Virus record (IMG/VR): IMGVR_UViG_3300007539_000006
Location: 1 to 34,525 of that record
Strand: one strand, 5' to 3'
DNA length: 34,525 bases
Origin: a virus
This document shows, in pieces, positions 1 through 34,525 of this stretch (positions within the stretch are counted from its first letter, which is position 1; each line of letters opens with the position of its first letter). The translations under genes were made by a program, and so were the position numbers. The notes beneath the pieces are model-generated. The model made no database searches, was not told where the DNA came from, and worked only from the letters and a program-made list of their open reading frames with translations.

Positions 1-123
1 CGAGCCAGTAATAAACGCAACCGTTTTAGATGGTGCCAAACAGCACCTTGATTCTTTAATTGCTGCGGCAATTAAAAACGGAGATGGCCCAACTGCGAGA
101 GCGTTTAATATGCTCAACAACGA
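1..123. repeat. Terminal direct repeat, left copy
   Basis: These 123 bases are identical to 34403-34525. A reading frame continues without a break across the join (33138 to 886 through the repeat), so the repeat is best read as the overlap left when a circular or terminally redundant genome was assembled. Whether the packaged DNA really has a 123-bp terminal repeat cannot be decided from sequence alone. Its position in the middle of a structural gene argues for an assembly overlap. Confidence 0.95.
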
Positions 124-886
124 TTTGAAAAAAGTCTTAGATGACCAATCAGGCGGGCTGTACAAGCGAGCAAGAGATGCGTACGCAGGCCCAGCCGGTA
201 ACGACGCAGCACTTGAGGCAGGCCGCAAGTTCATGCGGAAAGATCCCGAAGAAATCCAATTCACGATGCGTGATTTTGAAACTGACACTGAGCGTGAAAT
301 GTTTAGGTTAGGTGCCGCGCGAGCAATTAGTGATCGGATTGGTAACAGGGCAACGACTCAAAGGGTGGGTAAAGAATTAGACGCTCCAAACTTCGTCAAG
401 CGAGTAAAAGAGTTGTTCCCAGACCAGCCGAACGCATACGACGAGATACGCAAAGCATTCGATGACGAAGACGATATGTTTGATACGTTCGTTCAACTTA
501 TACAAAACTCTGCAACGATTCGGCGTAGTTCTGCAAAAGAAAGAGCAAACATTGCAGCAGAGATAAGCAGCGACGTTGTGGCAGATGTTGCAACTGGTCA
601 GCCGGGCAATATGCTTATGCGCGCCTTGCGCGGTGTTAGCGACAAGCTGACGAAGACGGCAACCGCAAGACTTATGCGACAAAGCGATGCGGTTAAATCA
701 CAGATCGCAGATATTTTGTTGAATGGCACGCCGATTGAGCGTCAGCGGGTCATTACAATGTTGAATGAAAATCTACCTATGACGGCGCAACCAAGCGCAG
801 CGCCGGGACTGTTAGGCATAGAGTCAGCAGCAGTTCCCGCAGCAGTAGGCATACAAAGCGGCCTGTTAGTAGGCCGTAACAACTAA
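1..886 (+). CDS. C-terminal part of a large ejection/internal virion protein (continues from 33138)
   Basis: This is the 3' end of the gene that starts at 33138. The frame is open from base 2 and stops at TAA 884-886. Across the circular join the whole protein is 716 residues. This part is mostly charged and helical (for example EREMFRLGAARAISDRIG), with a final alanine/glycine-rich hydrophobic stretch. It is the last of three consecutive large genes after the tail genes, where P22-type podoviruses keep their DNA-ejection proteins; that role is inferred. A 6-bp hairpin (CGGCCT, loop, AGGCCG at 859-876) lies just before the stop and 12 bases before the next gene's ATG. Confidence 0.8.
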   Translation, partial: EPVINATVLDGAKQHLDSLIAAAIKNGDGPTARAFNMLNNDLKKVLDDQSGGLYKRARDAYAGPAGNDAALEAGRKFMRKDPEEIQFTMRDFETDTEREMFRLGAARAISDRIGNRATTQRVGKELDAPNFVKRVKELFPDQPNAYDEIRKAFDDEDDMFDTFVQLIQNSATIRRSSAKERANIAAEISSDVVADVATGQPGNMLMRALRGVSDKLTKTATARLMRQSDAVKSQIADILLNGTPIERQRVITMLNENLPMTAQPSAAPGLLGIESAAVPAAVGIQSGLLVGRNN

Positions 887-888
887 CC

Positions 889-1233
889 ATGAGCGCACAA
901 GGTTCACAGCTTGCCCAGGTGAGGCCGAGCGGCACCAGCGCGTCCGCTGTTTTTACAGCGACGATACCCACCGAGGTCACGCGGGTATTTATATCTAACA
1001 CAACCGGGTCTGCCGCAGCGTTCTCGTTGTATCACGACGATGACGGCACGACCTATGACCAAACAACCGCACTTTTCTATGGCGTGAGTGTCGCAGCAAA
1101 CACCACCACCGAATTCCAGTGCAACCCAGGCGCAGGCATCCAGATGCGCGCAGGCGGGGCGTTAGCCGTCCAAACAGACACCGGCAATGCGCTCACATTC
1201 TCAATTTATGGAATTACGGCAGAAGTAGAATAA
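889..1233 (+). CDS. Small beta-rich virion-associated protein
   Basis: This 114-residue protein is rich in Thr, Ser, Ala and Val, with no charged helices, signal peptide or membrane segment. It looks like a small beta-sandwich. Fragments such as VTRVFISNTTGSAAAFSLYH resemble the short structural proteins that sit beside tail fibre genes in marine phages. No function can be assigned. The ATG follows the previous stop by two bases with no Shine-Dalgarno motif; the context is aaccATG, also seen at 1236 and 16714. Its position between an ejection protein and the tail fibre suggests a virion or tail role. Confidence 0.7.
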   Translation: MSAQGSQLAQVRPSGTSASAVFTATIPTEVTRVFISNTTGSAAAFSLYHDDDGTTYDQTTALFYGVSVAANTTTEFQCNPGAGIQMRAGGALAVQTDTGNALTFSIYGITAEVE

Positions 1234-1235
1234 CC

Positions 1236-4200
1236 ATGGCAGAGATTAAAGATTTAAGCACGACAGACGCCAACAACACCGGCACCGCTGCAAATGCAGG
1301 GTTCCCCGAGAATATGGCGTACAGCGATGTAAACAACGCAGCACGCGCCTTAGAAGGCATGATTGCCCGGCACTTTGCAGACTCTAACGGCACGCTAACA
1401 ACCACTGGGTCGAGCAACGCTTACCTGCTTACACCTAATCGAACTGTTGCCGCATACACCGCTGGCGACGCTTATATGATAAAAGCCAGCTTTACGAACA
1501 CTGGCGCGGTTACCATCGATGTTGGCAGTTTAGGTGCTAAGAGCATTGTAAAACCATCAGGCGACGCCCTAGCTGCAGGTGAGATCACAAGCGGCGGCAT
1601 CTACGCAATCATTTATGACGGCACCAACTTCCAGATGGCCGGGGCAGATGATCCCGAAAACCTAACCCTGACCAGCCTCACTGTCACCGGCACGACTGCG
1701 CTCAATGGCAATACAACGATTGGTGACGCCGCAAGCGATACGGTCACGATCACCGCCGACGTTGCCAGCGACCTCATTCCAAGTGCAGACGGAACGCACG
1801 ACCTGGGTGCGGTGGGTTCTGAGTGGCAGGACTTATTTATCGACGGCACCGCCAACATTGACTCGTTGGTGGCTGATACTGCGGACATAGATGCAGGCAC
1901 CATTGATGGCACTGTTATTGGGGGCAGCACTGCCGCGGCCGTGACCGGCACAACCCTTGTGGCGAACACCAGCCTAAACATTGCTTCTGATGGCGCTACT
2001 GTAACGGGCATCAAGGATGAGGACGATATGGCGTCCGACTCAGCGACCAAACTTGCAACGCAGCAGTCAATTAAGGCCTACGTTGATAGCCAGGTCACGG
2101 CCCAGGATCTCGACTTCCAAGCGGATTCTGGTGGCGCGCTTAGTGTCGACCTTGACTCACAAACCTTTACGCTTACTGGTGGCACTGGCATCGATACGTC
2201 TGGCTCTGGGCAAACAGTAACGTTTGACATAGACAGTACCGTTGCAACCCTCGCTGGCTCACAGACGCTAACAAACAAAACCCTGACCAGCCCGGTCTTA
2301 AACACCAGCGTATCTGGCACTGCCGTTCTCGATGAGGACAACATGGCGTCAGACAGTGACACGCAACTTGCAACGCAACAGAGCATCAAGGCTTACGTTG
2401 ATGCGCAAATCACTGCAGAGGATTTAGATTTCCAAGCCGATAGCGGCGGGGCACTAAGCGTCGACCTAGACTCGCAGACATTTACCCTAACTGGCGGCAC
2501 TGGCATCGACACGGTTGGCTCGGGTCAGACTGTCACATTCAACATTGATTCCACTGTAGCCACTTTGACAGGCTCGCAAGCCCTTACCAACAAAACCATT
2601 GATGTTGACAACAATACTCTTTCAAACATCGAAGTCGATAATCTTAAATCTGGCGTGCTCGACACAGACCTGACGAGCGTCGCTGCAACAGATACAACCC
2701 TTGCGTCAGCCAAGGCGATAAAGACTTATGTTGACAGTCAGGTTACAGCGCAGGATTTAGACGTTACCGACGGCAGCACAAGCATCGACATTGATCTCGA
2801 TAGCGAATCTCTGGGCATACTGGGCGGCACAGGCATTGACTCAACTGCGTCGGGTACTAGCGTGACGTTAGACATTGACTCAACAGTAGCAACGCTTACT
2901 GGCTCACAGACGCTCACCAATAAGACGCTGACAAGCCCAGACATCAACACGCCTGACATAGATGGCGGCACCATTGATAACACAGTCATTGGTGGCGCAA
3001 CGGCTGCGGCGGGTAGTTTTACCACTGGTTCGTTTACCGGCAATGTGTCTTTTGCAGACAACGCTAAGGCCATCTTTGGCGCTGGCTCTGACCTACAGAT
3101 TTATCATGATGGCAACCATAGCTACATTGAAGATGCTGGCACTGGCTCAATAAAAATAAAAGTTGGTGATTTTCGCGTAGAAAACGCAAGCGGCAATAAC
3201 CTAATTAAAGGTGTTGGGGATGTTGCGACTTTGCATCACGCTGGTTCAGAAAAACTAGCCACAACCTCCACAGGCATCGACGTTACCGGCAGCGTGACTG
3301 CTGATGGTTTGACCAGTAGCGGCGCAGTAACAATTGACCCAGCAGACGGTGTTGCAGACGATGCCTATGCTTTAACCGTTCGCAACAATGAGGCAACTGA
3401 CGGTAGAAATTACGGGTTGTGGGTTCGCGCTGGTAGCAACTCAAGCGATGAGTCGTTCAGTGTTAGAAACCACGACAACTCAGCGACCTATTTCAAGGTT
3501 CGCGGCGATGGAGCGGTTGGAGTGGGCACTAGCTCACCCCAAGCTAAACTTCACTCCTACACCAGCGGGACAGGTTCAATTCCTACAGGTCAGTTCAACC
3601 AGACCGCTGATGACAACACTGCCTTGACACTGATTAACGCCAACAATTCAGCCACCTATTCAGCGATCAAATTAGAAACTAGAGAAAGTCAAGCCGCTGG
3701 CTGGATGATTGCAAATGAGTTCCAGAGCGCGTTTAACGGCGACTTGGTTTTCAGAGGTCGCGACGGTGGCACATCCTCAGCGGAAGTTTTAAGGCTGAAA
3801 TCAAACAGCAACGCCACATTCAGCGGCTCCGTGGGCATCGGGACTAGCCCCAGCAACAAGTTACACGTCGCTGGGAGCAGTTCGACAAGAAACACTATCG
3901 TTTCCAATGCAACTCTGGATGGCGGCACTACCGTAGCTAATCCATACGAAGGCTTTGGTTTTGGTATTGATTTTATCGGCAGAGATTACGGTAACGCTGT
4001 CAGAAACTATGCGGGGATTTATACCTTAATGGAGTCAAAATCCTCATCGTCGGGCGGCGGCGATGCTGGATTCAAAACAGCGTTAAGTTTCTACACAAAC
4101 AGTGGTGGGGCAAGTAACACTAATCCAACCGAAGCCATGCGCATCGACAGCAGCGGCAATTTGCTTGTGGCGAAAAGTGCTATCGGCAGTAATACAGTCG

Positions 4201-4952
4201 GATTCCAAGTTGCCTCAAATGGAAAAATAGCAGCAACAGTATCAGGCGACGAAACAGCCAGATTTAACCGCACAAGTTCTGACGGTGACATTGTTGAATT
4301 TCGCAAAGACGATTCAACCGTAGGGTCGATTGGTGCTGCTAGCGGCAGTATGTACATTGAAGGAAGTGCTGCCGCTGGCAAAGTAGGTCTAACCTTTTAT
4401 GGCTCTTCAATTGAGCCTAGAGACTCAGGCGCGGCGACTGATAACGCTGTAGATTTGGGCGCTATAGGAACCCGCTTCAAAGACCTGCACCTATCAGGCG
4501 GCATATACTTCGACGGAGGGTCGAATGAGCTAGATGACTATGAAACAGGGACATTCACTGTAGCTGTAAGTTGTGGAAGCGGTAGCATCACTCTTGAAAG
4601 CAGCACCAACCTTGCGACCTACACAAAAATAGGCAACTTGGTCGTTGTGTCGGGGAGAGTAAATGTTGATTCTGTTAGCAGCCCATCTGGAGAATTTCGT
4701 CTTACAGGAATGCCCTTTACGCTTCACGACCTTAGCGAAACTGCTGAATTAGCTCCTGCTACCGTAAATTTATATAACACAGCTAGTGACATCGTGGGGG
4801 CTATTAACGCTGAAGCCTCTATTGATGGCGGCGCGTGCACCATACTTGTCAGAGAAAATGGAGGCACAACAGCCGCTGTTGCCAACATTGCTAACAAATT
4901 CGATTCAGATTCGACAATAGGCTTCAATCTTGCCTATCGCACAGCACAATAA
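1236..4952 (+). CDS. Tail fibre / receptor-binding protein
   Basis: This 1238-residue protein is the likely host-recognition fibre. The N-terminus (MAEIKDLSTTDANNTGTA) and residues 60-150 look like the phage-attachment part seen in marine phage fibres. Three imperfect repeats of about 105-111 residues start near residues 278, 383 and 494; each carries SIKAYVD, LTGGTGID and a TGSQ.LTNKT motif. Later come the recurring marine-phage phrase DLQIYHDGNHSYIEDAGTG and chaperone-independent beta domains. The C-terminus (ELDDYETGTFT, YTKIGNLVVVSG) resembles terminal beta-sandwich domains. The frame is open from 1119, but ATG 1236 is chosen because it starts two bases after the previous stop and avoids a 39-residue Arg-rich tail overlapping that gene. 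Confidence 0.85.
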   Translation: MAEIKDLSTTDANNTGTAANAGFPENMAYSDVNNAARALEGMIARHFADSNGTLTTTGSSNAYLLTPNRTVAAYTAGDAYMIKASFTNTGAVTIDVGSLGAKSIVKPSGDALAAGEITSGGIYAIIYDGTNFQMAGADDPENLTLTSLTVTGTTALNGNTTIGDAASDTVTITADVASDLIPSADGTHDLGAVGSEWQDLFIDGTANIDSLVADTADIDAGTIDGTVIGGSTAAAVTGTTLVANTSLNIASDGATVTGIKDEDDMASDSATKLATQQSIKAYVDSQVTAQDLDFQADSGGALSVDLDSQTFTLTGGTGIDTSGSGQTVTFDIDSTVATLAGSQTLTNKTLTSPVLNTSVSGTAVLDEDNMASDSDTQLATQQSIKAYVDAQITAEDLDFQADSGGALSVDLDSQTFTLTGGTGIDTVGSGQTVTFNIDSTVATLTGSQALTNKTIDVDNNTLSNIEVDNLKSGVLDTDLTSVAATDTTLASAKAIKTYVDSQVTAQDLDVTDGSTSIDIDLDSESLGILGGTGIDSTASGTSVTLDIDSTVATLTGSQTLTNKTLTSPDINTPDIDGGTIDNTVIGGATAAAGSFTTGSFTGNVSFADNAKAIFGAGSDLQIYHDGNHSYIEDAGTGSIKIKVGDFRVENASGNNLIKGVGDVATLHHAGSEKLATTSTGIDVTGSVTADGLTSSGAVTIDPADGVADDAYALTVRNNEATDGRNYGLWVRAGSNSSDESFSVRNHDNSATYFKVRGDGAVGVGTSSPQAKLHSYTSGTGSIPTGQFNQTADDNTALTLINANNSATYSAIKLETRESQAAGWMIANEFQSAFNGDLVFRGRDGGTSSAEVLRLKSNSNATFSGSVGIGTSPSNKLHVAGSSSTRNTIVSNATLDGGTTVANPYEGFGFGIDFIGRDYGNAVRNYAGIYTLMESKSSSSGGGDAGFKTALSFYTNSGGASNTNPTEAMRIDSSGNLLVAKSAIGSNTVGFQVASNGKIAATVSGDETARFNRTSSDGDIVEFRKDDSTVGSIGAASGSMYIEGSAAAGKVGLTFYGSSIEPRDSGAATDNAVDLGAIGTRFKDLHLSGGIYFDGGSNELDDYETGTFTVAVSCGSGSITLESSTNLATYTKIGNLVVVSGRVNVDSVSSPSGEFRLTGMPFTLHDLSETAELAPATVNLYNTASDIVGAINAEASIDGGACTILVRENGGTTAAVANIANKFDSDSTIGFNLAYRTAQ
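2067..2940 (+). repeat. Three tandem coding repeats inside the tail fibre gene
   Basis: Copies begin at about 2067, 2382 and 2715 (315 and 333 bp apart). Copies 1 and 2 are close to identical in protein (QADSGGALSVDLDSQTFTLT in both). Copy 3 has diverged in its first half but keeps the IDSTVATLTGSQ.LTNKT end. The nucleotide sequences differ mostly at third positions, so selection has preserved the protein repeat while the DNA drifted. Confidence 0.85.
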
Positions 4953-4956
4953 TTTA

Positions 4957-4975
4957 TGCCTAGTGGAGCTAGGCA
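4957..4975 (+). other. Perfect 7-bp hairpin between tail fibre and next gene
   Basis: TGCCTAG (4957-4963) pairs with CTAGGCA (4969-4975) around a TGGAG loop, five bases after the fibre stop codon. No T-tract follows, so it is not a classical terminator. It may protect or process the 3' end of the fibre mRNA, or act as a weak attenuator before the small genes downstream. Confidence 0.6.
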
Positions 4976-4995
4976 CGGACTAACGGAGAAAAATA

Positions 4996-5253
4996 ATGGC
5001 ATTAGAAAAATTAATTAAAGAAGACAAAATTGAAGTGGTAGACGCAGGTGATTGGAAGATGGTGCAGGTGCGCACAGCAACCATCATCACCGAAGACGGT
5101 ACGGAACTGAACCGCTCCTTCCACCGTCACGTTGTCAGCCCAGCGGATGATTGGTCAGGCGCAAGCGCAGAGGTGAAGGCCATCTGTGACGCAGTACACA
5201 CCGACGCAGCAATCGCTGCACATAAAGCAGCACAGCAGGAGGAAACACCTTAA
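4996..5253 (+). CDS. Small conserved phage protein, function unknown
   Basis: This 85-residue acidic protein is preceded by a GGAGAAA Shine-Dalgarno motif. It has a beta-like core (WKMVQVRTATIITEDGTEL, then FHRHVVSPADDW) and a C-terminal alanine-rich helix. No catalytic motif, cysteine pair or membrane segment stands out. It is the first of three tightly coupled genes after the tail fibre; its TAA overlaps the next ATG by one base (TAATG). Comparable short proteins often follow fibre genes in marine phages, but the job is unknown. Confidence 0.75.
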   Translation: MALEKLIKEDKIEVVDAGDWKMVQVRTATIITEDGTELNRSFHRHVVSPADDWSGASAEVKAICDAVHTDAAIAAHKAAQQEETP

Positions 5254-5591
5254 TGCAATGGCAAGTATCAAGCATGGAAAGAACCCTAAACGACTCAGAT
5301 AGTGGCTTAGAGGGGGTGGTCAACATACTGCACTGGCAGGTAGTAGACAGTCAGACAGTAGGCGAAGGCGATGACGCTGTAGTCCACTCAGGCCGCTGCT
5401 ACGGCACTGTGGGGCTAGAAGCGCCAGATGCTGACAGCTTTACAGCTTACGCAGACATTAGCGAAGCAGATGCTATTGCATGGGCTAAAGCAGCCATTGG
5501 TGAAGAACAGGTGACTGCATACGAAGCATCAGTGGCTAGTCAGATTGAACTTAGCAAGAACCCAGTAAGCGCAGCAGGAGTACCTTGGTAG
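5253..5591 (+). CDS. Conserved small phage protein (DUF7936-like pattern)
   Basis: This 112-residue protein has the pattern of a recurring phage family: an N-terminal beta segment ending in ILHWQVV, then CYGTVGLE, an aromatic FTAYADISEADAIAWAKAAI block, and the ending KNPVSAAGVPW. I recall this ending from many phage proteins placed after tail fibres and associate it with DUF7936; the family number is from memory. The function is unknown, possibly a fibre assembly or capping factor. It is translationally coupled to both neighbours (TAATG at the start, TAGTG or a nearby TTG at the end). Confidence 0.75.
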   Translation: MQWQVSSMERTLNDSDSGLEGVVNILHWQVVDSQTVGEGDDAVVHSGRCYGTVGLEAPDADSFTAYADISEADAIAWAKAAIGEEQVTAYEASVASQIELSKNPVSAAGVPW

Positions 5592-5821
5592 TGGAACAAG
5601 TAGCAAACGAAAGCCCGGTAATCACAATTAACGAAACCGAGCACAAGCTGCACGATTTGCCCTTAGAAAGTCAGCAGCACGTTGCGCGAGTGGCGCAGCT
5701 TCGCCAAGAAATCGCTAACCTGCAGATGCAGATAAATGAGCGTCAGTTGGTACTGCAAGGCTACACCAACGCAATCGTCGAGGCCGTTACCCCAGCAGAA
5801 GACGAGGCAGAAGCGTCTTGA
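5585..5821 (+). CDS. Short coiled-coil phage protein (DUF6447-like)
   Basis: The protein is about 76-78 residues. A short beta stretch (SPVITINETEHKLHDLP) is followed by one long helix with heptads (VARVAQLRQEIANLQMQINE). This layout matches a small phage family I know as DUF6447-like. Start choice is uncertain: TTG 5585 lies 4 bases after AGGAG, while GTG 5591 lies 10 bases after it and overlaps the previous stop (TAGTG). The ending is acidic. The function is unknown; it probably oligomerises through the coiled coil. Confidence 0.7.
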   Translation: MVVEQVANESPVITINETEHKLHDLPLESQQHVARVAQLRQEIANLQMQINERQLVLQGYTNAIVEAVTPAEDEAEAS

Positions 5822-5824
5822 CGC

Positions 5825-6067
5825 ATGTGCTACCTCAAAATGGCCGAGGTATGGGGTTTGGATAAGGCCGACGAGGTTGCTCACCGCCAGGCAACCCATG
5901 AGGAAATTTGTGAACTGAGGTATCAGCGCATCGAGGAAAAGCTGCAACAAGGTTCAGACCGTTTTGATCGCCTAGAGAAAATGCTTTTGCAAACGAATGC
6001 AAAACTCTGGGGGATCATTGTTTTAATCATCGCAAGCATTTTGGTTCCTCAGTTTCTTAGTTACTAG
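5825..6067 (+). CDS. Coiled-coil plus C-terminal membrane anchor (XhlA/holin-accessory-like)
   Basis: The protein has 80 residues. The first 60 are charged and helical (RIEEKLQQGSDRFDRLEKML). The last 18 form a single hydrophobic segment (LWGIIVLIIASILVPQFL) ending in SY. An amphipathic coiled coil with a tail anchor resembles XhlA-type phage proteins that assist lysis. An alternative start is ATG 5840 (MAEVWGL). A strong terminator follows 24 bases after the stop, so this gene ends its transcription unit. Role in lysis is inferred from topology and from the lysis genes nearby. Confidence 0.65.
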   Translation: MCYLKMAEVWGLDKADEVAHRQATHEEICELRYQRIEEKLQQGSDRFDRLEKMLLQTNAKLWGIIVLIIASILVPQFLSY

Positions 6068-6090
6068 CTAGGTTCTGTGAACAAAAACAT

Positions 6091-6114
6091 AAACCGCCTC
6101 CGGGCGGTTTTTTT
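6091..6114 (+). terminator. Rho-independent terminator
   Basis: AAACCGCC (6091-6098) pairs perfectly with GGCGGTTT (6103-6110) around a TCCG tetraloop, and the T run continues to 6114. It lies between the tail-associated small genes and the lysis cluster, so it probably lowers or separates lysis gene expression from the structural operon. Confidence 0.9.
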
Positions 6115-6144
6115 ATGCCTGCAATTTATTTAAGGAGTAAAGGA

Positions 6145-6453
6145 ATGAGTGAATCAAGCAGTATTAATTTGCCCACATGGTCATTGCCGCTGTTATTCGC
6201 GTTGGGCAGCGGACTCACGGTGTACGGAGCCAGCGAAGCAAGAGCAGAAGCTACTGCGCAGGAAGTCGAAAAGATTGAGGCTGCGGTAAAAAAGCAAGCA
6301 GAGAAGATAGTAGCAAACGGAGAACTGAGCAAAGTCAATCAGGCTCAAATAGTCTCAGTGGTCGACGCGCTGAAAACGAACTCAGACGCTCTAGCGAAAA
6401 CGGACGCGAGCTTGAATCTCTTAATTCAAACGATGCTCAAAAACCAGCAGTAG
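6145..6453 (+). CDS. Small membrane protein with coiled-coil domain, lysis region
   Basis: The protein has 102 residues, from ATG 6145, which is preceded by TAAGGAGTAAAGG; this is the best Shine-Dalgarno site in the area and excludes the in-frame ATG 6115, which lies against the terminator. Residues 9-26 (TWSLPLLFALGSGLTVYG) form one membrane segment. The rest is helical and Ala/Glu/Lys-rich. An N-terminal anchor plus periplasmic coiled coil fits an inner-membrane spanin or holin-like protein. No lipobox partner is obvious, so the assignment stays open. Confidence 0.65.
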   Translation: MSESSSINLPTWSLPLLFALGSGLTVYGASEARAEATAQEVEKIEAAVKKQAEKIVANGELSKVNQAQIVSVVDALKTNSDALAKTDASLNLLIQTMLKNQQ

Positions 6454-6506
6454 ACCCATTCCCCTGGCTTGACCCTTCTCTCGACTGCGACCTGCGCAGA
6501 TGGGAG

Positions 6507-6728
6507 ATGCTTCGCACCCTCTACGGCCAATCACGCCGAGATCATGCAATCAAATGGCTAACCGACGCACAGCAGAAGTGCGGGTATGGCCAGATGATCT
6601 ATGTGCAGAACACGATGCACCGATACTTGGCAGGGGCCGTAAATCGACGGATTGAGTTACTAAGCTGGACCCTACAAGCGAGGTCGGCAGTCGTGCGACA
6701 GGCTGTGAAGCAAAAACGGAGGCTGTAA
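6507..6728 (+). CDS. Small basic protein, unknown
   Basis: This 73-residue, Arg/Gln-rich, helical protein has a central CGYGQMIYVQNTMHRYLAGA stretch and a basic end (VKQKRRL). I do not recognise it. The reading frame is open well upstream of ATG 6507, through the end of the previous gene, and reads DPFPWLDPSLDCDLRRWEML just before it, but no ATG, GTG or TTG occurs there. Either the start is internal or expression uses an unusual start or frameshift. The next gene starts immediately after its stop (TAAATG). Confidence 0.55.
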   Translation: MLRTLYGQSRRDHAIKWLTDAQQKCGYGQMIYVQNTMHRYLAGAVNRRIELLSWTLQARSAVVRQAVKQKRRL

Positions 6729-6950
6729 ATGGAAGCAACGATGTTTCCAAACAGCGTCAATGCACCATCGCCCATCGTTATTAAAGACAAGCTGCACCGC
6801 ATCGAGCGCCTAGACCAAATTTCGCGGCAATTAAATGAGACTGTGCAGGCCACGACTAGATACAGCGAAATGCTCTATCACTACAAGAACGGCCAGGTGA
6901 TGTCGTCCATCGTAAAAATTCGTTATCAGATGTTGGATGTCACCGCATGA
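6729..6950 (+). CDS. Small hypothetical protein, lysis region
   Basis: This 73-residue soluble helical protein has no signal peptide or cysteine. The middle (DKLHRIERLDQISRQLNETV) has coiled-coil character. The ATG directly abuts the previous stop, and its own stop overlaps the next start as ATGA. It is kept as real because of this tight packing and the absence of any better frame. The function is unknown. Confidence 0.6.
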   Translation: MEATMFPNSVNAPSPIVIKDKLHRIERLDQISRQLNETVQATTRYSEMLYHYKNGQVMSSIVKIRYQMLDVTA

Positions 6951-7189
6951 CGCTGATGATCTTTGTCTTGATTATTTTGGAGGGAGGGCGGCCAACTGGG
7001 GAGGAGTTCTACTTCCGTGAGTTGACTAGCTGCCTTGAGTTTTCGGACGCATTGAACTCGCAGTCAATCGACTTCCCGTTAGCTGGACGCAACCGTTTCT
7101 TTGAGTCTTATTGCCGAGTGCGAGAAATCCCTACAGCCGACGCAGGCACCAAAATCCAATTCAGAGATCCGACAAGAACGGAAGAATGA
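6947..7189 (+). CDS. Small protein with N-terminal hydrophobic segment
   Basis: The protein has 80 residues. It begins MTLMIFVLIILEGG, a short hydrophobic stretch that could be a signal or membrane anchor, followed by a soluble domain with two cysteines (SCLEF, SYCRV) that could form a disulphide in the periplasm. The ATGA overlap on both sides places it firmly in the lysis-region operon. I do not recognise the family. A spanin-like or anti-host envelope role is possible but unproven. Confidence 0.55.
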   Translation: MTLMIFVLIILEGGRPTGEEFYFRELTSCLEFSDALNSQSIDFPLAGRNRFFESYCRVREIPTADAGTKIQFRDPTRTEE

Positions 7190-7347
7190 ACGACCATGAG
7201 AGAAAGTTTTTTGCAGCCTATAGCCGCCTTGCGCGGGAAATCCATACAGAATATCGCCATGGAAACGCTCGTCTGGTTGTCGCATTGGCTTTATCGGTTG
7301 TCGTACACGCTGTTTTGCTGGGCGCTGCACTTTCGGCAACGAGTTGA
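7186..7347 (+). CDS. Single-span small membrane protein
   Basis: The protein has 53 residues, from ATG 7186, whose ATGA overlaps the preceding stop. The first 28 residues are charged (MNDHERKFFAAYSRLAREIH). The next 20 are strongly hydrophobic (LVVALALSVVVHAVLLGAAL), giving an N-in single-span protein. The position just before the holin suggests an antiholin or second holin, which is inference. A competing 62-residue frame (7196-7384) overlaps it; the frame chosen here has cleaner topology and start coupling. Confidence 0.55.
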   Translation: MNDHERKFFAAYSRLAREIHTEYRHGNARLVVALALSVVVHAVLLGAALSATS

Positions 7348-7380
7348 GTCAATGCAAGTTCGCCAATCGGTGAGGTACAG

Positions 7381-7758
7381 ATGAGTATTTTGGGATCGCT
7401 GCTAGGCCCGGCAACGCAGCTACTTGACAAAGTTATCCCTGACGCAGACGAGAAGAATCGCATTGCCTTTGAGTTGTCCACAATGGCTGACCGCCATATG
7501 CAGGAGCAGCTACAGGGGCAACTAGAGATAAATAAGGCCGAGGCTAAGGGTAACTGGTTCCAATCTAGTTGGAGGCCACTGGCGGGCTATACATGCGTTC
7601 TAGGGCTAATGGTTAACTTTCTTATTGCACCCATTGCTGCTGGGTTTGGAGTGGCAATTCCGCAAGCTGATGCAGGCGTAATGATGCCACTGCTACTCGG
7701 CCTTTTGGGGTTGTCTGGCGGTAGGAGTTTTGAGCGTGTGAAGGGCGTGAGCAAGTGA
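7381..7758 (+). CDS. Holin, three-transmembrane family
   Basis: The protein has 125 residues. The N-terminal amphipathic part (LGPATQLLDKVIPDADEKNR) and the WFQSSWRPLAGYTCVLGLM signature match the 3-TM holins found in many phages and gene transfer agents (Holin_3TMs). Hydrophobic segments lie at about residues 66-86 and 92-112, followed by the typical ending GRSFERVKGVSK. It would form inner-membrane lesions that release or activate the endolysin. Its stop overlaps the endolysin GTG start (GTGA), as in a classic holin-endolysin pair. Confidence 0.88.
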   Translation: MSILGSLLGPATQLLDKVIPDADEKNRIAFELSTMADRHMQEQLQGQLEINKAEAKGNWFQSSWRPLAGYTCVLGLMVNFLIAPIAAGFGVAIPQADAGVMMPLLLGLLGLSGGRSFERVKGVSK

Positions 7759-8114
7759 GATATTTCACTGAGGAGGAACTGGAGTGCCAGCACTGTGGAG
7801 CGCGTAACTTTGATCCAGAATTTCTGCAACTGGTTTCACAACTCCGAGAAGATGCAGGCTTTGCTTTTCCTGTATCTAGTGGCTATCGCTGCCCTGAACA
7901 CCCTATTGAGGCCAAAAAGAAAGGCGGCCCAGGAGCGCACGCAACCGGGAAAGCCATCGACATTGCCGTGAGTGGCGAGAGGGCGCTAAAGGTAATTGAG
8001 CTTGCTCTGGCTGCGGGAGTCAAACGTATCGGCGTCAACCAAAAGGGTGCGCACAGATTCATCCATTTAGACGCTTGCGACGACAAAACCAACCCAACAA
8101 TTTGGAGTTACTGA
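7755..8114 (+). CDS. Endolysin, M15-family D-Ala-D-Ala peptidase
   Basis: The 119-residue protein is close to a bare Peptidase_M15_3 domain. The zinc-site motifs are in order: SSGYRCPEHP, then GAHATGKAIDIAV with the His and Asp ligands, and HRFIHLD near the C-terminus. This family cleaves peptide bonds in peptidoglycan stem peptides. There is no signal peptide, so export depends on the upstream holin. It starts with GTG overlapping the holin stop and is the last plus-strand gene before attP, so it would lie at one end of the prophage. Confidence 0.92.
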   Translation: MRYFTEEELECQHCGARNFDPEFLQLVSQLREDAGFAFPVSSGYRCPEHPIEAKKKGGPGAHATGKAIDIAVSGERALKVIELALAAGVKRIGVNQKGAHRFIHLDACDDKTNPTIWSY

Positions 8115-8118
8115 CGGG

Positions 8119-8140
8119 AATCTGCCCCCAATCTGCCCCC
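8119..8140. repeat. Putative integrase arm-type sites, first pair
   Basis: Two perfect tandem copies of AATCTGCCCCC lie at 8119-8129 and 8130-8140, directly after the endolysin stop. A matching pair lies at 8335-8356 on the other side of the tRNA-derived core. Paired short direct repeats on both sides of a core are the layout expected of arm-binding sites for a lambda-type tyrosine integrase. Confidence 0.75.
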
Positions 8141-8188
8141 GCCGCCTAATTTCTATTGTAGAAATGTAAGCTAAGTCATTGAAATATA

Positions 8189-8235
8189 TGGCGCACCCGA
8201 CAGGATTCGAACCTGTAATCCCCGGTTTCGTAGAC
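8189..8235 (-). other. attP: attP core: 3' part of a tRNA-Arg(ACG) gene
   Basis: Read on the minus strand this is an incomplete tRNA. It starts at the anticodon loop CTACGAA (8233-8227, anticodon ACG) and includes the 3' anticodon stem, variable loop, T-arm ACAGG-TTCGAAT-CCTGT, acceptor strand CGGGTGC, discriminator G and CCA (8191-8189). The anticodon 5' stem no longer pairs beyond 8235, and no D-arm or 5' acceptor follows, so it is not a functional tRNA. This is the standard identity segment that restores a host tRNA after integration. The anticodon loop matches tRNA-Arg(ACG) of gammaproteobacteria. Confidence 0.88.
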
Positions 8236-8283
8236 GGAACTAATGTATGTAGGTGTTTGTCAGTGCTTTTATACTAATAACAA

Positions 8284-8296
8284 AATCAATAACTTA
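8284..8296 (+). promoter_or_regulatory. IHF consensus site in attP
   Basis: AATCAATAACTTA is a perfect match to the IHF consensus WATCAANNNNTTR. It lies between the tRNA core and the int-side repeat pair, where IHF would bend attP for integrase. The consensus is short, so the call rests on its position. Confidence 0.6.
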
Positions 8297-8334
8297 GGTT
8301 TTTGGTCGCGCACTGGCAGGCTATCTCAATCAGG

Positions 8335-8356
8335 GATCTGCCCCCAATCTGCCCCC
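8335..8356. repeat. Putative integrase arm-type sites, second pair
   Basis: GATCTGCCCCC (8335-8345) and AATCTGCCCCC (8346-8356) repeat the pair found at 8119-8140 in the same orientation. They end two bases before the integrase stop codon. Together the two pairs bracket the attP core and IHF site within 240 bp. Confidence 0.75.
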
Positions 8357-8358
8357 AC

Positions 8359-9429
8359 TTAGCGTTTTTCTAGGCGGTCCCAGGCGTCGTGCATAATCTC
8401 AACTTCGTTGCGAATCGGCAGGTATTTGGCGTAGTAAGTAAGGATCGTGTCGACGCGATCTCCTACGTTGCTGGCTACTAGAAAAGGGTCAACCCCAATC
8501 GACAACATTGAACTAATATAGGTGTGCCGCCAAGGGTAGGGTCCACTGCGCCAGCGCACTTGCGCATCATCGTGTGCTTTTCTAAATGCAGCAACAATTG
8601 GTTTCGCGTTTGTAATCGTTTCCCCAGTAATAGACACGATGCTGCCGCCGTTAATTGGGCGAGCCATGCCTTGCAGATGTCGCGTCAAGTCACGGCTTAA
8701 AACGACGCGCCGGGGCTTACCTGTTTTTGTCCGTTGCTGCAATTTATTACGGACAACTGATTTGTTAATCCATAGACTCTCACCATTCCAATCTGCCCAG
8801 GTAAGGGCCAACAATTCTCCTGTCCGCGCCCCTGTTCCGAACGCTAATCGAAAGTAATCGGCGAACCTGCCCTGGTCGGTGACCTTTAACAATCGGCTCA
8901 CCTCATCCTGCGTATAAGGGTCTGGGTCTGTGGCTTGAACCTTGGGATTTTTTAGCGCAGTAGTCGGATCGTCTGCAATCCAGCCTCGCGACATTGCGTA
9001 TCGAAACACGCCGCGCAGTGCGGTGAGTGCATTTTTGTGAGTACGGCTGTTTGACCACTGAATCGACTCGTCTAGGTCGATCAAATCATTTCGCGTGATG
9101 TGTTGTATCAGCTTGCCGTTCAGTGGGTGCCAAAACTTGTTCAGCGTGCTTTGGTAGCCCTCAAGAGTTGAACCTTGTCGCCCCAGGGTTTTTTGTTTTT
9201 GCAGGAACTTGGCTGCTGCGTCGTAAAATAGGTTTTCGCCTGCTTCTGAGTCTTGGGGCTTAGCTCCAAATCGAACGCGCTCGTATAGCGCATCCCGTTG
9301 CTTAATTGCTGCCTCTATACCACTTTTAGTGGCTCGAAAATCGGTTGTCTGACGGTAACGCGTTTTCTTGTGGGTGATGGCGATTCTGAGCTTACCCCGG
9401 TGTAGGGTAATGTTTCTTGGCAGATCCAC
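8359..9429 (-). CDS. int: Tyrosine-recombinase integrase
   Basis: The 356-residue phage integrase is read from GTG 9429, which has AGGAG eight bases upstream; the frame stays open further up only through the xis overlap. The N-terminal part (NITLHRGKLRIAITHKKTRYR) is arm-binding-like, then comes a SAM-like core-binding domain (STLEGYQSTLNKFWHPL). The catalytic domain carries the first Arg in GTGARTGELLALTWADW, the HxxR-type motif as PWRHTYIS, and the nucleophile region ILTYYAKY. It lies next to attP and should catalyse insertion into tRNA-Arg(ACG). It overlaps xis by 115 bp. Confidence 0.93.
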   Translation of the reverse strand: MDLPRNITLHRGKLRIAITHKKTRYRQTTDFRATKSGIEAAIKQRDALYERVRFGAKPQDSEAGENLFYDAAAKFLQKQKTLGRQGSTLEGYQSTLNKFWHPLNGKLIQHITRNDLIDLDESIQWSNSRTHKNALTALRGVFRYAMSRGWIADDPTTALKNPKVQATDPDPYTQDEVSRLLKVTDQGRFADYFRLAFGTGARTGELLALTWADWNGESLWINKSVVRNKLQQRTKTGKPRRVVLSRDLTRHLQGMARPINGGSIVSITGETITNAKPIVAAFRKAHDDAQVRWRSGPYPWRHTYISSMLSIGVDPFLVASNVGDRVDTILTYYAKYLPIRNEVEIMHDAWDRLEKR

Positions 9430-9581
9430 TTTTCTATCTCCTGCACGTTCAAAAAGGTCGTTCGATCTCTCACAACGTAGTGCGTGCCCCTGATCCACAA
9501 CCCTCGCTGAATCTTGCTTCTGATTTGGTTAGGCGTCAAACCTGTTAGATCCGACGCCTTCGATTTAGTTACCCAATTCAT
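9315..9581 (-). CDS. xis: Excisionase-like DNA-binding protein
   Basis: The protein has 88 residues with a winged-helix excisionase pattern: MNWVTKSKASDLTGLTPNQI, IRSKIQRGLWIRGTHYVVRD, and a strand-helix FLNVQEIEKWI. Phage Xis proteins of this type bind attP arms and steer integrase toward excision. Its ATG overlaps the erf stop (ATGA), and its C-terminal 38 codons overlap the integrase start, so the two products are translated from one mRNA. The overlap may help set the Xis/Int ratio. Confidence 0.8.
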   Translation of the reverse strand: MNWVTKSKASDLTGLTPNQIRSKIQRGLWIRGTHYVVRDRTTFLNVQEIEKWICQETLPYTGVSSESPSPTRKRVTVRQPIFEPLKVV

Positions 9582-10219
9582 GCAGTCGCCGCCTTTTGCA
9601 TCTCATTGTGCTCAGCGAGTAAAGCGCGCATTCGCTTCCGAACGGGTGCCGCGATGAACTTCCAGAGCATCGTCGCGTAATCTGCATCGCCGTCTTTCAA
9701 TTCGATATAGGCCTCCAGCAACTCACTGTCGTCAGTTATGGCCTCAATCGCAGCAGCGTGTTGACGCATCTTTTTCTGATCCCCGGTTAGCCCTTCTTGT
9801 TCGATCACCGTGTCGACGACGCTTTGCCCGCGCTTTTTCGGTTTAGCTGACACGGCGTTGCCGTCATCGTCCTCGTCCGCAGAAATCCCGCACGCCATGG
9901 CAAGGCTATAGCGTTTTGCGTAGGTAATCGCAGCGCCAATGGAATGCGCGTCTGGCTTAGCAACGGGCACTGCGACAATGCCGGTGCCGATGGCTTCGCT
10001 GTAACCGTAAAAGACAGTCTCGATGCCCACGCCGTTATTCACTGGGCGCGAGTGCTGAATGTACGCGATGCCATGCTTCGCCAAAGGTTTAACAGCGTCA
10101 ATCACAGCCGTTAGACTGCTGTACTTCGATTTAAAATAAGGGTTTTCGCTGTCTAGTGCCGCGTGACCCATCTCTGATTGTGCTGCGGCTAAAGCCGTCG
10201 CTAAATTGTTATGTTCCAT
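9578..10219 (-). CDS. erf: ERF-family single-strand annealing recombinase
   Basis: The protein has 213 residues from ATG 10219, preceded by TGAGGGCAAAT. ERF hallmarks are visible: an N-terminal LATALAAAQSEMGHAALDSE, then NPYFKSKYSSLTAVIDAVKP, and GAAITYAKRYSLAMACGISA followed by an acidic DEDDDGN stretch. The C-terminal half is helical and variable, as in the family. It would anneal complementary single strands during recombination or genome circularisation. It sits in the minus-strand operon upstream of xis-int, while SSB is encoded in the plus-strand replication operon. Further in-frame sequence up to 10309 belongs to the overlapping upstream gene. Confidence 0.9.
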   Translation of the reverse strand: MEHNNLATALAAAQSEMGHAALDSENPYFKSKYSSLTAVIDAVKPLAKHGIAYIQHSRPVNNGVGIETVFYGYSEAIGTGIVAVPVAKPDAHSIGAAITYAKRYSLAMACGISADEDDDGNAVSAKPKKRGQSVVDTVIEQEGLTGDQKKMRQHAAAIEAITDDSELLEAYIELKDGDADYATMLWKFIAAPVRKRMRALLAEHNEMQKAATA

Positions 10220-10583
10220 ATTTGCCCTCAAAAAAACTTGGTGTGAGTTCTGGCAAGCCCGTTGGCTGTTTGCCTTTGGTTGTTTGTTCGCGTGTTCTGA
10301 AAAAACCATCGTGCTGCGGGTACTGGCGGTGAAAGCGTCTTACATAAAACGCCTTGTGGTTGTTGTTGAGCTTGAACTCTGACTGACCATCGCCCCCTGC
10401 GTCTTTCTCCCAGCGTATGCGCTCCCAAACTGCTGCCACGGAATAGTGCGTAAAGCCTCGTTCAATCATCTTGAAAGAAAACTTCACAAACAGGTCCCAC
10501 ACTTCTGGGTGCTTGGCGTGGAACTCGTTGCACTGCTTGCGCATCTCCGCGTGACGATCAGACTCCTGCACGGTCAGCCTCAT
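10209..10583 (-). CDS. Conserved phage protein upstream of erf, unknown function
   Basis: The protein has 124 residues. Recognisable blocks are EFHAKHPEVWDLFVKFSFKM, RGFTHYSVAAVWERIRWE and FKLNNNHKAFYVRRF, followed by FFRTRE. I recall the same order (HPEVW, HY..AA.WERIRWE, KLNNN..AYY.R, FFRTR) in many phage proteins near recombination genes; none has a known activity. It overlaps erf by 11 bp and the upstream zinc-binding gene by 26 bp. An accessory role in recombination is suggested only by location. Confidence 0.8.
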   Translation of the reverse strand: MRLTVQESDRHAEMRKQCNEFHAKHPEVWDLFVKFSFKMIERGFTHYSVAAVWERIRWEKDAGGDGQSEFKLNNNHKAFYVRRFHRQYPQHDGFFRTREQTTKGKQPTGLPELTPSFFEGKYGT

Positions 10584-10791
10584 ACTCGGCCTGCGTCATA
10601 TGCGGCTCAAAACCGTCGCATTCACGACAGACGTAGCCCCCAGGTTGCCCCGGTTGATCGCGGGTCCCCGCATCAAACTCTTGGTCGTCGTGGATAGTGT
10701 CGTCATCGCAGTGAACGCAGTACATCTTCGGGGCATCGTGGCCATAGAGCGCCGCTGACACCGCGCCTAGCAGATTAAAGAGGTCACTCAT
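10558..10791 (-). CDS. Small zinc-ribbon-like protein
   Basis: The protein has 77 residues from ATG 10791 (MSDLFNLLGAVSAALYGHDA). Two CxxC knuckles, YCVHC and YVCREC, about 30 residues apart can bind one zinc ion, separated by an acidic loop. The N-terminal helix is hydrophobic. The ATGA at its start overlaps the stop of the 24-residue membrane peptide gene upstream, and GGGGGTG serves as a weak ribosome site. Its position early in the recombination operon suggests a nucleic-acid-binding accessory factor, which is inference. Confidence 0.7.
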   Translation of the reverse strand: MSDLFNLLGAVSAALYGHDAPKMYCVHCDDDTIHDDQEFDAGTRDQPGQPGGYVCRECDGFEPHMTQAEYEADRAGV

Positions 10792-10862
10792 AGTTGCACC
10801 CCCAGAATAAAGAACAGCCCGATCAACACGATGTCCTGGCGGTATTTCATCCAAAAGTTCAC
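10788..10862 (-). CDS. Tiny membrane peptide (24 residues), first gene of the recombination operon
   Basis: GTG 10862 is preceded by GGAG (10869-10872) with six bases between, and the frame ends in TGA overlapping the next ATG (ATGA). The product is MNFWMKYRQDIVLIGLFFIL followed by GVQL: a short basic N-terminus and one hydrophobic span. Good start signals, coupling to the next gene and clean membrane topology support it, although it is short. It would be the first protein made from this operon. Its function is unknown; small phage membrane peptides often modulate host envelope proteins. Confidence 0.5.
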   Translation of the reverse strand: MNFWMKYRQDIVLIGLFFILGVQL

Positions 10863-10933
10863 AAAAATCTCCAAATAGGTGAATTCAGGGACAGATTGAA
10901 CCTTTTGATTAATTATTTCAACTAAAAGTTTAA
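10863..10933 (-). promoter_or_regulatory. Operator/promoter region of the recombination (pL-like) operon
   Basis: Two repressor-like sites lie here. TTCAACTAAAAGTTTAA (10917-10933) differs by one base from the reverse complement of the palindrome at 15644-15660. AATAGGTGAA (10874-10883) is identical to the right halves of both cI/cro operators. The first overlaps the stop codon of the lysogeny operon gene and the second covers the Shine-Dalgarno of the 24-residue peptide. A minus-strand -35-like TTGAAA overlaps the first site; no good -10 box is apparent. It is inferred to be the start of the int-xis-erf transcript. Confidence 0.65.
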
Positions 10934-11502
10934 GAACCTACGATGGGTAGATGGTAAAGTTCGCCTTTTTTGCCATGTTTGGCAGGTAATTTTCTAAATT
11001 CTTCAACGATGGCGTGCTTTTTGTCCCAATGACTAGAGTTTCCGGGTTGTCGTCTTTTTGCGTTTTCTAAAAGTTTTATCGCGGTGGGGTGGTTTAAATC
11101 TACGCTTGCGCCAAAACGACGATCAACCAAATGCTTTTTAATGCGGGCGTAGTTTATTGCTGGTGCTGCCTGATCTTTGTTTAAGAAATAGGAGTAGTTT
11201 TTATCCATGCCCTTGATGACGAGCATGCACTTATCTGCGTGGAGGCTGATGGCCCAGTTGTAATCGGTTTCCCACCAACTCGGTACGAAATAGTCCAGAA
11301 GAATGCGCATGACGTCGGTGCGTGTCGAAATAAAGGTCCGGTGCTCGTGCAAATAGGCCGGGTCGTCACAATTGATATAGCACACCTTGCGATCAGTGCC
11401 AGTGCGCAAATCTTTAAAAATTAGATCGGTTTCGTAGGTTGTGGTCAAAAAATCATTTAGAAATTGCGCAATGATTTGCTGTCCCTTATGTCCCTTCTCC
11501 AT
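10930..11502 (-). CDS. Unrecognised protein co-transcribed with the repressor
   Basis: The protein has 190 residues from ATG 11502, with GGGAG upstream; the start overlaps the end of cI by 17 bp. The soluble mixed alpha/beta protein contains blocks such as YETDLIFKDLRTGTDRKVCY, WWETDYNWAISLHADKCMLV and a basic C-terminal part. There is no HExxH (so not ImmA), Walker motif or membrane span. Its position in the cI operon means it should be made in lysogens, so candidates are superinfection exclusion, phage defence, or a repressor partner. All are inference. Confidence 0.75.
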   Translation of the reverse strand: MEKGHKGQQIIAQFLNDFLTTTYETDLIFKDLRTGTDRKVCYINCDDPAYLHEHRTFISTRTDVMRILLDYFVPSWWETDYNWAISLHADKCMLVIKGMDKNYSYFLNKDQAAPAINYARIKKHLVDRRFGASVDLNHPTAIKLLENAKRRQPGNSSHWDKKHAIVEEFRKLPAKHGKKGELYHLPIVGS

Positions 11503-11842
11503 TACCGTTGCTCCCTTTCCCCCGGTTGTTGCTTTGTTTCTCGACCAACATTTCAATGAAATTAACTGCAAGTTCCCTGTTTTCGGCAGTTAAAAACTTA
11601 ATCTTGTCCTCAAGGCTTAGACCTTCGTCCTCCAGATATTCCTCGCCAAACATCAGATAAACTTTTGAAACCCCTAAAAGTTTCGCCAGTTTTTCTATGT
11701 GCTCGGGTTTGCGCGGCTCTGCAAGCCCGCGCTCCCACTTGCTCACGTTGTTGATGCTGATGCCCAAGGCGCTCGCAATATCGCCCTGGGTAATGCCCTT
11801 GGCCTTGCGCGTCCCCAGCACGCGCTTTGCAATCGTATCCAT
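11486..11842 (-). CDS. cI: CI-like repressor (XRE family, no protease domain)
   Basis: The protein has 118 residues. The N-terminal HTH_3 domain spans residues 4-60, with TQGDIASALGISINNVSKWE as the helix-turn-helix and ERGLAEPRKPEHIEKLAKLL after it. The C-terminal half is helical and hydrophilic (ENRELAVNFIEMLVEK) and probably dimerises; the Ser-Lys LexA-type peptidase domain of lambda CI is absent. It is transcribed divergently from cro, and AGAGGG precedes the ATG. Without self-cleavage, induction must use another route, such as an antirepressor or a partner protein. Confidence 0.88.
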   Translation of the reverse strand: MDTIAKRVLGTRKAKGITQGDIASALGISINNVSKWERGLAEPRKPEHIEKLAKLLGVSKVYLMFGEEYLEDEGLSLEDKIKFLTAENRELAVNFIEMLVEKQSNNRGKGSNGNGEGT

Positions 11843-12013
11843 TCATATGCCCTCTTGAAGTTCTCACAGTGTGTCCTTTTAGATGATGTTTTTCTACTTG
11901 TTGTTGAATCAATCTAACAGAAGCCGCCCATAATTCAACCAATAGGTGAAATAAATCACCCATAAAGTAAAATAAAGGTTGAATAAATTCATCAAATAGG
12001 TGAATTTACGCAC
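11843..12013. promoter_or_regulatory. cI/cro divergent promoter region with two 17-bp operators
   Basis: Two sites share the form TTCA.C.-AAT-AGGTGAA: TTCAACCAATAGGTGAA (11934-11950) and TTCATCAAATAGGTGAA (11988-12004). They are 54 bp apart, about five helical turns. A GTGA/TCAC inverted repeat (11947-11960) lies between them. A cro promoter could be GGTGAA (11945-11950), 17 bp, TAAAAT (11968-11973), with its -35 inside the first operator. The second operator sits against the cro start codon, which has no Shine-Dalgarno, so cro may be leaderless or weakly translated. Confidence 0.75.
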
Positions 12014-12202
12014 ATGGACGAATCGACTCGCAACGAATTTTGGACCCGGCAACGGGCTAAAGAACTCTCAGACGGTCTCAAACTGTCTAAAGCCGCCGTT
12101 TATCGGTGGCGTCATAAAGAGATCCCGGTAAAGCGGTTGGTGGCGGTAAGCCAACTGACCGGATTTCCGCGCGAGCGATTACGTCCAGACATCTACGCGT
12201 AA
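12014..12202 (+). CDS. cro: Cro-like repressor (YdaS/Cro family HTH)
   Basis: The 62-residue protein is a single HTH domain: LSDGLKLSKAAVYRWRHKEI followed by the family ending GFPRERLRPDIYA, which is typical of Cro/YdaS-type proteins. It lies opposite cI and heads the plus-strand early operon. It should compete for the same 17-bp operators and switch the phage to lytic growth. No Shine-Dalgarno is visible upstream of ATG 12014. Confidence 0.85.
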   Translation: MDESTRNEFWTRQRAKELSDGLKLSKAAVYRWRHKEIPVKRLVAVSQLTGFPRERLRPDIYA

Positions 12203-12394
12203 TGGCGGGCGCTCCTTGGTCGGGCGCTAAATAAATGCAAACCAAGAGCAGGGGTTAAACCAGCGGATGCTCGGAATACCGCAGGGCCGTATGCCGACAA
12301 CTCAGTCGCGTGCAAGAGGGCCGTTTACTTCCAAGTTGGGCTTGGGGGTAGGGGGCCGTTTACCTCAAATCTAGTCACATGCAAGGAGATAGAG
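12203..12394 (+). other. Non-coding gap with two pairs of direct repeats
   Basis: There is no convincing gene in these 192 bases. AGTCGCGTGCAAG (12304-12316) and AGTCACATGCAAG (12373-12385) form one imperfect repeat, and GGGCCGTTTAC occurs exactly at 12318-12328 and 12353-12363. A shorter GGGCCGTAT precedes them near 12284. The second AGTC repeat runs into the AAGGAG ribosome site of the next gene. They lie between cro and the replication-type gene and could be antitermination (nut-like), origin or regulator-binding sites. The sequence alone does not decide. Confidence 0.5.
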
Positions 12395-12751
12395 ATGCCA
12401 CTACATAAGGAATATCCAAGTTGGTTTGAACAGATTTGGGAGGCTTACCCAAAGTTTCCCCAGGGCAGAAGTCGGAAGGGCGAGTCGTTTGAAATCGCTC
12501 AACGACTTAAAAAGCGGGACAACTGGACGGATTTGGACGTTAAAAACTTAGTTCAAATAATTAATGGTTGGAAAACTACAGCGACCCATTGGCAACCCTC
12601 AAGTGAGTTTGGTCCTCCAGGTCTACAAACATTTCTACATAAAGAAAAATACAGCGACCCCCCTCAGATTAGACACAAACCGCAGCGACCCCTTGATCGC
12701 TGGGATCGAGCGAATCAAGAGTTTGAGGAACGATATGGGAGGCAGGCGTGA
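12395..12751 (+). CDS. Replication-initiator-like C-terminal-type protein
   Basis: The protein has 118 residues with an AAGGAGATAG ribosome site. Its order of motifs, FEQIWEAYPKFPQGRSRKGE, a helical middle, and GPPGLQTFLHKEKYSDP, matches the C-terminal domain that ends many phage replication initiator proteins (a WxxYP.....SK/RK start and a FLNxxxW/Y end). The usual N-terminal winged helix is missing, so this is either a stand-alone adaptor, such as a helicase recruiter, or a trimmed initiator. It heads the plus-strand replication cluster. Confidence 0.65.
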   Translation: MPLHKEYPSWFEQIWEAYPKFPQGRSRKGESFEIAQRLKKRDNWTDLDVKNLVQIINGWKTTATHWQPSSEFGPPGLQTFLHKEKYSDPPQIRHKPQRPLDRWDRANQEFEERYGRQA

Positions 12752-13104
12752 GGCAGAGTTTTATTGAGTTTGTTGGTGGTGTCGACAACCTGCGCGCATT
12801 AGCTGAGCTAAAGACGATTGATGAGGCGGTGTTGGGCACTGGGTTTGATCGCTCATGCGTGCGCAAGCTGGCTCAGAAATATCGCATCCGCTTTCGGCGC
12901 AAGTGCCAGAAGTGCAAGCAAAGCCGGGTGCCTGATGACTTTAACAAAAGCAGCAGCGTTTGCTTTCGGTGCCGCATCCACATAAATCAACGCCCTGCCG
13001 GCAACGCTGCTTTATGGCGGCAAGAAACAAAAGGCTTTGACCTGTCACTGGCAGGGCTGACCAAACCATTTAATGAAATCGGCAAGGGGGTGCGGCGTGC
13101 TTAA
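12748..13104 (+). CDS. Small DNA-binding protein with HTH-like and zinc-ribbon parts
   Basis: The protein has 118 residues, starting with GTG overlapping the previous stop (GTGA). The N-terminal 45 residues (ELKTIDEAVLGTGFDRSCVR, then KLAQKYRIRF) look like a helix-turn-helix. Next is CQKCKQSRVPDDFNKSSSVC with a following FRC, giving a CxxC plus CxxC zinc ribbon. A regulatory or replication-accessory role fits the context. The C-terminus overlaps the ssb start by 8 bp. I do not recognise a named family. Confidence 0.7.
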   Translation: MRQSFIEFVGGVDNLRALAELKTIDEAVLGTGFDRSCVRKLAQKYRIRFRRKCQKCKQSRVPDDFNKSSSVCFRCRIHINQRPAGNAALWRQETKGFDLSLAGLTKPFNEIGKGVRRA

Positions 13105-13468
13105 CGATGTGACGTTAATCGGAAACTTGGGGCGTGACCCAGAACTGCGCAGATCGAACAAGGATCTGGCGATAACGACGTTCAGCTTAGCAACCAAATA
13201 CAAGGATGAAACGACCTGGCACAACATTGTGTGCTTTGGACGGCTCGCCGAGAACATGGAAAAGATGCTCTCAAAAGGCTCACTCGCGGCTGTGCAGGGC
13301 CGCATCAGCATCCGGTCCTATGAGAAGGACGGTGAGCAGCGCAAGTCAATGGAAATCATTGCAGGCTCAATCCAGATCCTAAGCCGTAAAGATCCCCAGC
13401 CGCCGACGGAGAAACCGGCAGAGGTGGTTGCTGAGGTTGAGGATGCGTTGGAGGACTTGCCGTTTTGA
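13097..13468 (+). CDS. ssb: Single-stranded DNA-binding protein
   Basis: The 123-residue SSB has an OB fold: LNDVTLIGNLGRDPELRRSN, then TTWHNIVCFGRLAENMEKML, GSLAAVQGRISIRSYEKDG. It ends with an acidic linker and tip EDLPF, the partner-docking tail of bacterial SSBs. GTG 13097 is chosen because GGGGG lies eight bases upstream and the domain begins there; GTG or ATG starts further up would only extend into the previous gene. It coats replication intermediates and would cooperate with ERF and the nucleases of this operon. Confidence 0.93.
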   Translation: MLNDVTLIGNLGRDPELRRSNKDLAITTFSLATKYKDETTWHNIVCFGRLAENMEKMLSKGSLAAVQGRISIRSYEKDGEQRKSMEIIAGSIQILSRKDPQPPTEKPAEVVAEVEDALEDLPF

Positions 13469-13791
13469 ATACAGATGACGAACTAGAGGCGGCATTGGAG
13501 CAATGGGCCGACGCGGTAGAGGAATGGAAGGAGGACGCCGATCTTGCTGCACGGCTCGATGCGCAGTTTAAAGCATGGTCTGCGTCAAAAAAGCGGGCGC
13601 TGATGGGCAGTGGTGCCAGTGCAGTAAAAGCTGAAATTGAGCTTATGGCGCAAGAGGAATGGCTGGAAATGTTTTTGGAGGTCAACCAGCAAAACATTGT
13701 GGTCGAGCAGTGGAAGAAAAAACTACGCATTGCAGAAGCCGCATTTGAGGCTGAGCGCAGTCGCCAAGCCACACTGAGGCAGGTCCGATGA
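13465..13791 (+). CDS. Conserved helical phage protein next to SSB
   Basis: The protein has 108 residues, with a TTG start overlapping the ssb stop (TTGA) and GGAGG upstream. It is all helical and highly charged, with the pattern ALEQWADAVEEWKEDADLAA, KKRALM, EIELMAQEEWLEMFLE, WKKKLRIAEAAFEAERSRQ. I recall this pattern (tryptophan-bearing helices ending in a helical AAE..FE..R..QA..R) in many phage genomes beside ERF or SSB genes, always without known function. An accessory role in recombination is likely from context only. Confidence 0.75.
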   Translation: MNTDDELEAALEQWADAVEEWKEDADLAARLDAQFKAWSASKKRALMGSGASAVKAEIELMAQEEWLEMFLEVNQQNIVVEQWKKKLRIAEAAFEAERSRQATLRQVR

Positions 13792-13973
13792 ACGCAGACT
13801 ATGAATACCTCAAATACTGCGCAGCACGCTCAGTGATCCCAAAACAGCACGACAAAACCCCAAGCGGCAAATGCACTTGGGGCCAGTGGTTTGAAAACAA
13901 GTTTGGTGAAAATCTTAATGTCTATCGACAAAACCTCATACGTCAGGTCCAAGAAGCTGCTACAGGCTTCTAA
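13788..13973 (+). CDS. Small phage protein of the replication cluster
   Basis: The protein has 61 residues; ATG overlaps the previous stop (ATGA), with CAGG upstream. The sequence MNADYEYLKYCAARSVIPKQ, then GKCTWGQWFENKFGENL, is compact and basic. Its end overlaps the next gene by 56 bp in another frame. The family is familiar as a tiny protein near phage nucleases, but no function is known. Confidence 0.65.
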   Translation: MNADYEYLKYCAARSVIPKQHDKTPSGKCTWGQWFENKFGENLNVYRQNLIRQVQEAATGF

Positions 13974-14247
13974 AGACCAAAGCTGTGTGAACTGTGGTGC
14001 TGTTGGCACTGTGGTAGGCGCGCACTTGCAAGGGATGCGAGCGCACAGCTTTGGCAAAGGCCGGGGCATCAAACCGCATGATTTTTGTGTGGCTGACTTG
14101 TGCATGAAATGCCACGCCAAATTTGACTATTACGAGTCGACGGCGGGTAAAAACCTGCAGTTACGCATCGACCACTCCGAGCAGTTTCTGTATTGCGTCC
14201 TTAAAACCATTGAGCGTCGCTTTGCAGATGGAACGATAAAGGTTTGA
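13918..14247 (+). CDS. HNH/DUF1364-type nuclease-domain protein
   Basis: The protein has 109 residues from ATG 13918 (GGTGA upstream). The zinc-site pattern is CVNCGAVGTVVGAHLQGMRA, then HSFGKGRGIKPHDFCVADLC, MKCHAKFDYY. Two CxxC-type pairs plus AHL and CHAKFDY resemble the HNH-like DUF1364 proteins found with phage recombination genes (putative nuclease for branched or single-stranded DNA). Earlier in-frame starts would extend into the preceding gene without a ribosome site. Its stop overlaps the methyltransferase ATG (TGATG). Confidence 0.75.
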   Translation: MSIDKTSYVRSKKLLQASKDQSCVNCGAVGTVVGAHLQGMRAHSFGKGRGIKPHDFCVADLCMKCHAKFDYYESTAGKNLQLRIDHSEQFLYCVLKTIERRFADGTIKV

Positions 14248-14975
14248 TGCGTGTACTTGATCTATTCAGTGGCGTTGGTGGCTTCAGTCTCGGCTTGGAG
14301 GCAGCGGGCATGGAAACTGTTGCGTTTTGTGAGCGCGAGCCGTTCTGCCAAGCGGTGCTGCGCAAGCATTGGCCCGACGTCCCTATTCACGACGACATTA
14401 CACAGTTAGATGGAAAAGCGTACAGAGGAACAGTTGAGCTTGTTTGCGGAGGATTCCCCTGTCAGCCGTTCTCCGTCGCTGGGAAGCGTCGAGGCGCAGA
14501 AGATGACCGCGCACTCTGGCCAGAAATGCTCAGAGTCATACGCGAGGTACAGCCCACTTGGGTCATTGGCGAAAATGTTACTGGGATCATCGCAATGGAA
14601 CTCGACACGGTGCTTTCTGACTTGGAAGGCGAAGGCTACGCCTGCCAAGCGTTTGTACTTCCAGCTTGTGCCGTTGATGCCCCACACCGCAGAGACAGAG
14701 TTTGGGTTGTGGCCGACGCCCAGAGCAAGCGAATGGAAAGGAACGGGGCCTTTAGGGTCAAAGAGCCACAACCATCGACTAGAAAGGGGTTATTTGGATG
14801 CGACAGTCCAAGAGGCAAGCCAAGAATCTGGGAGTCTGAACCCAGCGTGGGTCGAGTGGCTAATGGGGTTCCCAATAGGTCACACCGACTTAAATCCCTC
14901 GGAAACGCAGTCGTTCCGCAAGTCGTTGAGCAAATCGGCAAAGCCGTGATGGAAATACACGATGTCGCAGGCTGA
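14247..14975 (+). CDS. dcm: DNA cytosine-5 methyltransferase, short form
   Basis: The protein has 242 residues. The C5-MTase motifs are all present in order: DLFSGVGGFSLGLE (I, residues 5-18), GGFPCQPFSVAG (IV, catalytic Cys72), GENV (VI), HRRDRVW (VIII) and LKSLGNAVVPQVVEQI (X). The target-recognition part between VIII and X is only about 50 residues, much shorter than in free-standing enzymes. It would methylate phage DNA against host restriction or for regulation. ATG 14247 (TGATG coupling) is chosen over TTG 14244. A second open frame of 179 codons lies entirely inside this gene. Confidence 0.9.
   Translation: MRVLDLFSGVGGFSLGLEAAGMETVAFCEREPFCQAVLRKHWPDVPIHDDITQLDGKAYRGTVELVCGGFPCQPFSVAGKRRGAEDDRALWPEMLRVIREVQPTWVIGENVTGIIAMELDTVLSDLEGEGYACQAFVLPACAVDAPHRRDRVWVVADAQSKRMERNGAFRVKEPQPSTRKGLFGCDSPRGKPRIWESEPSVGRVANGVPNRSHRLKSLGNAVVPQVVEQIGKAVMEIHDVAG
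14410..14949 (+). CDS. Overprinted protein-like frame inside dcm (WPTP...WVEWLMGFP family)
   Basis: The 179-codon frame lies +1 to dcm and fully nested in it. The product has MTAHSGQKCSESYARYSPLG, WNSTRCFLTWKAKATPAKRL, FGLWPTPRASEWKGTGPLG, SKSHNHRLERGYLDATVQE and LNPAWVEWLMGFPIGHTDL. I recall the same series of motifs in numerous phage-encoded proteins of unknown or methyltransferase-related annotation, so this is unlikely to be a chance frame. Part of the pattern follows from dcm codons (GRVANGVP gives WLMGF). The GSKSH...YLDATVQE block lies over the variable dcm target domain and is not explained that way. No clear ribosome site precedes ATG 14410. Confidence 0.5.
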   Translation: MEKRTEEQLSLFAEDSPVSRSPSLGSVEAQKMTAHSGQKCSESYARYSPLGSLAKMLLGSSQWNSTRCFLTWKAKATPAKRLYFQLVPLMPHTAETEFGLWPTPRASEWKGTGPLGSKSHNHRLERGYLDATVQEASQESGSLNPAWVEWLMGFPIGHTDLNPSETQSFRKSLSKSAKP

Positions 14976-15282
14976 AGAAGAATTTGCCCTGATATTGCGT
15001 GCAGCAAAGGTGCCGTTTGAGCGCGAGTATCGGTTTCACGACACCAGGCGATGGCGTTTTGATTTTGTGATGCTGCCGCTTGAGGCAAAGATTGCTGTAG
15101 AGATCGAGGGCGGGGTGTTTACTCAGGGTCGGCACACCAGGGGCAAAGGGTTTACTGAGGACCTTCTAAAGTACAACGAGGCCGTGATGTTGGGGTGGCG
15201 CGTATTGCGCTATACCACGGCGCAAATCCATGGCATTGCGCTAGAACAAGTCGAGGCGTTGTTAGATGAATACGGACGTTGA
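14962..15282 (+). CDS. VSR/DUF559-like endonuclease
   Basis: The protein has 106 residues. PD-(D/E)xK-type core: FEREYRFHDTRRWRFDFVML with the Asp, then KIAVEIEGGVFTQGRHTRGK with the ExE, and a helix FTEDLLKYNEAVMLGWRVLR. This is the small VSR-like endonuclease type often carried by phages near replication genes, where it may act as a resolvase or mismatch nuclease. It overlaps the end of dcm by 14 bp; VSR-type nucleases commonly accompany C5 methyltransferases. Its stop is overlapped by the next gene (17 bp). Confidence 0.8.
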   Translation: MSQAEEEFALILRAAKVPFEREYRFHDTRRWRFDFVMLPLEAKIAVEIEGGVFTQGRHTRGKGFTEDLLKYNEAVMLGWRVLRYTTAQIHGIALEQVEALLDEYGR

Positions 15283-15631
15283 GAAATACCTGCATATATG
15301 GGCGCAGACCGCCCGGCAGATGCCCAAGGTCGGATGGTATAGTGAGCAGCCATGGTACACGCCTGGGGGTTATCGTGAGTCGACGGTGGTGGTGTCGGAC
15401 GAGGACCAAGAGATTGCGGAGAAGGTGGGGCGCATTGTGCAGCAATTGCATGATCGTGAGCAGAAATCAGCGGAATTGTTGACGATTTTTTACTGGGCGA
15501 TACCGGGCGAGGTGTATGAGAAGCCGAGGCGTATGCAGATCATTGAGGCGGCGCTGGACATATCGAGGCGCGATGCGTACCGGCAACTGGACAGTCTGAA
15601 GCGGTTGATCGAGGGGGTTTTGTTCTTCTGA
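15266..15631 (+). CDS. Antiterminator Q-like late regulator
   Basis: The 121-residue protein is at the Q position between replication genes and terminase. After a variable N-terminus come DEDQEIAEKVGRIVQQLHDR, ELLTIFYWAIPG and a sigma-region-4-like HTH (IIEAALDISRRDAYRQLDSL) followed by KRLIEGVLFF. That order (two helices, an LL..YY block, then HTH) and the length fit phage antitermination Q proteins. A promoter and a strong terminator follow directly, as in lambda. Other late transcriptional regulators remain possible. Confidence 0.55.
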   Translation: MNTDVEKYLHIWAQTARQMPKVGWYSEQPWYTPGGYRESTVVVSDEDQEIAEKVGRIVQQLHDREQKSAELLTIFYWAIPGEVYEKPRRMQIIEAALDISRRDAYRQLDSLKRLIEGVLFF

Positions 15632-15643
15632 TAGATTAACATA

Positions 15644-15684
15644 TTCAACTTTTAGTTGAACTTTAGCGAGTAGTTCAGTAAAAT
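15644..15684 (+). promoter_or_regulatory. Sigma-70 promoter overlapped by a perfect 17-bp operator
   Basis: TTCAACTTTTAGTTGAA (15644-15660) is a perfect 7-3-7 inverted repeat related to the cI/cro operators. Its right arm contains the -35 box TTGAAC (15656-15661). Exactly 17 bp downstream is the -10 box TAAAAT (15679-15684). Repressor bound here should block transcription. The promoter lies just after the Q-like gene and upstream of a small ORF and a terminator, so it is the best candidate for a late (pR'-like) promoter. Confidence 0.75.
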
Positions 15685-15713
15685 GGCTTCATCGTTAATT
15701 AAGGGGCAACGAG

Positions 15714-15938
15714 ATGACAAAGCTAGAAGGCGCATTAGAAGCAACCCTCGCTGGCGAAAGCATAATTGTGAAGCTGCTAGATGGCAGTGTAGATGTTTAT
15801 TACTGCGATAGCGCAGATGAAGCTGAAGACGCGATGTTTGAGTTAAATGATGCCATTGCTGTGAAAAGTACGGGGTTGTTTGATCAACAGATTGGCAGGC
15901 TCCGTATGGGCGAAGGTACTAAGCAGAAATACTCGTAA
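15714..15938 (+). CDS. Small acidic protein from the operator-controlled promoter
   Basis: The protein has 74 residues with AAGGGG seven bases before ATG. It has a beta-strand start (MTKLEGALEATLAGESIIVK), VDVYYCDSADEAEDAMFELN, and a more basic end. I do not recognise it. It is the only gene between the promoter at 15656-15684 and the terminator at 16064-16098. It could be a regulator made at the switch to late expression, or simply a small gene in the late leader. Confidence 0.65.
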   Translation: MTKLEGALEATLAGESIIVKLLDGSVDVYYCDSADEAEDAMFELNDAIAVKSTGLFDQQIGRLRMGEGTKQKYS

Positions 15939-16063
15939 AACGCCGAAAAAAGATTCAATTTCCCAACAGGTCGGGTTTTTGCGGTGCGCACTGCAATTTG
16001 ACAAAATCATCACTATCGACATTTGCCCGCTGTCGACACCGCACCTATCTATCTCCTGCGGTT
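15939..16063 (+). other. Late-leader gap with a near-perfect 16-bp palindrome
   Basis: No gene is apparent here. TGCGGTGCGCACTGCA (15980-15995) is an inverted repeat with one mismatched pair, and a -35-like TTGACA (15998-16003) follows without a matching -10 box. The stretch lies between the small ORF and the terminator, so these signals could form leader RNA structure involved in antitermination or be a regulator site. Confidence 0.4.
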
Positions 16064-16098
16064 AAAAAGCCACTCCCCCCAACGAGTGGCTTTTTTTT
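16064..16098 (+). terminator. Strong rho-independent terminator before the late operon
   Basis: AAAAGCCACTC (16065-16075) pairs perfectly with GAGTGGCTTTT (16084-16094) around an 8-base C-rich loop, and the T run reaches 16098. It stands in front of all packaging and structural genes, like lambda tR', so late transcription from 15684 must read through it, presumably with the Q-like protein. Confidence 0.92.
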
Positions 16099-16110
16099 GA
16101 GAGAAATTAA

Positions 16111-16410
16111 GTGAAAACAAACAAACCAAAACGCGATGCAAAGCTGACTCGCGCAGGCGTTTCTGCGTACAACAAACCCAAAGCGACACCTAATCACCCG
16201 ACAAAAAGCCATGTGGTCGTTGCCAAGGTAGGCGACAAGACAAAGACCATACGGTTCGGGCAGCAGGGGGCAAGCACAAAGCCGCCACGCAAGAACGAGA
16301 GTGCTGCGGACAAGGCCAAGCGCAAGTCATTTAAGGCCAGGCACGCTGCAAATATCGCTAAAGGACGCATGAGTGCTGCGTATTGGGCAGACAAGACGAA
16401 ATGGAGCTAA
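16111..16410 (+). CDS. Basic conserved phage protein (DUF6321-like)
   Basis: The protein has 99 residues and is very Lys/Arg-rich. GTG start with GAGAGAAA upstream. Blocks include RAGVSAYNKPKATPNHPTKS, VVVAKVGDKTKTIRFGQQG, KAKRKSFKARHAANIAKGRM and the ending AAYWADKTKWS. I recall the same order in a family near phage terminase genes (DUF6321, from memory). It is probably DNA-binding or packaged with DNA; the function is unknown. It is first in the late operon. Confidence 0.75.
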   Translation: MKTNKPKRDAKLTRAGVSAYNKPKATPNHPTKSHVVVAKVGDKTKTIRFGQQGASTKPPRKNESAADKAKRKSFKARHAANIAKGRMSAAYWADKTKWS

Positions 16411-16413
16411 GCC

Positions 16414-16596
16414 ATGGCGATGGGTGTTAATCACTACTTTAAGGACGGACGTAAGCACGCTGGCGGCACCCATCGGATGCCAAACGGCGACATTCACAGC
16501 GGCAAGACCCATGGCAAGACAAGCGAACAAGTCTTTCATTACGGCGAGTTGTCAAAACTAGCGAAAGCAAAGGCGCGTCAGGGTTGGCGTAAGTAA
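16414..16596 (+). CDS. Small conserved protein, late operon
   Basis: The protein has 60 residues with GGAG eight bases before ATG. The sequence is rich in His, Gly and Lys: MAMGVNHYFKDGRKHAGGTH, then MPNGDIHSGKTHGKTSE and FHYGELSKLAKAKAR. This short motif set recurs in phages close to the terminase genes. Histidines could bind metal. The function is unknown; it travels with the preceding basic protein. Confidence 0.7.
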   Translation: MAMGVNHYFKDGRKHAGGTHRMPNGDIHSGKTHGKTSEQVFHYGELSKLAKAKARQGWRK

Positions 16597-16615
16597 AACG
16601 ACGGAGCAAGAAGTA

Positions 16616-16708
16616 ATGCCTGGATATCACAAAGGCGGCTACAAAAAGATGGCCAAGAAAAAGCCAAAGGCGGCAGGACGTCGAACAGCGCCACGACGCC
16701 GTAGATAA
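16616..16708 (+). CDS. 30-residue highly basic peptide
   Basis: The product is MPGYHKGGYKKMAKKKPKAA plus GRRTAPRRRR: 14 of 30 residues are Lys or Arg. GGAG lies about ten bases upstream, and it fills the gap between two late genes in the same direction. Such protamine-like peptides are frequent near terminase genes of marine phages. It may bind DNA in the capsid, but it is too short to prove from sequence. Confidence 0.55.
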   Translation: MPGYHKGGYKKMAKKKPKAAGRRTAPRRRR

Positions 16709-16713
16709 CAACC

Positions 16714-17121
16714 ATGGCAGTGCGTCTAAACAAGCGTCATAGCGATATGGTGCGCTCAAAAATTCAAGCGAGTCAGCTCATAAATAGGCTGACAGATCAT
16801 GCGCTTGGCGAGGTTGAGCTAACACAGACGCAGATAAGAGCCATAGAGATCCTACTAAACAAGTCAGTGCCTAACCTGGCTGCGATTGCAGTACAGCACA
16901 TAGAGGGTGCAGACGAGTCCCTAAACCAAATTACGGTGAAGTTAGTTGGAGAAAGTCTTAGAGATTCCGAGCGTCTACCAGAACCTTTATCAGCCGAACC
17001 GTTACAAAGTGTTTTGGGGCGGCAGGGGCGCGGCGAAGTCATGGAATTGCGCTATCGCTCTGCTGATCCAAGCGACGCAGAGGCCACTACGGGTTCTGTG
17101 TACGAGGGAAGTACAGGGTAG
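16714..17121 (+). CDS. terS: Terminase small subunit
   Basis: The protein has 135 residues. The N-terminal part (LNKRHSDMVRSKIQASQLIN, then LTQTQIRAIEILLNKSVPNL) matches small terminase subunits that pair with PBSX-type TerL: a helix-turn-helix-like DNA-recognition domain plus oligomerising helices. It would recognise the packaging site. The start has no Shine-Dalgarno (aaccATGgc). The last 58 codons overlap terL by 176 bp and read as low-information, Glu/Arg/Ser-rich sequence, unusual for such pairs. Confidence 0.75.
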   Translation: MAVRLNKRHSDMVRSKIQASQLINRLTDHALGEVELTQTQIRAIEILLNKSVPNLAAIAVQHIEGADESLNQITVKLVGESLRDSERLPEPLSAEPLQSVLGRQGRGEVMELRYRSADPSDAEATTGSVYEGSTG

Positions 17122-18244
17122 CATCCGCGAGTCGGTGCATAAGTTATTGGCTGACCAGATAGACCGCCTTGGCTTACAAGATCATTACGAGATCGTTGAG
17201 CATACGATTAGAGGCCGTAACGGGTCTGAGTTTATCTTTGAAGGCTTGCGGCACAACGTCACAAAGATCAAGTCCATGGAAGCCGTGGACATTGCGTGGA
17301 TTGAGGAAGCGGACCGGGTATCGGACGAGTCCTGGCAGGTATTGATCCCAACCATTCGTAAACCCGGCTCTGAAATATGGGTCACGTTTAACCCACAGAT
17401 GCGCGCAGACGCCACTTACCAACGTTTTGTAGAGCACCCGCCAGAGAATGCGCTGGTTCAGAAGGTGAGTTGGCGCGACAACCCATGGTTTCCAGACGAG
17501 CTAACGTCGGAACTAGAGCATTTGAAGCAGGTCGATTACGACGAATACCTGCATGTGTGGGAAGGCGAGTTTAAGTCGTTCGCAACGTCAGCGATTTACG
17601 GCAACCAGTTAAAACAAGCGCGAGAGGAAGGGCGCATAACTACGGTCCCAATCGAACCGGCATGCGAAGTACATACGGCGTGGGACTTGGGCAAGAACGA
17701 CACCACAGCAATTTGGTTTTTCCAAAAGGTGGGTGTTGAGTATCGGTTTATTGATTACGAAGAAAACCGCCTGGTTGACTTGGACTTTTACGCCAAAGCG
17801 ATCAAGAACAGAGACTATATATACGGCGTGCATTACTTACCGCACGACGTTGACTTTGAGTTGCTGGGGATGGTGAACAACCGCCGCCAACAGCTAGAGG
17901 ATTCTGGGGTTAAGCCTATTGAGGTGGTGCCTCGGATCAGACACATCAATGAAGGCATAGAGATGACTCGGCGCATGTTCGCAAGTTGCTGGTTTGACAA
18001 AGACCGCTGCGAGCGCGGCATCGAGGCTCTGGCCAATTACGAATACAGCTTTGATGCGAAGAACAACACGCACCGCAGCACGCCGCTACACAACTGGGCG
18101 AGTAATGGTGCTGACGCATTTAGGCAGGTTGCGCAGGGATTCAAGCAAACGTCCTGGGCACGCATGAACGACAACACAATGAGTGAACGCCGACGCCGCA
18201 TCGTCGGTACGCAGTGGAACAGCGACACTGCTTGGAGAATTTAA
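16946..18244 (+). CDS. terL: Terminase large subunit (Terminase_3 / PBSX type)
   Basis: The protein has 432 residues. The ATPase domain has Walker A GGRGAAKS (residues 25-32) and Walker B DIAWIEEAD (115-123). The C-terminal RNase H-like nuclease begins TAWDLGKNDTTAIWFF (Asp247), followed by HYLPHDVDFELLG and a final Asp-containing ASNGADAFR. It translocates and cuts phage DNA at the portal. TTG 16946 directly follows an in-frame stop (16943-16945), so an upstream start is impossible. The start lies within terS, 176 bp before that gene ends. Confidence 0.93.
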   Translation: MEKVLEIPSVYQNLYQPNRYKVFWGGRGAAKSWNCAIALLIQATQRPLRVLCTREVQGSIRESVHKLLADQIDRLGLQDHYEIVEHTIRGRNGSEFIFEGLRHNVTKIKSMEAVDIAWIEEADRVSDESWQVLIPTIRKPGSEIWVTFNPQMRADATYQRFVEHPPENALVQKVSWRDNPWFPDELTSELEHLKQVDYDEYLHVWEGEFKSFATSAIYGNQLKQAREEGRITTVPIEPACEVHTAWDLGKNDTTAIWFFQKVGVEYRFIDYEENRLVDLDFYAKAIKNRDYIYGVHYLPHDVDFELLGMVNNRRQQLEDSGVKPIEVVPRIRHINEGIEMTRRMFASCWFDKDRCERGIEALANYEYSFDAKNNTHRSTPLHNWASNGADAFRQVAQGFKQTSWARMNDNTMSERRRRIVGTQWNSDTAWRI

Positions 18245-20361
18245 TGGAATACGAAAACGAGCCGATGGACGAAAGCCAAGTCGTCTCGATTGTGCGTGGA
18301 AAGATTAATGATTGCTTGAACGAGTCCGGTGGTGAAATCTCCGAGACACGCATGGAAAACTATGATTTCTATGTGGGTAAAGAGTACGGCAACGAGCGCG
18401 ATGGCTTTAGTAGCGTTGTTACACGTGAATCAATGGAAGCGGTTGAGTGGGCGTTGCCCTCAATCATGCGCGTGTTTACATCGAGCAATCAGGTGGTGTC
18501 TTACGACCCGGTAGGGCCAGAGGACGAAGAAGAAGCGCGGCAGCAGACTCAGATTGCAAATCACTATCTGACCCGCGAAAACAACGCATTCCTATCGCTG
18601 TACAACTGGTTTAAAGACACCCTTATGTATCCAAACGGGTACATAAAGCTGTACATGGACGAGCGTATCGTGACTCGTTTAGAAGAATTTGAAGGCCTAG
18701 ACATGATGCAGCTACAGGCTGCCATGGTAAATCTTGCCCAGGAAGGCGAGGTCGAGGTCGTCGCGCAGGAAAGCAGCTATGAGGAAGTCATGGCCGACAA
18801 CGGGTTTGTCAGTCAGTCTGAAACGTTCTCGGTAAAACTGCGCGTCACTAAGCGCATCATGGAGCCAAAGCTCGTTAACGTGCCGCCCGATGAGATGTTG
18901 GTGGCTGAGAACTGTTACAGCATTGACCTAGATGAAGCCGATTTCCTATGCCACCGGGTACGTAAGACGTACAGCGAACTGTTAGAGATGGGCTATGACC
19001 GCGACCTGTTGGATGGCGTTGGTGCTAGTTACAGCGGACAGTTTGATGAGGAAGACGAGAACCGGCTGTTTTCTGAGGAAGAAGACGAGGTAAACGAGAG
19101 TGACCCGTCGATGCGCGTGTATATCGTCAACGAGTGCTATCTAAAGATAGACGAGGACGGTGATGGCATAGCCGAGCACCGCAAAATCTGCATGATCGGC
19201 AGCACCATATTTGCTGACGAGGAGATCAATTATCAGCCATTCGTCGCGCTGACGACTGTTCCGCTGCCGCACCAGCATCCCGGCCTGAGCATGGTCGACC
19301 TGGTAAAAGACATCCAGAAGATCAAGTCGACGCTTATGCGCAACATGCTCGACAACATCTACAAAGCCAACGTGCGCAGAAAGTACGTGGGCGATGCCTT
19401 TATCTCTGATGAGGCAGGCACGCTTGATGTGCTGCTGGATACGGCGAGCGAGTTTATACCGGCGAGAGATCCCGGCGCATTACGCGAAGAACAGGTCCAG
19501 CCGATTGTCTCTGAGATATTGCCGGTGATGAAAACCATGGACGAGGTGCAAGGCATCCGTACTGGCATCACGCCGCAGCTAAGCCTAGACCCAAACATTT
19601 TGCGCGAAACCACAATGGGCGCGTATCAGTCTGCAATCAGCCAAGCCAGCCAGAGGGTCGAAATGATCGTCCGCATCTTTGGCGAAACCGGCATGAAACA
19701 GTTGTTTATCAAGATGCACCAGTTATTACGTACCAGTGTCGATAAGGACCGCACAATTCGCATCCGAGGCAAGTGGGTGCCGTTCAACCCTGCAGGGTGG
19801 CGTGAGCGTAACAACGTCGCTGTCGAGGTAGGGCTGGGCTACAACAGCAAGGCCGAAGAACTGCAGATGCTAAACAGCTTGCTGACCATTCAGAAAGAGG
19901 CTGTGCAGTTCGGGTTGGCGTCCCCAGGCAACGTGTACAACACGCTGGATCGCATGGTCGAGTTAGGCAACGTAGGCGACACGCAGACGTTCTTTACAGA
20001 CCCGGCGACATTGCCGCCGAAAGGACCGCCGCAGCCAAGCATTGCAGAGCAGCTTGCAATGACAGACCTACAGATGCGCCAAGCAGAAAGCCAAGCGAAC
20101 CTGCAGATGAAGTCCAACGAGATGCAGATAAAGCAGCAGTCGGCTGCTGTTGAGGCTCAGGCAAAGATGTCTACGGATCAGCAGAAGATGCAGATGCAAA
20201 TTGCTGAGTTGCAGGCGAAGTTGGCCGAGATGGACGCCGACAAGAAACTCAAAGAGGCACAAACGTATAAGACGCTGGAAGAAGCGCGTGGGTTGGATCT
20301 GGAGAACGACGGCACTGAGACAGGTGTAGTGGATTTGCTAACGGAGCAACTGCGTGGGTAG
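18244..20361 (+). CDS. Portal protein, P22-like
   Basis: The protein has 705 residues from ATG 18244, overlapping the terL stop (TAATG). Typical blocks of P22-type portals of short-tailed phages: YDFYVGKEYGNERDGFSSVV, VEWALPSIMRVFTSSNQVVS, YNWFKDTLMYPNGYIKLYMD near the N-terminus, and a core RNMLDNIYKANVRRKYVGDA, GIRTGITPQLSLDPNILRET. The C-terminal 130 residues form a Gln/Met/Lys-rich coiled coil like the P22 portal barrel. It forms the dodecameric ring through which TerL packages DNA and tail proteins attach. Confidence 0.9.
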   Translation: MEYENEPMDESQVVSIVRGKINDCLNESGGEISETRMENYDFYVGKEYGNERDGFSSVVTRESMEAVEWALPSIMRVFTSSNQVVSYDPVGPEDEEEARQQTQIANHYLTRENNAFLSLYNWFKDTLMYPNGYIKLYMDERIVTRLEEFEGLDMMQLQAAMVNLAQEGEVEVVAQESSYEEVMADNGFVSQSETFSVKLRVTKRIMEPKLVNVPPDEMLVAENCYSIDLDEADFLCHRVRKTYSELLEMGYDRDLLDGVGASYSGQFDEEDENRLFSEEEDEVNESDPSMRVYIVNECYLKIDEDGDGIAEHRKICMIGSTIFADEEINYQPFVALTTVPLPHQHPGLSMVDLVKDIQKIKSTLMRNMLDNIYKANVRRKYVGDAFISDEAGTLDVLLDTASEFIPARDPGALREEQVQPIVSEILPVMKTMDEVQGIRTGITPQLSLDPNILRETTMGAYQSAISQASQRVEMIVRIFGETGMKQLFIKMHQLLRTSVDKDRTIRIRGKWVPFNPAGWRERNNVAVEVGLGYNSKAEELQMLNSLLTIQKEAVQFGLASPGNVYNTLDRMVELGNVGDTQTFFTDPATLPPKGPPQPSIAEQLAMTDLQMRQAESQANLQMKSNEMQIKQQSAAVEAQAKMSTDQQKMQMQIAELQAKLAEMDADKKLKEAQTYKTLEEARGLDLENDGTETGVVDLLTEQLRG

Positions 20362-22717
20362 AAAGCCAAGCCTTGCAAGCCTTGTTGTAGATTATCAGCG
20401 CAAGAAGCTGGACGCGGTTCACGGCACCAAGTATGAGTTTGACGACTTTGAGCTAGGTGTGAACAAAGGCACTCACGGTCAGATGTACGGTGAGGGCATT
20501 TATGCGTCCAACGCCGATGAGGTAGCCGGTAGCTACGCGCCTCGTGACCCAGATCATGAAGATTGGATGATGTCGCAATACTATGCGGCAGATGGCGACG
20601 TATTTTTAATGGATGCCTGGGAGCGTGCATTAATGCACGAAACGCCGTGGTCGATGCGTGAACTAGCAAAGGACCCTGACATCGACGAGCGTACTCGCGA
20701 GGCGTACCTAAAGGTCGCACAGGCGCTCTCTGATAACCCTCCGAGAAGTGGCCACATGCTGCGTCTGCAGATTGATGCCGACGTCGGCGAGTTATTAAAC
20801 TGGGATGCGCCGTTAAGCGAGCAGCCAGAATTCGTGCAGAAGGCGGCAGTAGGTATGGGCCTGCCAAGCAACGCGAAGGGTAAAGACATCTACTACGGTA
20901 TGGTCGATGCAAGTACATCGGCGCAAGAAGCGCCGACCAAAATACGGCAGGCGTTACAAAAGATTGGCGCGAAGGGTATTACCTACAAAGAGCGCAACTC
21001 GGCAGACGCACAGAATTATGTGATCTTTGACCCGAAGATTATCGAAATAGCAGAGCGTTATGCGATGCCGGTTACCTACGTTGGGGCTGGTGGCGTAGCG
21101 GCTGCGTCGGCTCAAGATGCAGAGGCAGGCGTCAAGTTTCCGAGTGGGCCAAGAACAATCGGTTCAGAGTTCGACCCGCGTTTCGATCCGCGCAAAAAAG
21201 AACAAGAGCGTTTGGCGAACACTACTGTAGAAACGCTACAGCGGTCTGATGTAGACAACGTGCCGCAACTGTCTCTATCTGATCTTGAGGGGCAGTCGTT
21301 TGTGACTTCGATGTCGGATCGTACTGGGGCCGGTGACTTTATAACCGGCATTGACGGCGTAACGCTAGACAGGCCTGTCAGCAGGCGTGGCGGGCAGGAT
21401 TTCATGTTTGAAAATCCTTCAGTGTGGGCGTCGGCGCAAGCGCCTGCTGCGGACATACAGCGGAAAGCGGCTGAGATAAGACAAAAAACAAAGCAAGACC
21501 CGGCATACATCCCATGGCGTATGGCACCAACGGGTGGCGACTTTGCGGTAGAGACGGGCGAGGCAATGCTTGCGTATGCGTCTGCGAACATGAGTAAGGC
21601 TCAGAAGCGCGAGCTAGATCGCGCAGTGCGAAAGTTTGCGACTGTCGGATCGATGGTGAAAGGCAAGCGTGTAAACGCAGGCAAAAAGATCAAGGGCTGG
21701 AAGGGTGTAGACGACCCTGCATCGGTTGATGCGTGGCGTAACGCGCCTGATGTCGTTCGCAAAGAACTTATGAACATGATGGACGTACAGTTCCGCAACA
21801 AGGGCGGGCTAAGCAGAGGTCAGGCGCGCTTGGTATTGGCCGACACGAGACAGTTGAACGCGAGGGACGCGGGGATACAAAACGTCGGCGTTATTCGGGA
21901 AGGTGAATTAAAGCAGTCGACTCACCCGTCCTATCCATTTGCAGTGCCCGGTGAGGGGGTTGGTCGTCTAAAAAATGCGGACGACGTTACGATATTCGAC
22001 CTGCTGCCAGACGCCAGATTTGGTGACGCGCAAAAGCTAGTGAAGGACCCAGCAAATCCAACGCAGCAAGAGATACGTGCGTTGCAGATGAAAGCCTACG
22101 CTGGGCAGATAACAGAGCAAACGTTGCGTCGTTTAGAGGCGCGTGGCGTAGATGTCAAAGCGATACCTGGCCTGATACCAGCGGTGTTGGGCACAGGCGC
22201 GGTGATGTCCGGCGAGAGGGCCTATGCAGAAGAAATACCAAACATGCAGGCTGTTGAGCAGCGAGCACAAGCCTTTGCCAATCAGCGGGATACTAAAAAC
22301 AAAGCCTGGTCGAACCTAAAAGATGCCGTGGGCAAGATGACGCAACCATTCCAGCCCTTAGCTGAGTTTGTGGCGCACAGTGCTGCAGGCATGGGGTCAG
22401 GGTTGGTCGGAGCCGTCGGGTACAGCGAAACCGACATGCCAGCGCAGTCGATAGAGCAAAGCCGAGATATGGTGCGCGGCATACCAGAACAAATGGGCTT
22501 CGGTCCTATGGATGAAAACGCCTACCAGATCGCGCTCAACCAAGCCATTGATGGCATCTCTGACACGATTATGAGCGACAACGCGATGCGCGCATTTGTC
22601 GACCCGGTAATGCAGGACGTTGCGCCGCAGTTAATGAACCAATACCAGCAACTTGACCCAAGAACGCAGGGAATGCTCAGCGGACTTGGTGAGTACATAG
22701 GAAACGCAATTAGATGA
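20354..22717 (+). CDS. Large virion protein with N-terminal ADP-ribosyltransferase-like domain
   Basis: The protein has 787 residues, with a GTG start and GGAG seven bases upstream. Residues 20-230 resemble the ART-PolyVal domain: VHGTKYEFDDFELGVNKG (His23), MYGEGIYASNADEVAGSYA, LLNWDAPLSEQPEFVQKA, and KIGAKGITYKERN with NYVIFDPKIIEI near 221. The middle has SLSDLEGQSFVTSMSDRTGA, PWRMAPTGGDFAVETGEAML and KGGLSRGQARLVLADTRQLN, a block I recall from marine phage structural proteins. The C-terminal part is helical with a hydrophobic patch. Its place right after the portal suggests it is packaged and may enter the host with the DNA; catalytic activity is inferred. Confidence 0.75.
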   Translation: MGRKPSLASLVVDYQRKKLDAVHGTKYEFDDFELGVNKGTHGQMYGEGIYASNADEVAGSYAPRDPDHEDWMMSQYYAADGDVFLMDAWERALMHETPWSMRELAKDPDIDERTREAYLKVAQALSDNPPRSGHMLRLQIDADVGELLNWDAPLSEQPEFVQKAAVGMGLPSNAKGKDIYYGMVDASTSAQEAPTKIRQALQKIGAKGITYKERNSADAQNYVIFDPKIIEIAERYAMPVTYVGAGGVAAASAQDAEAGVKFPSGPRTIGSEFDPRFDPRKKEQERLANTTVETLQRSDVDNVPQLSLSDLEGQSFVTSMSDRTGAGDFITGIDGVTLDRPVSRRGGQDFMFENPSVWASAQAPAADIQRKAAEIRQKTKQDPAYIPWRMAPTGGDFAVETGEAMLAYASANMSKAQKRELDRAVRKFATVGSMVKGKRVNAGKKIKGWKGVDDPASVDAWRNAPDVVRKELMNMMDVQFRNKGGLSRGQARLVLADTRQLNARDAGIQNVGVIREGELKQSTHPSYPFAVPGEGVGRLKNADDVTIFDLLPDARFGDAQKLVKDPANPTQQEIRALQMKAYAGQITEQTLRRLEARGVDVKAIPGLIPAVLGTGAVMSGERAYAEEIPNMQAVEQRAQAFANQRDTKNKAWSNLKDAVGKMTQPFQPLAEFVAHSAAGMGSGLVGAVGYSETDMPAQSIEQSRDMVRGIPEQMGFGPMDENAYQIALNQAIDGISDTIMSDNAMRAFVDPVMQDVAPQLMNQYQQLDPRTQGMLSGLGEYIGNAIR

Positions 22718-22980
22718 AACGACGCGATCCTGTCGTTGTAGGCAAAGATGCAGAGCATTTGCTAGAGCACCCTTTGCTGCAAGAAAGTTTTGACGCAATC
22801 GAGCGAGATGTGGTCAACGCCTTAGCTTCTACCCAGTTAGTAACGGGCGAGCATGAGCAGGCTGTTGAACTGGTGCGCACGCTCCAGGCAAATCGCCGAT
22901 TGAAGAAAAAGCTGTGGGAGTTTGTCTCTCACGGAAAAATCGAGGCCAAAGCAAAAGAGCGGAGGACCCTCAAAAAGTAA
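22714..22980 (+). CDS. Small helical protein between virion protein and scaffold
   Basis: The protein has 88 residues, coupled by ATGA overlap. Sequence features are HPLLQESFDAIERDVVNALA, EHEQAVELVRTLQANRRLKK and a basic end. Small proteins of this pattern lie between portal and scaffold genes in podovirus-like genomes; an assembly role is plausible. A perfect palindrome starts immediately after its stop. Confidence 0.7.
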   Translation: MKRRDPVVVGKDAEHLLEHPLLQESFDAIERDVVNALASTQLVTGEHEQAVELVRTLQANRRLKKKLWEFVSHGKIEAKAKERRTLKK

Positions 22981-22995
22981 TTGGTCATTGACCAA
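22981..22995. other. 15-bp perfect palindrome upstream of the scaffold gene
   Basis: TTGGTCA (22981-22987) and TGACCAA (22989-22995) flank one base; as RNA it can form a six-pair stem with an ATT loop. It starts right after a stop codon and ends seven bases before the GGAGG of the scaffold gene. It may be an RNA-processing or translation-tuning hairpin ahead of highly expressed capsid genes, or a protein-binding site. Confidence 0.55.
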
Positions 22996-23014
22996 CAACA
23001 ACTGGAGGAACTAA

Positions 23015-24100
23015 GTGGATACCCCAACATCGGATTCTACTAATTCACTGGACATCGCCACGCAACGCTTAATGGATAGCGCAGTGCTTGGGGATGATGG
23101 AACACTCAACACATCGGATGAAGCTGATCCGGTGCTCGATGACGCCGACGTTCAAGAGATTGAGCAGGACATTGAGGCAGAACTGGTCGATGAACAGACT
23201 GCAGAGGTTGAGGTTGATGACACCGAGGAAGTCGAAGAAACGGCATCCGAAGACGACGAACAACAGGCATCTTATGAGTCGCTCCAAGACTTTGCCGAGG
23301 CGTTAGACGTTCCTATGGAGGAGCTTTTAGCTACCGTAAAGGCGAAAATAAAAGTCGACGGAGTGGAGGACGAGATTACCCTCGACAGTCTGATTCGCGA
23401 TCACCAGAAGAGTAGACATTTTCTCACGAAGGCAAATCAGCTTGCCGAAGAACGCCGACAGTTTGATGCGGAAGTGCAAGAGCGGTTGCAGCAGTTTGAA
23501 ACCTCAAACGCTGAATCGGCCTACATCTTGAACACTTTGACCGCAAACGTTCACAAGAAGATGCGAAGCCCCCAGATGCAAAAGTTGCGTAAAAGCAACG
23601 TTGCGGAATGGAACGCGCAGCGCATTCAGCTTGAGGACAATCTGCAAGGCATTGAAAAGCTGAGAAAGAACGCTGCAACCAAGTATGAAGCCACCAAAGC
23701 AAAGATCGCCCAGGACAAGCAAACCCGGCTTGCTGAGCGGTTAGTGGAGGAAGCTGAACGGTTAGAGCAAACGATACCGAATTGGTCCGAGGCGACTCGG
23801 TCTGAGATCACCAACTTTTTGATGCAGGAGCCTGATTACGGTTTCCAGCCAGAAGTCGTGAACGCCATCAATGACCATCGCTATGTGCGAATGGCATGGG
23901 AGGCGATGCAGTATCGTAAACAGCTAAAGGACGCGGACCAGACAGTGAAAGCTGTTAAGAAAGCACCCAAGGCACTCAAGCCGGGCAAGCGACCCTCTGC
24001 TAATTCCAACCAGCAAAAGCAGGTTCAGCAGTTACGTGGACGACTTCGCAAGTCAGGCAGCATCAAGGACGCAGCAGCACTATTCGAGAAAATACTATGA
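23015..24100 (+). CDS. Capsid scaffolding protein
   Basis: The protein has 361 residues, with a GTG start preceded by GGAGG. The first 90 residues are extremely acidic (EAELVDEQTAEVEVDDTEEV). A short beta-like segment (KIKVDGVEDEITLDSLIRDH) is followed by a long coiled coil (LAEERRQFDAEVQERLQQFE) and a basic C-terminus (KKAPKALKPGKRPSANSN) ending in a short helix. An acidic, coiled-coil, basic-tailed protein immediately before the capsid gene is the usual layout of phage scaffolds, whose C-terminus binds the coat protein. Confidence 0.85.
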   Translation: MDTPTSDSTNSLDIATQRLMDSAVLGDDGTLNTSDEADPVLDDADVQEIEQDIEAELVDEQTAEVEVDDTEEVEETASEDDEQQASYESLQDFAEALDVPMEELLATVKAKIKVDGVEDEITLDSLIRDHQKSRHFLTKANQLAEERRQFDAEVQERLQQFETSNAESAYILNTLTANVHKKMRSPQMQKLRKSNVAEWNAQRIQLEDNLQGIEKLRKNAATKYEATKAKIAQDKQTRLAERLVEEAERLEQTIPNWSEATRSEITNFLMQEPDYGFQPEVVNAINDHRYVRMAWEAMQYRKQLKDADQTVKAVKKAPKALKPGKRPSANSNQQKQVQQLRGRLRKSGSIKDAAALFEKIL

Positions 24101-24112
24101 GGAAATCGAATC

Positions 24113-25177
24113 ATGGCTCAGTCCACCAATACATTAGATCGGTATGATCTAGCAACCAACGGTGACAACGCTCGCGAAGATTTAGCAAATATCATTAGCG
24201 ACATTTCACCAACAGAAACTCCCTTCCAATCTTCTATCGGTAAGGGAACAGCAGAAAACACGTTCACCGAATGGCTCATGGACTCTCTCGCCACAGCGAG
24301 CAGCAGTAATGCGCATATCGACGGTGACGAGTTCTCAGGCGACGCTTTAAGCACGCCTGCCCGACTTGGCAACTACTGCCAGATCAGCCGCAAAGACCTA
24401 GTGGTATCTCGCCGAGCTAACATCGTTAACAAGGCAGGACGTCGCCAAGAGATGGCCTACCAGCTAGCCAAGGCCGGTAAGGAGATCAAGCGGGATGTCG
24501 AGTCGGTGCTTCTGGCAAACCAAGTTGGCGCGTCAGGCTCAAACAGCGCGGCTGGTACCACTGCAGGCTTGCCTGCTTGGATCGGTTTGGCGGTATCTTC
24601 TGAAGTTGATACTGGCAATACCAATCGTGGTTCTGGCGGTGCCGATCCAGCACTGTCGAGCACAAACGACGGCTATCCGAACACAGCAGCAACCGACGGC
24701 ACAGTGCGCGCACTGACCGAAGATGGTTTGTTGAGTGTTATCAAAGCCTGCTACGTAAATGGCTCTAACCCGAACGTCATTATGATGGGACCGACTGTTA
24801 AACAGCAGTTCTCAAAGTATATGTTCAGCAGCAACAGCCGTATCGCGACCCCTTACCAAGACTATGGTAAGAACCAGCGTGACGGTGTTGGTGTGGTAGG
24901 AGCGGTTGACGTATACGTCAGCGACTTCGGTGTACTCGACGTTGTACCTAACAGGCTGCAACGACAGGTATCCAGCGACTACGTAGACGTATTCGTACTC
25001 GATACAGAGTATGCGCAGGTCAAGTATCTGGACGACTACCGTACAGACGTTATCTCAACTGTTGGCGACGCAGAGCGCCGTATGCTCTTGGTTGACTATG
25101 CCCTATGCATAGATAACCCAGGTGCTCACGGCATCTACGCTGACGTTGACGACGACGCAGCAATGACAGCCAGCTAA
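24113..25177 (+). CDS. Major capsid protein, SU10-like (DUF5309)
   Basis: The protein has 354 residues. The opening, STNTLDRYDLATNGDNARED, then LANIISDISPTETPFQSSIG and NTFTEWLMDSLA, is characteristic of SU10-type HK97-fold major capsid proteins. Later blocks include GNYCQISRKDLVVSRRANIV, GPTVKQQFSKYM, VVGAVDVYVSDFGVLDVVPN and LLVDYALCIDNPGAHGIYAD. It forms the icosahedral shell. It sits between the scaffold and a strong terminator. The coding sequence uses frequent C-ending codons (gac, aac, acc), as expected for a highly expressed gene. Confidence 0.92.
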   Translation: MAQSTNTLDRYDLATNGDNAREDLANIISDISPTETPFQSSIGKGTAENTFTEWLMDSLATASSSNAHIDGDEFSGDALSTPARLGNYCQISRKDLVVSRRANIVNKAGRRQEMAYQLAKAGKEIKRDVESVLLANQVGASGSNSAAGTTAGLPAWIGLAVSSEVDTGNTNRGSGGADPALSSTNDGYPNTAATDGTVRALTEDGLLSVIKACYVNGSNPNVIMMGPTVKQQFSKYMFSSNSRIATPYQDYGKNQRDGVGVVGAVDVYVSDFGVLDVVPNRLQRQVSSDYVDVFVLDTEYAQVKYLDDYRTDVISTVGDAERRMLLVDYALCIDNPGAHGIYADVDDDAAMTAS

Positions 25178-25194
25178 ACACTGGCGACCAAACA

Positions 25195-25219
25195 GAGGGG
25201 GCTTCGGCCCCCTTTTTTT
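25195..25219 (+). terminator. Rho-independent terminator after the capsid gene
   Basis: AGGGGGC (25196-25202) pairs with GCCCCCT (25207-25213) around a TTCG tetraloop, followed by six more T. The stable UUCG loop and T tract make a strong terminator. It would leave capsid mRNA more abundant than the downstream tail genes. Confidence 0.92.
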
Positions 25220-25230
25220 ATGGGGTTTTA

Positions 25231-25557
25231 ATGAAAAAGCTACTCGATAAGCAGTTATGGAACGGTAACCGCACGCAGGTTTACTCCGATGGTGACGAAA
25301 TGGTGACCATGGACGTTAAGCCCGCCAAGCAGGTGCAGGCGATTCTGGACGTTAACGCAGAGTTGCGTAATCACGCGGTAGTGAATAAGCAAGCGCGTGG
25401 TCGTTTAGTGGCTCGTATACCCGACACGATGCACCGAGAGTGGAAGAAAGAGTGGCAGACCAAGTACCGACAGGATTGGACCTGGCGCACTTATCTCTCA
25501 ATGAAACTCAACAGCCGCGAAAACAGCTATCTGAAGCTGATTAACGGAAAAATCTGA
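25231..25557 (+). CDS. Small head/tail-region protein, unknown
   Basis: The protein has 108 residues and is basic, starting just after the capsid terminator. Features include KQLWNGNRTQVYSDGDEMVT at the N-terminus, a helical middle, and MHREWKKEWQTKYRQDWTWR near the C-terminus, with several tryptophans. Its stop overlaps the adaptor start (TGATG), so the two are translated together. The function is unknown; head completion or decoration is a guess from position. Confidence 0.7.
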   Translation: MKKLLDKQLWNGNRTQVYSDGDEMVTMDVKPAKQVQAILDVNAELRNHAVVNKQARGRLVARIPDTMHREWKKEWQTKYRQDWTWRTYLSMKLNSRENSYLKLINGKI

Positions 25558-26180
25558 TGACGACATACGCCACGCTGAAAAGCGACATCACCGAGTACAT
25601 GGCTCGCAGCGACATCACCGACGCGCTCAAGGCGACGTTTGTGCGTATTGCAGAGTCTGAGATTCGCAGAAGCGTGCGTATTGGTGCGATGGAAGTAACC
25701 GACACATCGTTTGCAGTGAGCAGCCAATCGACTGCACTGCCTACAGGGTTTATCGCCATGCGCAGCCTGTCAAACAACGAACAAAACAAGCGGGAGATGG
25801 ACTATCTGCCGCCTGCACGATTGCGCAGCAGCCGGGTAATGGACATCGGTGCGCAGACGCCAACGGCGTACAGCATTGAGGGCACTAACCTCATTGTTGC
25901 GCCGACGCCAAGTGCGGGGACAACCCTTACGATGGTGTATTACAAGGCGTTTGATGCGCTCTCAGCAGACACAGACACTAACGTGCTGTTGTCGACCTAT
26001 TACGACGTCTACCTCTATGGTGCGCTGCGTGCGGCGTCTGAGTGGGCGTTAGAGCCTGAGAACGAGCAGCGTTATGCAGCGAAGTTTACGCAGGTGATTG
26101 AGCAAACGAATCAAGAGGAACGCTGGTCAAGAGTCAGCGGGTCTGCACTGTTTAGAACAGGTGGCATGGGTACACCATGA
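25557..26180 (+). CDS. Head-tail adaptor protein, SU10-adaptor type
   Basis: The protein has 207 residues. TLKSDITEYMARSDITDALK, FVRIAESEIRRSVRIGAMEV, LPTGFIAMRSLSNNE and YDVYLYGALRAASEWALEPE follow the pattern of phage adaptors, which form a ring under the portal. The same phage group uses SU10-like capsid proteins, so the call agrees with its neighbours. Its stop overlaps the next start (ATGA). Confidence 0.85.
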   Translation: MTTYATLKSDITEYMARSDITDALKATFVRIAESEIRRSVRIGAMEVTDTSFAVSSQSTALPTGFIAMRSLSNNEQNKREMDYLPPARLRSSRVMDIGAQTPTAYSIEGTNLIVAPTPSAGTTLTMVYYKAFDALSADTDTNVLLSTYYDVYLYGALRAASEWALEPENEQRYAAKFTQVIEQTNQEERWSRVSGSALFRTGGMGTP

Positions 26181-27637
26181 CCAAGATGATCTTTGGCGAA
26201 TGGTTGCCCGACCAACCGGCACTGGATAACCCAGGGGCGACGATTGCAAAGAATGTGCTGCCGTATGTGCGAACGTATGGGTCATTCAAAAGCCTGCGCT
26301 CTTTTTCAGCCGCGTTGAATGCGGCGTGTGTGGGTTCTGTCACGGTTAAAGACAGTGCTGGGATCATCCACGTACACGCAGGCAGCGAGACTAAGATCGA
26401 GGAACTGTCAGCCACTAAAACGTGGGGCGACATAAGCAAGAGCGGCGGTTATGTGGGTGCCGCGTCATGGCGCTGGGGTCGCTTTGGTGATCGCTTGATT
26501 GCTGTATCGCCGGGTATTGCGCCGCAGTATTACGATCTGACGTCATCAAGCACGTATTTAGATTTACCCGGCTCACCACCAAAAGCAGAGTGTATTGCAA
26601 CAATCAGAAACTTTTTGGTGCTCGGAAATCTGAATGACGGCACTGCCCGACCTAACCGATTGAACTGGTCCGGCTACAACAACACTGAACTGTGGACGGC
26701 AAGCATTGCAACGCAGTCAGATACAAGAGACTTAGAGGGCGATGGCGGCGACATACAAGCCATCGTGCCAGGACAGTACGGCGTTGTGTTCCAAGAAAAC
26801 TCTATTTGGACCATGACGTACTCAGGGCCACCGACGATTTTTAAGTTAAACGAGGTCGAGGAAGGCCGAGGCACACCGGCGCCCGATAGCGTGTGTTGGT
26901 CTGGCTCAACAATCTATTACTTAGGGCAGGACGGATTCTATGCGTTTACCGGCCAAGGCTCGCGACCCATTGGCGCTGAGAAAATAGACCGCTGGTTTTT
27001 TGAGACTGCTGATGAGAACTCTGTGCGTTTTGTGCGGGGTGTTGTGGATCGCCGTAACCGCATGGTCATTTGGTCATTTAGAAGCAGCAGCACGCTGAAC
27101 TACAACGATTACTTACTGATCTACAACTGGGCGGCAGATAAGTGGTCGTATTGCCAAGTCGATACTGAAGTTATCAGCGAATACCTAACAACCGATTTCA
27201 CGCTCGACCAACTAGACACGCCACTGCCCAACGGCATCGACACCGACTCGATCCCAGTGGACTCCGAGGCATTCAGAGGTGGCCGAGTATCTATGGCTGC
27301 GTTTGGCACAGATCATAAGATGGGCACGTTTAACGGAGCCTCACTCAACGCCGAGCTAGAAACAAAAGAGATCGCAGACCCAAGCGGCAACACGCTGGTT
27401 TTAACAGGCGTTAGGCCACTGGTCGACGGATCAGGCGCGACAGTCACCGTACAGAGCGGGACGCGCACAAACCAAAACGAAAACTACAGTTATGGCCTAG
27501 CACAAGCGCAAAACACGCTGGGCAAGATGAGTTTTAGGAAGAAAGCGCGGTATCACCGCATACGAGTCAATACGACGGGCGAGTTCAGCGACGCATTTGG
27601 TGTCGATATAGACGTCACGTTAGGTGGAAAGAGGTAG
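26177..27637 (+). CDS. Tail nozzle / DNA-stabilisation-like protein
   Basis: The protein has 486 residues and is almost all beta, with repeated Trp/Gly-bearing strands (MIFGEWLPDQPALDNPGATI, ASWRWGRFGDRLIAVSPGIA, LVLGNLNDGTARPNRLNWSG, GVVFQENSIWTMTYSG), which suggests a propeller. Similar proteins in P22-like and other short-tailed phages form the nozzle below the adaptor (gp10 type). The order portal, capsid, adaptor, nozzle supports this. The family is assigned from pattern and position only. Confidence 0.7.
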   Translation: MTKMIFGEWLPDQPALDNPGATIAKNVLPYVRTYGSFKSLRSFSAALNAACVGSVTVKDSAGIIHVHAGSETKIEELSATKTWGDISKSGGYVGAASWRWGRFGDRLIAVSPGIAPQYYDLTSSSTYLDLPGSPPKAECIATIRNFLVLGNLNDGTARPNRLNWSGYNNTELWTASIATQSDTRDLEGDGGDIQAIVPGQYGVVFQENSIWTMTYSGPPTIFKLNEVEEGRGTPAPDSVCWSGSTIYYLGQDGFYAFTGQGSRPIGAEKIDRWFFETADENSVRFVRGVVDRRNRMVIWSFRSSSTLNYNDYLLIYNWAADKWSYCQVDTEVISEYLTTDFTLDQLDTPLPNGIDTDSIPVDSEAFRGGRVSMAAFGTDHKMGTFNGASLNAELETKEIADPSGNTLVLTGVRPLVDGSGATVTVQSGTRTNQNENYSYGLAQAQNTLGKMSFRKKARYHRIRVNTTGEFSDAFGVDIDVTLGGKR

Positions 27638-27639
27638 TT

Positions 27640-30600
27640 ATGCCAGGTAGCGGCGACGAAACCGAAAACGAAGACGAAAACGATAATCCGTATGACGAGA
27701 TGAGCTATGAGGAACTGCTCGAGTATTTTGGGCAGAACCCCGGTCAACTAGATGAAGCGGACGTCGACCCAGCTACAAAGGCTCAGATCGAGGATTACCT
27801 AGCGTCGAATCCAATTGAAACGCTCGTTATCCCCGGTAGCGACCCAAATGTGGTGCCCGTCGTGGGCGATCAGGGAGAGGTTCAAGGCCCACCAGTGCCC
27901 GACGATTACGTGCCGCCCGGTGCCGGGACAGCGCCAGACCTGACAGGCGGTACAGGCGGTACTGTCCCTGTAAGCGGACCGACAGTTGACCCAACCATCA
28001 ACCCGAACGTGGGCGGGCCAACCGTCCCGACAGGCGGCGGCAGCACTGGCCCCATCGACCCCGGTGTCATTCCGGGCGCAGGCACGGTCTATACAGGTAG
28101 CATTGGAGCGGGCCAAGGCACGTTTATTCCAATCAGTGCGATCCTTGGCGAATTAAGTCAGTTGCGTATTGAGGACATTGAAGCCTACAACCGCATCATG
28201 GGTAACGTGACGGCGGCAGGGACAGTTGAGGTTACGCCAGAAATCACAGCCGCAATTGAGGCGATGCAAGCCCTTGCCGATGCGCCTGGCGAGGATATGG
28301 CAGAAAAGCCCGACGCGCCTGAAGCAACTCCCGACAGCGACCTAGCGCCACTAACGGACCCAACCGAAACCACTGATGATCTTACGAATGTCGACCCAGA
28401 CGATTGGGAGTTAGACATTGACTTGGATTTGTTTGATGACACAGACGACATAGCAGATACCGACGACACGGCTGACGACAGCGACGAAGGAACGGACGCC
28501 AACGTTGCAGACAACACGACGGTAATCGTTGACGACGCGACTGTGCCAGACGATCCCACTGATGACGTTGTAGTTGACACAACGACTGATACAAGTACGG
28601 ACACAACAACAGACACGACTACCGACACAACTGCGGCTGACAATTACGCAGACATTGCGACAGCCATAGAAAATGGCACCACGACCATTGAGGACCTCGT
28701 GAATGCGGGCATCATCAAAATAAACGATGACGTCACGACGTCGGTTGATGCTCTGCAAACAGCCATCGAAAGCGGCAACACAGACCTGAGCGAGCTTATA
28801 AATAATGGCTTTTTAGAGGTTACTGCGACGCAGGATTTAGTTTCGTCGGAGGCAGCGGACACGCGGGAAGTCGTTGAATCTGAGTCTGACGAGACTCAAG
28901 AACTAATCACGACGACCTCTGAGGGTCTTGCAGACGACATCGAGACAATGCAAGACGCGCTTGACGAAGGCTTAGTCGATTTGGATGACCTGATCGACAA
29001 CGGATTCATCGACCTAGACGAAAGCCTTGGCGAAAGTTTTGAGGACATCGCCGAAGACATCGCGGAAGGAAACACAACCCTTGCGGAATTAGTTGCAGAC
29101 GGCTTTGCAGACGTCAATACAGACATTGCTGACAGTCTTGAGACTGTTATCGGTGACTTGGACACAGCAACGTCCGACATCACCGACGCAGCTACAGACG
29201 TCACTGACGCAGCGACAACAATCACTGAGACTGCGGAGGGCATTGAGGGCACCTTAGAAACTGCAATCGATGACATGCAGGACGCGATAGACGCTGGGCA
29301 GGTCGACATTGAGACACTGATTGACGATGGCATTTTAGAGATTGCCGAGGATGCAGACGAGGCGATTGAGGACATTACAACGCTCATTGATACGGGCCAG
29401 GCTGATATTCAAGACCTACTTGACGAAGGTATCTTGGCAATTGATGAGAGCGTGGTTGAGGCGATTGGCGGCCTAGAGGGTGACCTTGACGATATCAGCG
29501 AATCAATCACTGACACGGCAGAAACAACGCAAGAAACCGTAGAAGGTGCTGCCGAAGACACCCAAGAGTTAGTAACTGAAACGTCAGAGGCAACGCAAGA
29601 GGCAATAGATGAGCTTGCGGAGGCATTAGGCGTGTCATCGGAAGATATTACGAAGGCGATCACCGATGGCGATGAGTCGATTGTTAACTCACTGACTGAG
29701 ATCGGCGAATACCTAGATGGCTTGCCAGAGCCTATTGCAGAGGCGTTAAAGCCGTTTTTTGAGGACATCACAAAAGGCATTACAACGCTTACTGACGGCC
29801 AGAAAAAAAGCCTAAAAGACATTCTGGAAGTGTTAGGCGAAATGAATGTGCCCGTTGTATCTGCTATTGCTGATTCAACAGCCGACACAATAGCGGCAGT
29901 GACGTCAATTACCGATACGATCACAGATATCGCGACGTCGGTGTACAACAGATTCTTTGCACCGGGTGAGCCGGGCGAGCCGATGACCGGCGACGAGTAC
30001 GCAGCAGATTTGGCTGCCGCTGGTGGTGTAGACCGTACTGGGGGAGGAACAGGCGCAGGAACGGGCGCAGGAACAGGTGCAGGAGCGGGGGCAGGTACCG
30101 GATCAGGCACAGGTGAAGGCAGTGGCGTCGGTGGCGGCGGTACGGGTGGCGGCTTGAGGGACCCTGTAGCGATTACCGATTACGTGTCGATCGACGACGA
30201 TACGGGCACTGGTTCTGGTAGCGCAAACATAGGAACACAGCCTGGCGAAGGCGGCACAACGCAGCCCAACACATTCACCCGCCCTGTGCCGATTGCAAAC
30301 CAGCAATTGTATGGCGGTTACATGGGGCAGGCTCAGCGTCTGAGCGGCACGTTAGACACGTATCCGCAGCTACAGCGGCAGGCCAGTGAACAATACGGCG
30401 CGCAGGTAGCGTCGCAGTTCCCAACGTTAAACCCGCAGCAGCAATCGATGTTTGCGCAGTACGTGACCGGCAAGGTGCAAGCAAAAGCGGGGATCGGACA
30501 GGACCCAGGCTTTTTGCCTTACGACATCTATAACCAAGTCGCGCCGCGTTTAGCAGAAGTGCTGGGCGATGTCGGGTACTACCAGTACAGCAGCGGCAGA

Positions 30601-30720
30601 CGCATACCGGGTTTTATGAACTACATGCCCGAATATCAGGACTCAATGTTCAACAGAGCAGACTTAGGCCCTGACCCAGTGCCGGGTGGACCGGCAGTGC
30701 CGCCGACGTATGCCGCATGA
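27640..30720 (+). CDS. Large acidic repeat protein of the tail/ejection region
   Basis: The protein has 1026 residues and is extremely acidic. In order: an acidic N-terminus with a SYEELLEYFGQNPGQLDE helix; a Pro/Gly/Thr-rich linker (about 60-160); a helix pair; a Thr/Asp run (313-332, DTTTDTSTDTTTDTTTDT); three pairs of short repeats (342-605); a helical Glu/Thr-rich part; a hydrophobic helix (ADSTADTIAAVTSITDTITD); a Gly-Thr/Gly-Ala linker (803-830); and a folded C-terminal domain with TLNPQQQSMFAQYVTGKVQA and GRRIPGFMNYMPEYQDSMF. Architecture suits an extended fibrous tail or ejected protein; its exact role is unknown. Confidence 0.75.
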   Translation: MPGSGDETENEDENDNPYDEMSYEELLEYFGQNPGQLDEADVDPATKAQIEDYLASNPIETLVIPGSDPNVVPVVGDQGEVQGPPVPDDYVPPGAGTAPDLTGGTGGTVPVSGPTVDPTINPNVGGPTVPTGGGSTGPIDPGVIPGAGTVYTGSIGAGQGTFIPISAILGELSQLRIEDIEAYNRIMGNVTAAGTVEVTPEITAAIEAMQALADAPGEDMAEKPDAPEATPDSDLAPLTDPTETTDDLTNVDPDDWELDIDLDLFDDTDDIADTDDTADDSDEGTDANVADNTTVIVDDATVPDDPTDDVVVDTTTDTSTDTTTDTTTDTTAADNYADIATAIENGTTTIEDLVNAGIIKINDDVTTSVDALQTAIESGNTDLSELINNGFLEVTATQDLVSSEAADTREVVESESDETQELITTTSEGLADDIETMQDALDEGLVDLDDLIDNGFIDLDESLGESFEDIAEDIAEGNTTLAELVADGFADVNTDIADSLETVIGDLDTATSDITDAATDVTDAATTITETAEGIEGTLETAIDDMQDAIDAGQVDIETLIDDGILEIAEDADEAIEDITTLIDTGQADIQDLLDEGILAIDESVVEAIGGLEGDLDDISESITDTAETTQETVEGAAEDTQELVTETSEATQEAIDELAEALGVSSEDITKAITDGDESIVNSLTEIGEYLDGLPEPIAEALKPFFEDITKGITTLTDGQKKSLKDILEVLGEMNVPVVSAIADSTADTIAAVTSITDTITDIATSVYNRFFAPGEPGEPMTGDEYAADLAAAGGVDRTGGGTGAGTGAGTGAGAGAGTGSGTGEGSGVGGGGTGGGLRDPVAITDYVSIDDDTGTGSGSANIGTQPGEGGTTQPNTFTRPVPIANQQLYGGYMGQAQRLSGTLDTYPQLQRQASEQYGAQVASQFPTLNPQQQSMFAQYVTGKVQAKAGIGQDPGFLPYDIYNQVAPRLAEVLGDVGYYQYSSGRRIPGFMNYMPEYQDSMFNRADLGPDPVPGGPAVPPTYAA
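28576..28634 (+). repeat. Asp-Thr-Thr coding microsatellite
   Basis: Near-tandem 12-bp units encode D-T-T-T / D-T-S-T five times inside the acidic repeat protein. Codons vary (acg, aca, act), so the amino-acid repeat is kept although the DNA has drifted. It probably forms a flexible, acidic spacer. Confidence 0.75.
28663..29454 (+). repeat. Three pairs of coding repeats, each pair 33 residues apart
   Basis: The motif AI..G...I..LI..GIL.I occurs six times in the acidic protein. The key glycines are residues 346 and 379, 444 and 477, 553 and 586: exactly 33 apart in each pair, with 98 and 109 residues between pairs. Examples are AIENGTTTIEDLVNAGIIKI and AIDAGQVDIETLIDDGILEI. The arrangement suggests a repeated two-unit module, probably helical, along a fibrous protein. 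Confidence 0.8.
30046..30129 (+). repeat. 12-bp Gly-Thr/Gly-Ala coding repeat
   Basis: Seven consecutive 12-base units (gga aca ggc gca and variants) encode G-T-G-A-type tetrapeptides. The first three are nearly identical in DNA and the later ones are diverged. This makes a flexible linker before the C-terminal domain of the acidic protein and is a likely site of slippage-driven length change. Confidence 0.8.
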
Positions 30721-31121
30721 CGAAAGTAGTAGGTGTGTGCCCAAGTCAGCTTGGGATTTTCTGGCCTCTGGCAAGTAAGCAAATTGATCGCGCGAACAAC
30801 GTAACCGAAACCGGCTACTCGTTAGACGATCTAAAGCAAAAGATTGCGGACGGTAAAAATCAGTTGTGGCTAATCAACAACGGCAGCGCGGCGGCAATCA
30901 CCGCAATCATGGAGTACCCGCTGCACAGAGCCATCAAAGTGACTTACTTGGGCGGCGATGGCATGGACGAGTGGCTCGCTGACTTTGTTGAGGTCGTTGA
31001 GCAGTTTGGTCGTGATAACGATTGCAAATTTATCGAAACAAACGGGCGCAAAGGGTGGGAGCGAGTATGCAAACCCCTGGGCGCGAAACTTGAATACATT
31101 GTTTTACGAAAGGCGTTGTGA
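30717..31121 (+). CDS. GNAT-like fold protein of the tail region
   Basis: The protein has 134 residues with an ATGA overlap to the acidic protein. The alternating strand-helix pattern LWLINNGSAAAITAIMEYPL, then KVTYLGGDGMDEWLADFVEV, KFIETNGRKGWERVCKPLGA, LEYIVLRKAL resembles the reduced GNAT-like proteins found beside ejection genes of marine podovirus-like phages. The acetyl-CoA-binding loop (Q/RxxGxG/A) is not evident, so it may be structural rather than catalytic. Its stop overlaps the next ATG (TGATG). Confidence 0.6.
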   Translation: MTKVVGVCPSQLGIFWPLASKQIDRANNVTETGYSLDDLKQKIADGKNQLWLINNGSAAAITAIMEYPLHRAIKVTYLGGDGMDEWLADFVEVVEQFGRDNDCKFIETNGRKGWERVCKPLGAKLEYIVLRKAL

Positions 31122-31978
31122 TGTCTGATTTTTTTGGAAAAGACGACGGTAATGAGGTGTCTACAAACCTCGCCAGTTACATTGAACCGTATGTGAAAAC
31201 CGGCTTAGCGGGCGCGTCCCAGCTATACCAATCAGGGGGTCCTGAGTTTTACCCAGATGCCACCTATACGCCGTTCGCGAACCAAACTGAGCTTGGCCTG
31301 CAGATGCTTGAGCAGCAGGGTACGCCGTCGCAGACGACTAACCTTGGCACGCTGCTTGATGACACGGTGCAGGGCAACTACTTAGCGCCAACCACTAATC
31401 CCTATCTGACAGACACGTATAATCAAGCTGCAGGCGAAATTACAGACACGTTTACTAACCAAGTATTGCCTGCACTTTCTGCGCAATTTGGCAGTGCGGG
31501 AGGCTCTGGCTCTCAGATACAGGGGCAGATTGCAACGAACGCGGCAGGCAAACTGGCTGACTCATTAGCCAAACTGCAGACCAATCTCTACGGGCAGAAC
31601 TTCCAGCAAGAACGCGCTCGTCAGATGCAAGCAGGCCAAATGTTACCCATGTACTCACAGCTTGCCCGGCAACCGATTATGGATCAATTGCAGGTGGGTA
31701 GCGCAGTGGAAGGCAAGGCGCGTGAAATACTCGGCGACGAGATCAACCGCTTCAACTACTACCAGACGCGCCCAGAAATGAATTTGCAGAACTACCTGCG
31801 CAACATTTCTGGCAGCTTCCCGACGCAACAAACGATCCCCACCAGTGGCCTTGCAAGCACTCTGGGTTCCGCTGCAACGCTTGGCAGCTTGTTTAACTCA
31901 TTCCAAGGCGATGACGCAGGACCAACAGCCGGTTATGTCGGCACCGGGCTAGGCGCATTACTTGGCTTGTTAGGGTAG
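31121..31978 (+). CDS. Probable DNA-ejection/internal virion protein 1
   Basis: The protein has 285 residues from ATG 31121 (AAAGG upstream; the in-frame GTG 31118 is less likely). The first half has repeated YIEPYVKTGLAGASQLYQSG and NPYLTDTYNQAAGEITDTF segments, with a Gly/Ser-rich middle (FGSAGGSGSQIQGQI) and long amphipathic helices. The C-terminus (GYVGTGLGALLGLLG) is hydrophobic and could insert in membrane. It is followed by proteins of 388 and 716 residues, similar in order and size to P22 ejection proteins gp7, gp20 and gp16. Role inferred from this. Confidence 0.7.
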   Translation: MSDFFGKDDGNEVSTNLASYIEPYVKTGLAGASQLYQSGGPEFYPDATYTPFANQTELGLQMLEQQGTPSQTTNLGTLLDDTVQGNYLAPTTNPYLTDTYNQAAGEITDTFTNQVLPALSAQFGSAGGSGSQIQGQIATNAAGKLADSLAKLQTNLYGQNFQQERARQMQAGQMLPMYSQLARQPIMDQLQVGSAVEGKAREILGDEINRFNYYQTRPEMNLQNYLRNISGSFPTQQTIPTSGLASTLGSAATLGSLFNSFQGDDAGPTAGYVGTGLGALLGLLG

Positions 31979-31987
31979 GGGGCAGCA

Positions 31988-33154
31988 ATGGCAGATAAAA
32001 AACCAACACTGGCGTCACGGCTTTTTGCAGGCGGTGGTTCTGCAGGTTTGCTGGGCGATCCTTTATTTCAAGTCGGCATGGGCTTGCTTGCAAAAGGACA
32101 AGACAACCGCATTCCCTACGCGACTGCAGTGATGCAGGGCTTACAGGGCGCGCAGACGGCGCGTGATGAGGCTACCCGCCGACAATTGCTCGCGGAGCAA
32201 GCGCGTCGCGCAAAGATGCAACAAAAGCTATACGAAGAAAACGTAAAGCGTTTGTTTCCCAACGTGCCTGGCAACATGGCAGCACAGCCTGTGCCGAGCC
32301 AAGTAACGCCTGGTATGGAAATGCAGATGATGGGGCCGCCCACACCACCAACACAAAACCCAATTGCAGGAGCCTTGTTATCTAATCCGCAAGCGGGTTC
32401 TGCCGCATTGATTGAGGGGTTGTTAGGCAAGCAGTTTGGAACATCGTCAGGAAGTGACCCGTCGGCGGTCAAAGAGTATGAATACTTCAGCAAATTGACC
32501 CCAGAGCAACAGCGGGCCTTTATGCGCGTGAAAAGAGCAGACCCAACAACAACCTTCGCGGGCATGCAACTCGCAGTAAATCCGCTAACGGGAGAGATCG
32601 AAGTGCCTGGCGGTGGAAGCCTAGATAATTATTTTGATAAGCAGCTTGCTTTGAAAATGAAAGAGGGAATGCAAAACAACAAAATGATCGTGGTGCTCGA
32701 AGACATGAAGGCCAAAGGCGCGGCAATGAGAGATTTACCGATTGCGCAAGTTGATCTACGCGAAGCAGTGCGAGTCATTAACCAACTGCGCGTGCATCCT
32801 GGTTTAGAGGATGCCGTCGGAAACTATTTTGTCGAATCATTTGCAAACACCGAAGGCAGGAACTTTATAGAAAAGTTAAACGGCCTGCGTGGACGAAACT
32901 TCTTGCAAGCAATTGAAGCGTTGAAGGGTTCTGGAACGATTACAGAAGTTGAGGGGGCCAAAGCAGAAGCGGCATTACAAAGCCTAGCTACCTCTCAAAC
33001 TGAGGCTGGTTTTAGAGAAAGTTTAGACGAACTTGAACGCGCCCTTAAAGTTGGTGTTGATAAATTACGGATGCGCGCTGGTTTGAAGGCTGAGTATGTT
33101 GATGCTGGCACAGAGGGGTCATCAGAGGAGGGCGACGATGGCTTTGACTTCTAG
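31988..33154 (+). CDS. Probable DNA-ejection/internal virion protein 2
   Basis: The protein has 388 residues, with GGGGGCAGC before ATG. The N-terminus is Gly/Ala-rich with a hydrophobic helix (LLGDPLFQVGMGLLA), followed by charged helix (RDEATRRQLLAEQARRAKMQ), a Pro/Met-rich linker, and EYEYFSKLTPEQQRAFMRVK. The C-terminal block GLRGRNFLQAIEALKGSGTI, then EVEGAKAEAALQSLATSQTE, is a pattern I recall from phage DNA-transfer and internal proteins. It probably belongs to the ejected set that forms a channel across the cell envelope. It overlaps the next gene by 17 bp. Confidence 0.75.
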   Translation: MADKKPTLASRLFAGGGSAGLLGDPLFQVGMGLLAKGQDNRIPYATAVMQGLQGAQTARDEATRRQLLAEQARRAKMQQKLYEENVKRLFPNVPGNMAAQPVPSQVTPGMEMQMMGPPTPPTQNPIAGALLSNPQAGSAALIEGLLGKQFGTSSGSDPSAVKEYEYFSKLTPEQQRAFMRVKRADPTTTFAGMQLAVNPLTGEIEVPGGGSLDNYFDKQLALKMKEGMQNNKMIVVLEDMKAKGAAMRDLPIAQVDLREAVRVINQLRVHPGLEDAVGNYFVESFANTEGRNFIEKLNGLRGRNFLQAIEALKGSGTITEVEGAKAEAALQSLATSQTEAGFRESLDELERALKVGVDKLRMRAGLKAEYVDAGTEGSSEEGDDGFDF

Positions 33155-34525
33155 TGATTTAGACAAGCTGCGAGGCGCAACCGATGCGCAACTGCGAAGA
33201 GTTGCAGCTAAGCGTGCTCCTAGCGGCCCAGATCCAGACCCAGAGCGGTATGCGGCAATTCTTGCCGAAATGGAAAGGCGTTCTGATTCGCAAAAAACAA
33301 CGCAGTCACAAAGTCGTCCCTCTGGCTTATTGCAGCGTGCTGGCGATATTGCTACGGCTATAAACCAAGGCATTACGTTTGGATTTGGTGATGAAATCAC
33401 CGGATTGTTAGGCGCTCTTGGATCAATGGGTTCTAATGAATCTTTTGGCGACAGGTATACAAGCTATCGCGATGCGAGTCGGCAAAGCCTTCGCGACTTA
33501 AACCCGGTGGCAAGGGCGGGATTGGAAATAGGGGGCGGGCTGTTGTCAGGCAGTGCTGCGCTTGGCGCAGGACGTCAATTAATGGGGCAAGCCAATCGTA
33601 TGCTGCCGCAACAGGTGCAGCAATTTGCGCCAAAAGTAGCGCCTCGGTTGGTTGAGCCAATGACGCGCACACAAGCGGCTACGACGGGTGCAGGGGCAGG
33701 CGGCATCGCTGGGGTTGGTGCGTCAGAAAGACCTTTAAGCGACCCAGAGATCGGCACAGACGCCGTATTTGGGGCCGCTTTCGGTGGCGGGTTGAATGCA
33801 GCGACGTTTTTAACGCCGACACAACGGCAGCAGTTGGCAACGCAAGCTAGATCGCTACTTGGTCAGGCTCCTACGGCTGAATATGGACGGCAGGCTAGAC
33901 GCGCCGTGACGCGAGCAATGGACGACGAAGAATTGACGCCTGCGATGGCGTCAGAACGATTGTCAACGATGCCACCGGGGGCAAGTTTGCTAGATGTCGG
34001 GGCGCCCGGCGGTACGATCAAAGAATTGGGCGAGGGCATTGTTGTAGGTGGTGGCCCTGCTGCAACAAAAGTAAACCGAGTGATTCGGGGTAGAAAAGAT
34101 GAAGCCCCTGCGCGGGTCGACGAGATGTTGTCTGACTTAATGGGCAATCCAAGCGCGTTTTATAAGACAAAAGACGAGCTAGAACAGAAAATGAAGGCTG
34201 ATTCTGCGCCGTTATACGAACAATTTAGGCGTATTGAGTTGGAGATGACGCCTGCGCTTGAAGACGTCATTGACCGATTGGACGCGGCAAAAGCTGGGAA
34301 CGCAAACATATTAGATCGTGGGCGCAGGCTGATGTATGCGTCTGGAGAACTCAAAGTACCTGGAAAAGGCGACAAGCCAGAATTGGTAGCAGGAAAGGGC
34401 GACGAGCCAGTAATAAACGCAACCGTTTTAGATGGTGCCAAACAGCACCTTGATTCTTTAATTGCTGCGGCAATTAAAAACGGAGATGGCCCAACTGCGA
34501 GAGCGTTTAATATGCTCAACAACGA
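33138..34525 (+). CDS. Large ejection/internal virion protein, N-terminal part (continues at 1)
   Basis: The frame opens at ATG 33138 (GGAGGGCGACG upstream) and has no stop before the window end; through the 123-bp repeat it continues to 886, giving 716 residues. Features are DKLRGATDAQLRRVAAKRAP at the start, the recurring phage motif GITFGFGDEITGLLGALGS near residue 80, a Gly/Ala-rich hydrophobic stretch (AGLEIGGGLLSGSAALGAG) and long charged helices. The length and last place in the late operon resemble P22 gp16. A short local duplication (GKGDKPELVAGKGDEPV) lies near residue 420. Confidence 0.82.
   Translation, partial: MALTSSDLDKLRGATDAQLRRVAAKRAPSGPDPDPERYAAILAEMERRSDSQKTTQSQSRPSGLLQRAGDIATAINQGITFGFGDEITGLLGALGSMGSNESFGDRYTSYRDASRQSLRDLNPVARAGLEIGGGLLSGSAALGAGRQLMGQANRMLPQQVQQFAPKVAPRLVEPMTRTQAATTGAGAGGIAGVGASERPLSDPEIGTDAVFGAAFGGGLNAATFLTPTQRQQLATQARSLLGQAPTAEYGRQARRAVTRAMDDEELTPAMASERLSTMPPGASLLDVGAPGGTIKELGEGIVVGGGPAATKVNRVIRGRKDEAPARVDEMLSDLMGNPSAFYKTKDELEQKMKADSAPLYEQFRRIELEMTPALEDVIDRLDAAKAGNANILDRGRRLMYASGELKVPGKGDKPELVAGKGDEPVINATVLDGAKQHLDSLIAAAIKNGDGPTARAFNMLNN
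34403..34525. repeat. Terminal direct repeat, right copy
   Basis: This is identical to bases 1-123 over all 123 positions and lies in frame within the junction-spanning ejection gene. When one copy is removed the genome closes as a circle of about 34,402 bp. Confidence 0.95.

What the first reader, a model, noticed from the sequence alone, without database searches (positions are those of the whole stretch)
20354..22717. ADP-ribosyltransferase-like domain fused to a large virion protein behind the portal
Residues 20-230 match the ART-PolyVal pattern (HGT..EF..F, YGEGIYAS..EVA..YA, LLNWD.PL.EQP, GIKGI-like TYKERN, NYVIFDP). The rest of the protein looks structural. An enzyme carried in the virion could modify host proteins at injection, as T4 Alt does, before any phage gene is expressed.
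Basis: partly seen in the sequence, partly recalled or inferred. Interest (0 to 1): 0.7.

Follow-up and report, generated by a model that had tools for sequence, protein, structure and literature searches.

The report
Phage-carried enzyme with swappable cargo modules
A marine short-tailed phage encodes, right behind its DNA-portal gene, a 787-residue multi-part protein that begins with an ADP-ribosyltransferase-fold enzyme domain and is probably packed in the particle and injected; close relatives keep its tail end but swap the enzymes it carries, which points to an interchangeable delivery vehicle for host-modifying cargo.

Summary
The 787-aa ORF at 20354-22717 is real and translationally coupled to the SU10/LUZ24-type portal gene. 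Its first ~240 residues are an ADP-ribosyltransferase (ART) domain of the ART-PolyVal kind. The predicted fold matches AcrIF11, diphtheria toxin, RES and PARP ARTs. H23, Y50 and Y61 are conserved, but an invariant Asn (N221) sits where canonical enzymes have Glu. dN/dS is ~0.07, like the portal.

The rest is not a recognisable virion protein. Residues 271-607 (MID) are an undescribed phage-only domain; residues ~623-787 (CT) are a separate module.

Close relatives (portals 84-94% identical), plus two others, keep CT and a short N-terminus in the same slot but carry different cargo: this ART+MID, this ART with another middle module, other ARTs with or without MID, LPD23 with a metallopeptidase-like motif, or an unidentified module. 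Module junctions carry signal-peptide-like linkers, and both breakpoints of one swap fall in them.

Best reading: a polyvalent effector packaged in the head and injected, with interchangeable cargo. ART fold is well supported, packaging is inferred from gene context, activity is untested. Virion-packaged polyvalent ARTs are already known as a class; the swappable carrier, MID and linkers make this a new variant.

The parts
20354..22717 (+). ART-MID-CT polyvalent protein gene, 787 aa, GTG start overlapping the portal stop, stop overlapping the next ATG
20354..21076 (+). ART domain (residues 1-241)
   Evidence: AlphaFold model pLDDT 86; Foldseek to AcrIF11, diphtheria toxin catalytic domain, RES toxin, tankyrase; homologues hit PF18760
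20420..20422 (+). H23 (first ART motif), 93% conserved
20501..20503 (+). Y50 (second ART motif), 97% conserved in the HMM alignment, invariant in A3
20534..20536 (+). Y61, 11 residues after Y50, 99% conserved
20804..20824 (+). D151...Q157, subfamily motif DWDxPLSEQ, both residues 100% conserved
21014..21016 (+). N221 at the position of the catalytic Glu; 100% Asn in this subfamily, Glu in the other slot ART (L174) and in an ART of L012
21071..21130 (+). Junction linker 1, residues 240-259: VTYVGAGGVAAASA-QDAEA|G, signal-peptide-like; swap breakpoint at 21103
21164..22174 (+). MID domain (residues 271-607), undescribed phage-only domain
22166..22231 (+). Junction linker 2, residues 605-626: PGLIPAVLGTGAVMSG-ERAYA|E; swap breakpoint at 22223
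22220..22714 (+). CT domain (residues ~623-787), constant carrier end shared by cargo variants
18214..20361 (+). Portal protein (SU10 type, PF23899), directly upstream
22714..22980 (+). 88-aa gene of phrog_12935, same family as phiGT1 gp6 in the same relative position
23015..24100 (+). Head scaffolding protein
   Evidence: phrog_3927
24113..25177 (+). Major capsid protein (SU10_MCP)

Best explanation
The gene encodes a polyvalent effector: a multi-module protein made with the head proteins, packaged in the head and ejected with the DNA. Its N-terminal ART domain binds NAD+ through an H-Y-Y pocket and most likely mono-ADP-ribosylates host macromolecules at the start of infection (substrate unknown; Asn in the Glu position argues against poly-ADP-ribosylation). 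MID is a second cargo module of unknown activity. CT, with a short N-terminal tag, is the constant carrier part, probably for packaging or ejection. Cargo is exchanged as cassettes whose junctions are hydrophobic AxA-ending linkers. Shown by sequence or model: the gene, operon context, ART fold, H/Y/Y/N conservation, purifying selection, MID as a phage domain, constant CT with variable cargo, linker enrichment, breakpoints at the linkers. Inferred: packaging, injection, catalysis, target, and the role of CT and linkers.
For: Fold: model pLDDT 86, pTM 0.74; top Foldseek hits AcrIF11 (prob 0.99, E 0.014), diphtheria toxin catalytic domain (0.80), RES toxin, tankyrases. Family: 51/57 homologues hit ART-PolyVal. 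Active site: H23 93%, Y50 97%, Y61 99%, D151, Q157 and N221 100% of 74-77 unique sequences. dN/dS: ART 0.07-0.08, MID 0.04, portal 0.07. Context: TerL-portal-this gene-phrog_12935-scaffold-MCP, overlapping starts and stops; phiGT1 has portal-gp4-ART-phrog_12935-scaffold-MCP. Carrier: CT shared by L001, L075, L174, L177, L182, L185 and L020 with different cargo. Swap: window and L075 are ~81% identical in DNA upstream of 21103, share the CT again from 22223, and show no similarity between. Literature: polyvalent ARTs predicted packaged and injected (PMC5512222); about 44% of phage ARTs lie in a context suggesting head packaging (PMC9503650).
Against: No virion proteomics for this phage, and the phiGT1 mass-spectrometry table is in a supplement I could not open. 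The catalytic Glu is replaced by Asn. The ART-PolyVal hit of this protein itself is below Pfam's cut-off, and no Foldseek match to the PDB reached E<=0.001. MID and CT have no characterised relative, so their role is open.
Confidence: 0.66

Rival explanations
1. The ART domain acts as an NAD+ glycohydrolase (or NAD-binding anti-defence factor) rather than a transferase: it changes NAD+ or ADP-ribose signals used by bacterial immunity instead of modifying a host macromolecule.
For: Asn replaces the usual Glu in every member; RES toxins, NAD-degrading by established knowledge, share the fold and are among the top structural matches; phage NAD-directed systems often counter immunity (PMC9503650).
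Against: Best match is AcrIF11, a true transferase with variant residues (H-F-H-D; PMC12421852). PARP-family enzymes lacking the Glu are mono-ARTs by substrate-assisted catalysis (PMC4695847). Strong conservation of additional motifs suggests a specific active site rather than a relaxed one.
Confidence: 0.2
2. The protein is not packaged: it is a late intracellular protein translated with the head genes, modifying the host or capsid components during assembly.
For: No direct evidence of presence in virions here; many near-lineage phages (LUZ24, HTVC106P, Mvi-Yong1342-1) have nothing in the slot, so it is dispensable for assembly.
Against: Translational coupling to the portal, the constant CT with variable cargo, and the known packaging of other polyvalent and head-operon ARTs favour a virion protein.
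Confidence: 0.2
3. The ART fold is a catalytically dead remnant used as a structural or binding domain of a virion protein.
For: Loss of the catalytic Glu; some PARP relatives with further substitutions do not bind NAD+ (PMC4695847).
Against: H, Y, Y, D151, Q157 and N221 are near-invariant across very divergent sequences (~25-35% identity), and dN/dS is ~0.07.
Confidence: 0.13

Closest known systems
ART-PolyVal domains of polyvalent proteins (PF18760; Tox-ART-HYD2 clade, Iyer et al. 2017, PMC5512222)
   Same: ART fold, HG[ST] and GxGxYFA motifs, one module of a multidomain protein in the late/head gene block, several ART copies in some relatives
   Different: Asn instead of the family's acidic residue in the last motif; extra DWDxPLSEQ motif; own hit below the Pfam cut-off; joined to an undescribed MID domain
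Phage T4 Alt
   Same: Proposed logic: packaged ART injected with DNA, acting before phage gene expression
   Different: Alt is R-S-E type with shown activity and virion location; different architecture; neither activity nor location is shown here
AcrIF11 (anti-CRISPR ADP-ribosyltransferase, PDB 6KYF)
   Same: Best structural match of the ART domain; also a phage ART with non-canonical catalytic residues (H-F-H-D)
   Different: Small stand-alone protein of 137 residues that modifies Csy1; not part of a head-operon polyprotein
Sulfitobacter phage phiGT1 gp5 (QLB38217.1)
   Same: ART of the same subfamily between portal and the phrog_12935/scaffold/MCP genes
   Different: 387 aa, no MID and no CT; an extra gene (gp4) lies between portal and ART
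Polymorphic toxin / MuF-type effector proteins
   Same: Constant trafficking part with exchangeable effector modules
   Different: The constant part is CT plus a short N-terminal tag, unrelated to MuF or secretion domains by the searches made

Membership tests
ADP-ribosyltransferase superfamily | ART fold | tested here: met
   Best PDB matches of the model are ART folds, though none at E<=0.001 (AcrIF11 prob 0.99, diphtheria toxin catalytic domain 0.80)
ADP-ribosyltransferase superfamily | NAD+-dependent transferase activity | not testable with these tools
   Needs a biochemical assay
H-Y-[EDQ] clade (PARP/diphtheria type) | His in strand 1 and Tyr in strand 2 | tested here: met
   H23 in strand 19-25 and Y50 in strand 49-52, 93% and 97% conserved
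H-Y-[EDQ] clade (PARP/diphtheria type) | E, D or Q as third catalytic residue | tested here: not met
   N221, 100% Asn in the subfamily, aligned by motif with Glu of L174 and L012 ARTs. Nearby D226 (91%) could not be excluded as the functional residue without coordinates
ART-PolyVal (PF18760) | Match above the curated cut-off | tested here: not met
   This protein 16-18 bits against 31.2; 51/57 homologues match at E<=0.01, and the ART in the same slot of L174 passes with 41 bits
Polyvalent proteins | Several unrelated effector-type domains in one protein of a phage or conjugative element | tested here: inconclusive
   ART, MID and CT are distinct modules, and relatives carry several ARTs, LPD23 or an HExxH motif; that MID is an effector is not shown
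Polyvalent proteins | Transfer into the host with the DNA | not testable with these tools
   Virion proteomics or translocation assay needed
T4 Alt family | R-S-E active site | tested here: not met
   Motifs are H-Y-Y-N
MuF-fused ARTs | MuF domain | tested here: not met
   No MuF match in Pfam or PHROGs

The most novel reading that the evidence does not exclude
The slot behind the portal houses a polymorphic injected-effector system: a constant carrier (short N-terminal tag plus CT) into which effector cassettes are swapped between otherwise similar phages, with internal signal-peptide-like linkers (hydrophobic stretch, helix breaker, AxA|G/A) at which a host peptidase cuts the ejected polyprotein into separate effectors as it crosses the inner membrane.
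Probability: 0.2. Interest if true: 0.78.

Novelty: new variant of a known kind. Interest (0 to 1): 0.52.

Why it matters
Virion-carried effectors act before any phage gene is expressed and can disarm or reprogramme a host at once, but few have been characterised outside phages such as T4, N4 and P1. A carrier that keeps its ends while swapping enzymes gives a handle for finding new injected effectors (whatever lies between portal and scaffold next to CT) and for asking how phages load and release them. MID is a conserved phage-only domain with no credible sequence relative in 50,697 phage records, and the ART subfamily tests whether an Asn-containing active site works.

Tried and rejected
Sequence search of PDB with P0001, the MID alignment and two ART alignments: nothing significant. 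MID against PDB folds: only weak YTH-domain hits (E 0.1, prob 0.2, TM about 0.1), kept as a lead, not used. MID and CT against Pfam and PHROGs: no credible hit. CT by tblastn in the phage records: none below E 0.1. phiGT1 gp4 as a MID homologue: rejected, it belongs to other structural PHROGs (phrog_1645). Prophage hosts for MID: one small contig binned in a Flavobacteriaceae MAG, probably viral and uninformative. The elemoC 'structural protein' label as proteomic proof of MID in virions: dropped, the paper found does not mention elemo phages or mass spectrometry. The phiGT1 paper was read for gp5 in virions; the data are in a supplement not available here. ART or MID in slots of more distant portal relatives (about 34% identity): none by HMM in 80 loci, although L222 has an ART-like slot gene by motif (HGT...IYTT) and a sub-threshold Pfam hit.

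Full report
Observation. The ORF 20354-22717 (+) encodes 787 aa from a GTG preceded by GGAG; the start overlaps the portal stop and its TGA overlaps the ATG of the next gene. Neighbours are a Terminase_3 large subunit, an SU10-type portal (E 8e-166), an 88-aa phrog_12935 protein, a scaffold and an SU10 capsid protein. The window carries a 123-bp exact repeat at its two ends, consistent with a complete genome.

The ART domain. The Pfam ART-PolyVal hit of this protein alone is sub-threshold (E 0.005-0.018). Related sequences settle it: phiGT1 gp5 and vir555 match by tblastn (E 4e-8, 2e-7), and IMG/VR holds hundreds of relatives (466 in one scan), of which 51 of 57 aligned ones hit ART-PolyVal (best 2e-8). 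The AlphaFold model of residues 1-262 from that alignment is good for most of residues 20-235 (mean pLDDT 86, pTM 0.74). Its best structural matches are AcrIF11 (prob 0.99), the diphtheria toxin catalytic domain (0.80), the RES toxin and tankyrases; E-values are modest (0.014 upward), but the top of the list is dominated by ART folds. Strand positions put H23 in the first strand, Y50 in the second and N221 in the strand 220-224.

Active site. Over the unique homologues H23 is 93%, Y50 97%, Y61 99%, and D151, Q157, G208, Y211, N221 are 100%. The Y50-Y61 spacing of 11 equals that of the two pocket tyrosines of PARP1 and diphtheria toxin (own knowledge). The residue aligned with the catalytic Glu is Asn throughout; in the different ART found in the same slot of L174 and in an ART of L012 that position is Glu (DETVVFDP, DELVIFDP). 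The literature describes polyvalent ARTs as H-Y-D (PMC5512222) and the wider clade as H-Y-[EDQ] (PMC9503650). AcrIF11 works with H-F-H-D (PMC12421852), and PARPs without the Glu act as mono-ARTs by substrate-assisted catalysis (PMC4695847). So an Asn variant is compatible with activity but not proof of it; D226 (91%) remains an alternative. dN/dS between this phage and two relatives is 0.07-0.08 for the ART, the same as the portal, and 0.04 for MID against L001.

MID. Residues 271-607 align over 38 sequences with about 60 invariant positions. No Pfam, PHROG or PDB sequence match is credible, and no credible relative is found by tblastn in 50,697 phage records (best E 0.3). The model is confident (pLDDT 85, pTM 0.84), has no PDB match, but matches 17 predicted viral proteins at E 8e-7 or better; those with a name are phage proteins, and lengths run from about 420 to 1,490 residues. 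In freshwater phages MID is the C-terminal part of a ~400-450-aa protein; in several it lies directly upstream of the small gene-scaffold-capsid block, in others upstream of TerL. It is therefore an undescribed phage module that, where neighbours could be named, lies in the head or packaging region.

A constant carrier with changing cargo. Close relatives (portals 84-94% identical), and also L185 and L020, have a gene in this slot that shares the C-terminal ~165 residues and a short V[AG]-type N-terminus, but not the cargo: window, L001 and L002 have this ART plus MID; L075, L006 and L008 the same ART (88%) plus a different middle module; L185 another ART plus MID; L174 another ART (41 bits to ART-PolyVal) with no MID; L173, apparently continued by the overlapping contig L182, LPD23 with an HExxH motif; L177 an unidentified module; L020 MID then ART. 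L177 and L185 share 79% of CT yet no cargo. CT was found only in this small lineage, not in the phage records or PHROGs. Against L075 the DNA is ~81% identical up to window 21103 and similarity resumes at 22223. In more distant LUZ24-like phages the slot is often empty: portal is followed directly by the ~76-97-aa gene and the scaffold. phiGT1 carries a stand-alone ART there, followed by the same phrog_12935 gene.

Linkers. Module junctions carry an uncharged Ala/Gly/Leu-rich stretch followed by a helix breaker and [A/V]xA|[G/A], such as ILGGAATAAVGAGLLAT-PEEAEAG, and twice in this protein (linker 1 ends QDAEA|G, linker 2 AYA|E). Sites of this form occur at 1.03 per 1000 residues in ART/MID proteins against 0.20 in other long ORFs of the same loci; 93 were observed against a mean of about 21 in shuffled proteins. 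After removing near-duplicates, 30% of hydrophobic stretches in these proteins are followed by such a motif against 9% elsewhere. The -3/-1 Ala pattern and Pro at -6 resemble signal peptidase I sites. The set is still phylogenetically related and the pattern was defined after looking, so this is a lead. Both breakpoints of the L075 swap fall in these linkers.

Mechanism. The best-supported account is a polyvalent effector co-produced with the head, packaged and ejected, whose ART domain modifies a host macromolecule at entry. Packaging and injection rest on context and on precedent for this class; activity and target are untested. The role of CT as a packaging or ejection domain is inferred from its constancy. 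The linkers may be cleavage sites, membrane-inserting helices or plain linkers.

Verdict. The ART call is right, the description of the remainder is not. As a virion-context ART this is a member of a class described in 2017; the exchange of cargo on a constant carrier, the MID domain and the junction linkers go beyond what I found described.

Noticed in passing
window 1-123 and 34403-34525: Exact 123-bp direct repeat at the two ends, consistent with a complete (circularly closed or terminally repeated) genome of about 34.4 kb
   Followed up: no
window 8359-9498 (-) and 9578-10309 (-): Tyrosine integrase and ERF recombinase genes, so this SU10/LUZ24-type podovirus may be temperate
   Followed up: partly
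window 14244-14975 (+): C-5 cytosine DNA methylase (PF00145, E 7e-50) upstream of the packaging genes, matching only the first ~180 of 324 profile positions
   Followed up: no
window 2016-2950: Three roughly 315-330-bp repeated units inside a 1277-aa ORF (1119-4952), possibly a repetitive fibre or adhesin-like protein
   Followed up: no
L075 8763-10235: Alternative middle module (about 490 aa) replacing MID; relatives at 58-66% identity in L168 and L170, no Pfam match, one in an 1884-aa polyvalent-type protein
   Followed up: partly
L012, L009: Proteins of 1500-1600 aa with two or three ART-type domains around MID
   Followed up: partly
L222 7103-7837: A 245-aa gene directly behind a distant portal relative with an ART-like HGT...IYTT motif and a sub-threshold ART-PolyVal hit, suggesting ARTs occupy this slot more widely
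   Followed up: partly
L038, L026, L112: In other lineages the MID or ART+MID gene sits directly after TerL rather than after the portal
   Followed up: partly
L173 4140-5264: LPD23 with an HExxH (LHEQQH) metallopeptidase-like motif as cargo, another candidate injected module
   Followed up: partly
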